A stretch of 64,000 nucleotides of DNA from positions 62,001 to 126,000 of the forward strand of contig CANKAM010000001.1 in NCBI GenBank assembly GCA_947479755.1, given 5' to 3'. The stretch comes from Bacteroidota bacterium. GTDB taxonomy: Bacteria > Bacteroidota > Bacteroidia > SXHM01. Made by a program: the position numbers and the translations under genes. Shown here one piece after another: positions 1 to 64,000 of this stretch. The notes under the pieces were generated by a model. That model was not told the origin of the DNA. It searched no databases and saw only the letters and a list, made by a program, of their open reading frames with translations. The number at the start of each line of letters is the position of its first letter. Positions within the stretch are counted from its first letter, which is position 1.

Positions 1-57
1 TTTACAACCTGCAATCGTTAGCAGTGTTGCTGCAAATAATATTGATAAAGTTCTCAT
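1..57 (-). CDS. N-terminus of a lipoprotein (partial, runs off the window)
   Basis: Reverse complement reads MRTLSILFAATLLTIAGCK, a lipobox-type signal peptide, preceded by an AGGAGG-like RBS (ctccttg on +). Confidence 0.6.
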   Translation of the reverse strand, partial: MRTLSILFAATLLTIAGCK

Positions 58-178
58 GGTTTTTCCTCCTTGAAATTTTGTAGTAGTAGATGTGTTCATG
101 ACAGCGATTTTTAATTTTAACTTTGCCGGGCATCAAACTTAAGCCCGCTACAAATTTACAAAGACCATACCAAGATTT

Positions 179-1651
179 ATGAGCAAAGATTTTTCAACCC
201 GAGAAGAGAATTATTCCAAGTGGTACAACGATATAGTAACCAAAGCTGATTTAGCTGAAAACTCGGCTGTGCGCGGCTGCATGGTGATAAAACCATATGG
301 CTACAGCATCTGGGAAAAGATGCAGGCCGTTTTGGACAAAATGTTTAAAGATACGGGGCATGAAAATGCCTATTTTCCGTTGTTTATTCCTAAGTCTTTT
401 TTCTCAAAAGAAGCAAGCCATGTTGAAGGTTTTGCCAAAGAATGTGCTGTGGTAACACACTATCGCCTTAAAACCGCTCCCGATGGTAAAATTGTAGTGG
501 ATGAAGATGCAAAACTGGAAGAAGAACTGATTGTTCGCCCTACTTCTGAAACCATTATCTGGGATACCTATCGCAGTTGGATTCAATCGTATCGTGATTT
601 GCCGTTGCTGATTAATCAGTGGGCGAATGTGGTACGCTGGGAAATGAGGACACGATTGTTTTTAAGAACTGCTGAATTCCTTTGGCAGGAAGGACATACG
701 GCACACGCAACCAGGCAGGAAGCTGTTGAAGAAGCTGAAAAAATGCTGAATGTTTATGCTGATTTTGCTGAAAATTTTCTGGCACTTCCGGTTTTAAAAG
801 GAGTGAAATCAGAAAACGAACGTTTTGCAGGTGCTATTGAAACCTATTGCATTGAAGCGCTGATGCAGGACGGGAAAGCCTTGCAGGCAGGAACTTCGCA
901 TTTTTTAGGACAAAATTTCGCCAAAGCTTTTGATGTAAAATTCACAGGAAAAGACGGCAAGCAAGAATATGTTTGGGCTACTTCATGGGGTGTTTCCACA
1001 CGATTGATGGGTGCTTTGATTATGGCACATTCAGATGATAATGGTTTGGTTTTGCCTCCAAAATTGGCGCCTAATCAGGTTGTAATTGTTCCTATTTATA
1101 AATCAGACGAGGAATTGGCAAAGCTGAACGATAAAGCATCTGAAATTAAAAAATCATTGGAAGCACTTGGTATTCGCGTGAAATATGATAACCGCGATAC
1201 GCATAAACCCGGTTGGAAATTTGCAGAATATGAATTTAAAGGTGTTCCATTGAGGATTGCTATTGGTCCCCGTGATTTGGAAAACGGAACAGTAGAGTTA
1301 GCTCGCAGAGACACAAAGGAAAAGGCAACCTACCAACAGACTGATTTAGCACATAAAATTGAGCATCTGCTTGGACAAATTCAAAGTAATCTTTACCAGA
1401 AAGCGCTTTCGTTCCGTGAGCAAAACACCACCAATGTTGATACATGGGAGGAGTTTGTAAACCAGATTGAAGGCAAGGGTGGCTTTGTTTATGCACATTG
1501 GGACGGCACAAAAGAAACCGAAGAAACGATAAAGGAGAAAACAAAAGCTACGATTCGTTGCATTCCACTTGATAATAAGAAAGAAGAGGGTAAATGCATT
1601 CTTACCGGAAAGCCATCAACACAGCGCGTAGTGTTTGCAAGGGCTTACTAA
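179..1651 (+). CDS. proS: Prolyl-tRNA synthetase (short archaeal/eukaryal-like type)
   Basis: 490 aa; class II aaRS motifs such as [57 protein letters not shown]. Confidence 0.95.
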
Positions 1652-1764
1652 TAAGCTAAGTACTGAAGGTGAACGTTGTTTTTCAAATAATTTTTGCAGA
1701 AAACCTTTTTACTGTTACATTTGCGCTCCCATTTCGGGAAAAACGTCAGTTCTTTATCATATTT

Positions 1765-1836
1765 GGCCCGTTCGTCTAGGGGTTAGGACGTCAGGTTTTC
1801 ATCCTGGTAACAGGGGTTCGATTCCCCTACGGGCTA
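1765..1836 (+). tRNA. tRNA-Glu (anticodon TTC)
   Basis: Cloverleaf by eye: acceptor GGCCCGT/ACGGGCT, anticodon loop TTTTCAT, T arm GGGGTTCGATTCCCC. Confidence 0.93.
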
Positions 1837-1849
1837 CGTTAATAACTTT

Positions 1850-1884
1850 AAATCCGCTGTAAGTCAATGTCTTGCAGCGGATTT
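1850..1884 (+). terminator. Rho-independent-like terminator after tRNA-Glu
   Basis: Perfect 10-bp stem aaatccgctg/cagcggattt followed by T residues. Confidence 0.7.
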
Positions 1885-1954
1885 TTTGCTTACAGGTGGA
1901 TATTTTGGTGGATTTTTGTATACTTTTAAGGTGTAAAACACAAATTATAACAAC

Positions 1955-3178
1955 GTGAAAGCATCCCTTGAATTATCCACCAAGCCCAACAGAAACGGTT
2001 TATTTGAGATTTATGTCCGCATCCAAGACAAGGACGGAAAAAAGAAAAGGACCAAAGCCGGTGTGTCGGTGGATAAACGACAGTTTCGTTCCAAAAATCA
2101 TAATATGAAATGGGTGATTAATCACCCCAATCATCATAAAATAAACGCGGATCTCCGCGCCATCATTGATCAGTATGAAGATATACTCTTTGCCGGTTTG
2201 GTTCAGCACAAGGTATTAACTCCGGAAACCCTACTTGATGAATTCGGCAGAGGCACTTTTTCCTCCTCCCTTACAACTTACTGGGAACAGAAGATGGCCC
2301 TGATGCTGAATTACAATCAGCGCAAAGGATATAAGTCAGTTCTTGAAAACTGGAAGGAATTTACAAAATTACAGAAACTGGGAGACCTTGAATTTAAACA
2401 GATCACGGTTCATATTCTTAAGCGGTTTGAGAATTTTCTGTACGGAAAGGAACTGAAATCATCGACCGTATACTCCAACCTCAAACGCATCCGCGCATTT
2501 TTCAACAGCGCCATCAAGGAAGGGATTCTGCAGCCCGGTGATTATATTTTCAAGGCTTACACGATGCCCCGTCCCAATAAAGCGAAGAAGGAACGGCTGA
2601 ACCTGGAGGAGCTTAAAAATTTTGCTGAGGGAGATTATCCTCACGGAAGCCTGATGAAAACATCGCAGCAGGTTTTTCTGCTGGCTTTTAACCTTGCCGG
2701 AGTGAGGATTGAGGATCTGTTAACGCTGAAATGGACTGATGTTGCGAGCGACCGCATTGAATATGAGATGGTCAAGACAGGTGCCTGGAATTCGTTTAAA
2801 CTCACCCCGCAGCTGGTTGTAATTCTTAACTACTTCAAGTCCATAAAAGTGGATTCAAAATATATCGTACCTCTTGTGGATGACAGTATTGATATAAAAA
2901 AGGAAAACGAGAAATTTAAAAAGGAGATCAACAGCAAAACAGCATTGGTCAACAAGTATCTGAAAAAAATTGCCACGGAGAGAACAATCACCAAAAATAT
3001 AACAACACATATCTCAAGACATACTTTCGCAGATCTGGCCAGTAAGAGAACCAACGGTAACGTGAAGTTCGTTCAGAATGCGCTGAAGCACTCCTCGCTT
3101 TCCATTACTGAGGCTTACCTTACGGACCTTGACAGCGATTCTTTGGATGAGAAGATGGGGGAGGTGACCAGCCTGTAA
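1955..3178 (+). CDS. Tyrosine recombinase / phage-type integrase
   Basis: 407 aa; N-terminal Arm-like domain, catalytic R (AGVRIEDLLTLKW), HISRHTFADLA and terminal Y region (SLSITEAYL). Confidence 0.9.
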   Translation: MKASLELSTKPNRNGLFEIYVRIQDKDGKKKRTKAGVSVDKRQFRSKNHNMKWVINHPNHHKINADLRAIIDQYEDILFAGLVQHKVLTPETLLDEFGRGTFSSSLTTYWEQKMALMLNYNQRKGYKSVLENWKEFTKLQKLGDLEFKQITVHILKRFENFLYGKELKSSTVYSNLKRIRAFFNSAIKEGILQPGDYIFKAYTMPRPNKAKKERLNLEELKNFAEGDYPHGSLMKTSQQVFLLAFNLAGVRIEDLLTLKWTDVASDRIEYEMVKTGAWNSFKLTPQLVVILNYFKSIKVDSKYIVPLVDDSIDIKKENEKFKKEINSKTALVNKYLKKIATERTITKNITTHISRHTFADLASKRTNGNVKFVQNALKHSSLSITEAYLTDLDSDSLDEKMGEVTSL

Positions 3179-3180
3179 AT

Positions 3181-3459
3181 CTACCGTCTGTATTTTTTGA
3201 TGTTGCGGCTGGAAATATATCGTTCAACACTTTCCTTGGAAAACCAGTACGCTTTTCCGGCTTGTGAATATTCCAGCTCCGTTAAATAGGGTTGTCTGCG
3301 GTCCAGAATAGTGCTGGGCTTTATCTGCAGCAGCTCTGCAGTTTCCTTAAGAGTAAAATACTTCCAGCCGAAAAGCTTTGCCTGTCTGTCGGTCATTGCA
3401 TTTTCGACAGCACCTTCCACCACTTCTTTTAAATCGGGTAAATCAACTGTTATTTTCAT
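3181..3459 (-). CDS. Helix-turn-helix DNA-binding / excisionase-like protein
   Basis: 92 aa; FTLKETAELLQIKPSTILDRR...AYWFSKESVERYI resembles MerR/excisionase-type HTH. Confidence 0.6.
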   Translation of the reverse strand: MKITVDLPDLKEVVEGAVENAMTDRQAKLFGWKYFTLKETAELLQIKPSTILDRRQPYLTELEYSQAGKAYWFSKESVERYISSRNIKKYRR

Positions 3460-3643
3460 GGTCTGATTTTTTATCGGTTATGTTTTCGGAATTCTGAGTT
3501 GCATCTTCTTCAGGTGGTATTGAATAAGTGGTTTTTACTTTTGTTGAAACAAAGAAAATTAAAGCCAGTGTTGGCACAATAACCAGAGCAATGCCTACCC
3601 AGTCAGGGCCGCTGTTCGGAAATCGGGTTTGTTTTATCAGCAT
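3443..3643 (-). CDS. Small single-TM hypothetical protein
   Basis: 66 aa ORF with one hydrophobic segment (VGIALVIVPTLALIFFV), packed between neighbours on the same strand. Confidence 0.4.
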   Translation of the reverse strand: MLIKQTRFPNSGPDWVGIALVIVPTLALIFFVSTKVKTTYSIPPEEDATQNSENITDKKSDHENNS

Positions 3644-4149
3644 TTTTCGGGGTTATTTAATTCGTAAGAGTGTATCATTGCGGTAAGCAGGTCTTTGGTT
3701 GTAGTATAGGTGATGGGAAAGGTTCGTTTGTCAGACGTTTCAACAGTATCTGTTTTTCCTTTTACGCTCTCAAATAATTCCTGCAGGCGGGAATCTTTAT
3801 AGATTTCCAGATAAGGCACTATACTGTTAATCCATTCATTAATCTTTTGTTTTTCTGCATATGAGTTTTCAAGCTGCAGCAAAGATTGATTTCGTTCCAG
3901 GGAATAATTATTTTGTGAAACCGCCACGTATGTTTTGAGTTCCATTACCTCCTGTTTTAAGGTTTCCAACTCTGCCATTAAGTTATCTTTAGTAGCGAGA
4001 ATAATTTCAATCAGCTCGGAAAGTGATATTCCCATGGCCTGTGCTTCCTGCAGTAATTTGTTTTTCAGGTCGGAAGAAATTTTGGCGGAGATTGCTACTT
4101 TCCTGTTTCCCTTACTTTTGATTGTCTGTTCATTGTTTACTTTTTTCAT
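3637..4149 (-). CDS. Small-element DNA-binding-like protein (RHH-like N-terminus, coiled coil)
   Basis: 170 aa; KVAISAKISSDLKNKLLQEAQAMGISLSELIEIIL resembles a ribbon-helix-helix / mobilisation accessory protein. Confidence 0.45.
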   Translation of the reverse strand: MKKVNNEQTIKSKGNRKVAISAKISSDLKNKLLQEAQAMGISLSELIEIILATKDNLMAELETLKQEVMELKTYVAVSQNNYSLERNQSLLQLENSYAEKQKINEWINSIVPYLEIYKDSRLQELFESVKGKTDTVETSDKRTFPITYTTTKDLLTAMIHSYELNNPEKC

Positions 4150-4283
4150 TTTTTTTGGTTTTAATTATTATTTTAAAACATACAGGGTGTTTCCCCCCTA
4201 ATGCGAGTGCATAGGTATAAAGGAAATTTCTTGATGCCTCTTGCAAAAGGTCAAGAAAAATCAAGAAAAAAGTAACTTGAATA

Positions 4284-5492
4284 TTATTTGAGATTCAGGC
4301 TTTCAATAATTTCCCGAATAGATTCCATTCCACGACTTAACTTCTTACTTTCATTCTGGTATCCTGATATTTGATTGAAGATTGTATTCAGGTTTTTGGA
4401 ATTGAAACGGTCCTTTTCCGATTTTTTGAAAAGGTTGACGGCAATGCTGCTTATCGGTATACTGTGATATGTCCTTTTCTCTTTATAGATAAGAAAGAAC
4501 AAATACATAAGTTCTGTTGGTCCTTTTTTCCAGACGGTCATTTTTTCTGCACTATTGCTGGCTGATACAAATGAGGCAGAAAAAAAATCATTCTTTTTAA
4601 TCTTCTCATCTAAAAGCAAGGCATTATAAAGTCCTTTTAATTTCTCGTCTTCAAATGGCCATAATGAAATTTTAGTATTCTCCATTGTATCAATTCCGGA
4701 AATTTTTACCCCCTTGGCAACTACATCTGTTGAATTATCAGGTAATTCAAAAACGCGGTTTTTATTAACCCAGTTCATTATTTTTTCCAGACGGATACTG
4801 TTGTCAAACGGGCTATAGAATTTCACGAGGGCATAAACCCTGTGCTCAACGAGGGAAGCAAAGAGTTCTTCTCCTTTCCATCCTGCATTCTGAAAGGATA
4901 GCATGGCCCCGATTTTGTTGGGTTCAAATGTTGTTAGACTTCTGGCCAGAAATTCCTCAAATTCCGGAATTCCGCAGGGAACAATAACAGGGTAGGAGAG
5001 CCGCATGATTTTTTCATAGGGAAGATTTTTTTCTACGCAATACTTTTTGATGGAATTGCGCCATGCTTCTAAATATTCCTCGATATATGGAGATTTCTGA
5101 AATCCCGGGACACTAATTAAATCTTTGAGATTGCGATATGCAGCTGTAATGTTTATATCATATTCATCCGAGATAATTTTGGCAAGTGGTTCAGATCTTA
5201 ATATAGTAATCTCTGCGGAAATTATTTCCTTCTTCTCTTTCTCAGGTATTCTGTTTTTTATTTTAGTGTAGGCAGCAATGTATTTCAGGAAATTTTCTTC
5301 TGTACCCATCCCCGGATTGGTTTCCTCATCCACCCCAACTGAATACTCTTTTTTGAGCCAGGCAATGAATTCCCTTTCATGAAATATTGCATCTGTTATT
5401 TCTGCAACTTCATCAAAAGGTTTTTCACTGGCTTTTGAGCACAGATGCTTTTCATAAAAAGGATTAAACCATTGGCTGATATATTCTTTCAT
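4284..5492 (-). CDS. Hypothetical protein, possibly Rep/initiator-like, of the integrative element
   Basis: 402 aa intact ORF; no family recognised by eye; Rep-like role suggested only by the phased repeat array directly upstream. Confidence 0.4.
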   Translation of the reverse strand: MKEYISQWFNPFYEKHLCSKASEKPFDEVAEITDAIFHEREFIAWLKKEYSVGVDEETNPGMGTEENFLKYIAAYTKIKNRIPEKEKKEIISAEITILRSEPLAKIISDEYDINITAAYRNLKDLISVPGFQKSPYIEEYLEAWRNSIKKYCVEKNLPYEKIMRLSYPVIVPCGIPEFEEFLARSLTTFEPNKIGAMLSFQNAGWKGEELFASLVEHRVYALVKFYSPFDNSIRLEKIMNWVNKNRVFELPDNSTDVVAKGVKISGIDTMENTKISLWPFEDEKLKGLYNALLLDEKIKKNDFFSASFVSASNSAEKMTVWKKGPTELMYLFFLIYKEKRTYHSIPISSIAVNLFKKSEKDRFNSKNLNTIFNQISGYQNESKKLSRGMESIREIIESLNLK

Positions 5493-5550
5493 TGCATTGA
5501 ATGTTTTTACAGATACAGGTAAAGATAATCAAAGCTTTATAAAATTTAAT

Positions 5551-5640
5551 ACCGAGTCGGGTAAACTCGGGTATTCCATGGTTTACCCGGGTTTTTCATG
5601 GTATACCATGGAATACTATGGTATACCGGGGTTAGGCCGG
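5551..5640. repeat. About nine degenerate 10-bp tandem units (iteron-like, helically phased)
   Basis: accgagtcgg gtaaactcgg gtattccatg gtttacccgg gtttttcatg gtataccatg gaatactatg gtataccggg gttaggccgg. Confidence 0.75.
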
Positions 5641-6006
5641 TGATGGTGTCTGTGGTGGCAGGTTAAGATAAATTGCAATTGGATTATTGGAGTATTCATT
5701 TATGCCATCAGGGACTGTTAAGGGTGTACAATTTGCACTGGTTGAAAAAGGATAGAGCCGCACTCCGTTTACTCTTATACAACGGACTGTATTTAGCGGA
5801 GTTCCTGATTATCGGGCAACAGATTGTAAAATTATAAGTGCATCCTACACCTTCAATAAACTTGCGGTTTAAAAAAGAAGAAGTATCAAAATGATAAATG
5901 CGGTGTGGGATATTTTGGCTGTCAAAGGGTGTATCAATTAAAGTAACGGTAATAATGCTTGTGTACTATACTGCTAGTCTAATATATTTTATAAGTCATT
6001 TTGTGT

Positions 6007-6945
6007 TCAGTTATTCGTTAAAATTTCCTCAAAACTTTTTTTTAGGTAAACCCCAATCATCTCATGCCTGTATTTACGTGTGAATACATCATTATCCACA
6101 ATTCTTGCTTTTTTTAGGGCTTGTTTAATAAAGTCCTCTTTGTTATTATTTAGCATGCCTTCCACAACAACCGGTTTTGGGTCAACACCTCCCAGAACAA
6201 TTTTTACTGCCCCATTTTTGCTGACAGTAACCACAGTTGTAAGCGAGCTGAATTCTAAACTCTCTCGCTGTCTCAGTTTTTTGAATACTGATTTATAGCC
6301 TTCGTTCTGTGGCAAATTAATTGCTTTAATAATGGATGTTTTTTCAAACCTCCGTGGATTTACGCCATCTCCCGTATAAATATCTTCGAGCTTTACAGTT
6401 GCAATACCGTTACTGCCGGCCACATCAATCGTGGCATTTAAACTAATGAGCGCAACCGCCATATCAGAAACAAATTTCGAGAAACAATTTTTCTTGCCTC
6501 CTGTTGCAATGCATATCTCGCCATCGCATTTCAGACAATAGCCAACCGCTTCGCGCCACCAGTCGCTCTGGTTATAAAAAGAACAACGGTTTTCGCACAA
6601 TAAATTTCCACCCAGCGTTGCTGTTTTCCGTATCATGGGCGATGCCACCGATTTTGCTGCTTCGGCCAGCACCTTATATTCAGCGCAAATAGCAGGGTGC
6701 TGGTGCAACTGGTGCAACGTTACCAGTGAGCCTATTTTCAATTGATTTTCTTCTTTCGAAATACTTCTCATTTCTGCTATCTCCGAAAGATCTATTAAAC
6801 AATCAACGGTTTCGTTTCCCTGGAATTTATTTACAAGAACATCAGTTCCTCCGGCAATAAATTTGAAATTTTCTTTTTGCTCAAGAGCAAGTTTCAAAGC
6901 ATTTTCAACTGAGTTTGCTTTCAGATATTTTTTTTCACTTACCAT
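6007..6945 (-). CDS. hcrB: FAD subunit of a xanthine-oxidase-family enzyme, 4-hydroxybenzoyl-CoA reductase beta-like
   Basis: FAD motif KFIAGGTDVL and ATLGGN; insert CENRCSFYNQSDWWREAVGYCLKCDGEICIATGGKKNC matches the extra [4Fe-4S] loop known from 4-HBCR beta subunits. Confidence 0.75.
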   Translation of the reverse strand: MVSEKKYLKANSVENALKLALEQKENFKFIAGGTDVLVNKFQGNETVDCLIDLSEIAEMRSISKEENQLKIGSLVTLHQLHQHPAICAEYKVLAEAAKSVASPMIRKTATLGGNLLCENRCSFYNQSDWWREAVGYCLKCDGEICIATGGKKNCFSKFVSDMAVALISLNATIDVAGSNGIATVKLEDIYTGDGVNPRRFEKTSIIKAINLPQNEGYKSVFKKLRQRESLEFSSLTTVVTVSKNGAVKIVLGGVDPKPVVVEGMLNNNKEDFIKQALKKARIVDNDVFTRKYRHEMIGVYLKKSFEEILTNN

Positions 6946-6946
6946 G

Positions 6947-9727
6947 TTACAAACTGATTTTATTTTGTAAAACTTGATTTGCTTTAATCCCTTTCAGCAC
7001 ATCTTCGGCACTAATCGGGAGCTTTGTTATCCGCACACCCACCGCGTTATAAACTGCGTTTGCTATTGCCGGTATAACCGGATGAATAGCACCCTCGCCA
7101 CATTCTTTTGCCCCAAATGGTCCTTCAGGATCAATGGTTTCAATAATGTTGGTGTGGATATCGGGGGTGTCAAGCGTAGTGGGAATTTTATAATCAAGGA
7201 AATTATTATTCACCAGCAACCCGTTAAAATATTTCATCTGCTCAGTCATTGCCTGTCCCATTCCCATGTGCCACGAACCCTCAAGTTGACCCTCCACAGC
7301 AAGCGGGTTTATTGCCTTTCCGCAGTCATGTGCCCCCCATATATTTTTCACTTTAACGTATCCTGTTTCAACATCAACATCTACTTCGGCAATGCAGGCG
7401 CCAAAACTGTAAGAAGGACTTAATCCTGCACCGGCACCTTTAAAATCACCGCCAAGTTTTGGTGAAATATATTTGCCGCTTACACTCACAGCGCCACGTT
7501 TTGCAGTCAACAACTCAATTGCTTCGTCCCATGACAGGTCTACCGTTTTATCATTGCTGAAAACGCTGCACTCCGCAAAATTCAGTTCGTCAGCAGAACA
7601 TTTTTTTGCCACTGTAACAGCATTAATTATTTCTTGCTTCAATTTCTCTGCCGCATCTTTTGCAGCATTGCCTGCCATAAAAGTTACCCTGCTAGAATAG
7701 CTGCCCATATCAACAGGTGTTAAAAGTGTATCGGCTGCGAGCACAAAAATTCTGTTCATATCAATTCCCAGGACTTCGCCAACAATAATGGCAAGCATGG
7801 TGTCGCTTCCCTGTCCTATATCACTTGCTCCACTTGAAATAACAACGCGTCCGTCAAAATCAACTTTTAAGTGAACAACACTTTGCGGCAACTCATTCCA
7901 TATTATCGGTAGCGCACTTCCGCTGATAAAAAAACCACAGCCAACACCCAATCCTTTCCCGAATTCTATTTTGCCGATTCTTTTTTTCCAGTCCGATTGT
8001 TCCATCACCTTCTTCAATGATTCGCGACTTCCGTTTGAAGTAATGCGGTATTGCCCAACTGTAAGCGTATGCGAAACCAGAAAATTTTTCATGCGTAATT
8101 CGCAAGGATCCATATTAATTTTCTGAGCAAGTTCATCAATCAAACACTCAACTGCAAACCGTGAGTTTACAGCACCATGCCCGCGCATGGCACCACATTG
8201 CGGCTTGTTGGTATAAACCCTGTAAGTGCAAAATCCGAAATTATTCAGTCTATACGGAGCCTGCAATAGCACACCATTATAATAAGAAGTTACCACACCA
8301 AAACTTCCATAAGCGCCACCATCAATTGCAATATCTGCATCCAGCGCTTTTAGTAAACCGTCTTTTGAAACACCCATCTCTACAGTCATTTTTGAAGGAT
8401 GCCTGCCATGATTGGTTATAAAAACTTCCTCTCGTGACAATCTCACACGAACAGGTCTTCCCGTCTTTCGTGCAATATGAGAAACGATAATTTCATGTGG
8501 AAAAGGATCGCTTTTTCCACCAAAACCGCCACCAACATAGGGTTTAATAACCCGCACCCGATTTAACGGAACTTGCATTACTTTAGCCAATGCCCGGTGC
8601 AGGTAGTGAGGAACCTGAGTAGCAGTAATAATGGTTAACCCATTTTCATCCCAATAAGCAGTTGCAGCGTGGGGCTCTGTAAAGCCGTGACTGATGCCTT
8701 TAAATTCAAACGACAATTTTGAGGTAACATCAGCTTCTTTCAATGCTTCTTGCTGATTGCCAAACCTTAGTTCTGCTTTTTTGTGAATGTTGTTATTGAA
8801 TTTTCCATATGAATGGATTTTCTCATGTTCTCCTATATCGTTCAGTGATTCATCAATCTCAAGGAATGCTTTAATTGGTTTGTATTTTACTTTTATAAGT
8901 TTACAGGCACTTGCCGCAATTTCTTCTGTATCGGCCGCTACTGCCGCTACTATTTCACCACTATATCTTACTTTTTCCACTGCCATAGATGTTTCGTCCT
9001 GCGAAATAGGAAGCACTCCAAACTTAATCGGCAACTCTTTTCCAGTAGCTATGTAATGGACACCATATAATTTCAGTGCTTCTGAAGTGTCTATATTTTC
9101 AATAAGCGCATGTGGATATATACTGCGTAAAAATTTACAGTGCAGCGAATTTTTAATAGTAATGTCGTCAGCATATTCAGCAGAGCCGGTTACTTTTTCC
9201 CCTGCCTCAATATAAGGTCTTGAAGTGCCGACTGATGCTGAATTGTTTTTTTCTTTCTTCTCACCGGTTTGCTCTTTTGTATATTCCGCAACTGCCTCAA
9301 TTATTTTTTTGTAGCCGGTGCATCTGCATAAATTTCCTGAAAGTGCCTCTTTAATTTCACCTACCGTGGGATTTGGATTTTGCTGAACAAAATCGAGTGC
9401 CGTCATCACCATTCCGGGAGTGCAGAAACCGCATTGAGTGGCACCCTTTTCCACAAACTTTTCCTGCAATTGGTGTAATTCTCCGTTTACAGAAAGGGAT
9501 TCGATGGTAGTTATTTCAGCATTCTCATAACGAAGTGCAGGCGAAATACAACTTAAAACCGGAGTGCCGTTTGCAAGCACGGTGCACGCTCCGCAGCTGC
9601 CTTGCTCACAACCGATTTTAGTTCCTGTAAGTCCGGCTTTCTCGCGAATAACGCTGGATAGCATCTCATGTTCATTTACAAGAACTGTATGTTTCTTTCC
9701 ATTAATAATAATTGAAAGTTGCTTCAT
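6947..9727 (-). CDS. Fused [2Fe-2S] + molybdopterin subunit, 4-hydroxybenzoyl-CoA reductase gamma::alpha-like
   Basis: 926 aa; N-term GCEQGSCGACTVL and CGFCTPGM...GNLCRCTGYKKI, then Mo-subunit motifs (GGGFGGK, GAMRGHG, GAKECGEG). Confidence 0.75.
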   Translation of the reverse strand: MKQLSIIINGKKHTVLVNEHEMLSSVIREKAGLTGTKIGCEQGSCGACTVLANGTPVLSCISPALRYENAEITTIESLSVNGELHQLQEKFVEKGATQCGFCTPGMVMTALDFVQQNPNPTVGEIKEALSGNLCRCTGYKKIIEAVAEYTKEQTGEKKEKNNSASVGTSRPYIEAGEKVTGSAEYADDITIKNSLHCKFLRSIYPHALIENIDTSEALKLYGVHYIATGKELPIKFGVLPISQDETSMAVEKVRYSGEIVAAVAADTEEIAASACKLIKVKYKPIKAFLEIDESLNDIGEHEKIHSYGKFNNNIHKKAELRFGNQQEALKEADVTSKLSFEFKGISHGFTEPHAATAYWDENGLTIITATQVPHYLHRALAKVMQVPLNRVRVIKPYVGGGFGGKSDPFPHEIIVSHIARKTGRPVRVRLSREEVFITNHGRHPSKMTVEMGVSKDGLLKALDADIAIDGGAYGSFGVVTSYYNGVLLQAPYRLNNFGFCTYRVYTNKPQCGAMRGHGAVNSRFAVECLIDELAQKINMDPCELRMKNFLVSHTLTVGQYRITSNGSRESLKKVMEQSDWKKRIGKIEFGKGLGVGCGFFISGSALPIIWNELPQSVVHLKVDFDGRVVISSGASDIGQGSDTMLAIIVGEVLGIDMNRIFVLAADTLLTPVDMGSYSSRVTFMAGNAAKDAAEKLKQEIINAVTVAKKCSADELNFAECSVFSNDKTVDLSWDEAIELLTAKRGAVSVSGKYISPKLGGDFKGAGAGLSPSYSFGACIAEVDVDVETGYVKVKNIWGAHDCGKAINPLAVEGQLEGSWHMGMGQAMTEQMKYFNGLLVNNNFLDYKIPTTLDTPDIHTNIIETIDPEGPFGAKECGEGAIHPVIPAIANAVYNAVGVRITKLPISAEDVLKGIKANQVLQNKISL

Positions 9728-9728
9728 T

Positions 9729-10157
9729 CTATTTGAGATTTCCTATTACGTTTTTCAGCTTCATTTGAACTTCAACAGCTATTCCGCCAAGTTGATTATT
9801 CTTTACTCCCATCATGGATGCAACAGGGTCAACAGCGCTCACTTCAATTTTGTTTTCTCCCAATTCCTGCACAATCACATTACACGGAAGCATGGTTCCT
9901 ATATGTGGCTCTGCAGAAAGTGCTTTGTGTGCAAACACGGGATTGCATGCACCAAGTATTTTATACCTGCGGAAATCAACGTTAATTTTTTTCTTCAGCG
10001 TTTCTTTTACATCAATTTCGGTAAGAACTCCAAAACCTTCTTTTTTTAGTTCCTCTGTAACTTTTGAAATAGTTGAATCAAAATCTCCAGGCAGAATTTT
10101 AGTGAAATAGTAGCTCATAATTGTATTTATTTTTTCAATAGTTTTAGATTCCGGCAC
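9729..10157 (-). CDS. DUF302-family protein
   Basis: 142 aa; ...[44 protein letters not shown]...[13 protein letters not shown] pattern typical of DUF302. Confidence 0.75.
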   Translation of the reverse strand: [142 protein letters not shown]

Positions 10158-10881
10158 CTATACTTTTCCCTCCATCAACATAAATGGTTTGTCCGGTAAT
10201 AAATTGTGTGTTTTCAGAGGCAAGAAAAGAAACCACATTGGCAATATCTTCCGGTTTTCCCATTGTTTTGGTTGGTTGAGCTTCAATCAAGCTTTGCAAA
10301 ACAGTTTCCTCTAACTTCCGGGTAAGTGGTGTATCAATCAATCCGGGTGCTACAGCGTTTACCAACACATTGTATTTTCCCAGTTCAAGTGCAAGCACTC
10401 TTGTTAAAGCAACCACTCCTGCTTTTGATGCGGCATAATTACTTTGCCCGCGATTGCCCAGCCATGCACGTGAAGCAATATTTATTATGCGCCCCGATTT
10501 TTGTTCCTTCATAATTTTTGCTGCCTCCCGGCACATCAGCCATACACCTTTCAGGTTTATTTGTAATACAGCATCAAAATCATCAGCAGGCATTTTCCAT
10601 ATCATATTATCACGGATAATTCCTGCATTATTTACAACCACATCAAGCTGTCCGAATTTTTTTACAATTTTTTCAAAAAGAAACTTTACAGTTTTCTCGT
10701 TGCTGATGTCTGCTTTGGCAAATTGAATTTTCTCATTCCCGTATTGAATAATTAACTTTTTCCCATTTCGCACATCAACATCAATAGCAAGCACCAGATA
10801 ATTTTCAGAAATCAGTTTATCCGTTATTGCTTTGCCAATTCCTTTAGCAGCACCGGTTACAAGTGCAATTCTTTTTCCCAT
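10144..10881 (-). CDS. Short-chain dehydrogenase/reductase (FabG-like)
   Basis: 245 aa; TGAAKGIG, NNAGI, YAASKAG motifs. Confidence 0.9.
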   Translation of the reverse strand: MGKRIALVTGAAKGIGKAITDKLISENYLVLAIDVDVRNGKKLIIQYGNEKIQFAKADISNEKTVKFLFEKIVKKFGQLDVVVNNAGIIRDNMIWKMPADDFDAVLQINLKGVWLMCREAAKIMKEQKSGRIINIASRAWLGNRGQSNYAASKAGVVALTRVLALELGKYNVLVNAVAPGLIDTPLTRKLEETVLQSLIEAQPTKTMGKPEDIANVVSFLASENTQFITGQTIYVDGGKSIGAGI

Positions 10882-11645
10882 ACTATTACTTTGTTTTTTA
10901 CAGCAATTAATTTTGCGAGAATACTGAGAGCAATTTCTTCCGGACCTTCAGCTCCTATTTTTACCCCCATCGGCATGTCAATTTTTTCCAATTCTGAATA
11001 CGTAATATTCAATCCTTCCGCAAACATTTTTTTTGTCATTTCTACTTTTCTTATACTGCCAATCATACCTAAATATGCAAACGATTTTTTTACACAAAAA
11101 GCAAGGATATCTCTGTCTATAGGATGACTGTAGGTCATTATACAGACATAGGTTTGTTCATCAAAAGGCAGTAGTTTCAAAGCCTGTTGATAGGGCAAAT
11201 ACATCTTGTTCACCTCAGCAATTGTGCAGTTGCTGAGGTATTCCTTTCTGTCGTCAATCAATACTGTTTCAAAATCATAATCGGCAGAAATCTTGGCAAG
11301 TGCCTGCCCGGTATGTCCTGCTCCAAAGATGTAGAGTTTATTTTTTTTGATGATGGGCTCTATAAACATATCAACGGTTCCACCGCAACACATACCATGC
11401 TGGTGTAATAAATCATGCCTGAATAGTTTGGGCTCATTGGTTGAAATCACTTCAGCAGCATTTTTAATTACAGACTTTTCCAATTCACCTCCACCGATTG
11501 TCTCGTAAATACTGCCGTCTTCATACACTATCATTTTAGATCCGGCTTTGCGCGGTGTGCTACCTTTCGTATTTACAATAGAGCACAATGCTGCATTTGC
11601 CGCCCCTCTTCTAATCTCCTGTATCTTATCGTAAACAGATTTCAT
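10857..11645 (-). CDS. XdhC/CoxI-family molybdenum-hydroxylase maturation protein
   Basis: 262 aa; CSIVNTKGSTPRKAGSKM, GMCCGGTVDMFIEP, YIFGAGHTGQAL. Confidence 0.88.
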   Translation of the reverse strand: MKSVYDKIQEIRRGAANAALCSIVNTKGSTPRKAGSKMIVYEDGSIYETIGGGELEKSVIKNAAEVISTNEPKLFRHDLLHQHGMCCGGTVDMFIEPIIKKNKLYIFGAGHTGQALAKISADYDFETVLIDDRKEYLSNCTIAEVNKMYLPYQQALKLLPFDEQTYVCIMTYSHPIDRDILAFCVKKSFAYLGMIGSIRKVEMTKKMFAEGLNITYSELEKIDMPMGVKIGAEGPEEIALSILAKLIAVKNKVIVWEKELHL

Positions 11646-12238
11646 GTGTTAACGGCAAAATATTTTTGATAATCTTCCTGTGTATTTATGTTCGCAAGAA
11701 CTCTGTTATCTTCCGTTTCTAAATCAGTTTTCGGAAAATCTTCCAATATAGTTCTCAGGTTATAGTCATTGTCATGAATGTTATTTATTGTGTTTATTAT
11801 CCGTTTAGAAATTAATATCGGATGTCCTTTATGTCCTTGATGAAAAAGCTGGGTATAGCCGAGAGCAAGTCTGTGACGCTTCAAACTGGTTATTATTCTA
11901 TTATTTACAAATGGGTTGTCGGCATTTTGAATAAAAAGAAAATCGGCATACAACAGGTTTTTTATTCCAAGTTTTATAGAATGAAACCTTCCCTCTTCTG
12001 GGTCTGTCTTTTCTATTGTTTTAACATAAGGTACAACTTGTTCAAAATGCTTCTTCCATTCACCTTCACAAAAATTCCGGTTGATAACAAGACAAATATC
12101 TTTTACCCTTGAATAGTAATATTCTTCAACTATTTTTTGCAGAAAGTTTTTACCGTTATCTGTCAGAAAAGGCTTGGGATAATTCATCCTTTCAGATTTT
12201 CCTCCTGCTAAAATAATTGCACCGTAATTGCTTCTCAT
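11642..12238 (-). CDS. MobA/MocA-like molybdopterin nucleotidyltransferase
   Basis: 198 aa; AIILAGGKSERMNYPKPFL N-terminal signature; ATGA overlap with the XdhC-like gene. Confidence 0.8.
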   Translation of the reverse strand: MRSNYGAIILAGGKSERMNYPKPFLTDNGKNFLQKIVEEYYYSRVKDICLVINRNFCEGEWKKHFEQVVPYVKTIEKTDPEEGRFHSIKLGIKNLLYADFLFIQNADNPFVNNRIITSLKRHRLALGYTQLFHQGHKGHPILISKRIINTINNIHDNDYNLRTILEDFPKTDLETEDNRVLANINTQEDYQKYFAVNT

Positions 12239-12256
12239 CTCTGATAAATTTCACCA

Positions 12257-12300
12257 CGAAACTATCTGATGTATAGTTAAAATACTATGATGGGTGTCAT
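12257..12300 (-). promoter_or_regulatory. Fnr-like box plus -7-like element (hcr-like operon)
   Basis: Box ATGATGGGTGTCAT (12287-12300, inside ACTATGAT-GGGT-GTCATAGT 12284-12303); minus strand TAGTTTCG at 12264-12257. Confidence 0.6.
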
Positions 12301-12330
12301 AGTTTTTATTATGTAGCCTATGTTACTTTG
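12287..12330 (+). promoter_or_regulatory. Fnr-like box plus -7-like element (bcr operon)
   Basis: Same box; TTACTTTG at 12323-12330, 36.5 nt from box centre to final G. Confidence 0.7.
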
Positions 12331-12348
12331 CTCAAAACAATTCTGAAC

Positions 12349-13509
12349 ATGAAGTCGCTTGAAACAATATTGAATGAGTGTGAGCACCTTGCCTTTGACC
12401 TGAATTTCACACGGGCAAAAGAATGGAAGGCAGGAGATAAAAACAGAATTTTGGTGGGCTATTTACCAATCTATGTTCCCCGCGAAATTATACATGCTGC
12501 AAAAGGATTACCTGTGGGAATAATGGGAGCAGGCGACCGAAAACAAATTATTAAAGGTGATGCCTATTATCAATCATATATCTGCCACCTGCCGCGCGGA
12601 ATAATAGAAATGGCGCTTGATATAAACCTGAATGATTTTGACGGATTCATGTTTCCGGCAATTTGTGATTGTGTTCGAAATCTTTCCGGAATGTTTAAAT
12701 TATCGAAGAAAGGAAAGTTTCAACGGTATTTTGATTACCCTCAAAATTTCGACCCGTTTATAGGTGGTGTTTTTTATGAGCAGGAAATGGAAAAGGTGAT
12801 GGATGATATGTATGCCATAAACAAAGTAAAAGTTACTGACGATGCTTTATATCAAGCCATCGAACTTTATAATGTAAACAGAAATTTAATAGAAGAAATT
12901 TATGATATACGTCAACAATACCCTTGGCGTTTGTCTGCAGTTGAAACCTATCATATCCTTCGTGCCGGAATTACTATTCCTGTGGAGGAGCATAATGAAT
13001 TACTTAAACAGGTGGTTGAACATATCAGCAAAGAGCGGGGCGAACCCATGGATAATATTAGGGTGGTGGTTTCCGGTTCATTCTGTGAGCAGCCTCCCAT
13101 TGGCTTGATTAAATCAATTGAAATGGCAGGCTGCTATATTGTGGATGATGATTTTATGCTAGGCTCGCGTTGGATTCAGGGAGATATTAATAGAAATATA
13201 ACTCCACTTAAAGCATTGACTGATGCATATATTAACCAAAGCACTTTTTCATCTGCATTTTATGATGTAGGAAATCCGAAAGGAAAGCGTTTGGTTAATC
13301 TTGCGAAAAAACGCTATGCTGATGGCGTTATTTTTTCAGCTGCAAGTTTCTGCGACCCTGCGTTATTAGACCGACCTCAAATGCAAAAGGAGTGTGACGA
13401 AGCTCAAATTCCGCACATCAATTTCCAATTTCACGAAAACACAGGACAATTTAAAGTTATTAAAGAACAGGCAGGAACTTTTTCCGACTCAATAAAATTA
13501 TGGGCTTAG
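12349..13509 (+). CDS. bcrC: Benzoyl-CoA reductase, subunit C
   Basis: GYLPIYVPREIIHAAKGLPVGIMGAGD...GDAYYQSYICHLPRGIIEMAL closely matches remembered BcrC. ORF track starts at TTG 12328; ATG 12349 preferred because 12328 overlaps the -7 element. Confidence 0.9.
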   Translation: MKSLETILNECEHLAFDLNFTRAKEWKAGDKNRILVGYLPIYVPREIIHAAKGLPVGIMGAGDRKQIIKGDAYYQSYICHLPRGIIEMALDINLNDFDGFMFPAICDCVRNLSGMFKLSKKGKFQRYFDYPQNFDPFIGGVFYEQEMEKVMDDMYAINKVKVTDDALYQAIELYNVNRNLIEEIYDIRQQYPWRLSAVETYHILRAGITIPVEEHNELLKQVVEHISKERGEPMDNIRVVVSGSFCEQPPIGLIKSIEMAGCYIVDDDFMLGSRWIQGDINRNITPLKALTDAYINQSTFSSAFYDVGNPKGKRLVNLAKKRYADGVIFSAASFCDPALLDRPQMQKECDEAQIPHINFQFHENTGQFKVIKEQAGTFSDSIKLWA

Positions 13510-14660
13510 ATAAAAAACACACAAAAGGACAGAATAATTTTTTTAGATTCGACAATCGCTCGGTGTTAAGATCAATTGAGTATGCACAGCAAATTGCTTT
13601 TGCTCCTTTTGTTTTTCAGGCATCGAGAACACTGAGGAATTCAGGGCTTCTTTCAGAAGTTGAGCAAAGCGGAAATGAAGGAATAAGCATTGAAACAACC
13701 GCAAAAAAAACAGGAGTATCCGTTTACGGAGTTCGAGTTTTATTTGAAGCAGGACTTACAATTGGTTTGCTGACATTAAACAACGAGTTATTCAAAATCA
13801 CAAAAACAGGATCTTACATTTTACATGATAAAATGACCATTGTAAATATGGATTTTGTTCATGATGTGTGTTACCGTGGAATGTTTGAACTGGATAAATC
13901 CATTGAAACAGGAGAACCGGAAGGTTTGAAAATTTTTGGAGAGTGGAAGACTGTTTACCAAGCACTTTCTTCATTACCAAAACAGGTTCAGAAAAGCTGG
14001 TTTGCTTTTGACCACTATTACTCCGACACATCTTTTGATGAAGCGCTACCTCATGTTTTTGAGAATAAACCTAAAAAAATTCTTGACATAGGAGGCAATA
14101 CAGGCAAATGGGCAATCAGTTGTTTTGGTTATTCTGATACAATTGAGATGGGAATTGTTGACCTGCCGGGACAATTGAAAATGGCAGAAGAAAACATAAA
14201 TAAAAGCGGTTTCAGCGGACGGGTAAAATATTACGAAGTGAATCTATTAGATAAAAATTCGAAACTACCCGAAGGCTATGATGTTATCTGGATGAGCCAC
14301 TTTTTAGATTGTTTTTCACAAAGTGAAATTGTTTCTATCCTGCAAAAATGCCGCAAAGCATTGGCTGAAAACGGACATGTATTTATCATGGAGCCCTTGT
14401 GGGACAAACAGAATTTTGAAGTTTCATCGTTTTGCCTGATGATGACTTCTCTTTATTTTACCAACATAGCCAATGGGAATAGCAAAATGTATGACTCCAG
14501 ACAATTTACTTCACTGCTTAAAAAATCGGGCTTTGAAATTGCCGGGCAGTTCGACAGCATAGGAATTTGCCACTCACTTATAAAATCAAAAAAAGAAATA
14601 GCGCATCAACCTATTACAAAAGGAAATGTAACAACCGGAGAAATTGAGATTGAATTATAA
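13500..14660 (+). CDS. SAM-dependent methyltransferase (O-methyltransferase/CrtF-like)
   Basis: 386 aa; winged-helix-like N-term plus ILDIGGNTGKWAIS...GIVDLPGQLKMAEENI; start overlaps bcrC stop by 10 nt. Confidence 0.8.
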   Translation: MGLDKKHTKGQNNFFRFDNRSVLRSIEYAQQIAFAPFVFQASRTLRNSGLLSEVEQSGNEGISIETTAKKTGVSVYGVRVLFEAGLTIGLLTLNNELFKITKTGSYILHDKMTIVNMDFVHDVCYRGMFELDKSIETGEPEGLKIFGEWKTVYQALSSLPKQVQKSWFAFDHYYSDTSFDEALPHVFENKPKKILDIGGNTGKWAISCFGYSDTIEMGIVDLPGQLKMAEENINKSGFSGRVKYYEVNLLDKNSKLPEGYDVIWMSHFLDCFSQSEIVSILQKCRKALAENGHVFIMEPLWDKQNFEVSSFCLMMTSLYFTNIANGNSKMYDSRQFTSLLKKSGFEIAGQFDSIGICHSLIKSKKEIAHQPITKGNVTTGEIEIEL

Positions 14661-14680
14661 ACCATTAAATAAATTCAAAC

Positions 14681-15982
14681 ATGGCAGACCCAAAAGAAGC
14701 AATAAAAGAAAAGAGCATGATAATCCAGAAGGAAATGCTCGCAAAGCAATTCAGCGATTTAAGCAAAGCAAAAGAGTTGGGCAAAAAAGTAGTTTACACA
14801 TTTGTTCCCGGAAATCTTACGGAATTAATTCTTGCATTTGACATGCTGCCTGTTTACCCCGAGATTAATGCGCTGCAAAGTGGCATGCGAAAAAAATCTG
14901 GCGGATATATTAAAGACGCTGAGAAAATGGGTTACTCGGAAGATGTATGCACCTATGTGAAGTGCGACATTGGAATGATGCTGAACGGAAATATTGGTCC
15001 CACGGGAGAAAAACTTCCTTCACCAGATTTGCTCTTACTCAGTTATACCGGCTGTTTTACATTTTTGAAATGGTTTGAGAACTTAGAACGCCTCTATCCC
15101 GGTGTTCCGGTTGCCATGCTGCACACACCTTACCAGGAAGACGGAAAAATTACCAAAGAACAAGTGGATTACATGGTTAAGCAACTTAAGGAAGAAGTAA
15201 TTCCAAAATTTGAACAGGTTACCGGAAATATATATGACCCTGAGCGTCTGAGTAAAATGCTTGAAAATTCAGTCACAGCAGAAGAATATTGGGTGAAAAT
15301 TCTTGAGATGGCAAAAAACAAACCATCACCAATTGACGCCTATTTTGCCGGTGTATATTATATGGGACCCATCAACACGGCATTCAGAGGAACAGACGAG
15401 TGCGTAGAGTATTACAAGGAATTATACAAAGAAGTAAATGAACGTGTAAAGAACGGATTGTTGCCTGTAAATCCTGAAGGCGAAATGAAGGAAGAGCGTT
15501 TTCGCTTAGTGGTTGAAGGACCGCCCAACTGGACAAATTTCCGCGAGTTCTGGAAAATATTTTACGATATGGGCGCTGTGATTGTGGCCTCAACCTATAC
15601 TAAAGTTGGCGGATTATATGATACAGGTTTCAGGCACAATCCTGCTGAACCACTTGAAAGTCTTGCAAAATACTGCATGGGTTGCTATACCAATCTTAAC
15701 CTGCCCCAACGTGTTGATTTGATTGAAAAGTATATTAAAGAATACAAAGCCGATGGTTTTTTAATCAACTCGATAAAAAGCTGTAATTCATTCTCAGCAG
15801 GTCAGCTGATGATTATGCGCCAGATAGAGCAGCGCACGGGAGTTCCTGTAGGTTTTATTGAAAGTGATTTGGTTGACCCCCGCTATTTTTCTTATGCCAA
15901 CATAAAAAACCGTTTAGAATCATATTTTCAAATGCTGGAACAACGAAAAATAATATTAAAACAGGAAGAAGAAACAGTATAA
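14681..15982 (+). CDS. bcrB: Benzoyl-CoA reductase, subunit B
   Basis: SEDVCTYVKCDIGMM, LLLSYTGCFTFLKWFE, VVEGPPNWTNFREFWKIFYDMGAVIVASTYTKVGGLYDTGFRH, INSIKSCNSFSAGQL, ESDLVDPRYFSYANIKNRLESYFQM. Confidence 0.94.
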   Translation: MADPKEAIKEKSMIIQKEMLAKQFSDLSKAKELGKKVVYTFVPGNLTELILAFDMLPVYPEINALQSGMRKKSGGYIKDAEKMGYSEDVCTYVKCDIGMMLNGNIGPTGEKLPSPDLLLLSYTGCFTFLKWFENLERLYPGVPVAMLHTPYQEDGKITKEQVDYMVKQLKEEVIPKFEQVTGNIYDPERLSKMLENSVTAEEYWVKILEMAKNKPSPIDAYFAGVYYMGPINTAFRGTDECVEYYKELYKEVNERVKNGLLPVNPEGEMKEERFRLVVEGPPNWTNFREFWKIFYDMGAVIVASTYTKVGGLYDTGFRHNPAEPLESLAKYCMGCYTNLNLPQRVDLIEKYIKEYKADGFLINSIKSCNSFSAGQLMIMRQIEQRTGVPVGFIESDLVDPRYFSYANIKNRLESYFQMLEQRKIILKQEEETV

Positions 15983-15995
15983 ATAAAATTAAACG

Positions 15996-17420
15996 ATGAG
16001 CAAATACTACCTCGGAGTTGACCTCGGCTCAACTACTTCAAAAGCTGTAATCATTAATGAAAATGATGAAATAATAGGACGCGGAATAACCAACACCCGC
16101 GCCAATTACTCAGTTGCATCCGACATAGCACGTGATGAAGCGGTTTACAACGCACGATTTTCAGTGCTGGAGAAAAAACTGGAAAGTGAAATAAATGCAC
16201 GCCCCGAATACAAAAAATACATTACTGATCTGGAAAGCGTGTTTCAGTATGAACAGTTTAAAGTTAAACTTGACCGGTTGGGGGATGAGTTGGTAAAAAC
16301 CTGCAACTCATTTTTTAAAGATGAAAAAATAAGGGAAGAAATACTTAACCATCTTCGTAACATTCGCAGAGCATTTAAACCGAAAATTAAACACGATTAT
16401 TTATACAACAACTTAGGCGCTAAAAATCAATTCTTCCGAGATATTGTTTCAGAAAAATACAATGAAGAAGTAAACAAGTTGGACATGGCACTTTTTGAGC
16501 CCCTGATGATTGTATGGGACAAAAGCATAAGTCCTGCCGAAAATCAACGCGTGCAATTCAATTTTAAAGAACTGGTGCAAAAAGCAATGGATGAGTTGCG
16601 TGAAAAATATAAGAACCTTCCTGAAACTTCAGCAGAAAATACCAGCGTAAATTTTGATGCAGAGATTAATCTGCTTAATGGTAATTTTGACCATGTAGCC
16701 GAAACGCTTCGTCATCATATTGATGAGATATCAGAATTGGAATTTCATATAGCAAACATGACCGGCACCGGCTACGGACGCGCATTGCTTCCTTTCCCAT
16801 CAGATTGTATCCGCTCAGAAATTTTGTGCCATGCCTTTGGTGCACACGCAGTATTTCCAGAAACCCGCACCGTACTTGACATTGGCGGGCAAGATACCAA
16901 GGCCATTCAAGTTGATAAATATGGACTCGTAACATCTTTTCAGATGAATGACCGATGTGCGGCAGGCTGTGGAAGATATCTGGGATATATAGCAGATGAA
17001 ATGAGTATATCATTAAACGAACTTGGTCCCATGGCAATGAAAGCAGAAAAAGAAGTTACCATCTGCTCAACCTGCACCGTGTTTGCAGGAGCCGAGTTAC
17101 GTGAACTTACCAATCTGGGCGAGAAACGTGAAGACATATTAGGAGGTTTGCACAAAGCAATTATTATGCGTGCCATGTCGCTGATTGCAAGGTCAGGCGG
17201 AGTATTTAATGAGTTTACTTTTACGGGAGGTGTTGCCCGCAATCCAGCTGTAATAAAATACCTTACACAATTAGTGCGTGAAAATTACGGCAACGATATC
17301 AAAATTAATATCCATACAGATTCTATTTTTATGGGTGCGCTTGGTGGAGCTATGTTTGCCCGCAGAAACATACAATCAGATTTACCTTCTGCTAAAAAAG
17401 GAAAAGAGGCAACTGCATAA
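15996..17420 (+). CDS. bcrA: Benzoyl-CoA reductase ATPase subunit A
   Basis: GVDLGSTTSKAVI N-term, DIGGQDTKAI, NDRCAAGCGRYLGYIA, CSTCTVFAGAEL, FTGGVARNPA. Confidence 0.92.
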   Translation: MSKYYLGVDLGSTTSKAVIINENDEIIGRGITNTRANYSVASDIARDEAVYNARFSVLEKKLESEINARPEYKKYITDLESVFQYEQFKVKLDRLGDELVKTCNSFFKDEKIREEILNHLRNIRRAFKPKIKHDYLYNNLGAKNQFFRDIVSEKYNEEVNKLDMALFEPLMIVWDKSISPAENQRVQFNFKELVQKAMDELREKYKNLPETSAENTSVNFDAEINLLNGNFDHVAETLRHHIDEISELEFHIANMTGTGYGRALLPFPSDCIRSEILCHAFGAHAVFPETRTVLDIGGQDTKAIQVDKYGLVTSFQMNDRCAAGCGRYLGYIADEMSISLNELGPMAMKAEKEVTICSTCTVFAGAELRELTNLGEKREDILGGLHKAIIMRAMSLIARSGGVFNEFTFTGGVARNPAVIKYLTQLVRENYGNDIKINIHTDSIFMGALGGAMFARRNIQSDLPSAKKGKEATA

Positions 17421-17457
17421 AAATAATATCAAAAAGAGTACAGGAAGATACTGCAGA

Positions 17458-18639
17458 TTAGATTTTTGAGGTTTCTAACAGTAGAATTTTCACTGTAAAT
17501 TCTGAACCCTCATTTAGTTTGCTCTTAACATCAATAGTACCCTTTAATAATTCAATATATCTGGCAACAATATAGAGCCCAAGTCCGGTTCCCTGAATGT
17601 TACTTGCATTTTCTCCCCTGAAAAAACGTTCAAACAGATGCAACTGGTCTTTCTCTGAAATGCCTATCCCACCATCTTTTACTTTAAAAATAAAATAGTC
17701 AGAAGTGGTTTCTGTAAATAAATTTACTTCACTGCTTCCATTCGAAAATTTCAGAGCATTTGAAATAAGATTGAGTAAGATCTGCTTTACCCCATTTTTA
17801 TCGTTAAGAATTTTATCGACACCTAAATGATTATACTTAATCTTTTTTACAGGTGATGTGTTTGATTTAGTCTCGAAATTTTCTATTACATCGTTTAGGA
17901 AAAGCGGTATGTTAATTTCTTCAGAATTAAAAGAAAATTTCCCTTCATCAAGTTTAGCCACTGAAAGAGTGCCTTCAATTAATTCAGTTAAGTATTCAAT
18001 CACTGATTTTATTTTGTTAATGTGCTTGAGCTGATTTTCCTTATCATTAGTTTCTGCATACTTTGTAATTAATGTAATCGATGAAAGAATAATTGCAAGC
18101 GGTGTTCGAAACTCATGAGAGACCATCGTAACAACGCGGGATTTCAGTTCATTCAGTTCTTTCTCATGCTCCAAAGCAATTCCAAGTTCTGCTTTTGATT
18201 TTTCGAGCTCTTTCAATGATTCCTCTAAAACTTTTGTGCGCTCGTTTACTTTTTCTTCAAGTTGGTTGTTTGATGTTTTCAGTTTTTCTGAAAATTGTGT
18301 CATCTCTTCCATCTGTTTATTCACTACAGCTTCCATTTTTTTAAAATTTAATATTATAAAAGTAGCTGCCACAATGCTAATCACGGATAAAATTCTGTTT
18401 ACCGGAGCTGTGTAGGTTTCAATAGTTGAATGCGGAGAAAGAAAATAACCCAACAGTGTGAATATAATTGCAGCAAACGCCACTGTAATTACGAGTGCTT
18501 TTTTTTCAACCCACATGGTCATCATTATAATAATGACATAGAGCATCCCATCTGCAATTCCCAGTGGAGTTAATATATCAAATACAAGTATTCCCGCCAA
18601 CAGCAACAATACCGTAAATAGTTTGATCTTATAGCTCAT
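17458..18639 (-). CDS. Membrane-bound sensor histidine kinase
   Basis: H-box SHEFRTPLAI, N-box NLISNALKFS, G-boxes DGGIGIS and GTGLGLYI; hydrophobic N-term. Track starts at 18675; inner Met (MSYKIKLF) at 18639 preferred. Confidence 0.88.
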   Translation of the reverse strand: MSYKIKLFTVLLLLAGILVFDILTPLGIADGMLYVIIIMMTMWVEKKALVITVAFAAIIFTLLGYFLSPHSTIETYTAPVNRILSVISIVAATFIILNFKKMEAVVNKQMEEMTQFSEKLKTSNNQLEEKVNERTKVLEESLKELEKSKAELGIALEHEKELNELKSRVVTMVSHEFRTPLAIILSSITLITKYAETNDKENQLKHINKIKSVIEYLTELIEGTLSVAKLDEGKFSFNSEEINIPLFLNDVIENFETKSNTSPVKKIKYNHLGVDKILNDKNGVKQILLNLISNALKFSNGSSEVNLFTETTSDYFIFKVKDGGIGISEKDQLHLFERFFRGENASNIQGTGLGLYIVARYIELLKGTIDVKSKLNEGSEFTVKILLLETSKI

Positions 18640-18668
18640 AATAAATTTATTCTTGAAAAATGAGAACA

Positions 18669-18712
18669 CAAACATCTGAAACTATTGAATTTAGCACATG
18701 ACAAAAGTCATG
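18669..18712 (-). promoter_or_regulatory. Possible Fnr-like box for the histidine kinase gene
   Basis: Perfect palindrome CATGAC-AAAA-GTCATG (18697-18712); minus strand GATGTTTG ending at 18669 (35.5 nt, one off the common spacing). Confidence 0.4.
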
Positions 18713-18740
18713 ATAGTCAAATTTTTATCGCTATAAAACC

Positions 18741-18784
18741 ATGATGCTAGTCATAGTATAAAAAATGAAGTTCTTGTTTCTTTG
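18741..18784 (+). promoter_or_regulatory. Fnr-like box plus -7-like element (bcrD operon)
   Basis: ATGATGCTAGTCAT 18741-18754; TTTCTTTG 18777-18784; 36.5 nt. Confidence 0.65.
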
Positions 18785-18803
18785 CTATACTAATTTGTAA
18801 TTA

Positions 18804-18977
18804 ATGAAAAGAAAAATTCGTGCTCTCGGAGCAGGATTAAAAAGTAAAGCGATTTCGTCACCGAAACACATCGGCTATGAAGAAAAATGTCACCACAGTG
18901 TTATAAATTATTATTGGACAAGAAATATTGAAATTAAACATCAACTTGTAACTAAACAACAAACTGTAATCGCATAA
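18804..18977 (+). CDS. Candidate 57-aa small protein upstream of bcrD
   Basis: ATG-TAA ORF MKRKIRALGAGLKSKAISSPKHIGYEEKCHHSVINYYWTRNIEIKHQLVTKQQTVIA, between the box/-7 element and bcrD; below the track cutoff. Confidence 0.35.
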   Translation: MKRKIRALGAGLKSKAISSPKHIGYEEKCHHSVINYYWTRNIEIKHQLVTKQQTVIA

Positions 18978-18988
18978 ATCAAATAAGT

Positions 18989-19828
18989 ATGGAACAATCA
19001 TTTTATACAATGGGCATTGATGTAGGAAGCAACTTCATCAAATTAGTTTTGTTAGATTATTCTGCCAAACCTAAAATTGTTGACAAGCACACTGAGAAAA
19101 TCCGCAAGCGAAACCCTACACAGGTAGCTGACGAAATGATAAGCACAATGCTTGCCAAGCATAACCTCACTTACGAAGATGTGGCATATCTGGCTTCAAC
19201 AGGTGAAGGTGATTTGGTTAAGCGCAAACGCGGACACTTTTACGGAATGACCACCCACTCAAAAGGAGCGCATTTTCTTTTTCCCGATGCGCGCACTGTT
19301 GTAGATATGGGAGCACTGTTTGTGCGAGCCGTAAAAATATCGCCAGATGCCCGTGTTCAGGATTATAAAATGACAGGACAATGCGCTTCCGGATCAGGAC
19401 AATTTGTTGAAAACATTTCGCGATATCTCGGTTTATCCATTGAAGAAGTAGGTGATGTTTCGTTGCAGGCTGATAATGCAGAAGTATCCTCAGGTATTTG
19501 TGCTGTGCTTGCCGAAACAGATGTAATCAACATGGTTTCACGCGGCATTTCAACACCAAATATTATTAAAGGAATACACATTTCAATTGCCGGGCGGATA
19601 CTTAAATTGCTCAGCTCTCTGAAAGGCGAATCGCCAATTATTTTAACAGGTGGTATGGCGCTGAATAAAGGAATGATGCAAGCATTAGAAGAGCAACTAG
19701 AGGAAACCGGCAAAAAGTTTGAAGTAAAAACGCATCCCGATGCGATATATGCCGGTGCCTTGGGAGCTGCACTGTGGGGAGGTTTCAGACATATTAAATT
19801 AATAGAAAAACAAGCTTTAGCAGCCTGA
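18989..19828 (+). CDS. bcrD: Benzoyl-CoA reductase ATPase subunit D
   Basis: YLASTGEGDLVKRKRGHFYGMTTHSKGAHFLFPDARTVVDMGAL, MTGQCASGSGQFVENISRYLG, SGICAVLAETDVINMVSRGIS. Confidence 0.92.
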   Translation: MEQSFYTMGIDVGSNFIKLVLLDYSAKPKIVDKHTEKIRKRNPTQVADEMISTMLAKHNLTYEDVAYLASTGEGDLVKRKRGHFYGMTTHSKGAHFLFPDARTVVDMGALFVRAVKISPDARVQDYKMTGQCASGSGQFVENISRYLGLSIEEVGDVSLQADNAEVSSGICAVLAETDVINMVSRGISTPNIIKGIHISIAGRILKLLSSLKGESPIILTGGMALNKGMMQALEEQLEETGKKFEVKTHPDAIYAGALGAALWGGFRHIKLIEKQALAA

Positions 19829-21582
19829 TGCAATACTTGAATTCCAATATTGAATTAAGGGAAACTGTTCCTAACATAGCACAAATGTTGCAACACAATG
19901 CAACACGTTTTGCAGATAATTATGTGTTTTTTGAAAAACAAGATGGAGTTTACAAAGGCATAACGTGGAAAGTTTTTTACCGCGATATTCTAAATCTTGC
20001 AGCCAGCTTGAAAAAAGCGGGATTTGCAAGTGGTGATAAAATGATTTTTTATTCACCAAACAGATTTGAAATGCTGGAACTTGAGTTAGCCGTGATGGCA
20101 ATCGGGGGGGTTAGTATTCCGATTTTTGCGTTCTTCAATTCCGACACAGCTGAATTATTAATAAAACATTCCGATGCAAAATATCTTGCAGTAGCAGGGC
20201 ATACACAACTGAATAATATACATGCCTCAATTCCTCTGAAACACATTATTGTATTTGATGATATAATTGATGACAGATTTAATAATCTTCTCTCTTTTCA
20301 CTCGCTGTTTGAAAACGAAAATATAAATGACCAGGTGCTTCGCACAGATGCCTTAGGAGATGAAATATGTCTGAATATGTACACCTCCGGCACAATGGGA
20401 ACACCCAAATGTGTGCAATTAACGCACACCAATATTTTGTCACAACAGGCAGCAATACAGCAATTGTGGAATGTAGATGAGCATGACCGGTTTCTCTCAT
20501 ACCTGCCATGGCATCATAGTTTTGGAGGTATTTATGAGCTGTTCGCAGTCTTATGCAACGGTGCAACTATGTATTTAGAATCGTGTTATGGAAAAGACGC
20601 TTCAACTATACTTGAAAACTGGAATTTAGTTAAGCCCACCATCTATTTTAGCGTTCCACGGGTCTATCAGGCGATTTTTGAACTTTTCAAAACTAATCCC
20701 GATGCCGAAAAAATATTTTTTCATCCTCAACTGAAATTTGTTTTTACTGCTGCCGCACCCATGCCCGAAAAACTATCAAATGAATTTGCAAAGCGTAACG
20801 TGCTTATTTATGAAGGTTGGGGATTAACAGAAACATCGCCCTGCAGCACTGTTACTGACCCACATTCAAAACGTGAAGCGGGTGTTGTAGGTAAACCTAT
20901 TCCGGGTGTTTCTCTGCGGATTGCAGATGACGGAGAAATTCAAGTGAAGGGACCAAATGTGATGAAAGGGTATTATAAAAATGATGAAGCAAATAAAGGA
21001 GCCTTTACAGATGAGGGTTGGTTTTGCACAGGGGATATTGGAGAGTTTACTTCAAACGGATTGAAATTAATAGCACGCAAAGACAGGATTTTCAAACTTT
21101 CAAACGGTGAAAAAGTTATTCCAACAGACATGGAAACACTCATTCACGGAAAATGTCATTATATCGCTTTTGCAATGGTAGAAGGTTCAGGAAAGGAATA
21201 TCCTGTTGCACTGCTTTTTCCCAACAAAAAACTTTTTGAAAACCCGGATTATGAAATCAGTCCAATTGAAGGGTGTTTTTGTCCGCGTAGCCCAGAGGAA
21301 TTAGCAAAGTGCCTCCGAGGTTGTTTAAATGATGCTAACTGCGCAATAGGGCAAAAATTTGCAAAAATAAAATCTGCAGTTCTGATTGATGACGAACTTT
21401 CACTGGAGAAGGGAACACTGACACCATCAATGAAAGCAGCAGTAAAAAATGTAGTTACTATGTATAAAGAGCAGTTGGAAAATTTATATGAAAGCAATCC
21501 TGTTCAAAACGAAAAAGTATTTGTAATAAAATTAGACGATAAGTACCCTGGAAGAGTTATGCAACTTGATAAAGTCTCATAA
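19828..21582 (+). CDS. AMP-forming acyl/aryl-CoA ligase (long-chain FACS-like)
   Basis: 584 aa; MYTSGTMGTPKCVQLTH, YEGWGLTET, GWFCTGDIGEF. Confidence 0.88.
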   Translation: MQYLNSNIELRETVPNIAQMLQHNATRFADNYVFFEKQDGVYKGITWKVFYRDILNLAASLKKAGFASGDKMIFYSPNRFEMLELELAVMAIGGVSIPIFAFFNSDTAELLIKHSDAKYLAVAGHTQLNNIHASIPLKHIIVFDDIIDDRFNNLLSFHSLFENENINDQVLRTDALGDEICLNMYTSGTMGTPKCVQLTHTNILSQQAAIQQLWNVDEHDRFLSYLPWHHSFGGIYELFAVLCNGATMYLESCYGKDASTILENWNLVKPTIYFSVPRVYQAIFELFKTNPDAEKIFFHPQLKFVFTAAAPMPEKLSNEFAKRNVLIYEGWGLTETSPCSTVTDPHSKREAGVVGKPIPGVSLRIADDGEIQVKGPNVMKGYYKNDEANKGAFTDEGWFCTGDIGEFTSNGLKLIARKDRIFKLSNGEKVIPTDMETLIHGKCHYIAFAMVEGSGKEYPVALLFPNKKLFENPDYEISPIEGCFCPRSPEELAKCLRGCLNDANCAIGQKFAKIKSAVLIDDELSLEKGTLTPSMKAAVKNVVTMYKEQLENLYESNPVQNEKVFVIKLDDKYPGRVMQLDKVS

Positions 21583-21593
21583 AAATATAAGAA

Positions 21594-22826
21594 ATGAGCG
21601 AATACAAAATAAAATCAACTGAAACCATGAAGCGTATCATGGGCGAATATTTTATAAGCCTTGATGAAACAACACGTCAAAAAAAGGTAGCGTGGTGCAC
21701 CAGTGTTGGTCCGGCTGAACTGCTGCGCTCATTTGGTTTTGAAGTTTACTTTCCGGAAAATCACGGGGCTTTATTAGGCGCAACACGCACTGCAATGGAT
21801 TTTATTCCCGAAGCCGTGAAGTGCGGATATTCCGGACATGTATGTTCATATACTACTGCGGATATTGGTTCGTATCTGAAAAAGGAAACCCCGCTGCAAA
21901 AGCATTATGGATTAAAAGGTGCACCAAAGCCTGATTTAATTGCTTACAACACCAATCAGTGTCGTGAGGTGCAGGATTGGTTTCGGTTTTTTGCTGATGA
22001 ATTTAAGTGCCCGATAGTTGGCATAATGCCTCCGCGCCATGTTGATGAAGTTAGCAGTGACGAAGTGGATTTAGTGGTAAAGCAATTTAAAAATATGATT
22101 CCTGTTTGCGAACAGGTTAGCGGACAAAAATTTGACCTTGATAAATTTAAGGAAGTAATAAAACTAAGTAAAGAAGCTACATTGCTATGGCAAAAAGTTT
22201 TAAAAACTTCTACCGCCATGAATGCGCCTTTAAGCTTTTTTGATGGCACCATTCACATGGGTCCAATAGTGGTTTTGCGTGGAACGCAGGTTGCAAAAGA
22301 TTACTACACAACCCTGCTTGCCGAATTGAAAAACAATGTAAATAACAATTTTGGATTTCTTCCAAAAGCAAAAACCAGAATTTTCTGGGAAGGAATGCCC
22401 ATTTGGGGAAAACTAAGAATGTTAAGTGATTTATTTACTTCCAATCATGCTGCTGTTGTTGCTTCAACCTATTGCAGCAGTTGGGTATTTGACAAGTTTG
22501 ATGAAACGGACCCCTGGAATTCAACCGCACGGGCTTACACCGAAATATTCATCAACCGCAGTGAAAAAGCAAAAATGAAAATGCTGGCAGATTGGTTTGA
22601 TGAATACAAAATTGATGGCATTGTTTTTCACGACAGTAAAACCTGTTTCAATAATTCAAATGCAAAATTCGGAATGCCCCAGCGTTTGCAAAAATTAACA
22701 GGAGTGCCTGCCTTGGTGATAGAAGGAGATTTATGTGATTTGCGTTTTTTCAGCGAAGGACAAAGCATGACGAAAATTGAAACATTTATAGAGCAATTGG
22801 AAGAAAATAAACTGGTTAATAATTAA
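21594..22826 (+). CDS. 2-hydroxyacyl-CoA dehydratase D / BcrB-like single-subunit protein
   Basis: 410 aa; CGYSGHVCSYTTADIGSYL, AYNTNQCREVQDWFRFF, VVASTYCSSWVFDKF, FHDSKTCFNNS, VIEGDLCDLRFFSEGQ. Confidence 0.8.
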   Translation: MSEYKIKSTETMKRIMGEYFISLDETTRQKKVAWCTSVGPAELLRSFGFEVYFPENHGALLGATRTAMDFIPEAVKCGYSGHVCSYTTADIGSYLKKETPLQKHYGLKGAPKPDLIAYNTNQCREVQDWFRFFADEFKCPIVGIMPPRHVDEVSSDEVDLVVKQFKNMIPVCEQVSGQKFDLDKFKEVIKLSKEATLLWQKVLKTSTAMNAPLSFFDGTIHMGPIVVLRGTQVAKDYYTTLLAELKNNVNNNFGFLPKAKTRIFWEGMPIWGKLRMLSDLFTSNHAAVVASTYCSSWVFDKFDETDPWNSTARAYTEIFINRSEKAKMKMLADWFDEYKIDGIVFHDSKTCFNNSNAKFGMPQRLQKLTGVPALVIEGDLCDLRFFSEGQSMTKIETFIEQLEENKLVNN

Positions 22827-22835
22827 GAACGGCAA

Positions 22836-24680
22836 GTGAGTAATAAGCAAAAACTAAAAGTTGGAATTATTGGTCTTGGGCCGGTAGGAATGATTTTGGC
22901 TGTGAAATTACAGGAAGCAGGCTGTGAAGTGGCTATTTGTGAGCAAAACGAAGCCAAAGCAAAAAAAATAAAAAACGAAGGAATTATTCTTGAAAATGTA
23001 ATCTCCGCTTCTGCAAAATTTGAAAAAGTATGTCAATCAGTTTCAGAACTTCAGGATTGGGATGCCGATTATCTGATTTTTGCTTTAAAATCACATCAAA
23101 CACCTACAGCTGTTAAAGAAGCACAGATACTGAATACTGAAAAACTTACAGTAGTATCGGCACAAAACGGTATTAATATTGAAGAATTGCTGGTTGAGGG
23201 TTTTGGCGAAGATAAAACATTGAGGATGGTTATCAACTTTGCCGGAAATCCGGTAGCACCCAACAATACAAAGGTTACATTTTTCACACCGCCAAATTAT
23301 ATCGGATCAATTAATGAAGCCCGGCTTAACAAAGCAGCTGAAATTGCATCAATTCTTTCATCAGTGAAACTTGAAACTAAAGTTGTAGGCTCTTTTGAAT
23401 TGGTAAAAAGAGTTTGGGAGAAAACCATTTTAAATTCTTCACTCAGTGCGTTATGCGGTGTTGGTCGGTTAACAATGGCTGAAGCCATGAACGACCCCGA
23501 CACAGTTGAATTAATTGAGCAGATAATAAGAGAAGGAGTTGATGTTGCAGAGAAAGAAAAAATACATTTCCCTGATGATTTTATTAGGCAATGCATGCGC
23601 TACCTGAAAAAGGGAGGCGACCATTTTCCATCGCTTGCGCTTGACCTGATTAATAACCGACCAACTGAGATTGATTATTTCAACGGAAAAATTGTGGAAT
23701 ATGGAAAGAAGCATTATGTCCGTGCCTCGCTAAATCTTTCATTCACTAACATGGTGAAAGCAATGACCAACAAAAATATTATTTCCAGAATTCCGGGTGC
23801 AGCAGGCAATGTGAATAGGAAAATTATGGAGAAAGGAATTGTAAATAAAAATGGTTCTGCGCAGGTGTTCCAGAATAAAAACTGTTTTTTAGGAATTGAT
23901 CTTGGGTCGGCATATTCAAAATTTACAGTTATTGATGACACCGCTGAAATTTTGTTCAGATATTTTCTGCCAACTTTAAATAATGATAAGCAGGCTTTTA
24001 AAAATGTGATGCAAACTGTTTTGTCAAATTTTAGCATTAGGTACAGTTGTGCAACCGGATATGGCAGAAAACACTTTACAGATACAGACATTGTCAAGAC
24101 AGAAATAAATTGTGCAGCAGCAGGAGTTTCTCATTTCTATCAGGGTGAAAAAAACATTATAGACATTGGCGGGGAAGACATAAAAATCATTCGCTGTAAT
24201 GACGAAAATCACGTAAAGAATTTTTACATGAACGATAAATGTGCTGCCGGCACAGGCTCATTCCTCTCAGAAATTGCAGAACGCGCTGAAATAAATATTA
24301 CTGAAATGAGCAGTCTGGCATCCTTATCAAATTATGATAAAGAGTTGAACAGTTTCTGCACAGTGTTTGCAAAAACCGAAATAATGAACTGGGTTTTTGA
24401 AGGCATGAAAACACAGGATATAGCACGCGGCATCTATATTTCAATAGCAAATAAGGTTGCAAAAATGCGCTTAGACCCGGGAATTCCTACGTATATGATT
24501 GGAGGCGTAATTGCGCATCACCCTTATCTGAAAGTGCTGCTGAATGAAAAGTTTGACAAGGATATCCAGATAATTGAAAACCCTCAGTTTGTGGTTTCTT
24601 TTGGAGCAGCTCTTATTGCGAAGCAAACTTATAATAGAGATGAAAACAAAACGAAAGAAAAAGAACTTCAGGAGAATTAA
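22836..24680 (+). CDS. Ketopantoate reductase (PanE/ApbA)-like domain fused to BadF/BadG/BcrA/BcrD-type ATPase
   Basis: 614 aa; N-term VGIIGLGPVGMILAVKLQEAGCEV...LKSHQT; C-term FLGIDLGSAYSKFTVI, NIIDIGGEDIKII, NDKCAAGTGSFLSEIA, FCTVFAKTE, GGVIAHHPYL. Confidence 0.88.
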   Translation: MSNKQKLKVGIIGLGPVGMILAVKLQEAGCEVAICEQNEAKAKKIKNEGIILENVISASAKFEKVCQSVSELQDWDADYLIFALKSHQTPTAVKEAQILNTEKLTVVSAQNGINIEELLVEGFGEDKTLRMVINFAGNPVAPNNTKVTFFTPPNYIGSINEARLNKAAEIASILSSVKLETKVVGSFELVKRVWEKTILNSSLSALCGVGRLTMAEAMNDPDTVELIEQIIREGVDVAEKEKIHFPDDFIRQCMRYLKKGGDHFPSLALDLINNRPTEIDYFNGKIVEYGKKHYVRASLNLSFTNMVKAMTNKNIISRIPGAAGNVNRKIMEKGIVNKNGSAQVFQNKNCFLGIDLGSAYSKFTVIDDTAEILFRYFLPTLNNDKQAFKNVMQTVLSNFSIRYSCATGYGRKHFTDTDIVKTEINCAAAGVSHFYQGEKNIIDIGGEDIKIIRCNDENHVKNFYMNDKCAAGTGSFLSEIAERAEINITEMSSLASLSNYDKELNSFCTVFAKTEIMNWVFEGMKTQDIARGIYISIANKVAKMRLDPGIPTYMIGGVIAHHPYLKVLLNEKFDKDIQIIENPQFVVSFGAALIAKQTYNRDENKTKEKELQEN

Positions 24681-24682
24681 AA

Positions 24683-25942
24683 ATGAAAGGATATCACCAT
24701 AAAGATAAAGGCATTGGAATAACTTACGATGATATTTATTTAGTAAACGGAGCACGCACACCGTTCGGAAAATTATGCGGAACACTTGGACAAATTTCGC
24801 CAACTGATTTAGGAATTTATGCGGCAAAAGGAGCAATAGACAAATCTGGAATTAAACCTGAAGATGTTGATCAGGTTTTTATTGCCAACATAGGGCAAAG
24901 CTCACCCGACACTTATTTTCTTCCGCGCCATATCGGCTTGTATGCAGGAATTCCGTTTGGAATTCCTGCCGTTATGCTGCAACGAATTTGCGGTTCGGGT
25001 TTTGAAACAATTATTGCGGGAGCGGAACAAATAACGTTATGTAAAGCGAATGTTGCTCTGTGTGGTGGAACAGAAAACATGACACTTTCTCCAACCGCAG
25101 CATTTGGAAACCGTATGGGATATGCCTTGGGCAAACCCGGTTTTGTTGATATGCTTTGGGAAGCGTTGAACGACACTGCTGCCGTTCCCATGGGTTGCAC
25201 AGCAGAAAATGTGGCAAAGAAATACAACATCACAAAAAATGATGCGAATGAGTTTGCGAAACTTTCTGTTGACAAAGCACTGGCTGCAATTGAGCACGGA
25301 TTTTTTAAAGATGAAATTCTTCCAATGAATTCAACTGTTTTTGAAGCAGAAGGACTAAAACAGAGGAAAATTAATTTACCGCGAGGAGTAAAAGATTTTG
25401 TGAAAGACGAAAATATACGTCCTTCAACATTAGAAGATATGGCAAAACTGCCTTCTGTATTTATGAAAGATGGAGTTCAGAATGCAGCCAACTCAAGCGG
25501 AATTGTTGATGGTTCGGCAATGACCATTATTGCACATAAAAATTTGGTGACAGAAAAAAAACTGAGACCACTAACAAAAGTTATTGCGTCAAGCACCAGC
25601 GCACTTGACCCGAACGTAATGGGACTTGGACCTGTTCCAGCAATAAAATTGATTTTAGAAATGACAGGGCTGAAAATTTCTGATATCGGGTTATTTGAGA
25701 TCAATGAAGCATTTGCCGCTCAATTCATCGGCTGTGAAAGAGAACTCGGACTTGATCGGACTATTTGCAATGTAAACGGAGGAGCTATTGCATTAGGCCA
25801 TCCTCTGGCAGCATCCGGAACAAGATTATCACTAACCATTTCAAGAGAAATGAATTTTAGAAAAGTAAAATACGGAATTGCCTCTGCCTGCATCGGAGGA
25901 GGACAAGGAACAGCTATATTATTTGAAAATATAAATTTATGA
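24683..25942 (+). CDS. Thiolase (acetyl-CoA acetyltransferase family)
   Basis: 419 aa; QRICGSGFETIIAGAEQI, GGTENMT, NVNGGAIALGHPLAASGTR, CIGGGQGTA. Confidence 0.92.
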   Translation: MKGYHHKDKGIGITYDDIYLVNGARTPFGKLCGTLGQISPTDLGIYAAKGAIDKSGIKPEDVDQVFIANIGQSSPDTYFLPRHIGLYAGIPFGIPAVMLQRICGSGFETIIAGAEQITLCKANVALCGGTENMTLSPTAAFGNRMGYALGKPGFVDMLWEALNDTAAVPMGCTAENVAKKYNITKNDANEFAKLSVDKALAAIEHGFFKDEILPMNSTVFEAEGLKQRKINLPRGVKDFVKDENIRPSTLEDMAKLPSVFMKDGVQNAANSSGIVDGSAMTIIAHKNLVTEKKLRPLTKVIASSTSALDPNVMGLGPVPAIKLILEMTGLKISDIGLFEINEAFAAQFIGCERELGLDRTICNVNGGAIALGHPLAASGTRLSLTISREMNFRKVKYGIASACIGGGQGTAILFENINL

Positions 25943-27003
25943 GCAGCGAAAAAATATCTCAATGGCAAATGGTTGAGTTAAATAAAGAATTTAAACTAAC
26001 CGAAAGTTCTGATATTGATTTAAAAAAAGGGGAAGTGCTTGTAAAAATTGCCGGATGCGGAGTATGTCATACCGATTTGAGTTTCTGGCATTCGGGAGTT
26101 CAGACAAAACAACAATTACCGCTAACGCTTGGTCATGAAATAAGCGGAACAGTAGTTGCCGGTGATGCAAAATGGCTAAAAAAAGCTGTAATTATTCCAG
26201 CTGTTCTTCCCTGCGGTGAATGTGATTTTTGTAAAAACGGGCGAAGCAATATTTGCAGAAATCAGTTGATGCCAGGCAATGATTTTCATGGTGGATTTGC
26301 CTCTCATATTAAAGTTCCTTCAAAGTTTCTTTGTCCTGTTCCGCCAAGCGTATTAAAAAAATATAAGCTTGAAGAGCTTTCTGTGATTGCAGATGCAATA
26401 TCAACACCTTACCAGGTTGTAAAAAAATCTGAACTTGAAGCGGGTGATTTGGCAATTGTGATTGGCGTGGGAGGTGTAGGCGTTTACGGTTCTCTTATCG
26501 CGAAAATTGCAGGAGCGAAAGTTATTGCACTTGATATAAATGAGGAGAAACTTTTAACAACCAAAGCAAATGGCATTGATGCAACGCTTAACATCAAAGG
26601 GCTTGACATAAAGACAATAAAAGAAAAAATAAAAGAGCATGCCAAAGAGATTAATGCACCAAAATTTGGTTGGAAAATATTTGAATTTTCGGGAACAAAA
26701 GCCGGACAGGAACTTGCATTTAATTTAATCACATTTGCTTCCACACTTTCAATAGTTGGTTTTACAATGGATAAGGTTGAAGTTCGTCTGAGCAACCTGA
26801 TGGCATTTGATGCAAAGCTTATCGGAACATGGGGTTGCCGCGCAGAGCTTTATCCTGAGGTGCTGAATTTGATAGCCAATGACAGACTGAAAATTTCACA
26901 GTTTGTTCAAACATTTCCCATGTCGCAAATTAATGAAGTTTTTAAAAACACATTAGAACATAAATACACTAAACGTTCGGTCTTGGTGCCGGATTTTAAC
27001 TAA
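25939..27003 (+). CDS. had: 6-hydroxycyclohex-1-ene-1-carbonyl-CoA dehydrogenase (Zn-dependent MDR)
   Basis: GCGVCHTDLSFWHSGV, GHEISGTVV, CGECDFCKNGRSNIC; operon position; ATGA overlap with thiolase. Confidence 0.85.
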   Translation: MSSEKISQWQMVELNKEFKLTESSDIDLKKGEVLVKIAGCGVCHTDLSFWHSGVQTKQQLPLTLGHEISGTVVAGDAKWLKKAVIIPAVLPCGECDFCKNGRSNICRNQLMPGNDFHGGFASHIKVPSKFLCPVPPSVLKKYKLEELSVIADAISTPYQVVKKSELEAGDLAIVIGVGGVGVYGSLIAKIAGAKVIALDINEEKLLTTKANGIDATLNIKGLDIKTIKEKIKEHAKEINAPKFGWKIFEFSGTKAGQELAFNLITFASTLSIVGFTMDKVEVRLSNLMAFDAKLIGTWGCRAELYPEVLNLIANDRLKISQFVQTFPMSQINEVFKNTLEHKYTKRSVLVPDFN

Positions 27004-27014
27004 AAACAAAACCC

Positions 27015-28112
27015 ATGGAATTGAAAAATCACAATCTTGTTGAAACAAATTTCAAAGAAATTATTTTCGAAAAGCGTCCCTGTATTAATTACGATGGAAA
27101 GGAAGTAAGCAATCTGTATAACGCATGGATTATCATCAATAATCCTAAGCAATATAACTCTTACACAACAGCAGCTGTTAAAGAAATAATTCTTGCTTTC
27201 GGTCAGGCGTCAAACGACAGAAGTGTTGTTGCAGTGGTGTTTACCTCTGTAGGCGACAAGGCGTTTTGCACAGGTGGAAACACAAAAGAATATGCAGAAT
27301 ACTATGCAGGAAACCCACAGGAATATTCGCAATATATGCGTTTGTTTAACGATATGGTGAGCGCTATTCTGAAATGTGAAAAACCTGTTATATGCCGAGT
27401 AAATGGAATGCGAATTGGTGGCGGCCAGGAAATAGGAATGGCTTGCGATTTCAGCATTGCAAGTGATATGGCGCGTTTCGGACAGGCAGGACCGAAACAC
27501 GGAAGTGCTGCTATTGGCGGGGCAACCGACTTCCTTCCGCTTTATGTGGGCATAGAACGAGCAATGGCTTCGCTTACACTTTGCGACCCTTGGTCTGCTC
27601 ATCAAGCTTATTATTTTGGTGTGATAACTGACATTGCTCCGGTATTAAAAGTAAATGGAAAATTTATTGCAAACCCTTTGGTGGTTACTGACAAAATAGT
27701 GGACGAATTCGGAAGGTTTGTTTTTGGCACATCAAAAACAGGTGAAGATCTTAAGAAAGCAAAAGAACTTGTAGCATCAGGTGAAACAGACCTTTCCATG
27801 CTGGATGAAATGACCAATAAACTGATTGGAAAAATCCTGAACACATTTCCAAATTGCATGAATAAATCAATCTCAGAAGTTCGCAAGTTTAAACTGGAAC
27901 ATTGGGACAAAAACAAAGAAGCAAGCCGCGAATGGCTTGCCCTGAATATGATGACAGAAGCAAAAGCCGGTTTCCGTGCATTTAATGAAGGACCAAAAGA
28001 AAACCGTGAAGTGGATTTTATAAAACTGCGTCAGCTGTTGGCTGAAGGTCATGAATGGAATGATGAATTGCACAAAACTATTTCACCTCAGTTTCAAAAA
28101 GCAAGTGTTTAA
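27015..28112 (+). CDS. oah: 6-oxocyclohex-1-ene-1-carbonyl-CoA hydrolase
   Basis: 365 aa crotonase-fold; AWIIINNPKQYNSYTTAAVKEIILAF, GDKAFCTGGNTKEYAEYYAGNPQEYSQYMRLFNDMVSAIL, RVNGMRIGGGQEIGMACDF. Confidence 0.9.
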   Translation: MELKNHNLVETNFKEIIFEKRPCINYDGKEVSNLYNAWIIINNPKQYNSYTTAAVKEIILAFGQASNDRSVVAVVFTSVGDKAFCTGGNTKEYAEYYAGNPQEYSQYMRLFNDMVSAILKCEKPVICRVNGMRIGGGQEIGMACDFSIASDMARFGQAGPKHGSAAIGGATDFLPLYVGIERAMASLTLCDPWSAHQAYYFGVITDIAPVLKVNGKFIANPLVVTDKIVDEFGRFVFGTSKTGEDLKKAKELVASGETDLSMLDEMTNKLIGKILNTFPNCMNKSISEVRKFKLEHWDKNKEASREWLALNMMTEAKAGFRAFNEGPKENREVDFIKLRQLLAEGHEWNDELHKTISPQFQKASV

Positions 28113-28115
28113 ACT

Positions 28116-28904
28116 ATGCAGAAAATAAAAACAGTTTTTACTCATGACAATTCAGTTGTCCGCGTTATCCTTGATGATGGGAAAGGCAATGTGCTTGATC
28201 ACATTATGATGGAAGAATTGCAGGAACTACTCAATGCATTCAGGCAAAACAGTCATCTAAAACTAATTGTATTTGAAGGAGCCGGAAAACATTTTTCTTT
28301 CGGTGCAAGTGTGGAAGAACACAAAAAAGAATTTGCTGCAGCCATGCTTAGTTCTTTTCATCGCTTGTTTTATTCATTAAGCGAGCTTGCAATACCAACG
28401 CTTGCAAAAATAAGCGGACAATGCCTTGGTGGCGGGCTGGAAGTGGCACTGATGTGCAATTTCATGTTTGCTGATAAAACCGCAAAACTCGGACAACCCG
28501 AAATTATGCTGGGTGTGTTTCCTCCACCCGCATCCATTATTCTTGCTGAGAAAATAGGATTAGCACGCGCTGAAAACTTATTGCTTACCGGAAAGACTAT
28601 TGATGCAGCAGAAGCAAAATCAATAGGATTAGTAGCTGAATTGTTTGAGGACAAAGCTGCAATGGAAACAGGAACAGAACTATGGATTGAACAGTATATT
28701 ATTCCGAAAAGTGCAACATCACTGCGTTATGGCGTAAAGGCTTCACGGATAAAGTTCAATCATATTCTCAGCAATTTTTTACCTCAATTAGAAAGATTAT
28801 ATATGAATGAACTGATGGCAACCCATGATGCCAACGAAGGGATTAACTCTTTTATTGAAAAGAGAAAACCAGTTTGGGAAAACCAAAAAGAAACAATAAA
28901 ATGA
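28116..28904 (+). CDS. dch: Cyclohexa-1,5-diene-1-carbonyl-CoA hydratase
   Basis: 262 aa crotonase family; FEGAGKHFSFGASVEEHKKE, GQCLGGGLEVALMCNFMFAD; adjacent to oah/had. Confidence 0.85.
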   Translation: MQKIKTVFTHDNSVVRVILDDGKGNVLDHIMMEELQELLNAFRQNSHLKLIVFEGAGKHFSFGASVEEHKKEFAAAMLSSFHRLFYSLSELAIPTLAKISGQCLGGGLEVALMCNFMFADKTAKLGQPEIMLGVFPPPASIILAEKIGLARAENLLLTGKTIDAAEAKSIGLVAELFEDKAAMETGTELWIEQYIIPKSATSLRYGVKASRIKFNHILSNFLPQLERLYMNELMATHDANEGINSFIEKRKPVWENQKETIK

Positions 28905-30916
28905 AAACAATAAAAACAGTTGGTGTGGTGGGTGCCGGAACAATGGGTTCGGCACTGGCGCAAAAGTTTGCGCAGGAAAATTTCAAAGTAATTCTTGCTG
29001 ACCGTGAAATGAAGTTTGTTGAAAAAGGTCTGAATGGTATTAAAGCTATGCTGGCTCAGGGTGTGGAGAAAAAAGTATTTACACCGGAACAGGCAAATGC
29101 AACAATTTTAAACATCACAGGAACTTCCGATTTAAATGACTTAGTTGTTTGCGACCTGATTATTGAAGCAATTTTTGAAAACTTTGATGCTAAAAAAGAT
29201 TTATTCAAAACGCTTTCAAATATTACGTTGCCTGATACTATTATCGCAACCAATACTTCCTCTTTTTCGGTTACAGAACTTTCGGCTTATGTAAAATATC
29301 CTGAACGGTTTTTAGGGTTGCACTATTTTTATCATGCTGCCAAAAACAGGTTAGTTGAAATAATTCCGGGTGAAAAAACTTCTGCTGAAACAATGGATGC
29401 TGCAAAAGTTTTCTGTATTAAATCAGGAAAAGATGCCATTACCTGCGCTGATGCTTATGGCTTTGTTGTAAATCGTTTTTTTGTTCCCTGGCTTAATGAA
29501 GCGGTTAAAATTGTTGAACAGAAAGTTGCCACAAAAGAAGAAGTTGATGCCATTTGCATGGAAGCTTTTGGAATAGGCATGGGTCCATTTGCGCTGATGA
29601 ATGCAACAGGAGTTGCTGTTGCATATCATTCTGAAAAAACACTGGAAATATTTGGTGAGCCTTATAAAGTAGCTTCTTTGTTAAAGCAACAGTCAGAATT
29701 AAACAACCCTTGGGAGCTGGGTGAAAACTCATCACTAACAGTTGATGAAAAGAAGGAAAGAATTATCAAAGAAAGAATGTTGGGTATTGTATTTTTTGTT
29801 GTGTCTGAAATTATTGACGAAAAAATTTGCACTGCCTCAGCAATAAACCAGGGAGCCAGAATTGGCTTGCAATGGAAAAAAGGACCAATTGATTTGATGA
29901 AAGAATTAGGAGATGTAACGGTTAAAGAACTTATTTTCGGCTATGTTTCAAGCTACAGCAATGTTCAAATTCCAAATTCCATTGGCATTAATTTCTGGGA
30001 AACAGAACATGTTCTTTTTCTTAAAAAAGGGGATACCGCTTTTATTACCATTAACCGTCCGCAGGATTTGAATGCATTGAATGTGGATGTAATTGCACAA
30101 TTAGATGAAAAGTTTTCGCTGGCAGAGTATAATCCTGAAATACGAAACATAGTTATTACTGCAAGCGGTAAAGCATTTGTTGCAGGTGCCGACATTAATT
30201 TTTTTGTTGAAAACATAACTACTCACCACATTGAAAACATCGCTTCGTTCACCTCTTTAGGACAAAACGTTTTTCACCGGATTGATAATTCGGTGAAAAA
30301 TGTAGTGATGTTACTTAACGGGCTTGCATTTGGCGGTGGATTGGAGCTTGCACTTTGTGGTGATATAATTCTTGCCGTAAATACTGCAAAACTTGCCTTT
30401 CCCGAAACAGGAATTGGTATTTATCCGGCTTTGGGGGGAACCTTTCGTGCCAGCAGGCGAATAGGTAAAGGACTTACAAAATATCTTATTTGTTCAGGCA
30501 ATGTATTAAGCGTAGGTGACGCAGAAAAGATTGGATTGATTGATAAGGCAATAAGCATTGATGATATGTGCGAACTGCTTGCAGGCAATTTGCCTTTAAA
30601 TTCCTTTACACAAAAACACGACAAACATTTTAACGGAAAATTTTCGGTTGTTGAAAAGCTGTTTAATAATTATTCCATTGACAATATCTTATCAGGAAAT
30701 ATAACAGGAGATGAAATTCCAAGTGAAATTAAAGCTGAAATTCAGAAACGTTTAGGTCAGAAAGCACCCATAGCCTTGAAAATTTCTGAAAACCTGATTA
30801 ACAATAATTCAGGCGACAACGAGGCGCTTGAAGAAATTACATCTATATTTTCTACAAACGATGCCTTACTCGGGTTAAGTTCTATCGGAAAAAAAGTACA
30901 ATTCCAAGGCAATTAG
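28901..30916 (+). CDS. Bifunctional 3-hydroxyacyl-CoA dehydrogenase / enoyl-CoA hydratase
   Basis: GVVGAGTMGSALAQKFA...NTSSFSVTELS; C-term crotonase NGLAFGGGLELALCGDI. Start at 28901 (ATGA overlap) preferred over 28874. Confidence 0.9.
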   Translation: MKTIKTVGVVGAGTMGSALAQKFAQENFKVILADREMKFVEKGLNGIKAMLAQGVEKKVFTPEQANATILNITGTSDLNDLVVCDLIIEAIFENFDAKKDLFKTLSNITLPDTIIATNTSSFSVTELSAYVKYPERFLGLHYFYHAAKNRLVEIIPGEKTSAETMDAAKVFCIKSGKDAITCADAYGFVVNRFFVPWLNEAVKIVEQKVATKEEVDAICMEAFGIGMGPFALMNATGVAVAYHSEKTLEIFGEPYKVASLLKQQSELNNPWELGENSSLTVDEKKERIIKERMLGIVFFVVSEIIDEKICTASAINQGARIGLQWKKGPIDLMKELGDVTVKELIFGYVSSYSNVQIPNSIGINFWETEHVLFLKKGDTAFITINRPQDLNALNVDVIAQLDEKFSLAEYNPEIRNIVITASGKAFVAGADINFFVENITTHHIENIASFTSLGQNVFHRIDNSVKNVVMLLNGLAFGGGLELALCGDIILAVNTAKLAFPETGIGIYPALGGTFRASRRIGKGLTKYLICSGNVLSVGDAEKIGLIDKAISIDDMCELLAGNLPLNSFTQKHDKHFNGKFSVVEKLFNNYSIDNILSGNITGDEIPSEIKAEIQKRLGQKAPIALKISENLINNNSGDNEALEEITSIFSTNDALLGLSSIGKKVQFQGN

Positions 30917-30948
30917 CTTTTTTGAAGTCAAAAAAAACTAACTAAAAT

Positions 30949-31278
30949 TTATATAGCCCAAAATATTCCGGCTAATACAATAAGAATAATAATTACCGCC
31001 ACAGTTGTTGGATTTTCAGAAGTCCACTTTAACGTTGGGTTTGAACTTCCGGAAGGAACATACCCCAATTCAGTTAATACAGCGTTAGCTTTAATTACAG
31101 TGATAGCTGTTACAATTGTTAATGTAACCGCCAACAGAAGTAAATATACTAAGGGATTAGTATAATTCCAGAAAGCCTGATTATCTTGACTTGCAATTGC
31201 CTCTTGTGCAAATGCTGAAACAGGTAACAAAAAAATAAGTATAGCCGGAATTGAGAGTAAAACGATTATTTTTTTCAT
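30949..31278 (-). CDS. Small membrane protein with signal peptide and two further TM segments, end of nar operon
   Basis: 109 aa; signal peptide then two hydrophobic helices; same strand as and 19 bp past narI. Confidence 0.65.
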   Translation of the reverse strand: MKKIIVLLSIPAILIFLLPVSAFAQEAIASQDNQAFWNYTNPLVYLLLLAVTLTIVTAITVIKANAVLTELGYVPSGSSNPTLKWTSENPTTVAVIIILIVLAGIFWAI

Positions 31279-31297
31279 GTTAATAATAGGTAGAGTG

Positions 31298-32023
31298 TTA
31301 GTTATTCTTTGACTTGTGACCTTCAGAATGTGAACGTGAAGTGCGAATATGTTTTCTGCTCCAGTTCCAGATTACCTGCTGATAGCTTCTCCATAAATAA
31401 TCAACCGGGTAAACCAAAAAGTGAACAAATCTGGTAAACGGAATTATTCCGATAAGTGCAAAAGCAGAGATTACGTGAACCTTCAGCGAAAGAGAAGTTA
31501 CACTGGCTATTGCATCAATCTGCGGATCAAAAACAAAAACAGAGCGCAGGTAAGGTGTTAAAAAAGCTGAAAACCATGACGACCCCCAACGGCTGTGGTA
31601 GGCAACCAGCAAGCCCGAAACAATTTGGGTAAGTAATATTGCATAAACTACAATATCCATTTTACTGGTTACAATCTGCACCCTTCTGTTGGTAAGTCGT
31701 CTTAAAATCAATAGAACTAAACCCAACAATGCACTCAATCCAAAAGCAAAAGCAGCAATTTCCAATATCAGCAATCTTACCGGTTGCCCGTTCCATGCAA
31801 GCACGGCACTTGGAAAAAGGAAAGCAATCAGGTGGCCAAAAAATAATATAAATAGACCCCAGTGAAAAGGTTGACTTCCCCAAAAAAGTTTTTTCCCTTC
31901 CAGAAATTGAGATGAAATTGATGAAACCGAAAAGCCTCTGTTTTTGTAGCGGTAAATTGAACCGACAAGAAAAATTGCTAATGCAGCGTAAGGCAGTACA
32001 GCGAATAGAAGAATGTTTGTCAT
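31298..32023 (-). CDS. narI: Respiratory nitrate reductase gamma subunit
   Basis: 241 aa polytopic; WGSQPFHWGLFILFFGHLIAFLFP, KVHVISAFALIGIIPFTRFVHFLVYPVDYLWR. Confidence 0.92.
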   Translation of the reverse strand: MTNILLFAVLPYAALAIFLVGSIYRYKNRGFSVSSISSQFLEGKKLFWGSQPFHWGLFILFFGHLIAFLFPSAVLAWNGQPVRLLILEIAAFAFGLSALLGLVLLILRRLTNRRVQIVTSKMDIVVYAILLTQIVSGLLVAYHSRWGSSWFSAFLTPYLRSVFVFDPQIDAIASVTSLSLKVHVISAFALIGIIPFTRFVHFLVYPVDYLWRSYQQVIWNWSRKHIRTSRSHSEGHKSKNN

Positions 32024-32025
32024 AG

Positions 32026-32730
32026 TTAATCGAGTTTATAATTGCTTGCTAATTTATTTACTTCAATATTTAATGTTTGCTTTCCAAAAAAAGTGTTGTG
32101 ATGTTGAATATCAACCACCGGATCTAGTACTGAACTGAAACTCACATTTTCAAAATCTTTTTGCAAAACGAATAACAGTGCCGCTAAAATATTCTTGTAA
32201 ACATTTCCATGATTCAAATCTTCCTGGATAATTGCTTTGTGTAGTTTTTTCAGAACTTTTATTTTTAAATCAACCCTTGCCTGCTTAAACTCGCTAATCA
32301 TTTTCTCCACACCGGGAATAAGAATTTTTACAGATAGCTCATCCAGCAATGCTCGGTTATCCGATTTTGTATAGAGCGTAAGCATGTTGCTGATATTATC
32401 AGAAAGATCAGTTCCGCAATCGTTAGCTTCTTTTAACTGTTCTTCCTGCATGTGTAATAGAAATGCGCCCCGCTTATAATCTTCGCCAAAAATCACATAA
32501 CCCAAATCAAGATAACATATCGGTTGAACATCAAACGTTTTAGTATAAAGCTCTTCGCGCTCATCTTCTGTGTGTGATAACATGTAATTCACAAAAGGTT
32601 CTATTTCCAGAGCAGCTTCAGGGTATCTCTCTTTAAGCATAGCCATACACTTATTCGCCTTTTCAGGATAGTCTGAAGAAGGGTATCGTAGCAAATCAGC
32701 AAATGCAATATAGTGGTTGTATTTTTTCAT
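32026..32730 (-). CDS. narJ: Nitrate reductase assembly chaperone
   Basis: 234 aa; ADLLRYPSSDYPE...DLGYVIFGEDYKRGAFLLHM; between narH and narI. Confidence 0.85.
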   Translation of the reverse strand: MKKYNHYIAFADLLRYPSSDYPEKANKCMAMLKERYPEAALEIEPFVNYMLSHTEDEREELYTKTFDVQPICYLDLGYVIFGEDYKRGAFLLHMQEEQLKEANDCGTDLSDNISNMLTLYTKSDNRALLDELSVKILIPGVEKMISEFKQARVDLKIKVLKKLHKAIIQEDLNHGNVYKNILAALLFVLQKDFENVSFSSVLDPVVDIQHHNTFFGKQTLNIEVNKLASNYKLD

Positions 32731-32733
32731 TAT

Positions 32734-34224
32734 TTATAAACCTCTTACCGGTTTTTCTTTAAATCCAAATCCGGTGTTTCCTTTTACATCTCCTGTATTT
32801 TCCAACATCTCAATTGATTCTTCGCGGTGAGCAGGTGGTATTACAAATCTTTCGTCAAAAGTTGCAAGTGCAGTAAGCCTGAAAATTGCATCAGCCGTGT
32901 CGGGTTCCATTTGAACCTCTTTCAAAGCCTGAGAAATTTCTGCAGCATTCAAGTCTCCTACCGTAACACCTCTTCTGTGTAGTCTCACAGCCATCAGCCT
33001 TTTCATAACTTCTGTTACTTTTCCGGTATCGCCTGCAGAAAAAAGTGAAGCAAGATATTTCATTGGTAAACGATTGCTTTCAACTCCATTCCAAAGAGAT
33101 TTACTGGTTGAATTATAAACACCGTCTGATACAGTTGCCATGGTTGGAAGCAATGCCGGCACATAAAATAAATTAGGCAATGTTCTGAATTCAGGGTGTA
33201 GCGGCAATGCAAGTTTCCACACTTTTACAAATTTGTAAACCGGGGAATTTTGTGCAGCAGTAATAGTAGAATCTGCAACTCCATTTAATCTGGCTTGCTT
33301 TATTACTTCCGGATCAAACGGGTCAAGATAAATATCCATTTGAGCGTCCACTAATCTGTCATCAGGTGCTGCTGCTGCTGCTGCAATTTTATCTGCATCA
33401 TACAGCAATACACCCAGATAGCGAATTCTTCCAACGCAGGAGTGGAAGCAAGCAGGCGCCTGACCCGATTCAAGACGGGGATAACAAAGAATACATTTTT
33501 CAGATTTTCCGGTATTCCAGTTATAATAACTCTTTTTATACGGACAAGCTGTTACACACATTCTCCACGCACGGCAACGTTCCTGATTAATCAATACAAT
33601 TCCATCTTCACCTCTTTTGTATAGTGCTCCTGAAGGGCAAGAACCAACACAAGCCGGATTTAAACAGTGATTACAGATTCTCGGTAGGTAATGGAGAGTC
33701 ATTCTTTCCAGTTGAAACATGGCCTCTCTCTCTGCCGCTGATAATTTCTCAAGATTTACATCCTGACGGGCATAATCAATAGAGCCACTCATGTCATCAT
33801 CCCAATTAGGTCCAGACTGAACATCCATGTGTTCACCTGTTACCAAAGAAACAGGACGTGCTGTTGGCTGGTCATCACCTTCAGGTGCAGTAAATAAATC
33901 TTGGTATTTGTAGGTCCAAGGCTCATAATAATCATCTAACACAGGCATGTGAGGATTATGAAAAATATTTTTCAATCCTTTAAATTTGCCTGCACCTTTC
34001 AAGGAAACGGTATCACCATTCTTTTCCCAGCCACCTTTATAGATGTCTTGATTTTCCCATTTGGTTGGATAACCTGTTCCGGGTTTTGTTTCAACATTAT
34101 TCCACCACATATATTCCGCACCTTTCCTGTCAGTCCAGATATTTTTGCAGGCGATGGAACAAGTATGACACCCGATACATTTATCGAGGTGAAAAACCAT
34201 TGACACTTGCGATCTTACGTCCAT
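32734..34224 (-). CDS. narH: Respiratory nitrate reductase beta subunit
   Basis: CIGCHTCSIACKNIWTDRKGAEYMWWNNVETKPGTGYP; four Fe-S cysteine groups including RCRAWRMCVTACPYKK. Confidence 0.96.
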   Translation of the reverse strand: MDVRSQVSMVFHLDKCIGCHTCSIACKNIWTDRKGAEYMWWNNVETKPGTGYPTKWENQDIYKGGWEKNGDTVSLKGAGKFKGLKNIFHNPHMPVLDDYYEPWTYKYQDLFTAPEGDDQPTARPVSLVTGEHMDVQSGPNWDDDMSGSIDYARQDVNLEKLSAAEREAMFQLERMTLHYLPRICNHCLNPACVGSCPSGALYKRGEDGIVLINQERCRAWRMCVTACPYKKSYYNWNTGKSEKCILCYPRLESGQAPACFHSCVGRIRYLGVLLYDADKIAAAAAAPDDRLVDAQMDIYLDPFDPEVIKQARLNGVADSTITAAQNSPVYKFVKVWKLALPLHPEFRTLPNLFYVPALLPTMATVSDGVYNSTSKSLWNGVESNRLPMKYLASLFSAGDTGKVTEVMKRLMAVRLHRRGVTVGDLNAAEISQALKEVQMEPDTADAIFRLTALATFDERFVIPPAHREESIEMLENTGDVKGNTGFGFKEKPVRGL

Positions 34225-34245
34225 AATTTTATTTTTTTATTTTTT

Positions 34246-37200
34246 TTAAAATTCAACTTTTTCCATTCTTCTTACTAAAACGTGAGTATCACGATTTACT
34301 CCAACAGGTCCCCAATAATTGAAGTGATAGGAGAACTGTCCGTAACCACCTACCATCAAACTTGGCTTTAAGTGAATACGTGTGAAGCTGTTGTGACCAC
34401 CCGCTCTTTTTCCTCCACGCTCCTGTGATTTAGGAACTGAGTAGGTTCTTTCAGGAGAGTGGTAAACAATACACACTCCGTTCGGGATACGAGCACTCAC
34501 GCAGGCACGGGTACAATAAACTCCGTGGTCATTATAAACTTCAACCCAATCGTTATCTTTTACTCCAATGGATGCTGCATCTTCCTCACTCATCCAGCAA
34601 GGTTCCATTCCGCGAGATAAAGTCAACATGCGAAGTGTATCCCCATAGGTAGAGTGGATGTGCCATTTACCGTGTGGTGTTAATACGTTGAACATTTTAG
34701 CTTTTCCATCATTGATTGTTTTTCTCAAATCACCATATGCTTTTGGTGTTGGAGATGGTTTGTATGTTGGAAGATGCTCTCCGAATGCGATGTAACCATC
34801 ATGATCCAAATAAAATGCCTGGCGACCAGTTAGTGTTCTCCATGGAACCCAGCAATCAACATTGTAGGTATATGCGCAATATGCTCTACCGTTGTCCATT
34901 AATCCTGACCAAAGCGGAGAATTGTTATAACGCCTTGGCTGAGACTGAAGATCTTTATAATCAATCCTTACATCTTTACTTCCTATTCCATGCTGTACGA
35001 TTGGCATGCCGATTTTTTTCTCCATGTTCTCATAAGCACGAACAGTTAATTTTCCGTTCGTTAGTGAAGAAAGTCGCAATACAGCATTCACGGCTTCGAT
35101 ATCTTCCTTCAAAGAAGGGTATTCAACACCATCAACTTTTTGTACATGGCGTTTATCTTCTCCCATTTCTTTATAGACATCATCTGCCATAAAATTCACT
35201 CCGTGTGCACCTAAAGTATTAGTATTGAGGTTTGGCCCCAGTGCAATGTACTTATCGTAAATCTTGGTGTAGTCCCGTTCAACAATTGCAATTTTGTGCA
35301 TTGTTTTTCCAGGAATAGGCTCGCATTCTCCTTTGTACCAATCCAACAATTTAGGTTGTGAAATTTCATCTACCGTGTCGTGAGACAAAGGAAGATTCAC
35401 CACATCTTTCACCGGATTTGGCATATATCCTTTCGCCATTTCGCTCACGGTTTTTGCAAGTAATTGAAAAATCTGCCAATCACTTTTAGACTCCCAAACA
35501 GGAGCAACGGCTGCTGATAATGGGTGAATGAACGAGTGCATGTCGGTAGAATTTATATCTGCTTTCTCATACCAAGATGCTGTAGGAAGAACTATATCAG
35601 AATACAACGCAGAAGTATCCATTCGGAAATTGATATCTACTATTAGATCCATCTTCCCTTTTGGCGCTTCTCTCCAAAGTATTTCAGTTACTTTATCCTG
35701 AGCAACTTCATCTGCAATTTTATTGGTGTGAGTTCCCAAGTAGTGATCGAGCATGTATTCATGTCCTTTTGCGCTTGCCATCAATGCGTTTCCTCTCCAG
35801 ATAAACCAGTTGCGTGGAAAGTTCACTTCATTATCAGGATCAGCGCAGGAGTATTTTATCTCTCTCGATTTTAATTTCTCAACTACATAATTTTTTATTT
35901 CATCATCGGTCTTTGCACCTGCCGCCATTGCATCGGTCGCGATTGTTAAATTGCTCTTGTCGTACTGAGGATAGAAAGGCATCCATCCGTTGCGAACAGA
36001 CATAGCCACCCAATCCGCAGTGTGCATATTTCCAAGTTTGCTTCCTTCAGGAATACTGTTGTACTCTGCCTGGTTGCCATCATATCTCCACTGATCAGAA
36101 TTCATGTAGTGCCAGATAGGAGCTTGTTGCAAACGGTTTGCACCTTGCCAATCTTTTGCTGCCATGATTGTTCCCCATGAATCGACCGGTGCTAATTTTT
36201 CCTGACCTACATAGTGATTCATTCCGCCTCCATTTACACCGTTGCAACCGGTTAACATCTGCGTCATGATTGCAGAACGATACATCAGGTTATTATGGAA
36301 CCAGTGACAAATTGCCGCACCTACAATCACCATACATTTTCCTTTGGTGATTTCAGCAGTACTTCCCCACTCACGAGCGAGTTGAAGAACTGTTTCTTTT
36401 CCAATTCCGGTAAATATTTCCTGCCATGCCGGGGTATATGCTTGGTTTTTATCATCGTAATCTTTTGGATAATCACCGGGCAAACCTCTTCCAACTCCGT
36501 ACTGTCCAAATGTTAAATCGTAAACTGTAACTGTAGGAATTTTTGTTCCATCCGCAGTCTCTACATATTTTACAGGTACTCCGCGCACAGCTTTTTTGCC
36601 TAAACCAAATTCTGTAAACTCTACTTGTAAAACATCATCACTTATTCCAAGTAGCGTTAATGTTGGATCGAATTCCTGATTTGATTCTCCATCTTCGAAT
36701 TTCAAATTCCAGTTTCCAACTTTACCTTTATCCCAACGCTGACCCATGGTACCCTTTGGCATTACAAGTTTTCCTGTTTTACTATCGATATTCAGGAATT
36801 TCCAATCTCCATTTTCAACATCTTTATAATTAGCTAAACGATTTGCTCTTACCAATTTCATTGGGTGATAAGCATCGCCTTTCTTTTCCAACTCAACTAA
36901 GAACGGACAGTCGGTATATCTTTTTACATAATCAATAAAATAAGGAACTTGTCTGTCTGCATGAAATTCTTTCAGGATTACATGGGTAACAGCCATCCAG
37001 AATGCTCCATCAGATCCTGCGTGAACAGGAATCCATTGGTCAGCGTGTTTTGCCACCATGCTAAAGTCGGGTGACATAACTACTGTTTTGGTTCCGTTGT
37101 GTTTTGATTCAGAGAAAAAGTGAATATCGGGAGTACGAGTCATTCCAAGGTTTGCACCCATGGAAACACAGAATTTTGAATTATACCAATCAGCACTTTC

Positions 37201-37869
37201 GCAAACGTCTGTCTGTTCTCCCCATATTTCAGGATATGCTGTAGGAAGATCGCAATACCAATCGTAGAAACTCAGGTTAACTCCTCCTAATAATTGAAGA
37301 TAACGGGCACCGGAAGCATAGCTCAACATGGACATGGCAGGAATTGGAGAGAATCCAATTACTCTATCTGGTCCATATTTTTTAATTGTGTATAAATTAG
37401 CTGCTGCTATAAGTTCAACAACCTCGTCCCATTTAACTCTTCGGAATCCTCCTTTACCTCTTGCACGTTGGTATCTTTTTCTTTTTTCAGAATCGTTTTG
37501 TAAATTTTCCCATGCTTTAATAGGATCACCGCCTGCAGCCTGTTTTTCACGATTAAATAAATCCATTAATGCTCCGCGCATCAAAGGGTATTTAACACGT
37601 ATTGGTGAATATAAATACCATGAATAAGAGATTCCTCTTTGGCATCCACGCGGTTCGTATGGCGGAAGTGATGCCTCAAGCAATGGATAGTCCAGGGCCT
37701 GAGTTTCCCATACAACTATTCCATCTTTCACGTGAATATTCCAGGAACATCCACCTGTGCAGTTTACACCATGCGTGCTGCGCACCACTTTATCATACTG
37801 CCAGCGGTTGCGGTAAAATTCTTCCCATTTGCGGGTTTCGGGCGAGATAATGTCTTCAATCCAACTCAT
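34246..37869 (-). CDS. narG: Respiratory nitrate reductase alpha subunit
   Basis: 1207 aa; [62 protein letters not shown]. Confidence 0.97.
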
Positions 37870-37903
37870 AAGTATATTGTTTTAAGGTTCGTATTTTTTT
37901 TAA

Positions 37904-38758
37904 CTAAATGGATTTTAACTGGCGATCGTAGATGTCTTTTTTAACGGTTTCTTTTTTGCGGGCAAACCAAAGAAAGTAAATCAGAATAAGTATTCCGCCT
38001 AAACCACCAATACCTCCATAGAGTAAAAGGTATGGTGAACTTGCTACCTGATTTGCAGTGTCTTTATCAACTTTGTTTAAAAAAGCTGTGAGGGCTGCTA
38101 TTTCGGGTTCGGTTATGGTTTTGCCTTTATAGGCTTGTGTCATTGCAGGAAATGGTGGTGCTCCTAATATTCCTAATATTCCGGCATCACCTCCTAATCT
38201 GCTATGGGCTGTTGTTAAATCTTTTGCCAGCAAACCTCCTGGAATAACTCCGGTGTAGTTTACATTGTGGCATGCTATGCAGGCAACTCCTCCATTACTG
38301 AGGGCATTGCTGCCAATAAACAGATTTTTGCCGAGTTCAATAACTTCGGGTGTTGCATTTGCTGAAGCGCTTACAGGTGTTTCTGCAACTGTAGGAGCGG
38401 CAACTGTTGCGGCTTCACTTTTTCCGGCAATGAATGTGTAGATTGCTTTTATGTCGCCATTGGGGATGGTTTGGTCGGGCATCATGATGCTGCTGTATTC
38501 TTCATAAATTGCTTTGGCATCAGCGTCTCCGCTTTTGATTAGTGCTTGCGAACTGCGTGTCCATTTCATCAGCCATTCTTCTGTGCGTTTTGTGGTAACG
38601 CCTGCAAGGTCTGGCCCTACTAATCGTCCTCCTCCTACTTTGTGGCAGGCTGAGCAGTTTTGTTTAAAAATTGCTTCACCATCTTGTGCATGGGTTGCTG
38701 AAATTGAAAACAGGAAGAAACCTGTAATTGGCAAAAAGAAAAAAAATGTTTTTCTCAT
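37904..38758 (-). CDS. Membrane-anchored diheme cytochrome c, nar-associated
   Basis: Two haem motifs CSACH and CIACH, signal peptide MRKTFFFFLPITGFFLFSISATHAQ, C-terminal TM. Track start 38791; Met 38758 preferred. Confidence 0.85.
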   Translation of the reverse strand: MRKTFFFFLPITGFFLFSISATHAQDGEAIFKQNCSACHKVGGGRLVGPDLAGVTTKRTEEWLMKWTRSSQALIKSGDADAKAIYEEYSSIMMPDQTIPNGDIKAIYTFIAGKSEAATVAAPTVAETPVSASANATPEVIELGKNLFIGSNALSNGGVACIACHNVNYTGVIPGGLLAKDLTTAHSRLGGDAGILGILGAPPFPAMTQAYKGKTITEPEIAALTAFLNKVDKDTANQVASSPYLLLYGGIGGLGGILILIYFLWFARKKETVKKDIYDRQLKSI

Positions 38759-38856
38759 ATATTGTGGATTGGGTTTATTTACCTGTTTCATTGTTTCCCC
38801 TTTTAAAATATGATTAATGTTAATGTAAGGTTTTGTTGTGTGGTTATTTCCGGGGA

Positions 38857-38900
38857 CAAAATTGTTTTTCTTGTAGTCTTAAAACAATGATTTTGGTCAT
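38857..38900 (-). promoter_or_regulatory. Fnr-like box plus -7-like element (cytochrome c-narGHJI operon)
   Basis: ATGATTTTGGTCAT 38887-38900; minus strand CAATTTTG at 38864-38857; 36.5 nt. Confidence 0.65.
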
Positions 38901-39107
38901 ATAATTTAATGTTCCTAGTCATGATTATAAATTTTAGCTAAGAGCCTGTTTAAGTTTTAACTAATAATGTTTTTATAAATATCACTTTTTTACAAAAAAA
39001 TAACTCTACAAATTTTTTGAATTATCATTCGCTCAAACAATGATTATCATCATAGTTTGCATTTTTATTTATCAACAATATAAACTGACATAAGTCATTT
39101 GTAAACT

Positions 39108-39152
39108 ATGATGGGAATCATTGTATCTGTCGATTCATCACCAATACATTTG
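39108..39152 (+). promoter_or_regulatory. Fnr-like box plus -7 element (narK operon); two more box-like palindromes upstream
   Basis: ATGATGGGAATCAT 39108-39121; TACATTTG 39145-39152 (37.5 nt). Also CTGACATAAGTCAT 39085-39098 and ATGATTATCATCAT 39040-39053. Confidence 0.7.
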
Positions 39153-39223
39153 TTGCGAAATTTTTAATCTTTTTCTTTTGACAAAAAAATATAACAACCT
39201 TCATCTATAATATTATAATATAT

Positions 39224-40954
39224 ATGGGAAATTTTAAAACTTTTTTAAAAGCAGGGCACGCACCCACCCTTTTTGCGTCTTTCCTTTATTTTGATTTTTG
39301 TTTTGCTATTTGGGTTTTGAACGGAGCTATGGCTCCGTTCATCAGCGAAGAGTTCAATCTTACTCCTGGGCAAAAAGGGTTTATGGTTTCTATTCCTATT
39401 CTGGCAGGGGCATTAATGCGATTCCCTCTTGGAGTATTAGCTCAATACATTGGTAGGAAATATGCATCTCTGGTAGAGATGGGATTAATCCTGATAGCAT
39501 TGGTATACGGATATTTTATGGTTGATACCTATTCTGAAGTATTGAATATGGGCGTTCTGCTTGGCATTGCCGGGGCAAGTTTTGGGGTTGCGCTTTCTTT
39601 GGGCTCAGGATGGTATCCCCCAAAATACAAAGGACTGGCAATGGGAATTGCAGGAGCTGGAAACAGCGGCACTGTTCTGGCAATGCTGTTTGCCCCCCCG
39701 CTTGCCACTGAATTCGGATGGCAGGCAGTATATGGAATGGGTGCCATCTTTATGTTGATACCAATGCTGGTGATGATAATCTTTGCCAAAGAACCTCCCG
39801 ATGTACATAAGCAGAGTTTTCTGGAACATATCAAATGTCTGTTTGAAAAAGATGGGTGGGTTTTCAACCTAATTTATATCATCACTTTTGGAGGGTTTAT
39901 TGGATTATCCAGTTTCCTTCCCACTTATTTTCATGATCAGTTTGGAGTAACAAAAGTGGAAGCCGGGCAGCTCACTATGCTCGCAGCTCTCATGGGAAGT
40001 GCTGTTCGGGTGGTAGGCGGATGGATTTCTGACCGTTGGGGAGGAGTTAATTCTCTTAAACTGATGTTTGTAATTATTATCATCTGCATGTTTATTGCAT
40101 CTTTCCAACTCGATCTGGTAAGTACCACCATCCTATTCATGGTTACATTCGCAGCTTTGGGAGCAGGTAATGGGTCGCTGTTTCAGCTAGTGCCATTGCG
40201 CTGGCCCCTTACCACAGCAGTGGCTGGCAGTATGATTGGCGAGATTGGCGCATTGGGAGGCAGCATCATTCCCAATGCAATGGGTCAATCAAAACAACTG
40301 ACTGGCTCCTTCCAATATGGCTTCCTCATATTTTTAGGTGTCGCAGTTCTTGCTTTGGTTGTTCTTCAGGTAGCCCAGTACAAATGGACCAAAACCTGGG
40401 CAGAAAAAGGCGGCAGGGCTCGTATCCGCAAAGAAGAAATCGGACTTAAAATTCAAGAACACATTCCGGGATTACAAACTGTTTTGGCAAAGGCCGCAGT
40501 AAAAGGTGCAGAATTTTCTTACCAGACTATCATTTACCCAGTAGGGAATTCGGAACTGGCAGATAAAGCACGGGAACACGCTGCCTATCTGTCAAAAACC
40601 ACTGGTTCTAAAATAGTTTTACTATATGTAAATGAAAAATTCCATAGCACAGGTGTTTTAGCCACTGATTCTCCTGAATGGGCTAAGATACGGGAAGGAT
40701 GGATAAACGAAGGAAAACAAATTCTGATTGCCGAAGCCAAGAAGCTCAATGACCTGAATGTAACAAATATTGAAGCTGTGTTCGGTCAAGGTGATGTTGC
40801 CTCCGAGATTGTTGCTATTGCAAAAGAAAGAAGAGCTGAACTGATTTTGCTTGCAAGTCACTTAGCCTCACCATTAGGCAAATTATTGATGGGGAGCAGG
40901 ACTTTTGAGGTATTTAAAGAAGCACCGTGCCCGATATTAAGAATCGTAAGATAA
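39224..40954 (+). CDS. narK: NarK-type MFS nitrate/nitrite transporter fused to a C-terminal UspA domain
   Basis: 576 aa; MFS with NarK-type Gly-rich motif GIAGASFGVALSLGSGWYPPKYKGLAMGIAGAGNSGT; C-term YQTIIYPVGNSELADKAREHAAYLSKTTGSKIVLLYV...LMGSRTFEVFKEAPCPILRIVR. Confidence 0.88.
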   Translation: MGNFKTFLKAGHAPTLFASFLYFDFCFAIWVLNGAMAPFISEEFNLTPGQKGFMVSIPILAGALMRFPLGVLAQYIGRKYASLVEMGLILIALVYGYFMVDTYSEVLNMGVLLGIAGASFGVALSLGSGWYPPKYKGLAMGIAGAGNSGTVLAMLFAPPLATEFGWQAVYGMGAIFMLIPMLVMIIFAKEPPDVHKQSFLEHIKCLFEKDGWVFNLIYIITFGGFIGLSSFLPTYFHDQFGVTKVEAGQLTMLAALMGSAVRVVGGWISDRWGGVNSLKLMFVIIIICMFIASFQLDLVSTTILFMVTFAALGAGNGSLFQLVPLRWPLTTAVAGSMIGEIGALGGSIIPNAMGQSKQLTGSFQYGFLIFLGVAVLALVVLQVAQYKWTKTWAEKGGRARIRKEEIGLKIQEHIPGLQTVLAKAAVKGAEFSYQTIIYPVGNSELADKAREHAAYLSKTTGSKIVLLYVNEKFHSTGVLATDSPEWAKIREGWINEGKQILIAEAKKLNDLNVTNIEAVFGQGDVASEIVAIAKERRAELILLASHLASPLGKLLMGSRTFEVFKEAPCPILRIVR

Positions 40955-41003
40955 ATTCAATAATAATACAATCGCATTACAAACAACTAAAACCAAAATC
41001 ATT

Positions 41004-42347
41004 ATGGCAACATGGCTAACAAAATGGGAACCCGAAAACCCTGATTTTTGGGAAAGTACAGGTAAATCAATCGCCTGGAGAGTACTAACAATAACAACAA
41101 TTTCACTTATCCTCTCCTTCGCTACCTGGTTTATGATGAGCGCCATTGTTACCAAACTACCGGGCATAGGATTTAAGTTTACCAAAGACCAACTCTTCTG
41201 GTTAGCCGCCATACCTGGTCTGGCAGCGGGATTGCTCCGTTTAGTTCATACATTTTTATTGCCCATTTACGGTTCGCGCCATGTTATCAGCATAGCAACC
41301 TTTATTAAAATAATACCAGCCATAGGGCTTGGTCTTGCTGTAATGAACCCCACAACACCCTTCTGGGTATTTATGGTGTTAGCTTTTACCTGCGGTTTCG
41401 GAGGAGGCGACTTCTCATCCTACATGCCAAGCACAAGTATGTTTTTTCCTAAAAGATTGCAGGGAACTGCATTAGGTATTCAGGCGGGTATCGGAAATTT
41501 TGGTGTGAGCGTTGCACAATTTATGACACCTGCCATGTTGGGCGTTGCCACTTACGGTGCAGCCGAAGTTTTTACCAAAGTTGATCCTAAAACAAAAGAA
41601 GTATTGGGCACCTCAGAAATATATTTGCAAAGCGCAGCTTTCTGGTATGTTCCTTTATTGGTAATACTTGCAATAGCTTCCTGGTTCCTGATAAAAAGCA
41701 TACCGGTGAAAGCATCTTTTAAAGAACAGTTGGATATATTTAAAGATAAACACACCTGGTTTTGCACTATAACCTATGTAATGACTTTTGGAGGATTTTC
41801 AGGGCTTGCAGCCATATTTCCCTTAATGATAAAAACTATTTACGGAGATTTTGCCGGAGCCCCCGATCCATTGAAATATGCGTTCTTAGGTCCCCTGATT
41901 GGAGCAGGCAGCCGCGTATTATTTGGCTTTATAGCCGATAAAGTAGGAGGTGCAGTTTTAACAACCCTCACAGGAATAGGCTTAATCATAGGTTGCGTAG
42001 CAATGGTTCAATTAGGGTTATTAACACCCACATCCGTTGAACAGTTTCCTATGTTTCTTTACCTGATGCTGTTCCTGTTTTTTATTACAGGAATGGGCAA
42101 TGCCGCCACCTTCCGTCAATACCCTATTATATTTGGAAAAAATCCTCGCCAGGCAGCAGGTGTAATAGGTTTTACAGCAGCCATTGCAGCTTTTGGTCCT
42201 TTCATTTTCGCAAAATCAGTAAGCGCGGTAATGAACAGCACGGGTAATGCAAACGGTTTCTTTTATGCCATAGCAGTTTTCTTTGCTTTTGCCACAGCAA
42301 TCAACTGGTGGTATTATAACCGCAAAGACTGCGAAAGACCAAGTTGA
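41004..42347 (+). CDS. narK: NarK-type nitrate/nitrite antiporter (second copy)
   Basis: 447 aa; AFTCGFGGGDFSSYMPSTSMFFPKRLQGTALGIQAGIGNFGVSVAQF. Confidence 0.9.
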   Translation: MATWLTKWEPENPDFWESTGKSIAWRVLTITTISLILSFATWFMMSAIVTKLPGIGFKFTKDQLFWLAAIPGLAAGLLRLVHTFLLPIYGSRHVISIATFIKIIPAIGLGLAVMNPTTPFWVFMVLAFTCGFGGGDFSSYMPSTSMFFPKRLQGTALGIQAGIGNFGVSVAQFMTPAMLGVATYGAAEVFTKVDPKTKEVLGTSEIYLQSAAFWYVPLLVILAIASWFLIKSIPVKASFKEQLDIFKDKHTWFCTITYVMTFGGFSGLAAIFPLMIKTIYGDFAGAPDPLKYAFLGPLIGAGSRVLFGFIADKVGGAVLTTLTGIGLIIGCVAMVQLGLLTPTSVEQFPMFLYLMLFLFFITGMGNAATFRQYPIIFGKNPRQAAGVIGFTAAIAAFGPFIFAKSVSAVMNSTGNANGFFYAIAVFFAFATAINWWYYNRKDCERPS

Positions 42348-42524
42348 ATAATGAACCTGAATGGACTGAATGTGGACTTAAGTAAAGAAATACTTCTCCA
42401 TAAACACGCTTAACAGAACCTAAATGTTTGATTTATCTACCTCTTCCGCATCTGTAAAGCCCCAAAAAGACCATTTGGCTCATCTGTGCGCGTCAGGAAA
42501 CAGGAAATCGAGCTATTTTATATC

Positions 42525-42800
42525 GTGGTGGCTGAGGTATTGTATCCAATGGAGCTATCCTGTTCAATGTGGCGCGTGGCATCAAACGAAATGGAGCTAT
42601 CCTGTTCAATGTGGAGCGTGGCATCAAACAAAATGGAGCTATCCGGTTCAATGTGGCGCGCGGCATCAAGCAAAATGGAGCTATCCCGTTCAATGTGGCG
42701 CGTGGCATCAAACAAAATGGAGCTATCCGGTTCAATACCTCAGCCACCACTATAGTAAATGGAGCTATTGGGTTCAATGTGCCGTCTACCACCCATTAAA
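42525..42800. repeat. 42-bp tandem array (about 6 units) with an 18-bp perfect inverted repeat
   Basis: Units start 42549, 42591, 42633, 42675, 42717, 42759 (ATGGAGCTATCCTGTTCAATGTGGCGCGTGGCATCAAACAAA); gtggtggctgaggtattg 42525-42542 vs caatacctcagccaccac 42733-42750. Confidence 0.9.
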
Positions 42801-42874
42801 CAGTAACTAAAAGCCCGGTTTGTCGGTCAAAAACGGGATTAAACAGTAAGCAAAAAAACAAAAACAAAAAACAA

Positions 42875-44281
42875 ATGAAAAACAACACTCCCCCCCTCAT
42901 CCGCAGTATCACCCTTACCCTGTTCAGTGCTGTCGCCCTGTCATTGCTATGTATAATGTCTGCTAAGGCTCAAACCCCGGCAGCAACAACACCAACCGAA
43001 GCCAGCGGAACCATCAACATCCAATACATGGCACGGTCAGAATACCGCCACGGCTTTCAGGCATTGGCAGATACCAACCAAAAGGCGGGAATATTTACCT
43101 CGCAACGAGCACGACTGGGGTATCAATACAACGCAAAAAAATTTCGTTTAGCAGCAACCGTGCAAGATGTAAGAGTATGGGGTTCTACCAACAACCTGAG
43201 TGTTGACAGCACCGGAAAACTTTCATTGTTTGAAGGCTGGGGTGAATTATTATTCACCAATAAACTCAGCCTCAAAGTTGGAAGACAACAACTTTCTTAT
43301 GATGACGACAGAATTTTAGGTTCATTAGATTGGGCAATGCAAGGAAGAAGACATGACCTTGCGCTGCTCAAATATGTCAATGACAGCGTGCTTACTGTAC
43401 ATGCAGGATTTGCCTACAATCAGGACAAAGAACAAAGCAAATCAAACATCTATAACCAGAAAGCAAATTACAAATCCATGCAATTTATCTGGCTATTCCG
43501 CCAGTTTAAGAAAGCAAATATCAGTGCATTATTTTTAAATAACGGACTGCAATACACCGAAACCGATACAGCCGGAAAAGTAACCTACGGAGCACAGTAT
43601 TTCAGCCAAACAGCTGGAGTGCGTACCTCACTTAACTTTGGAAAAATATCATCTATCATTTATGTTTATTATCAATTGGGTAAAAATGCAGCCGTACTAA
43701 AAGCTGATAAACGCCCCAAAGATTTAAGTGCTTATGATATTTCTGCTGAAATAACATACAAACCGATTACACAATTAGGTGTTACATTAGGTGCTGAACT
43801 ATTATCAGGAACCAGTCAGGATGCCAGCACCTCACTAACAAAAAGCACATCGTTCTCCCCATTGTATGGAACCAATCACCGCTTCAACGGATACATGGAT
43901 TACTTCTATGTGCTCAACCATGCCAACAGCGTAGGCTTAAATGATATCTACTTAAAAGTAAATACCAACTTCAAAAAAATTACCGCCTCTCTGAATGGAC
44001 ATTATTTCATGGCAAATGCCGATATTAAAGATGTTGCAGCCACAACAAACACAGGTTCTTTTGTTGCCATGCCAAGCTACTTGGGCATTGAACTTGACTT
44101 AACGTTAACCTATAATTTTACGGAAGGAGTTGGAATACAAGGCGGGTACTCGCAAATGTTCGGAACCGAATCACTAAAAGCAATAAGAGGCGGACAGGTA
44201 AATGCAACCAGCAACTGGGCATACCTCATGGTGCTTATCCGTCCCAACATAAAATGGCCAAAAACAGGATTGAAATTATAG
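42875..44281 (+). CDS. Outer-membrane beta-barrel porin (alginate-export-like)
   Basis: 468 aa; signal peptide ending AKA; AGIFTSQRARLGYQYNAKKFRLAATVQDVRVWG...LFEGWGELLFTNKLSLKVGRQQLSYDDDRILGSLDWAMQGRRHD. Confidence 0.75.
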   Translation: MKNNTPPLIRSITLTLFSAVALSLLCIMSAKAQTPAATTPTEASGTINIQYMARSEYRHGFQALADTNQKAGIFTSQRARLGYQYNAKKFRLAATVQDVRVWGSTNNLSVDSTGKLSLFEGWGELLFTNKLSLKVGRQQLSYDDDRILGSLDWAMQGRRHDLALLKYVNDSVLTVHAGFAYNQDKEQSKSNIYNQKANYKSMQFIWLFRQFKKANISALFLNNGLQYTETDTAGKVTYGAQYFSQTAGVRTSLNFGKISSIIYVYYQLGKNAAVLKADKRPKDLSAYDISAEITYKPITQLGVTLGAELLSGTSQDASTSLTKSTSFSPLYGTNHRFNGYMDYFYVLNHANSVGLNDIYLKVNTNFKKITASLNGHYFMANADIKDVAATTNTGSFVAMPSYLGIELDLTLTYNFTEGVGIQGGYSQMFGTESLKAIRGGQVNATSNWAYLMVLIRPNIKWPKTGLKL

Positions 44282-44291
44282 TTATTTAGAA

Positions 44292-44327
44292 TTAGTCTCA
44301 ATACCATATTCATGGTATTGAGACTAA
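44292..44327 (+). terminator. Perfect 15-bp hairpin after the porin gene
   Basis: ttagtctcaatacca-tattca-tggtattgagactaa; no T-run. Confidence 0.55.
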
Positions 44328-44381
44328 GAAAGTCTGCTCTCATCTTTGCGACAGTATATAAAATTGAAAAATAATGACAAG

Positions 44382-46832
44382 ATGAAAAGCAGATTTTTTC
44401 TAATACTATGTTTACTGACACCATTTCTTCTAAAAGCACAAAACGCATTAGTTGAAGGAGTGATAACTCAAAAGGGAACAGAAGTTACCCTTCCCGGGGT
44501 TTCGGTTTACCTTGAAAACACTAAGATAGGAGCAGCTACCAACGGTAAAGGGAACTATTTTATAAAGGAAGTTCCTCCGGGTCAATATACTCTTGTAGTT
44601 TCATGTATCGGCTATAACACAGAGAAGATAGCCATTGCAGTAAATGCAAAAGAAACTACAAAACAAGATATTAGTTTAACCGAAAATGTATTGGACTTGC
44701 CCGAAATGGTTGTTCAAAGTGTTACAATGACAGGTGGTTTGGCAGGTCTTAAAGAAATTCCCGGATCTGCATTTTATATCTCTCCAAAAGAAATAGCAAA
44801 GTTTAGTTATACCGATATAAACAGAATGCTTCGTTCTGTTCCCGGCATAAATCTGCAGGAAGAAGATGGCTTTGGACTTCGTCCCAACATAGGATTAAGA
44901 GGAACAGGTGTTGAACGTAGTTCAAAAATCACCATTATGGAGGATGGCGTGCTCATGGCTCCCGCACCATATGCGTCACCGGCTGCTTATTATTTCCCCA
45001 CAATAGGCAGAATGCAGGCAGTGGAAATTCTTAAAGGCAGTAGCCAGATAAAATACGGACCGTTTACTACAGGTGGAGCTATCAATCTTATCTCCACTCA
45101 AATTCCTGCAAATTTTTCAGGAAAAATTCACCTGATCGGAGGAAGCTTTGGAGGAAGAAATCTTCACGCAAACATTGGAAACTCACATAAAAATTTTGGA
45201 TACATGGTTGAAACATTTATGTATGGATCTGATGGTTTTAAAAAATTAGACGGAGGTGGAGATACAGGTTTTGATAAGAAAGATTACCTCATAAAATTTC
45301 GGGTTAATACCAATCCGGATGCAAAAATCTACCAGTCGCTGAATTTTAAAGTAGGACAAACGGTTGAAGAATCAAATGAAACCTATCTTGGTTTAACTGA
45401 AGATGACTACAGTGTTAATCCATTGCGGAGGTATTCGGCATCACAGAAAGATGTTATCAATACAAAACAAACACAGTTGTCTGTAACGCATTTAATACAT
45501 CCTGCAAAATTTCTGGATATTACCACAACAGCTTACCGCACAGATTTTCACCGCAACTGGTATAAATTAGATGCAGTAAAAGATACTGCCGGTACAAAAT
45601 TTTCAATTGCTGATGTTTTGGAAAATCCTCAAGAGAATAGTTATGCCTACAGCATTATTACCGGAACATCAAGTATTAATGATGATGCACTCTATGTAAA
45701 AGCAAATACCCGTACGTATTATTCTCAAGGAATTCAGACTATACTTGGATTTAATTTTAAAACAGCAGCCATAACCCACAAAATTGATGCGGGCTTTCGT
45801 TACCATTATGATGAAATGGACCGTTTTCAGCATCAGGATGAATACCGGATAGAAAACAGTGTTATGCAGCTTACAAAATCAGGAATTGCCGGAACAGAAA
45901 GCAATCAAATTGTTTCTGCAACTGCTATGGCTGCCTATGTTCAATACAAACTTAACTGGAATAAATTGAGTGTAGTTCCCGGAATAAGATTTGAAAATGT
46001 GCAACTGGGTAAAAAAGATTACGGGAAAACAGATCCGGAACGTACAAGTGCATCATTAATAGCAACTAAAAATACCGTTTCCTCATTTATTCCTGGAATT
46101 GGTATTGATTATAAATTCAGCAAGAATTTAAGTGCTTTTGTAGGAGTTCATAAAGGTTTTGCTCCTCCCGGACCAACAGAAGATGCAAAGCCCGAAGAAA
46201 GCTATAATTATGAATTGGGGTTAAGATATGCTTATAAGGGTTTATCAGGTCAGTTAGTTGGATTCTACAACAACTACAAAAATCTTCTTGGAAGCGATCT
46301 TGCTGCATCGGGAGGAAGTGGAACAGGCGAACTTTTCAACGGTGGTAGAGCAGAATCAAAGGGTGTTGAATTTCAGGCTACCTATGACTTTCTTTCGTCT
46401 GCAAAAACAGCTTTCAGTCTTCCTTTAACAATAGTGTATTCCTATACCGATGCAATCTTTAAATCAAGTTTTAAAAGCGATTTTGAAGATTGGGGCACCG
46501 TAAATGATGGAGATCACTTGCCTTATCTTGCAAATAACCAGTTTAATTTTATTCTTGCGCTTGAACATAAATTGTTTAGCATCAATGTGAGTGGAAAATA
46601 TACTGATGTAATGCGAACCAAAGCAGGACAGGGGAATATTCCAGAACACGAAAAAACAGATGCTTTTTTTACACTTGATGCAAGCGCAAATTATGCGGTT
46701 CACAAAAATATCTCGCTTTTTGGAAATGTTACAAATATTACAAACGAAGTATATATTGTTGCCCGCAGGCCATCAGGCCTGCGACCAGGAATGCCAAGAG
46801 CATTTAATCTAGGCGTAAAAGCAAATTTTTAG
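44382..46832 (+). CDS. TonB-dependent outer-membrane receptor with carboxypeptidase-like N-domain
   Basis: VEGVITQKGTEVTLPGVSVYLENTKIGAATNGKGNYFIKEVPPGQYTLVVSCIGY; plug GINLQEEDGFGLRPNIGLRGTGVERSSKITIMEDGVLMAPAPYA. Track start 44346; Met 44382 has a signal peptide. Confidence 0.9.
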   Translation: MKSRFFLILCLLTPFLLKAQNALVEGVITQKGTEVTLPGVSVYLENTKIGAATNGKGNYFIKEVPPGQYTLVVSCIGYNTEKIAIAVNAKETTKQDISLTENVLDLPEMVVQSVTMTGGLAGLKEIPGSAFYISPKEIAKFSYTDINRMLRSVPGINLQEEDGFGLRPNIGLRGTGVERSSKITIMEDGVLMAPAPYASPAAYYFPTIGRMQAVEILKGSSQIKYGPFTTGGAINLISTQIPANFSGKIHLIGGSFGGRNLHANIGNSHKNFGYMVETFMYGSDGFKKLDGGGDTGFDKKDYLIKFRVNTNPDAKIYQSLNFKVGQTVEESNETYLGLTEDDYSVNPLRRYSASQKDVINTKQTQLSVTHLIHPAKFLDITTTAYRTDFHRNWYKLDAVKDTAGTKFSIADVLENPQENSYAYSIITGTSSINDDALYVKANTRTYYSQGIQTILGFNFKTAAITHKIDAGFRYHYDEMDRFQHQDEYRIENSVMQLTKSGIAGTESNQIVSATAMAAYVQYKLNWNKLSVVPGIRFENVQLGKKDYGKTDPERTSASLIATKNTVSSFIPGIGIDYKFSKNLSAFVGVHKGFAPPGPTEDAKPEESYNYELGLRYAYKGLSGQLVGFYNNYKNLLGSDLAASGGSGTGELFNGGRAESKGVEFQATYDFLSSAKTAFSLPLTIVYSYTDAIFKSSFKSDFEDWGTVNDGDHLPYLANNQFNFILALEHKLFSINVSGKYTDVMRTKAGQGNIPEHEKTDAFFTLDASANYAVHKNISLFGNVTNITNEVYIVARRPSGLRPGMPRAFNLGVKANF

Positions 46833-46894
46833 AGAAATCTACTGCATAAAATTTCGATTTAAGTTGCTTTATTAAGCACTTATCTTCTCATTCT

Positions 46895-46938
46895 ATGATG
46901 CAAATCATTTTCCAATAGCTAAATCATGCCGTTATTTG
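46895..46938 (+). promoter_or_regulatory. Fnr-like box plus -7-like element (hemerythrin-moaA-Crp/Fnr operon)
   Basis: ATGATGCAAATCAT 46895-46908; GTTATTTG 46931-46938; 36.5 nt. Confidence 0.65.
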
Positions 46939-46957
46939 CAAATAAACATAACGGTAT

Positions 46958-47674
46958 ATGAAAATAATAGATACAGCAACCGGCAAGCGAATTCTGCAAC
47001 CCGGTGAAAAACTAAAATCTGCAGAAGTAAAAAATGAACTACTGAAACGTGATGTTGAAAAAGGATTGGAAGAAACCGAACACTCGCCCATGGATCCGCC
47101 AAAAGCCTATGACCAGCCAGGAAAGCTGAAAGTCTCATTTGATGAAATGGAAAAACCATTAAAAGAATTTGTTGAAGAACACAAAGAAGTTATTGAACAG
47201 GTTGACCTGTTTGAAAAAGCATTGGTTCAGTTTAAATTAAGCGGATATAAAGTTGACCATAAAATAAACGAATTATTCGGAAATTTTTTCAAATACTTTG
47301 ACAATCACATTCTCCCACACAACGAAAAAGAAGAAAAAACTTTATTCCCTGTTTTAAATAAAAAACTACTAGCAGCAGGTGAACATAGCGTTGGCCAAGT
47401 GCCCGTTACAGCTATTGATGTAATGGAAGACGACCATGTTAAATTTATTCAGCTCGGTGCATTAACATTCAATTTCTTTGGAATAGCAACCCGTATTCAA
47501 GATACTGCATCAAGAATTTTTATTCTTGATACTGCCTATGAAAATGCAAGGGAATTAATAGAACTACTGAAGTTGCACATCTACCGTGAAGATTACACAT
47601 TGTTTCCTTTAGCGCAAAAATATCTGAGCAAAGAAGAATTTGAGCAATTAGAGAAAGAAATGAATTTACTCTAA
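46958..47674 (+). CDS. Hemerythrin HHE-domain protein
   Basis: 238 aa; EEHKEVIEQ, FDNHILPHNEKEEKTLFP, MEDDHVKF, LKLHIYREDYTLFPLA. Confidence 0.85.
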   Translation: MKIIDTATGKRILQPGEKLKSAEVKNELLKRDVEKGLEETEHSPMDPPKAYDQPGKLKVSFDEMEKPLKEFVEEHKEVIEQVDLFEKALVQFKLSGYKVDHKINELFGNFFKYFDNHILPHNEKEEKTLFPVLNKKLLAAGEHSVGQVPVTAIDVMEDDHVKFIQLGALTFNFFGIATRIQDTASRIFILDTAYENARELIELLKLHIYREDYTLFPLAQKYLSKEEFEQLEKEMNLL

Positions 47675-48678
47675 TGGAAACAGCCGGGAAACAAATTATT
47701 GACCAATTCGGCAGAGTTCACGATTATCTGCGTATTTCACTTACCGAGCGGTGTAACCTGCGCTGTTTCTATTGCATGCCCGAGGAAGGAATTGCTCTGA
47801 GACCTCGCTCAGTATTCATGAATAAAAAAGAAATTGTTGAGGTTGCTAAAACTTTTGTTTCTCTAGGTGTAAATAAAATCAGGCTAACAGGGGGCGAACC
47901 ATTAGTGAGAAGTGATGTAAGAGAAATTATTCAAGCGTTATCTCAATTGCCTGTTGATCTCGCAATAACAACAAATGGAGTGTTGGTAGATAATTTTATT
48001 GATACTTTTAAGTCAGTCGGTTTAAAATCCATCAATGTTAGTTTAGATTCACTGCAAAAAGAAAAATCAAACAGAATTACTCGCAGAGAATACTTTGACA
48101 AAATTATGTCAAACATCAACCTGCTTATTAAGAATAATTTTCACGTTAAATTGAATGCAGTAATTATAAGAGATGTTAATGATGATGAACTGATTGACTT
48201 CATTGAATTTACTAAATACAACAATGTTCATTTTCGCTTCATTGAATTTATGCCCTTTGATGGAAATAAATGGGATTGGCAAAAAGGAGTATCGTTCAAG
48301 GAAATAATGAATACGATAGATTTAAAGTATAGCAATTCGGTGTTGCGCCTTGCAGACAGGAAGAACGATACAGCAAAAAATTTCATGATAAAAGATTATT
48401 TCGGGACATTTGCTGTTATCAGTTCAGTATCAAATCCTTTTTGCGATACATGCAACAGAATACGATTAACAGCAGATGGAAAAATAAAAAATTGTTTGTT
48501 TTCTAATTCCGAAACGGACATTCTTTCAGCACTCAGAAAAGGGAAAGATATACAACACCTAATTCTTGAAACAATAAATAATAAAAAATCTTTCAGAGGA
48601 GGAATGAATACTTTTGAGCAATTATCTGATTCTGCGCAACGCAATAAAAATAGAACGATGGTTGCTATCGGGGGATAA
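47674..48678 (+). CDS. moaA: GTP 3',8-cyclase
   Basis: ISLTERCNLRCFYCMPEEGI, RLTGGEPLVR, second Fe-S motif NPFCDTCNRIRLTADGKIKNCLF. Confidence 0.95.
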   Translation: METAGKQIIDQFGRVHDYLRISLTERCNLRCFYCMPEEGIALRPRSVFMNKKEIVEVAKTFVSLGVNKIRLTGGEPLVRSDVREIIQALSQLPVDLAITTNGVLVDNFIDTFKSVGLKSINVSLDSLQKEKSNRITRREYFDKIMSNINLLIKNNFHVKLNAVIIRDVNDDELIDFIEFTKYNNVHFRFIEFMPFDGNKWDWQKGVSFKEIMNTIDLKYSNSVLRLADRKNDTAKNFMIKDYFGTFAVISSVSNPFCDTCNRIRLTADGKIKNCLFSNSETDILSALRKGKDIQHLILETINNKKSFRGGMNTFEQLSDSAQRNKNRTMVAIGG

Positions 48679-48697
48679 ATAAAAATAATTGTTACTC

Positions 48698-49399
48698 ATG
48701 AAATCTAAAACCAAACAAAAAAACGTTATTGCTAAAAGTGAAAATATTCTTTATAAACATTGCTCAAAAGAATGGCATCTGATTATTGATAATACTATTC
48801 AATTATTCAATTTTAAGAAGAACGAAACCATATTTTCTGAAGGAGCTCCAGTAAGAGGAATTTACATAATTAATAGTGGAAAAGTAAAAGTTTTTTCAAA
48901 ATTCAGGAAAGATAAAATACGAATATTGCGCTTAGCCGGAGATGGTAAAATTCTTGGGCATCGCGGCTTCTCAACAACTAATTACCCTGTTTCTGCTGTT
49001 GCACTTATTCCTACTACAGTTTCATTTATTTCAAATGAAATTTTTATTACTTTGGTAAAGGCTAATCCTGAATTCAGCATTTATTTAATCAACTTTTTTG
49101 CAGAACAACTCAGACAATCTGAAGATCGAATGAAAAGTTTGATGCTTTCTGATGTAAAACACAAGATAGCTGAAATACTCTTCATCCTTATTGATTCTTT
49201 TGGTTTTGATGCCAAAGAACCTAATATGTTAAGCTATTGCCTATCGCGAAAAGATTTTGCAGCCATGGCAGGAATAACTTATGAGACAACTGTAAGAACA
49301 CTTGCATATTTTCAAAGAAGAAAGCTAATTAAGATTGAAGGTAAATCAATAAGGATTATCAATACTGTAGGGCTAAAAAAATATACCATTCCATATTAA
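48698..49399 (+). CDS. Crp/Fnr-family transcriptional regulator (NO/DNR-like rather than Fe-S Fnr)
   Basis: cNMP-fold ETIFSEGAPVRGIYIINSGKVKVF; HTH SRKDFAAMAGITYETTVRTLAYFQRRKLI; no N-terminal Fnr cysteine cluster (one Cys only). Confidence 0.88.
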   Translation: MKSKTKQKNVIAKSENILYKHCSKEWHLIIDNTIQLFNFKKNETIFSEGAPVRGIYIINSGKVKVFSKFRKDKIRILRLAGDGKILGHRGFSTTNYPVSAVALIPTTVSFISNEIFITLVKANPEFSIYLINFFAEQLRQSEDRMKSLMLSDVKHKIAEILFILIDSFGFDAKEPNMLSYCLSRKDFAAMAGITYETTVRTLAYFQRRKLIKIEGKSIRIINTVGLKKYTIPY

Positions 49400-49428
49400 G
49401 TAGCCCACTATTATGTTTGCAGATAGTA

Positions 49429-49611
49429 TTATCCACTAGTAATCACTATCCCAAGTAAAATAAATCCGCAGACAAATGAAAGGGCAATTAGAATAAATCC
49501 AATCCGCATCCCTGATTTTTTATCAAAGATGTCACTCTGAATGTAGAGTGATATGAGTGTTGCAATAACCAACCACAAAATTCCTATTAAAACCAAATTC
49601 ATTTTACTCAA
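49429..49611 (-). CDS. Small two-TM membrane protein
   Basis: 60 aa; two hydrophobic segments. Confidence 0.45.
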   Translation of the reverse strand: MSKMNLVLIGILWLVIATLISLYIQSDIFDKKSGMRIGFILIALSFVCGFILLGIVITSG

Positions 49612-49679
49612 AAATATTCATTAAGAATTGATGTCATAATTTTAAATAAATTGTTAAAATAATGAAGAATTATTATTTA

Positions 49680-49728
49680 ATTATATGATGAAAATCATAT
49701 AATATTTCATGTTACTGTAATACTTTTA
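49680..49728 (+). promoter_or_regulatory. Fnr-like box plus -7-like element (RIC operon)
   Basis: Perfect 10+4+10 palindrome ATTATATGAT-GAAA-ATCATATAAT (49680-49703); TACTTTTA 49721-49728; 36.5 nt. Confidence 0.7.
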
Positions 49729-49782
49729 CGATAGCAAAAAAGACAGGCAGGTCTTTTATATTAATCTTAATCAACTAAAAAA

Positions 49783-50736
49783 ATGGAAACTATAGAAATG
49801 CTTGATGTAACAGCAATTGAGCCCAGATTAAAACATCCAACAATTTTCGAAAAATATGATTCTCTTTTAGCGGGCGAATCATTCGTTATTCATAACGACC
49901 ATGACCCCAAACCGCTTTACTATCAATTGTTGGCAGAAAGAGGCAATTCTTTTACCTGGCACTATATTGAAGAAGGCCCTCAATTCTGGAAAGTAAGTAT
50001 TAAAAAAAATCAAACAGGTGAAACAGAGCCAACCATTGGTGATTTGGTTACAAAAGACTATCGCAAAGCTGAAGTGTTTAAAAAGTTTGGGTTGGACTTT
50101 TGTTGCGGTGGAAAAAAAACACTTACAAAAGCCTGCAGAGAAAAAGGTCTGGATGTTTTAAGAATAGAGAAAGAATTAAAGGCTATTGATGAACAACCGC
50201 TTATTCCTTCACAGGATTTCAACCAATGGAATCTTGATGTTCTTGCAGAATACATTATAAATACCCATCACAAATATGTCTTACAGGCTATCCCTGTAAT
50301 TTTTCAATACACACAAAAAGTAGCAAAAGTGCATGGCGAAAGGCATCCAGAAGCAGTTGAAATTGCTGCAAAATTTTTAATTGTAGTTGATGAATTAAAT
50401 CGACACATGATGAAGGAGGAAAATATTCTTTTCCCGTACATTAAGAAATTAGCACTTGCAAAAAGAAATAATGAACAAGTTGAATCATCTCCCTTTGGTT
50501 CTATTGAAAATCCAATCAGAATGATGGAAGCGGAACATGATGAAGTGGGAGATGTAATGGATCAGATAAATAAACTTACCAACAGCTACGCACCACCTGC
50601 CGATGCTTGTACTACTTTTCGTTTATCTTATGCAAAACTGAAAGAGTTTGAAGATGATTTACATCAACACATTCATTTAGAGAATAACATTCTTTTCCCG
50701 AAAGCTATAGCATTGGAAAAAGAATTGGCAGGGTAA
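49783..50736 (+). CDS. ric: Iron-sulfur cluster repair di-iron protein (RIC/ScdA/YtfE)
   Basis: GDLVTKDYRKAEVFKKFGLDFCCGGKKTL ScdA_N motif, then HHKYV, HMMKEENILFPYI, EAEHDEVGDV, HIHLENNILFPKA. Confidence 0.93.
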   Translation: METIEMLDVTAIEPRLKHPTIFEKYDSLLAGESFVIHNDHDPKPLYYQLLAERGNSFTWHYIEEGPQFWKVSIKKNQTGETEPTIGDLVTKDYRKAEVFKKFGLDFCCGGKKTLTKACREKGLDVLRIEKELKAIDEQPLIPSQDFNQWNLDVLAEYIINTHHKYVLQAIPVIFQYTQKVAKVHGERHPEAVEIAAKFLIVVDELNRHMMKEENILFPYIKKLALAKRNNEQVESSPFGSIENPIRMMEAEHDEVGDVMDQINKLTNSYAPPADACTTFRLSYAKLKEFEDDLHQHIHLENNILFPKAIALEKELAG

Positions 50737-50746
50737 AAATAATGTC

Positions 50747-51571
50747 ATGAAAATTTCGGAGCATACAAGAATTTCAGAATTGATTAAAGCTAATCCGGCT
50801 TCCATTGATGCTATATCGTCCATAAATAAACATTTTGAAAAACTAAGAAATCCAATTCTAAGACGAGTGCTTGCCCCGAGGGTATGCATTGCTGATGCAG
50901 CTAAAATAGGAGGATGTAGCGTAGATTTGTTTTTCAAAAAACTGGAAGATCTTGGCTTTGAAGTTGACAATAAAGTAGCGGTGGCAAAGTCAACAGAATC
51001 TGCAATACAAACTATTCCGGACTTTGTGAAAAAAATTGACGCAGCAAAAATCACAGAATTGGATGTAAGAACCGATCTGGCTTCAGGCAATGACCCATTT
51101 CAAAAAATAATGGCTGTGTTAAAGCAAATGCCTGTGGAAAATACGCTTCTTATTATCAATACGTTTGAACCTGTGCCGCTGATTAACATTCTGAATAAAA
51201 AAGGTTTTAAGCATTTTACCCAAATAAAACCCGATGGTATTGTATATACTTATTTGAAGCAGGCCAACAGTAAAAACGTAAACAGCTTCGAGACATTTGA
51301 AAAACCTTCAAACTCTGACGTAATAATATTTGAACAACTTGTAAAAAAATATGAAGGTAAAATTAATGAAGTAGATGTTCGTGATCTTGAAATGCCATTA
51401 CCAATGGTTACTATTTTACAGGAATTGGAATCACTAGCTGCAGGTTGGGCATTATTTATTCACCATAAAAAAGTTCCTCAATTTTTACTGCCCGAACTGA
51501 GTGAGAGGAACTTCACTTATCTTATTAAAGAAATTGCAGAAGGGGACGTAAAACTTCTGATATACCGATAG
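50747..51571 (+). CDS. DUF1858 / DUF2249-domain protein
   Basis: 274 aa; ISEHTRISELIKANPASIDAISSINKHFEKLRNP; two DUF2249-like segments (ELDVRTDLASGNDPFQKIMAVLKQMP; EVDVRDLEMPLPMVTILQELESL). Confidence 0.75.
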   Translation: MKISEHTRISELIKANPASIDAISSINKHFEKLRNPILRRVLAPRVCIADAAKIGGCSVDLFFKKLEDLGFEVDNKVAVAKSTESAIQTIPDFVKKIDAAKITELDVRTDLASGNDPFQKIMAVLKQMPVENTLLIINTFEPVPLINILNKKGFKHFTQIKPDGIVYTYLKQANSKNVNSFETFEKPSNSDVIIFEQLVKKYEGKINEVDVRDLEMPLPMVTILQELESLAAGWALFIHHKKVPQFLLPELSERNFTYLIKEIAEGDVKLLIYR

Positions 51572-51572
51572 T

Positions 51573-52847
51573 ATGCAGGGCTTAAGTACACAGAGAGCGC
51601 CTTCGGCAACTGTTGTACTTCCCCATTTTATTTTTGGGGCAATATCCTTTTTGATTGTAGCCGTATTAATTCTGTTTTCTGCAGAAGCATTTACGGGACA
51701 CTACTTTCACCCAAAGCTTCTTGCAATTACCCATATTGCTGCATTAGGATGGGGAAGCATGATTATTTTCGGAGCACTGTATCAACTTCTGCCCGTAATA
51801 CTTGAAACGCCACTTTACAGTGAACTGATTGCAAAAATCACTTTTGTTGTATTTGCATCGGGAATTATTTTACTTGCTTTTTCATTTTGGAATTTTTATG
51901 TGAGCATTCACATCCAAATAGCTTCGTGCTTGTTGCTTCTTGCACTTACTCTTTTTTCAACTAACATTTTACTTACTTGTCGCAGCGCTTGCAACAGTTC
52001 TGTTGAGGCTGAATTTATCTCTACATCAGTGATATGGCTCTTGGCAACCGGCATAATAGGAACTTTAATGGCTTTAAATTTTCAATATGCTTTCCTTCCA
52101 AAAACGCACTTGATTTTCCTTAAAATTCATGCACACCTTGGCATAGCTGGCTGGTTTACCTTACTTATTATGGGGGTTGCAGCTAAATTAATTCCCATGT
52201 TTCTGCTTTCTCAAAACCTGAATAGAAAAAAACTCAGTTATGCATATTACCTTGTCAATGCTGGATTAATAGCATTTGGCGCAGATATGTTTTTTCTGGA
52301 AGGCAGCTTATTACTCCCGTTATTCTCGCTGATTGTTATTACCGGAATTTTGTTTTTTATTTCCTTCATTTTTGAAGCCTTCAGAAAAAGATTAAGAAAA
52401 GAATTAGACATCGGACTTAAACATTCGTTTGCAGCATTTGTATTGCTTCTACTCGCCTTGTTTTTAACCATTGTTATCAGTGTTGTATCAAAAGTTGATG
52501 ATAAAATATACTTAGTCTATGGAAGTTCCATTTTTTTGGGATTTATTTCAGCACTAATTCTTGGACAAACATTTAAAACACTTCCATTCATTGTGTGGCT
52601 TCACAAATACAAAAGTTTAATAGGCAAAGAAAAAACTCCGCTTCCAAAAAATCTTTTTTCTGAAAAAATTGCGCGTTGGCAATTCATAACCTACCTTATT
52701 TCTATCACAACACTAATTTCAGGAATGCTTGCCGGTTATAATATTCTTATTCGCTTTGGAGCGTTTATGCTTTTAGTTACTGCATTGCTTTATAACTTTA
52801 ATGTTTTTAAGATAATTACTACGAAGGCAAAACTTAAGAAAAATTAA
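51573..52847 (+). CDS. Heme-copper-oxidase subunit I-like membrane protein, denitrification-associated
   Basis: 424 aa polytopic; conserved His segments HFIFGAISF, ITHIAALGWGSMIIFGALYQLLP, KIHAHLGIAGWFTLLIMGVAAKLIPMF. Confidence 0.65.
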   Translation: MQGLSTQRAPSATVVLPHFIFGAISFLIVAVLILFSAEAFTGHYFHPKLLAITHIAALGWGSMIIFGALYQLLPVILETPLYSELIAKITFVVFASGIILLAFSFWNFYVSIHIQIASCLLLLALTLFSTNILLTCRSACNSSVEAEFISTSVIWLLATGIIGTLMALNFQYAFLPKTHLIFLKIHAHLGIAGWFTLLIMGVAAKLIPMFLLSQNLNRKKLSYAYYLVNAGLIAFGADMFFLEGSLLLPLFSLIVITGILFFISFIFEAFRKRLRKELDIGLKHSFAAFVLLLLALFLTIVISVVSKVDDKIYLVYGSSIFLGFISALILGQTFKTLPFIVWLHKYKSLIGKEKTPLPKNLFSEKIARWQFITYLISITTLISGMLAGYNILIRFGAFMLLVTALLYNFNVFKIITTKAKLKKN

Positions 52848-52851
52848 ACAC

Positions 52852-53178
52852 ATGGATTTTTTAAGCGATAACAACAAAATTGAAATGCAGGTATACAATG
52901 AACTCAAAACTGTTATTGACCCTGAGCTGAATATAAATATTGTTGACCTTGGCTTGATTTATAACATTCATTACTGTCACGAAAAAGGAATTGAAATTGA
53001 GATGACACTTTCTTCCAAAGGATGTCCGATGGGAGATGCTATTATCCAGGATATGGAAGGAACATTGAACAAAATTTTTCCAGAAATTAAACAGGCAATT
53101 AAACTTGTTTGGGAACCAAAATGGTCATCAGATTATATTACAGCTGAGGGAAGAAAAGCTTTAGGTATTAGCTATTAA
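52852..53178 (+). CDS. MIP18/DUF59 (SufT/PaaD-like) metal-sulfur cluster assembly protein
   Basis: 108 aa; VIDPELNINIVDLGLIYNI, MTLSSKGCPMGDAI. Confidence 0.88.
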   Translation: MDFLSDNNKIEMQVYNELKTVIDPELNINIVDLGLIYNIHYCHEKGIEIEMTLSSKGCPMGDAIIQDMEGTLNKIFPEIKQAIKLVWEPKWSSDYITAEGRKALGISY

Positions 53179-53216
53179 TCATACTTACAAAGAGTTTATT
53201 CCTATTTGGAAGAAGT

Positions 53217-53260
53217 ATGATATTTATCATTATTAAGAAGCTTTATTACCTGTATTTTTG
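53217..53260 (+). promoter_or_regulatory. Fnr-like box plus -7 element (161-aa hypothetical gene)
   Basis: ATGATATTTATCAT 53217-53230; TATTTTTG 53253-53260; 36.5 nt. Confidence 0.7.
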
Positions 53261-53278
53261 TTACATAAAAAAAACAAG

Positions 53279-53764
53279 ATGACATCCTTTGAAATAGAGT
53301 TAAAGCTAGCAAAACAAACCTATATAGAAGCACAAATGCTTGAATCTGCTTTTGATTTTTGGTTTAAAGATCATGAGCACATACGTTCTCCATTCCCTGA
53401 TTATGTCCATGAGGATTTACAACAAAAAGCAGTTGATAAATTTTTAGACTGGAGCAGTCAGATCAGCGAAAAAGCAAAGAAGGATATTAACGATGAAATC
53501 TTAGCTGAAAAATTTGAAGAAATATTATTTGAACTTGGCGATGAATTGGTGAAATCTACTGATGAAAAACTAACTATCAAATATCCATTTATGCCACGGG
53601 TAAATGACATAATAAAAGTGAAAGACACGCCAGAAGATCAGGCTGAAAGCTGTGTAACAGCTCGCGAAATTTGCAAAAAGGGTGATGAATCATTTATGAA
53701 AATAAAGCTAAAAAATCTGGCTTCTGGAACAGAGTGGGAAACCGATTTTGAATTGCCAGAATAA
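53279..53764 (+). CDS. Hypothetical protein with its own Fnr-like box
   Basis: 161 aa from ATG 53279 (MTSFEIELKLAKQTYIEAQMLESAFDFWFKDHEH...); track TTG start 53258 lies in the -7 element. Confidence 0.7.
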   Translation: MTSFEIELKLAKQTYIEAQMLESAFDFWFKDHEHIRSPFPDYVHEDLQQKAVDKFLDWSSQISEKAKKDINDEILAEKFEEILFELGDELVKSTDEKLTIKYPFMPRVNDIIKVKDTPEDQAESCVTAREICKKGDESFMKIKLKNLASGTEWETDFELPE

Positions 53765-53769
53765 GATAT

Positions 53770-54981
53770 TTATGTAGAAAGCAGTTGTATGAAACCTGCA
53801 ATTGCACCCAATACACCGCCAAGGGCAATTAATTTCCATTCATCTTCCTGAAATATGGGGCGCAGTAAACCTGTAAACTCAATAGGGGTGAGTTCCATTA
53901 TCTTGGAGGTGAGGACTTGTTTAGTGTTTAGTTTTTCTTCGGCATATTTTACCACACCGGCAACCGATTGCGGAAGGTCTTCTAAAAATAACTGACATGC
54001 TATCGCTTTTATTTCAATAAATTTTTGGCGACCAGATATTAGGTGAATAACATTTTTTGATGCGCCAGCTCCTTGGTCAACTGCGCGACAAACGTATTTG
54101 ATTATAAGTGAAACAAATTTTTCTGATGCAGGTCCGTTCATCATTTCCTGAAAAATTTTCTGCACGGAAACAACTTCAGTTGCCATTATTTCGGCATAGG
54201 CCTCCGATACTTCTTTCTGACGTTTTAAAAATAATCCTTGTATAGTATAAAACCCAATATTCACTGGTTTCTGTGGCTCAAAAATAAGTTTCATGGCTAT
54301 CCAGTTTGTAAAATACCCATTAAGTAATCCAAAGAGCGGAAGTGTCCACCATATTGGGTAATAAACCCATAGTATGAGTTGTGGGATGCCTAATAAAAAA
54401 CCTAAGTATAGGCCTGAACGTTCAATAAAAAGAAATTCTTTTTCTCCACATTTTTTAAATAACCTATTCAGTAGTTCTTTGTCACGCAGCAGTTCACGCA
54501 GGAGTAGTTGTTTAAAGTCAATATACGTATGTATATCCTCTTTTATTTCGTCCATCATTTGTTTAATGATGCCAGGAAGTTCAGCAGCTGCGCTGCGGTA
54601 AATATTTTCTTTAATGCCTTTAGGCAAGGTTAACCATATAAGTGGAATTTCTTTTGTTGCCACTTGATTTACTATTTTTCGGCTTAGCTGTTCAACACCC
54701 GGTTTCATTTCCTGAGCTATTTTGTTTGAATCGAGTTTGCCAAATTCTTGCTGAATATCCAGCAGTTTTGAAACAGTAAGCTGTACAACCCTTTCGCCCA
54801 TAACATGTGAGCGTGCAGGAATAATACCTTGCCATCCGAACCAAGGTTTTATTCCTTTATATTCTAATGGGTAAAATGTAAGGTCAATAGCAACTTTATT
54901 GGTTCCCCAGCCAATAATTGCGCTCACAACCGGTATGGTTAGCAGTAATGGGTTTTCAATAACAGCATTTATCAGATGCAT
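53770..54981 (-). CDS. DUF445-family membrane protein
   Basis: 403 aa; GWGTNKVAIDLTFYPLEYKGIKPWFGWQGIIPARSHVMGERVV. Confidence 0.85.
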   Translation of the reverse strand: MHLINAVIENPLLLTIPVVSAIIGWGTNKVAIDLTFYPLEYKGIKPWFGWQGIIPARSHVMGERVVQLTVSKLLDIQQEFGKLDSNKIAQEMKPGVEQLSRKIVNQVATKEIPLIWLTLPKGIKENIYRSAAAELPGIIKQMMDEIKEDIHTYIDFKQLLLRELLRDKELLNRLFKKCGEKEFLFIERSGLYLGFLLGIPQLILWVYYPIWWTLPLFGLLNGYFTNWIAMKLIFEPQKPVNIGFYTIQGLFLKRQKEVSEAYAEIMATEVVSVQKIFQEMMNGPASEKFVSLIIKYVCRAVDQGAGASKNVIHLISGRQKFIEIKAIACQLFLEDLPQSVAGVVKYAEEKLNTKQVLTSKIMELTPIEFTGLLRPIFQEDEWKLIALGGVLGAIAGFIQLLST

Positions 54982-54999
54982 TTTTTTACCAGTACAATT

Positions 55000-55971
55000 T
55001 TATTGCTTTGAAATTTCTGTCATTCCCTTAATAGCAGTATCAAGTAAATTAGGATTAGAAACAAAGCCTTGTAAACAATTTTCAGGAAACACAAATGTAG
55101 TATTGCATTGAATAGCAAGAAATGAGGATAGTTTTAAACCCGATTCGCGGTTTGTAATTCTGAGAGATGATTCAAGTAGTTTCGCGAACGGTAATAGCAA
55201 CCATTTCTTCAAGTGAATTATTCTTATTTTTTTTCCGCTGCGGAATTTGCATATCATTTCATCCCACGTTAAGTTTGCATCTGCAACGGGGTATGAGCCT
55301 GAAGGTATTGAATTTTGAATGCAGATTGAAACAGATTCTGCCACTTGCATCACACTGACTGCCGCAGTTCCTCCATTGGTATAAAAAAGAAAAGGAAGAA
55401 CGGTGTTGGTATAATTAATTAATGCAGTCCACATTGATTTCTTATATGGATAAACTCCGAACACATATGGTAACTCCAGTATAATCACTCTTAATTTTTC
55501 ATCTGCAAAACTCAATCCCTGTCTTATTTGCTCAGCTCTTGACCTTATATATGGATGCTGTTTCTCTAATTTCATTTCGGGTTTGTTTCTGCTAAGCCAT
55601 GAAAAATAGGAACCAAGGATTATAAATTTTGTTATTCCATTTACTTTCATAGCCTCACCTAATTTTTTTACAGGCACAACATTTTTTTTGTAAAAAAAAT
55701 CATACGCAGACCGTTTGGCTAATGTACGGTCATCTGCTCCTGCAGCAAATATAACCACATCAATGCCGGCAAGCAGCAGTTTTAGCTCCTGAAAAGTAAT
55801 TGCATCTATATCAGCGATGTGGTAATGCAGGTTAGGATGCATTATACCTTTATTGTTTCTGTTCCGACTGATAACAGTAACAACATGTCCCTGTTCAAGC
55901 AATAATTTTGAAATGTGATAACCGATAAAACCTGTACCACCTATTAGTAGAACCTGTTTCCTGTCTTCCAT
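55000..55971 (-). CDS. NAD-dependent epimerase/dehydratase-like protein
   Basis: LLIGGTGFIGYHISKLLLEQGHVVTVISRN Rossmann motif; internal Met of track ORF 55000..56013. Confidence 0.75.
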   Translation of the reverse strand: MEDRKQVLLIGGTGFIGYHISKLLLEQGHVVTVISRNRNNKGIMHPNLHYHIADIDAITFQELKLLLAGIDVVIFAAGADDRTLAKRSAYDFFYKKNVVPVKKLGEAMKVNGITKFIILGSYFSWLSRNKPEMKLEKQHPYIRSRAEQIRQGLSFADEKLRVIILELPYVFGVYPYKKSMWTALINYTNTVLPFLFYTNGGTAAVSVMQVAESVSICIQNSIPSGSYPVADANLTWDEMICKFRSGKKIRIIHLKKWLLLPFAKLLESSLRITNRESGLKLSSFLAIQCNTTFVFPENCLQGFVSNPNLLDTAIKGMTEISKQ

Positions 55972-55975
55972 TCCC

Positions 55976-56962
55976 TTAAAATTCAGAAACCTGATTTCCT
56001 CTGAACCAATCAATCGTATCTTTCAACGATTGTTCAAAGGAGCGTGGTTTATAATTCAAATCAACAGAAGATTTTTTCAAATCAACATGACCATTGCTTC
56101 TTAAAACCCTGAGCGAATAAGGTGTAAAGTAGGGCTTTGAATTAGTTTTTAAAGAATAATATTCCACCATATAGGAACCGGGCATTGCAATCCAATATGG
56201 TAAACTAATCGTTGTATAATTTAATCCGGAAACCGATTTCAGCGTTTCAAAAAATCGGTCTAATGTTATGTGTTCTCCGGTCAGCAAATACCCTTCCGCT
56301 GTTTTTCCTTTTTCAGTTGCCATAATTAAACCTGCAGCAACATCTCTCACATCCACAAAATTGTACCCACCAGAGATATAAAATCTTGAACGCCCTTTTA
56401 TAAACGAGTTAATCATTTTACCAATGTTACTTGGATAAAAATCAAAAGGGCCAAAAACACCTCCCGGAAAAACAACAACTACATCCAATCCCTTATCTGC
56501 TGCACGCATAACTTCTTTTGTTGCTCTTATCTTTGAATGAGAATAAGTGCCGGCAATCACTCTTTCAGGATGTTCCAGAACTTCGGTAATTAATTGCCCT
56601 GATGGTGGTTCAACCAACGCATGAATAGTACTGGTGTAAACCAGACGTTTCACACCTTCATCCAAGCATGCCTGAATAACATTTCGCGTTCCTTCTACAT
56701 TTACCTTCTCAAGTATAGATCCCTCTTTACGGGTTATGGAAATATAGCCAGCAAGATGATAAACCGTATGAATACCTTCAAATGCTTTTCGCAAAGAATT
56801 AATATCACACACATCTGCAACAACGGTTTCGGTGGCAATTCCTGAAATTGGCAAATCAAACCCATTGGGCGAAATCATAGCCTTGACCTTATGACCGCTT
56901 TTTACCAATTGCCTTACCAACGTATTCCCTATATGACCGGCACTTCCGGTAACTGCAATCAT
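55976..56962 (-). CDS. NAD-dependent epimerase/dehydratase
   Basis: VTGSAGHIGNTLVRQLVKSGHKV; VYTSTIHAL; YSHSKIRATKEV. Confidence 0.88.
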   Translation of the reverse strand: MIAVTGSAGHIGNTLVRQLVKSGHKVKAMISPNGFDLPISGIATETVVADVCDINSLRKAFEGIHTVYHLAGYISITRKEGSILEKVNVEGTRNVIQACLDEGVKRLVYTSTIHALVEPPSGQLITEVLEHPERVIAGTYSHSKIRATKEVMRAADKGLDVVVVFPGGVFGPFDFYPSNIGKMINSFIKGRSRFYISGGYNFVDVRDVAAGLIMATEKGKTAEGYLLTGEHITLDRFFETLKSVSGLNYTTISLPYWIAMPGSYMVEYYSLKTNSKPYFTPYSLRVLRSNGHVDLKKSSVDLNYKPRSFEQSLKDTIDWFRGNQVSEF

Positions 56963-57030
56963 TTATTTTTTCAGAGAATTGGTTTGGATAAAAAAGCGGA
57001 CAAATCTATGGTCGCTTAAAACGGAATTGT

Positions 57031-57074
57031 ATGACAGCTATCATAGAATGGTGATATAATGTGTATTACATTTC
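57031..57074 (+). promoter_or_regulatory. Fnr-like box plus -7-like element (qNor)
   Basis: ATGACAGCTATCAT 57031-57044; TACATTTC 57067-57074; 36.5 nt. Confidence 0.65.
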
Positions 57075-57094
57075 TCACCGCAAATTTTCAGTTT

Positions 57095-59389
57095 ATGAAA
57101 AAGGAAAATGATTTTCTCTCATTTATGATGAACCCAAAGAATTGGTGGGTTCCACTTTCAGTAATTTTTGTAATAAGTTTTGGAGGTGTTTTTATGATAG
57201 GTTGGGAAACCTATAATGATGCACCACCCATCGGTGATTTTAAAAACAAAAATGGGGAGCTTATTTTTAGTAGTGAAGATATTGTTGAAGGGCAGAAAGT
57301 ATTTCAGCAATATGGTTTGATGGATTATGGAAGTATGTTTGGTGACGGTGGTCTTCGGGGTTCCGATTTTACAGCTGAAGCGCTGCATAACATTACCCTT
57401 TCCATGCGTTTATATTATGCAGATTCAATTGGCAATGATGCAGCAGAAGTACTAGTAAAAAAAGAACTAAAAGAAAATACATATATTAAAGAAAAAAACT
57501 CCGTAAAGCTTTCATCTGCGGGAATAAAGGGATATTCAGATTTAATAATTTATTATCAGGATTTTTTTTACACTAAACAGATAAAATCGGAAGGTGCTAT
57601 TACCCGCGTTTTTATTCCCGACACCAGTTCCATAAAAAATTTAGCAGCATTTTTTTATTGGGGAGCTTGGGTTTGCGCAGCCGAACGCCCGGGAGAAGAT
57701 TACAGCTATACCCATAACTGGCCTTTTGACAAAGAAGCAGGAAATTATCCAAGCCACAGTGTTATCTTATGGAGTGTATTAGGATTATTTGGATTTATAC
57801 TGGGGCTTTGTGCTGTTCTTTATTTCTATTCTCAATTTGAACAATTAAATATTGAAGCCTATACTAAAAATGCAGTGCCGCTTATTACCGCCAACACTAT
57901 AATAGAATTTAAGCCATCACCCTCTCAAAAGGCTGCGTTTAAATTTTTGTTTGCAGGTGTATTACTGTTTTTTGTGCAGGTAGTTTGCGGGATATTAACA
58001 GTTCATGATTTCGTTGGCTTGTTTGATTTGTTTGGCATTAACTGGGCAACATTAATTCCCTTTGTTATTGCCCGTAGCTGGCATGTTCAGTTATCAGTAT
58101 TCTGGATTTCGGCATGTTGGATTGGAGCTTCTCTTTTTGTGCTTCCCTTAATTTCAAAGCAAGAGATTAAAGGGCAGAAACAGTGGGTGAATTTATTGTT
58201 CTGGTTAACACTTGCAGTTGTTCTGTTTTCGTTCATCGGCATATACCTCGGACCTTTGGGATTAGCCGGAAAAAACTGGCACTGGCTTGGTCACCAGGGT
58301 TGGGAGTTTGTGGAGATGGGAAAGCTATACCAATACGGTTTGCTGCTGGTTTTTATGATTTGGGCATTTGTAATTTATCGCGGATTAAAACCTGCTTTGG
58401 TAAAAAATAAACCTTGGAGTTTGCCAAACTGGCTTATTTATACTGTGGTGTGTGTGTTATGTTTATTCTTTTCCGGTTTTGTAGCCAGTCCCGAAACAAA
58501 TTTTGTAATTGCCGACTTTTGGCGTTGGTGTGTGGTACACATGTGGGTAGAGGCTTTTTTTGAAGTTTTTGCCACCGTCATAATCGGATATTTTATGGTG
58601 CTCATGGGCTTGGTAAGCAAGCAAGCTACAGAGCGTGTAATTTACATTGCAGCTATTTTGTTCTTAGGATCTGGGTTGCTGGGTATTTCACATAACTTTT
58701 ACTGGAATGCAAAGCCGGTTGCCACAATGGCATTAGGCAGTATCTTTTCTACCCTGCAGGTTGTTCCGCTTATTTTGCTATCTCTTGAAGCATGGCGTTT
58801 CAGAAGGCTGCCCGATTTTATTAATGGAAAGAATGGCGCAAAACAATTTGCCATGAATGATATCTTTCTTTTTTTGGTGGGTGTAAACTTCTGGAATTTT
58901 TTTGGTGCGGGAGTGTTTGGGTTGATTATCAATTTACCGGTTGTAAATTATTTTGAACATGGAACCTATCTCACCGTCAATCATGGACATGCTGCATTGA
59001 TGGGTGTTTACGGAAACCTTTCAATTGCAGTTGTTCTGTTTTGCTCAAAACTTTTAATTAATAACAACCAGTGGAATGAACAGTTGATGCGCATTGTTTT
59101 CTGGTCGCTGAATATTGGATTAGCATTGATGGTTTTACTTGATTTATTTCCTGCAGGTATTTACCAGTTAAATGCAGTTCTTAAAAATGGATTTTGGTAT
59201 GGCAGATCACAAGAGTTCTTAAGCACAGAATTATTCCAGTCGCTCACTTGGCTAAGGATAATAGGTGGTTCTATTTTCTTTTTGTCAGGAGTATTGCCTT
59301 TAATCTATTTTATTGTTTCAAGAACAAACGATTTAAAAAATGCAACAACTGTATCGGATTTTAATGCAGAAAACTCTTTTGAAAAGTAA
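57095..59389 (+). CDS. norB: Quinol-dependent nitric oxide reductase (fused qNor)
   Basis: GQKVFQQYGLMDYGSMFGDGGLRGSDFTAEALH N-domain; RSWHVQLSVFWISACWIGA, HMWVEAFFEVFATVIIGYFMV, YLTVNHGHAALMGVYGNL. Track start 57059; Met 57095 preferred. Confidence 0.95.
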   Translation: MKKENDFLSFMMNPKNWWVPLSVIFVISFGGVFMIGWETYNDAPPIGDFKNKNGELIFSSEDIVEGQKVFQQYGLMDYGSMFGDGGLRGSDFTAEALHNITLSMRLYYADSIGNDAAEVLVKKELKENTYIKEKNSVKLSSAGIKGYSDLIIYYQDFFYTKQIKSEGAITRVFIPDTSSIKNLAAFFYWGAWVCAAERPGEDYSYTHNWPFDKEAGNYPSHSVILWSVLGLFGFILGLCAVLYFYSQFEQLNIEAYTKNAVPLITANTIIEFKPSPSQKAAFKFLFAGVLLFFVQVVCGILTVHDFVGLFDLFGINWATLIPFVIARSWHVQLSVFWISACWIGASLFVLPLISKQEIKGQKQWVNLLFWLTLAVVLFSFIGIYLGPLGLAGKNWHWLGHQGWEFVEMGKLYQYGLLLVFMIWAFVIYRGLKPALVKNKPWSLPNWLIYTVVCVLCLFFSGFVASPETNFVIADFWRWCVVHMWVEAFFEVFATVIIGYFMVLMGLVSKQATERVIYIAAILFLGSGLLGISHNFYWNAKPVATMALGSIFSTLQVVPLILLSLEAWRFRRLPDFINGKNGAKQFAMNDIFLFLVGVNFWNFFGAGVFGLIINLPVVNYFEHGTYLTVNHGHAALMGVYGNLSIAVVLFCSKLLINNNQWNEQLMRIVFWSLNIGLALMVLLDLFPAGIYQLNAVLKNGFWYGRSQEFLSTELFQSLTWLRIIGGSIFFLSGVLPLIYFIVSRTNDLKNATTVSDFNAENSFEK

Positions 59390-59459
59390 TTTGAAATGAA
59401 CTATTACATTTTGAAGTTGTTTAAACTTAATTGAATAAATTTGGTGAGAAAATAATTAC

Positions 59460-60905
59460 ATGAATGTATTACTGACAGGAGCAAATGGGTATATCGGCAT
59501 GCGCCTTCTTCCGATATTAGTTGAGGCCGGACACAAAGTAACCTGTGTTGTAAGAGACTTGAATAGGTTTAATCCTATTGCAGGACTTAGAAATAAAGTA
59601 AATATAGTTGAATATGATTTTATAGGAAAGCAGGAGCCACAGGAAGTTTTTAATAACTTAAATATTGATGTTGCGTTCTTTCTTATTCACTCTCTGCGCG
59701 ACAAGCATTCTTTATTAGAAGAATATGAACGAAAATCTGCTGTAAGGTTTGTTCAGGTTGCACGATATATTAACACTAAACAAATAATTTTTTTAGGCGG
59801 AATTACTAATCAGCCTAATCTTTCGCCACATCTCAAGGCAAGAAAATCAGTAAGAGAGATTCTCCAATTATCCGGTATTCCGTACACAATATTTGAAGCA
59901 GGTATTATTGTTGGTTCAGGTAGCGCATCATTTGAAATCATCCGCGATCTTGTTGAGAAACTCCCTTTATTGATTGTTCCAAGATGGATTAATTCAAAAT
60001 GCCAGCCCATTGCTGTTCGCAATGTTATAAACTATCTGGTGGGTAGCATGCTGCTTGAAAAAACTTATAACAAAACCTTTGAAATTGGAGGCCCTGAGGT
60101 GCTTACCTACAAACAAATGCTGGAAGAGTTTGCAAGAGTTAGAGGAATTAAAGCACGTATTATTTATTTCCCTTTAATTACAACACGTTTCTCAGCCTTA
60201 TGGTTGTATTTTACTACTTCAGTTAATTACACCATTGCCCGTCATCTTACCGAGAGTTTAAAAAATGATGTAGTATGCAAAGATTTCAGTATTCGCGAAA
60301 TTATTCATCAGGAATTATTTACCTACCATGAAGCAATTAACCTTGCTATAACTATGATTGCACAAAACATGGTAATTTCTAGCTGGAGAGAAGCCGCCAC
60401 TGCCAGTTTAAACAGATTAGATATTAATGATTATATCCATGTTCCTGCCTATGGATGTTTTTATGATCGCAAATGGATTGAAATTGATAAAGATAAAGTA
60501 GAAGAAGTAGCATATCGTTTCTTTGAAATAGGAGGAAAGCATGGTTGGTATTATGCTGATACATTATGGCGGCTAAGAGGTTTAATCGATAAATTAGTTG
60601 GAGGTGTTGGAATCCAAAGAGGTAGAAGAAGTGATATTGATCTTAAAGCCGGTGATGTACTGGATTTATGGAGAGTATTATTGGTTGACAGAAAAAAGCA
60701 CCGCTTATTATTGTTTGCAGAAATGAAACTGCCGGGTGATGCATGGCTGGAGTTTTCAATTGTTGAAAATAATAATCGTGCAATTTTAAAACAAACAGCA
60801 ACTTTTCGTCCTATAGGTATTTGGGGCAGGCTTTATTGGTATTCAATGCTTCCTTTTCATTTTTTTATTTTCAGGAATATGATACGGCTGATTGCAGGAA
60901 AATAA
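59460..60905 (+). CDS. SDR-like NAD(P)-binding protein with DUF2867 C-terminus
   Basis: VLLTGANGYIGMRLLPILVEAGHKVTCVVRD; C-term GGVGIQRGRRSDIDLKAGDVLDLWRVLLVDRKKHRLLLFAEMKLPGDAWLEF. Confidence 0.85.
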   Translation: MNVLLTGANGYIGMRLLPILVEAGHKVTCVVRDLNRFNPIAGLRNKVNIVEYDFIGKQEPQEVFNNLNIDVAFFLIHSLRDKHSLLEEYERKSAVRFVQVARYINTKQIIFLGGITNQPNLSPHLKARKSVREILQLSGIPYTIFEAGIIVGSGSASFEIIRDLVEKLPLLIVPRWINSKCQPIAVRNVINYLVGSMLLEKTYNKTFEIGGPEVLTYKQMLEEFARVRGIKARIIYFPLITTRFSALWLYFTTSVNYTIARHLTESLKNDVVCKDFSIREIIHQELFTYHEAINLAITMIAQNMVISSWREAATASLNRLDINDYIHVPAYGCFYDRKWIEIDKDKVEEVAYRFFEIGGKHGWYYADTLWRLRGLIDKLVGGVGIQRGRRSDIDLKAGDVLDLWRVLLVDRKKHRLLLFAEMKLPGDAWLEFSIVENNNRAILKQTATFRPIGIWGRLYWYSMLPFHFFIFRNMIRLIAGK

Positions 60906-60926
60906 TAGTTTCACGAGACTAAACTT

Positions 60927-61160
60927 TTAATCGGGATCTGTAAAATCAGAATTTGTAATAAAGGTATTATCGGTGAGCGTTTTGAGAAAAGTCACCAAAT
61001 CATCTTTTTCCTGTTGGGTTAATTGCAAATCTATTTTTTCCTCCGGTTTGTTGCATGAAAATTTATTTTTCAAACTATAACGGCCTTTATAGTTTTTTGC
61101 TTTAAGAGTGTTTAAGATTTGCCAAATCTGAACAAAAGAATGACGAATATCAAGGAATGT
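60927..61160 (-). pseudogene. 3'-terminal fragment of a MauG/MbnH-like cytochrome peroxidase
   Basis: Minus strand LDIRHSFVQIWQILNTLKAKNYKGRYSLKNKFSCNKPEEKIDLQLTQQEKDDLVTFLKTLTDNTFITNSDFTDPD*, near-duplicate of the tail of 61670..62743 (LQLTQQEKDDLVAFLKTLTDTSYITNPAFTNPN*). Confidence 0.7.
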
Positions 61161-61272
61161 TTTTTGAAAGACAAAGCTGTTTTGCGCATTATACTACCAG
61201 AATAATTGAGCTGCCTCACCCTGGCGTGTCAGGAAGTAACAACTCACGCCAATTACTATCCATTGAACTGCA

Positions 61273-61456
61273 AAGGTGCATCAGCTCAACTGAGCCGGTT
61301 CACCTTAACGCTTCAAGGTGCATCGGCTGGCTTCGGTTAGTTCACCTTAACGCTTTAAGGTGCATCGGCTGGCTTCAGTTGCTTCACCTTAACGCTTTAG
61401 GGTACATCAGTTGGCTTCAGCCGCTTCACCTTGTCAGCCACAGGTGCATCAACTCA
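61273..61456. repeat. Second 42-bp tandem array (five units)
   Basis: Units start 61273, 61315, 61357, 61399, 61441; AAGGTGCATCGGCTGGCTTCAGTTGCTTCACCTTAACGCTTT, with TTAAGGTG/CACCTTAA inverted arms. Confidence 0.88.
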
Positions 61457-61478
61457 AAAAAAGTGATAAACACCAAGC

Positions 61479-61651
61479 ATGAAACACCTCACCACCCTGC
61501 AACTGCTGCTGCAACTGCCGCTTTTACTGCCGCTGCTGCTGCTGCCACTATTCTCTTTCTAACTTTCAACGCCTGCAACAAAGGAGTTTATTTGTTCCGT
61601 ATTACAGGGGGAGGAAAAATAATATCGGCTGGTAAGTTTGTTAAGATGTAA
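61479..61651 (+). pseudogene. Internally deleted remnant: signal-peptide-like start plus T9SS-type C-terminal sorting tail
   Basis: MKHLTTLQLLLQLPLLLPLLLLPLFSF* (61479-61562), then in another frame NKGVYLFRITGGGKIISAGKFVKM* (to 61651). Confidence 0.6.
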
Positions 61652-61669
61652 TAACTGGCGTAAACAAAC

Positions 61670-62743
61670 TCAGTTGGGGTTAGTAAATGCGGGGTTAGTG
61701 ATGTAGGATGTATCGGTAAGTGTTTTGAGAAAAGCAACCAAATCATCTTTTTCCTGTTGGGTTAGTTGCAAACCGTATTCTTTTCCGGGCTTGGTCATAA
61801 TGGGGTCAACGGTGGGGGAGCGTTTTACGCCTGAGTTGTAAAACTCAACCACTTCTTCCAATGTGGCAAAGCGTGCATCGTGCATGTAGGGCGCGGTAAG
61901 TTCAATGTTACGTAAGGTGGAGGAGATAAATTTTCCCATGTCGTTTGAATCGTTGGTTACAATAAATCTACCCTGATTATTTCCTGTAAAAATGGAATCG
62001 TTACCGTTGTTGCGGGGTTCATTGTCGGTAAATAATGCGCTGCCGTGGCAGTGGAAGCAATCGCCTTTTTCGGTGTTGAAAATGATGTAGCCGTTTATTT
62101 CGCTGGGGCTTAATTGTATTTCGTGGCGGGTATATTGGTCAAAACGCGAGTTGGCTGATATGAGTGTGCGCAGAAACTGGGCAAGTGCATAACTGATATA
62201 ATGGTGGCGGTCTTGCATGGAAACTTCTGTTATATCAATGCCGAATGCATTTTCAAACAGTTCGGGGTATTGGGGATGGTTTTTCAGGCGTTCAAGCAGG
62301 GTGTCGTTGTTGGTGTTCAGAAATACATTTCCTTCTGCAAGGTCGGCAAGGGGAATGTGGTCGAGCTGATGTTCTCCTCCGAACCAGAGGTAATTGCTTT
62401 TCCAGCCCAGGTTAATATGGGGCAATACATTATTTCCGGTAGGTCCTATTATAGGAACTGAAAACGACAGTTCCTGAAAGTGGCATGATGAGCAGGAGCG
62501 TGCGTTCATGCTCAGGATGGGATCGTAATAGAGTTTGCGACCCAGTGCCACGCCTTCTACGCTGGTAGGATTATAAGCGGGGATTGGCATTGGGGGAAAG
62601 CCCTGCGGAATAATAAGGTTGTAAGGGGTTATAGTAAAATCGTTAACGGGCGTTTTATCTTTTGTGCAACCTTCCGCAAGTAACAGCGCCATAGCTATAA
62701 TGGAGCCTACTGTAATTATGTGTTTATTGAATAGAGAATACAT
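61670..62743 (-). CDS. Di-haem cytochrome c peroxidase / MauG / MbnH-family protein
   Basis: 357 aa; CSSCHFQELSFS, CFHCHGSALFTDNEPRNNG, APYMHDARFATLEEVVEFYN. Confidence 0.9.
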   Translation of the reverse strand: MYSLFNKHIITVGSIIAMALLLAEGCTKDKTPVNDFTITPYNLIIPQGFPPMPIPAYNPTSVEGVALGRKLYYDPILSMNARSCSSCHFQELSFSVPIIGPTGNNVLPHINLGWKSNYLWFGGEHQLDHIPLADLAEGNVFLNTNNDTLLERLKNHPQYPELFENAFGIDITEVSMQDRHHYISYALAQFLRTLISANSRFDQYTRHEIQLSPSEINGYIIFNTEKGDCFHCHGSALFTDNEPRNNGNDSIFTGNNQGRFIVTNDSNDMGKFISSTLRNIELTAPYMHDARFATLEEVVEFYNSGVKRSPTVDPIMTKPGKEYGLQLTQQEKDDLVAFLKTLTDTSYITNPAFTNPN

Positions 62744-63440
62744 CGGCTCCGTTTGCGGCTACTAATGCCATACCTGTTGCATTTCCCATGGTATAACTTA
62801 AACTGTCGAGGTTAAGGGTAACCGGATTTCTGAACCATTCATTCAAATTCATTTTCAGGGTAAATGAATCGTTGTCTTCTTTCACCTCAAAAAGCTGGTC
62901 GAGTTCAATGTTAACTGATGCAATATTGGTTCCCATGTGTATTGCAAATCCATCTTCACTACCTGTATTGTTTGTAAAATGTCCTTCAAATTTCATGAAG
63001 TGATATCCGCCACCCATTTGGTCGGGCCAGGCCATGTTGTTATTAACTGTTACGTTAGGTAAACCATTGGTAATGTTTTGCGCAGGACTTAATCCGACTA
63101 CAAATGAAACACGATTATAATTACCCATTGGTAATTCTGGAATATGAATAGTATTGGTTAAAGCATCGTTGGCATCTATGTAATAAATGCCTTCATCGGT
63201 ATAATCGCTGCCATCTGCGTTATAAAAAATAAAGTTGGAAAGGTAGTAACGCAACGTAGTAACCTCATAAGGATTTCCTGCTTCATTGGTATAACTAAAC
63301 ATGTTGTATTGCAGTGCCTGCACATCAACCTGATGGGATATATTAACATTAAACATTGCGGTGTTGCATACATCTCCTTTTTCATTCATACACGAAGAAA
63401 GGAATACTAAAACTGAAAGAAAGAAGAAAGGTGTTTTCAT
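62724..63440 (-). CDS. MbnP-family-like lipoprotein
   Basis: MKTPFFFLSVLVFLSSCMNEKG lipoprotein signal; EVTTLRYYLSNFIF...MGNYNRVSFVVGLSPAQN...NMAWPDQMGGGYHFMKFEGHF. Track start 63497 is inside the Fnr-like box; Met 63440 preferred. Confidence 0.8.
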   Translation of the reverse strand: MKTPFFFLSVLVFLSSCMNEKGDVCNTAMFNVNISHQVDVQALQYNMFSYTNEAGNPYEVTTLRYYLSNFIFYNADGSDYTDEGIYYIDANDALTNTIHIPELPMGNYNRVSFVVGLSPAQNITNGLPNVTVNNNMAWPDQMGGGYHFMKFEGHFTNNTGSEDGFAIHMGTNIASVNIELDQLFEVKEDNDSFTLKMNLNEWFRNPVTLNLDSLSYTMGNATGMALVAANGADVFSIQ

Positions 63441-63453
63441 TGTTTTTTTTATG

Positions 63454-63497
63454 CAAAGTAATTCACTATACAGAGCACAAACAATGACGATGGTCAT
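63454..63497 (-). promoter_or_regulatory. Fnr-like box plus -7-like element (MbnP/MbnH-like operon)
   Basis: ATGACGATGGTCAT 63484-63497; minus strand TTACTTTG at 63461-63454; 36.5 nt. Confidence 0.7.
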
Positions 63498-63531
63498 GTT
63501 ACTAATGTAATTAGCTACGGTTCTTTTTGAT

Positions 63532-64000
63532 TTATTTTATGGTAATCAATTTTCTCAGAGCTGGTAAAACCACCATCAGCATTCCTACAAGAATTCCTAT
63601 GCCTGCAAAAACAAATATGGCAAGAACAGGTGCTATCTTTTGCATAATTTCCTGAAAGGATAATTTGTTTTCTGCTGTGTAATATCCTTTTGCTATCCCT
63701 GCTACAACAAGGCTAATGAAGAATATGAGCAAACCTATATTAACTATCCAAAAACCCCAACGGATTAGTTTGCCTGATTTATCATTGAAATTTTGATCAG
63801 ACACCTGTTGAATAATCAGAAAGCAGGAACTAAGCAGTATCATTGTGTTGATGCCTATTGTGCTGCCCATAGCGTGGGCAACGGTAATATGAGTGCCATG
63901 TGTATAAATGTTTACAGCAGGTATTGAAATAAGCAAAGCCAGAATAAGGTTGATAAAAATCCACACATCTGCAGCTATCATAAAACGATAGGGAATGTTG
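63532..64000 (-). CDS. C-terminal part of a NorB/heme-copper oxidase subunit I-like protein (runs off the window)
   Basis: Frame stays open to the edge (NIPYRFMIAADVWIF...); NIYTHGTHITVAHAMGSTIGINTMILLSSCF. Confidence 0.7.
   Translation of the reverse strand, partial: NIPYRFMIAADVWIFINLILALLISIPAVNIYTHGTHITVAHAMGSTIGINTMILLSSCFLIIQQVSDQNFNDKSGKLIRWGFWIVNIGLLIFFISLVVAGIAKGYYTAENKLSFQEIMQKIAPVLAIFVFAGIGILVGMLMVVLPALRKLITIK

Follow-up and report, generated by a model that had tools for sequence, protein, structure and literature searches.

Radical enzymes of the 2-hydroxyacyl-CoA dehydratase (HAD) and benzoyl-CoA reductase (BCR) type are the closest described relatives of the locus reported here. 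In HADs, the beta subunit carries a second cluster, and in the (R)-2-hydroxyisocaproyl-CoA dehydratase of Clostridioides difficile, HadBC (3o3m; activator HadI, 4eht), catalysis resides in HadB. In the Fld pathway of Clostridium sporogenes, cinnamoyl-CoA is reduced to phenylpropionate, which serves as an electron sink. Known HADs are alpha-beta heterodimers (PMC11574389), and it has been proposed that in evolution a double-cubane ancestor lost a sub-cluster (PMC11971306). Also comparable are the class I BCRs (BcrCBAD, MbdONPQ and BzdNOPQ) and the double-cubane protein DCCP/YjiM with DCCP-R (6eno, 7yyl).

Here we describe two intact open reading frames from a Bacteroidota bacterium, found in a window (the whole stretch of DNA analysed) of 64,000 nucleotides. 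They encode a 410-aa protein, HGDD3, and a 614-aa protein with a GTG start, KPR::BadF3, and are located within a complete class I BCR cluster (Table 1). An earlier note on this DNA had called the pair a second radical-dehydratase-like system; its context needs correcting, as the first is that complete BCR. On balance, we favour the reading that in many Bacteroidota the module is a feeder, which would supply (hydroxy)benzoyl-CoA from aromatic 2-oxoacids, with (R)-2-hydroxyacyl-CoA and (hydroxy)cinnamoyl-CoA as intermediates.

Table 1. Features of the module and of the surrounding BCR cluster, with positions in the window.
Feature	Coordinates	Strand	Basis
4-Hydroxybenzoyl-CoA-reductase-like genes (hcrB; fused hcrA/C)	6007..9727	-	TIGR03194/03193/03195 as best matches, none reaching its curated cut-off
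bcrC, benzoyl-CoA reductase subunit C	12328..13509	+	TIGR02263, 463 bits (cut-off 421)
bcrB, benzoyl-CoA reductase subunit B	14681..15982	+	TIGR02260, 686 bits (cut-off 487)
bcrA, ATPase subunit	15996..17420	+	TIGR02259, 434 bits, clear best match (cut-off 578 not reached)
bcrD, ATPase subunit	18989..19828	+	TIGR02261, 312.8 bits (cut-off 312.85)
AMP-forming acyl-CoA ligase of the module, five-cysteine motif in C-terminal domain	19828..21582	+	Pfam AMP-binding
HGDD3, HadB-like (alpha-type) 2-hydroxyacyl-CoA dehydratase subunit without beta partner	21594..22826	+	Pfam HGD-D, PDB match, Foldseek, residue comparison
KPR::BadF3 fusion	22836..24680	+	Pfam/NCBIfam, conserved catalytic residues, AF2 model, Foldseek
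Thiolase, predicted final module step	24683..25942	+	Pfam, NCBIfam acetyl-CoA C-acyltransferase
had, oah, dch, lower benzoyl-CoA pathway	25939..28904	+	TIGR03201 and TIGR03200 over cut-off; dch best match TIGR03189, 237 bits (cut-off 292)
3-Hydroxyacyl-CoA dehydrogenase::enoyl-CoA hydratase fusion	28874..30916	+	Pfam, homologue in G557 module operon

HGDD3, called BcrB/HgdB-like in the earlier note, matches Pfam HGD-D (PF06050) with 198 bits; it does not belong to the BcrB family. HGDD3 shares superfamily, cluster location and a similar ATP-driven electron transfer with the class I BCRs, but as a BcrB or BzdO paralogue it is rejected by its scores (TIGR02260, 168 against 487 bits; TIGR03191, 77 against 449 bits) and by the absence of the BcrB FVPGN/PEIN motif. 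Its best PDB sequence match is HadB (3o3m_A, 4e-46), with which it aligns over the full length; bit scores are 161 for HadB, 120 for MbdO and 74 for BzdO. In a Foldseek search with the HGDD3 model, 3o3m also ranks first (TM 0.87-0.90, against 0.71-0.74 for DCCP). When the ligand positions of the active-site [4Fe-4S] cluster (PMC11971306) are compared, C84, C123 and C351 of HGDD3 are invariant and align with the cluster ligands of HadB and BzdO, and the HadB-type TSV/PEN motif is present, including S37 and E55, which HGDD3 shares with HadB. This sequence, fold and motif evidence supports the feeder reading. HGDD3 falls below the NCBIfam HadB equivalog cut-off (217 against 750 bits), and by sequence it is of the same kind as HadB rather than its orthologue.

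Unlike HadB, HGDD3 has two additional cysteines, C35 and C294. C294 aligns exactly with a distal-cluster ligand of double-cubane proteins, and C35 is one residue away from another ligand position. These cysteines, the lack of a beta subunit as in homodimeric DCCP and the possession of its own activator would fit the DCCP-like small-molecule reductase that the earlier note had considered, yet this is very improbable. The family score of HGDD3 is 65 bits against a cut-off of 350 (NF040772), sequence and fold similarity to DCCP are much lower than to HadB, and only four of the six [8Fe-9S] ligand positions match, the sixth having no cysteine. Furthermore, the HadB active-site residues are retained and CoA-ester genes surround HGDD3. 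What may survive of the DCCP idea is the missing beta subunit together with the placement of C294 and, one position off, of C35.

The second gene joins a PanE/ApbA dehydrogenase to a complete activator, as had been read from the sequence alone. Pfam ApbA (aa 9-157), ApbA_C (191-310) and BcrAD_BadFG (352-595) all exceed their cut-offs, as do NCBIfam apbA_panE (TIGR00745, 164.6 against 141.35 bits) and CoA_E_activ (TIGR00241, 169.3 against 125.4 bits). Its N-terminal part (aa ~1-318; KPR, for ketopantoate reductase family) is thus a PanE/ApbA-type 2-oxoacid reductase that would use NAD(P), followed by a linker (~319-349) and an ATP-dependent activator (~350-595); the AF2 model has low confidence at 312-323. 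The activator domain has HadI as its best PDB sequence match and 9gai_D/4eht as its Foldseek matches. Degenerate cysteines had been named as a possible objection; besides the invariant ligands of HGDD3, the activator cysteines C469 (NDKCAAGTGS) and C508 (FCTVFAKTE) are conserved in at least 97% of 86 aligned sequences (fusions and single-domain homologues) and invariant in 16 fusions (alignment A4). The other objection, a sequencing or assembly error joining two genes, is ruled out by full-length fusions in a dozen further whole genomes (52-100% identity) and by 78 in the assembled locus set. Both KPR and BadF3 are present in loci L152 and L147. All close relatives are fused, whereas four more distant loci have KPR and BadF3 as separate genes, adjacent or nearby, so the fusion is a derived but conserved trait.

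D-mandelate dehydrogenases act as aromatic (R)-2-hydroxyacid enzymes, and among solved folds they are nearest to the KPR domain (3wfi and 5x20), although at only ~20-25% identity and without an activator fusion. A stand-alone KPR from the KSB1 phylum likewise matches D-mandelate dehydrogenases best (8wl1/8wl3/8wl4 and 3wfi). The catalytic residues N111, K196, N200 and E278 are conserved across aligned homologues, and with the nearest folds they support the feeder reading. Genomic context and nearest structures argue for a 2-oxoacid substrate other than ketopantoate. That the domain instead serves coenzyme A synthesis as the ketopantoate reductase of its genome, fused to an activator by chance, is hardly credible: the query used retrieved no second PanE-family protein from G000, but it gave no match in relatives without a BCR cluster either, and the lineage can therefore do without KPR in this role. 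Moreover, the gene is restricted to BCR-bearing genomes, and KPR adjoins HGDD3 in most loci even where it is unfused.

In the activation step, where HadBC relies on a CoA-transferase, the module has a CoA ligase, either AMP-forming or, in 33 loci, ADP-forming, the latter substituting for the former in the loci inspected. The AMP-forming enzyme carries five C-terminal cysteines, kept in 94-100% of 77 loci, and paralogous ligases lack this motif. Where the ligase is replaced, the five-cysteine domain persists as a stand-alone protein, as at L094:11220-11681; a search with one such protein against solved structures gave no match.

How would these proteins work together? Domains, catalytic and cluster residues, gene linkage and co-occurrence are read directly from the sequences, and the assignment of the reaction class, a 2-oxoacid reductase coupled to a HAD, is likely; the earlier suggestion of a module from 2-oxoacid through 2-hydroxyacyl-CoA to enoyl-CoA, with the adjoining CoA ligase, is well supported. 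The aromatic nature of the substrate is somewhat favoured, and we infer the direction of the reactions. KPR would reduce phenylpyruvate and/or 4-hydroxyphenylpyruvate, aromatic 2-oxoacids that arise by transamination of Phe/Tyr, to the (R)-2-hydroxyacid, and the adjoining AMP-forming ligase, or in other species the non-homologous ADP-forming one, would yield (R)-2-hydroxyacyl-CoA. A dimer of the activator domain, holding one [4Fe-4S] cluster through C469/C508, would then deliver an ATP-driven electron to HGDD3, which would dehydrate the substrate to (hydroxy)cinnamoyl-CoA by the ketyl-radical mechanism of HADs. Hydratase, 3-hydroxyacyl-CoA dehydrogenase and thiolase would remove acetyl-CoA, and the resulting (hydroxy)benzoyl-CoA would be used by the 4-hydroxybenzoyl-CoA-reductase-like enzyme and the BCR of the cluster. 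Compared by description rather than sequence, the predicted reduction, CoA activation and ATP-primed dehydration to cinnamoyl-CoA resemble those of FldH, FldA, FldBC and FldI in the phenyllactate dehydratase pathway (PMC11574389), except that cinnamoyl-CoA would here undergo beta-oxidation to benzoyl-CoA and no FldC equivalent is present.

Genomic linkage supports the feeder reading in several ways. BCR is present in all 45 module-bearing genomes, including G161 with its Bzd-type BCR, whereas the KSB1 phylum has complete BCR clusters without the module; thus the module always accompanies BCR, but not the reverse. In G557, also of KSB1, the module is its own operon (KPR-thiolase-HCDH::ECH-HGDD3-BadF3-CoA ligase-crotonase) with no bcr gene inside and with a 54% homologue of the window's thiolase; this operon and the ligase substitution point the same way. 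So do the hydroxybenzoyl-CoA-reductase-type genes repeatedly adjoining KPR (L038, L040 and L129), the overlap of KPR with a HisC-family aminotransferase gene in G161, and a Flavobacteriales MAG from a nitrate-reducing reactor with reported expression of extracellular peptidases, peptide uptake and benzoyl-CoA degradation (PMC8099898). The HisC-like neighbour could, however, be merely a histidine-biosynthesis enzyme. HadBC, in contrast, is clostridial and has no such tie to benzoyl-CoA degradation. As to provenance, locus L067, labelled Candidatus Competibacteraceae, was rejected as a transfer to Pseudomonadota: its two matches share contig, positions and scores with those in G360 of the window's class, and the locus is therefore probably mislabelled. 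Contamination is also the probable origin of contig L084 (Thermoanaerobaculia).

The feeder reading is weakened by the modest identity to D-mandelate dehydrogenases, by the rarity of aromatic aminotransferases in the loci (two to three cases) and by the AMP-forming ligase, which in NCBIfam resembles long-chain rather than aryl-CoA ligases. The ligase type would suit the same module if its substrate were a non-aromatic 2-hydroxyacyl-CoA (a branched-chain one, or 2-hydroxyglutaryl-CoA converted to glutaconyl-CoA) and if it were linked to BCR through common beta-oxidation genes. HadB and KPR homology fixes the reaction class and not the substrate, and HadBC, the solved HAD, uses an aliphatic one. 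Nevertheless, a non-aromatic substrate is unlikely, given the KPR domain's proximity to D-mandelate dehydrogenase and a link to BCR that holds even where the module is a separate operon or the BCR is Bzd-type.

Which protein, then, would pair with HGDD3? The absence of a partner beside the gene, already remarked on, is true genome-wide: there are exactly three PF06050 genes (bcrC, bcrB and HGDD3), and 31 of 34 genomes have this exact set. A dedicated beta subunit was found neither beside HGDD3 nor, in most carriers, anywhere beyond BcrC or BzdN. Set against the alpha-beta heterodimers of known HADs, the lack of a HadC-type subunit weakens the feeder reading; we regard HGDD3 as a putative homodimer. 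Since BcrC is the sole beta-type subunit in most genomes and HGDD3 occurs in 37 of the 37 BCR-bearing genomes of the window's class, HGDD3 and the fusion might instead assist BCR, as an extra low-potential electron booster or as an alternative alpha subunit with BcrC, for example in a second ring reduction. This is decidedly improbable: KSB1 BCR clusters are complete without HGDD3, G161 has BzdN in place of BcrC, and in distance-matrix comparison HGDD3 correlates with BcrC at 0.49, whereas true BCR subunits reach 0.88-0.94 with one another. The same three observations disfavour a stoichiometric partnership with BcrC, and an accessory role would leave KPR and the CoA ligase unexplained. A bolder version of the feeder reading, possible but rather doubtful, is that HGDD3 is a partnerless (homodimeric) dehydratase whose C35 and C294 hold extra iron-sulfur metal, making it an intermediate between double-cubane and heterodimeric enzymes, and that with the reductase-activator fusion and the five-cysteine ligase domain it forms a new one-operon route from Phe/Tyr to benzoyl-CoA.

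In literature searches, ketopantoate reductase and 2-hydroxyacyl-CoA dehydratase did not occur together in any paper, nor did Saprospiraceae, benzoyl-CoA and bcrA, and no description of a KPR/HGDD3/BadF3 module came up. The KPR::BadF3 fusion, the missing beta partner, C35 and C294 of HGDD3 and the five-cysteine domain of the ligase are new. If the feeder reading is true, the module would represent a further architecture of BCR/HAD radical enzymes, in which an alpha-type dehydratase acts without beta and its activator is fused to the enzyme that makes its substrate. As an anaerobic path from aromatic amino acids to benzoyl-CoA it would be new and unlike the phenylacetaldehyde/phenylacetate route of Aromatoleum, and it would provide a reason for the presence of benzoyl-CoA reductase in protein-degrading Bacteroidota. 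The extra cysteine pair of HGDD3 makes the sub-cluster-loss proposal (PMC11971306) directly testable.

The host is a Bacteroidota genome of 3.9 Mb (completeness 99.6%; G000), and both open reading frames described in the earlier note are intact and match its description by ORF and domain check: a 410-aa HGD-D protein (PF06050; HGDD3) and a 614-aa fusion of a PanE/ApbA-type 2-oxoacid reductase domain (KPR) with a BadF-type activator domain (BadF3). The gene order is bcrC, methyltransferase, bcrB, bcrA, histidine kinase, bcrD, CoA ligase, HGDD3, KPR::BadF3, thiolase, had, oah, dch and a 3-hydroxyacyl-CoA dehydrogenase::enoyl-CoA hydratase fusion (HCDH::ECH), with operon-like spacing of 9 nt between HGDD3 and the fusion and 2 nt between the fusion stop codon and the thiolase start. 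BcrC, BcrB, Had and Oah score above the NCBIfam equivalog cut-offs and BcrD at its cut-off; BcrA and Dch fall below, yet are clear best matches. HGDD3 and the fusion are identical to those of L058, from a MAG labelled Chitinophaga pinensis. Among the compared loci, the methyltransferase occurs only in the window and L043, and the kinase gene is shared with L057/L058 (one MAG) and L088. Judged from its respiratory genes, the host looks like a nitrate reducer.

Coordinates of the features discussed (window positions unless a locus is named)
Feature	Position	Strand	Remark
FlxJ-family-like methyltransferase	13500-14660		between bcrC and bcrB; overlaps bcrC; 497 bits vs cut-off 560
Sensor histidine kinase	17458-18675	opposite	inside bcr cluster, between bcrA and bcrD
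CoA ligase	19828-21582		C-terminal part is counterpart of stand-alone five-cysteine proteins
HGDD3	21594-22826	+	410 aa
KPR::BadF3	22836-24680	+	614 aa
Nitrate respiration genes	30949-59389		by inspection: narGHJI-like nitrate reductase, nitrate transporters, DnrN/ScdA-like di-iron protein, quinol-dependent NO-reductase-like gene
Stand-alone five-cysteine protein	L094:11220-11681		example; about 20 similar
Hydantoinase-A-type and likely hydantoinase-B-type genes	L094:15772-19690		shortly after module; acetone/acetophenone carboxylase-like pair

The fusion, for which the earlier note had considered a sequencing error, is real and old: the top 80 HGDD3 loci from named genomes, together with 13 additional ones, contain 78 fused proteins, and full-length fusions (identity 52-100%) occur in a dozen other genomes of many families. 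Four loci (L038, L055, L116, L133) encode KPR and BadF3 by two genes, as direct neighbours in three of them and with hydroxybenzoyl-CoA-reductase-type genes in between in L038. In a KPR tree rooted on forms from the KSB1 phylum, several split forms sit on deep branches and some nodes are weakly supported; the simplest reading would be an ancestral split state with later fusion, the alternative being that split forms arose by later splitting of a fused gene. The KPR catalytic residues (glycine motif from G13, N111, K196, N200, E278) and activator residues C469 and C508 are kept in 97% or more of the sequences. In the AF2 model both domains are well folded; with a pTM of 0.52 and a low-confidence stretch at 312-323, it predicts no fixed arrangement of the two.

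HGDD3 most resembles HadB, both in sequence (161 bits, against 120 for MbdO and 74 for BzdO) and in the fold of its predicted model (pLDDT 83.7), which ranks HadB (TM 0.87-0.90) over MbdO/BzdO (0.78-0.85), the double-cubane protein DCCP (0.71-0.74) and beta subunits. HadB Ser37 and Glu55, which are catalytically important, are kept in HGDD3, whereas BcrB has FVPGN and PEIN at those places. In BzdO, Ser44 is in contact with Glu65, and both touch the water on the cluster; HGDD3 also retains the three cysteines that HadB and BzdO use to ligate their [4Fe-4S]-OH2 cluster (PMC11971306). The conserved acid-to-CoA step beside HGDD3 is a requirement of a 2-hydroxyacyl-CoA dehydratase (HAD). An ADP-forming acyl-CoA synthetase (CoA_binding_2, Succ_CoA_lig, ATP-grasp_5) is present in 33 loci, replacing the AMP-forming ligase in the cases inspected, and many of these loci retain a separate protein of some 150 aa that is homologous to the AMP ligase C-terminal domain. 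Five cysteines (C, CxC, Cx3C) are shared by 94-100% of the ligase-borne and of the stand-alone forms, the latter set of 24 including a few ligases truncated by a contig end or frameshift (185-253 aa); most of the short stand-alone proteins have an altered LTPSxK ligase motif or none, and the cysteines are missing from two paralogous G000 ligases and two distant homologues.

HADs have been reported to be heterodimers of an alpha and a beta subunit (PMC11574389). Exactly three HGD-D genes are present in 31 of 34 genomes, the standard set being BcrC, BcrB and HGDD3, and G161 has HGDD3 with a Bzd-type reductase and no BcrC. Pairwise distances of HGDD3 correlate with those of BcrC at 0.49 and best with the CoA ligase (0.70), against 0.88-0.94 among benzoyl-CoA reductase (BCR) subunits and 0.87 for fused KPR/BadF3; shared organismal history raises all these values, and only the contrast is informative. 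C35 and C294 occur in HGDD3 and in L147 and L152, its closest relatives in the KSB1 phylum, neither of which has an adjoining beta gene; in five homologues that are more distant the residues are V/I/L and T, and three of these (L145, L148, L150) do have one. By alignment, C294 falls on BzdN Cys263, a double-cubane ligand, and C35 one residue off BzdN Cys36. We infer that HGDD3 forms a homodimer.

The module around HGDD3, KPR and BadF3 is separable from BCR. Among 289 genomes of the class, HGDD3 occurs in 37, all with BcrB, and neither gene without the other; among 82 genomes of the phylum to which L101, a record labelled KSB1, belongs, five have module-type HGDD3, always together with BcrB, some ten have BcrB but no HGDD3 (with had, oah and dch in clusters inspected), and five have only HAD-like alpha genes, without BcrB. 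Where readable, the latter neighbourhoods hold a beta gene (L145, L148, L150) and no KPR; BadF3 directly adjoins the alpha gene in L145 and L148. In G557, two contigs (L173, L147) sharing a 76-nt end and one split gene join into an operon of KPR, thiolase, HCDH::ECH, HGDD3, BadF3, CoA ligase and crotonase, with bcrB elsewhere; the order in G554 is KPR, HGDD3, BadF3, had. Module-free benzoyl-CoA clusters of the KSB1 phylum (L154, L155, L157, L159, L160, L162), some of them truncated where the contig or stretch ends, include several in which an ORF of some 150 aa separates oah from dch. Bzd-type genes occur in Bacteroidota in L139 (G161; BzdN and BzdO above cut-off) and L140 (G308, where Bcr-type and Bzd-like sets stand side by side). 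Two records with Bacteroidota-type clusters, L067 (titled Candidatus Competibacteraceae) and L084 (Thermoanaerobaculia), are probably mislabelled or contaminated.

Counting both scans, which cover part of known diversity, mostly MAGs, and were seeded with Bacteroidota sequences, together with G059, G295 and G161, BCR is present in 45 of 45 module-bearing genomes. The module is accompanied by BCR in every case, also where the two are unlinked, which suggests that it yields benzoyl-CoA. The KPR fold is nearest to D-mandelate dehydrogenases, as is the stand-alone KSB1-phylum KPR in sequence. Hydroxybenzoyl-CoA-reductase-type genes adjoin or lie close to KPR in L038, L040 and L129, which fits a tyrosine branch. 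In addition, KPR overlaps a HisC-family aminotransferase gene in G161, such a gene and a tryptophanase/tyrosine-phenol-lyase family gene lie by BCR genes in L156 (KSB1 phylum), and the latter type also lies by the cluster in L072. The hydantoinase-type pair of L094 may feed benzoylacetate-type intermediates. Anaerobic phenylalanine degradation in Aromatoleum runs via phenylacetaldehyde and phenylacetate (PMC6365974), and a Flavobacteriales MAG from a nitrate-reducing reactor reportedly expressed peptidases, peptide uptake and benzoyl-CoA degradation (PMC8099898). On balance, and with a non-aromatic substrate as the main rival, we lean slightly towards an aromatic route, in which the module would take arylpyruvate through (hydroxy)cinnamoyl-CoA to (hydroxy)benzoyl-CoA.
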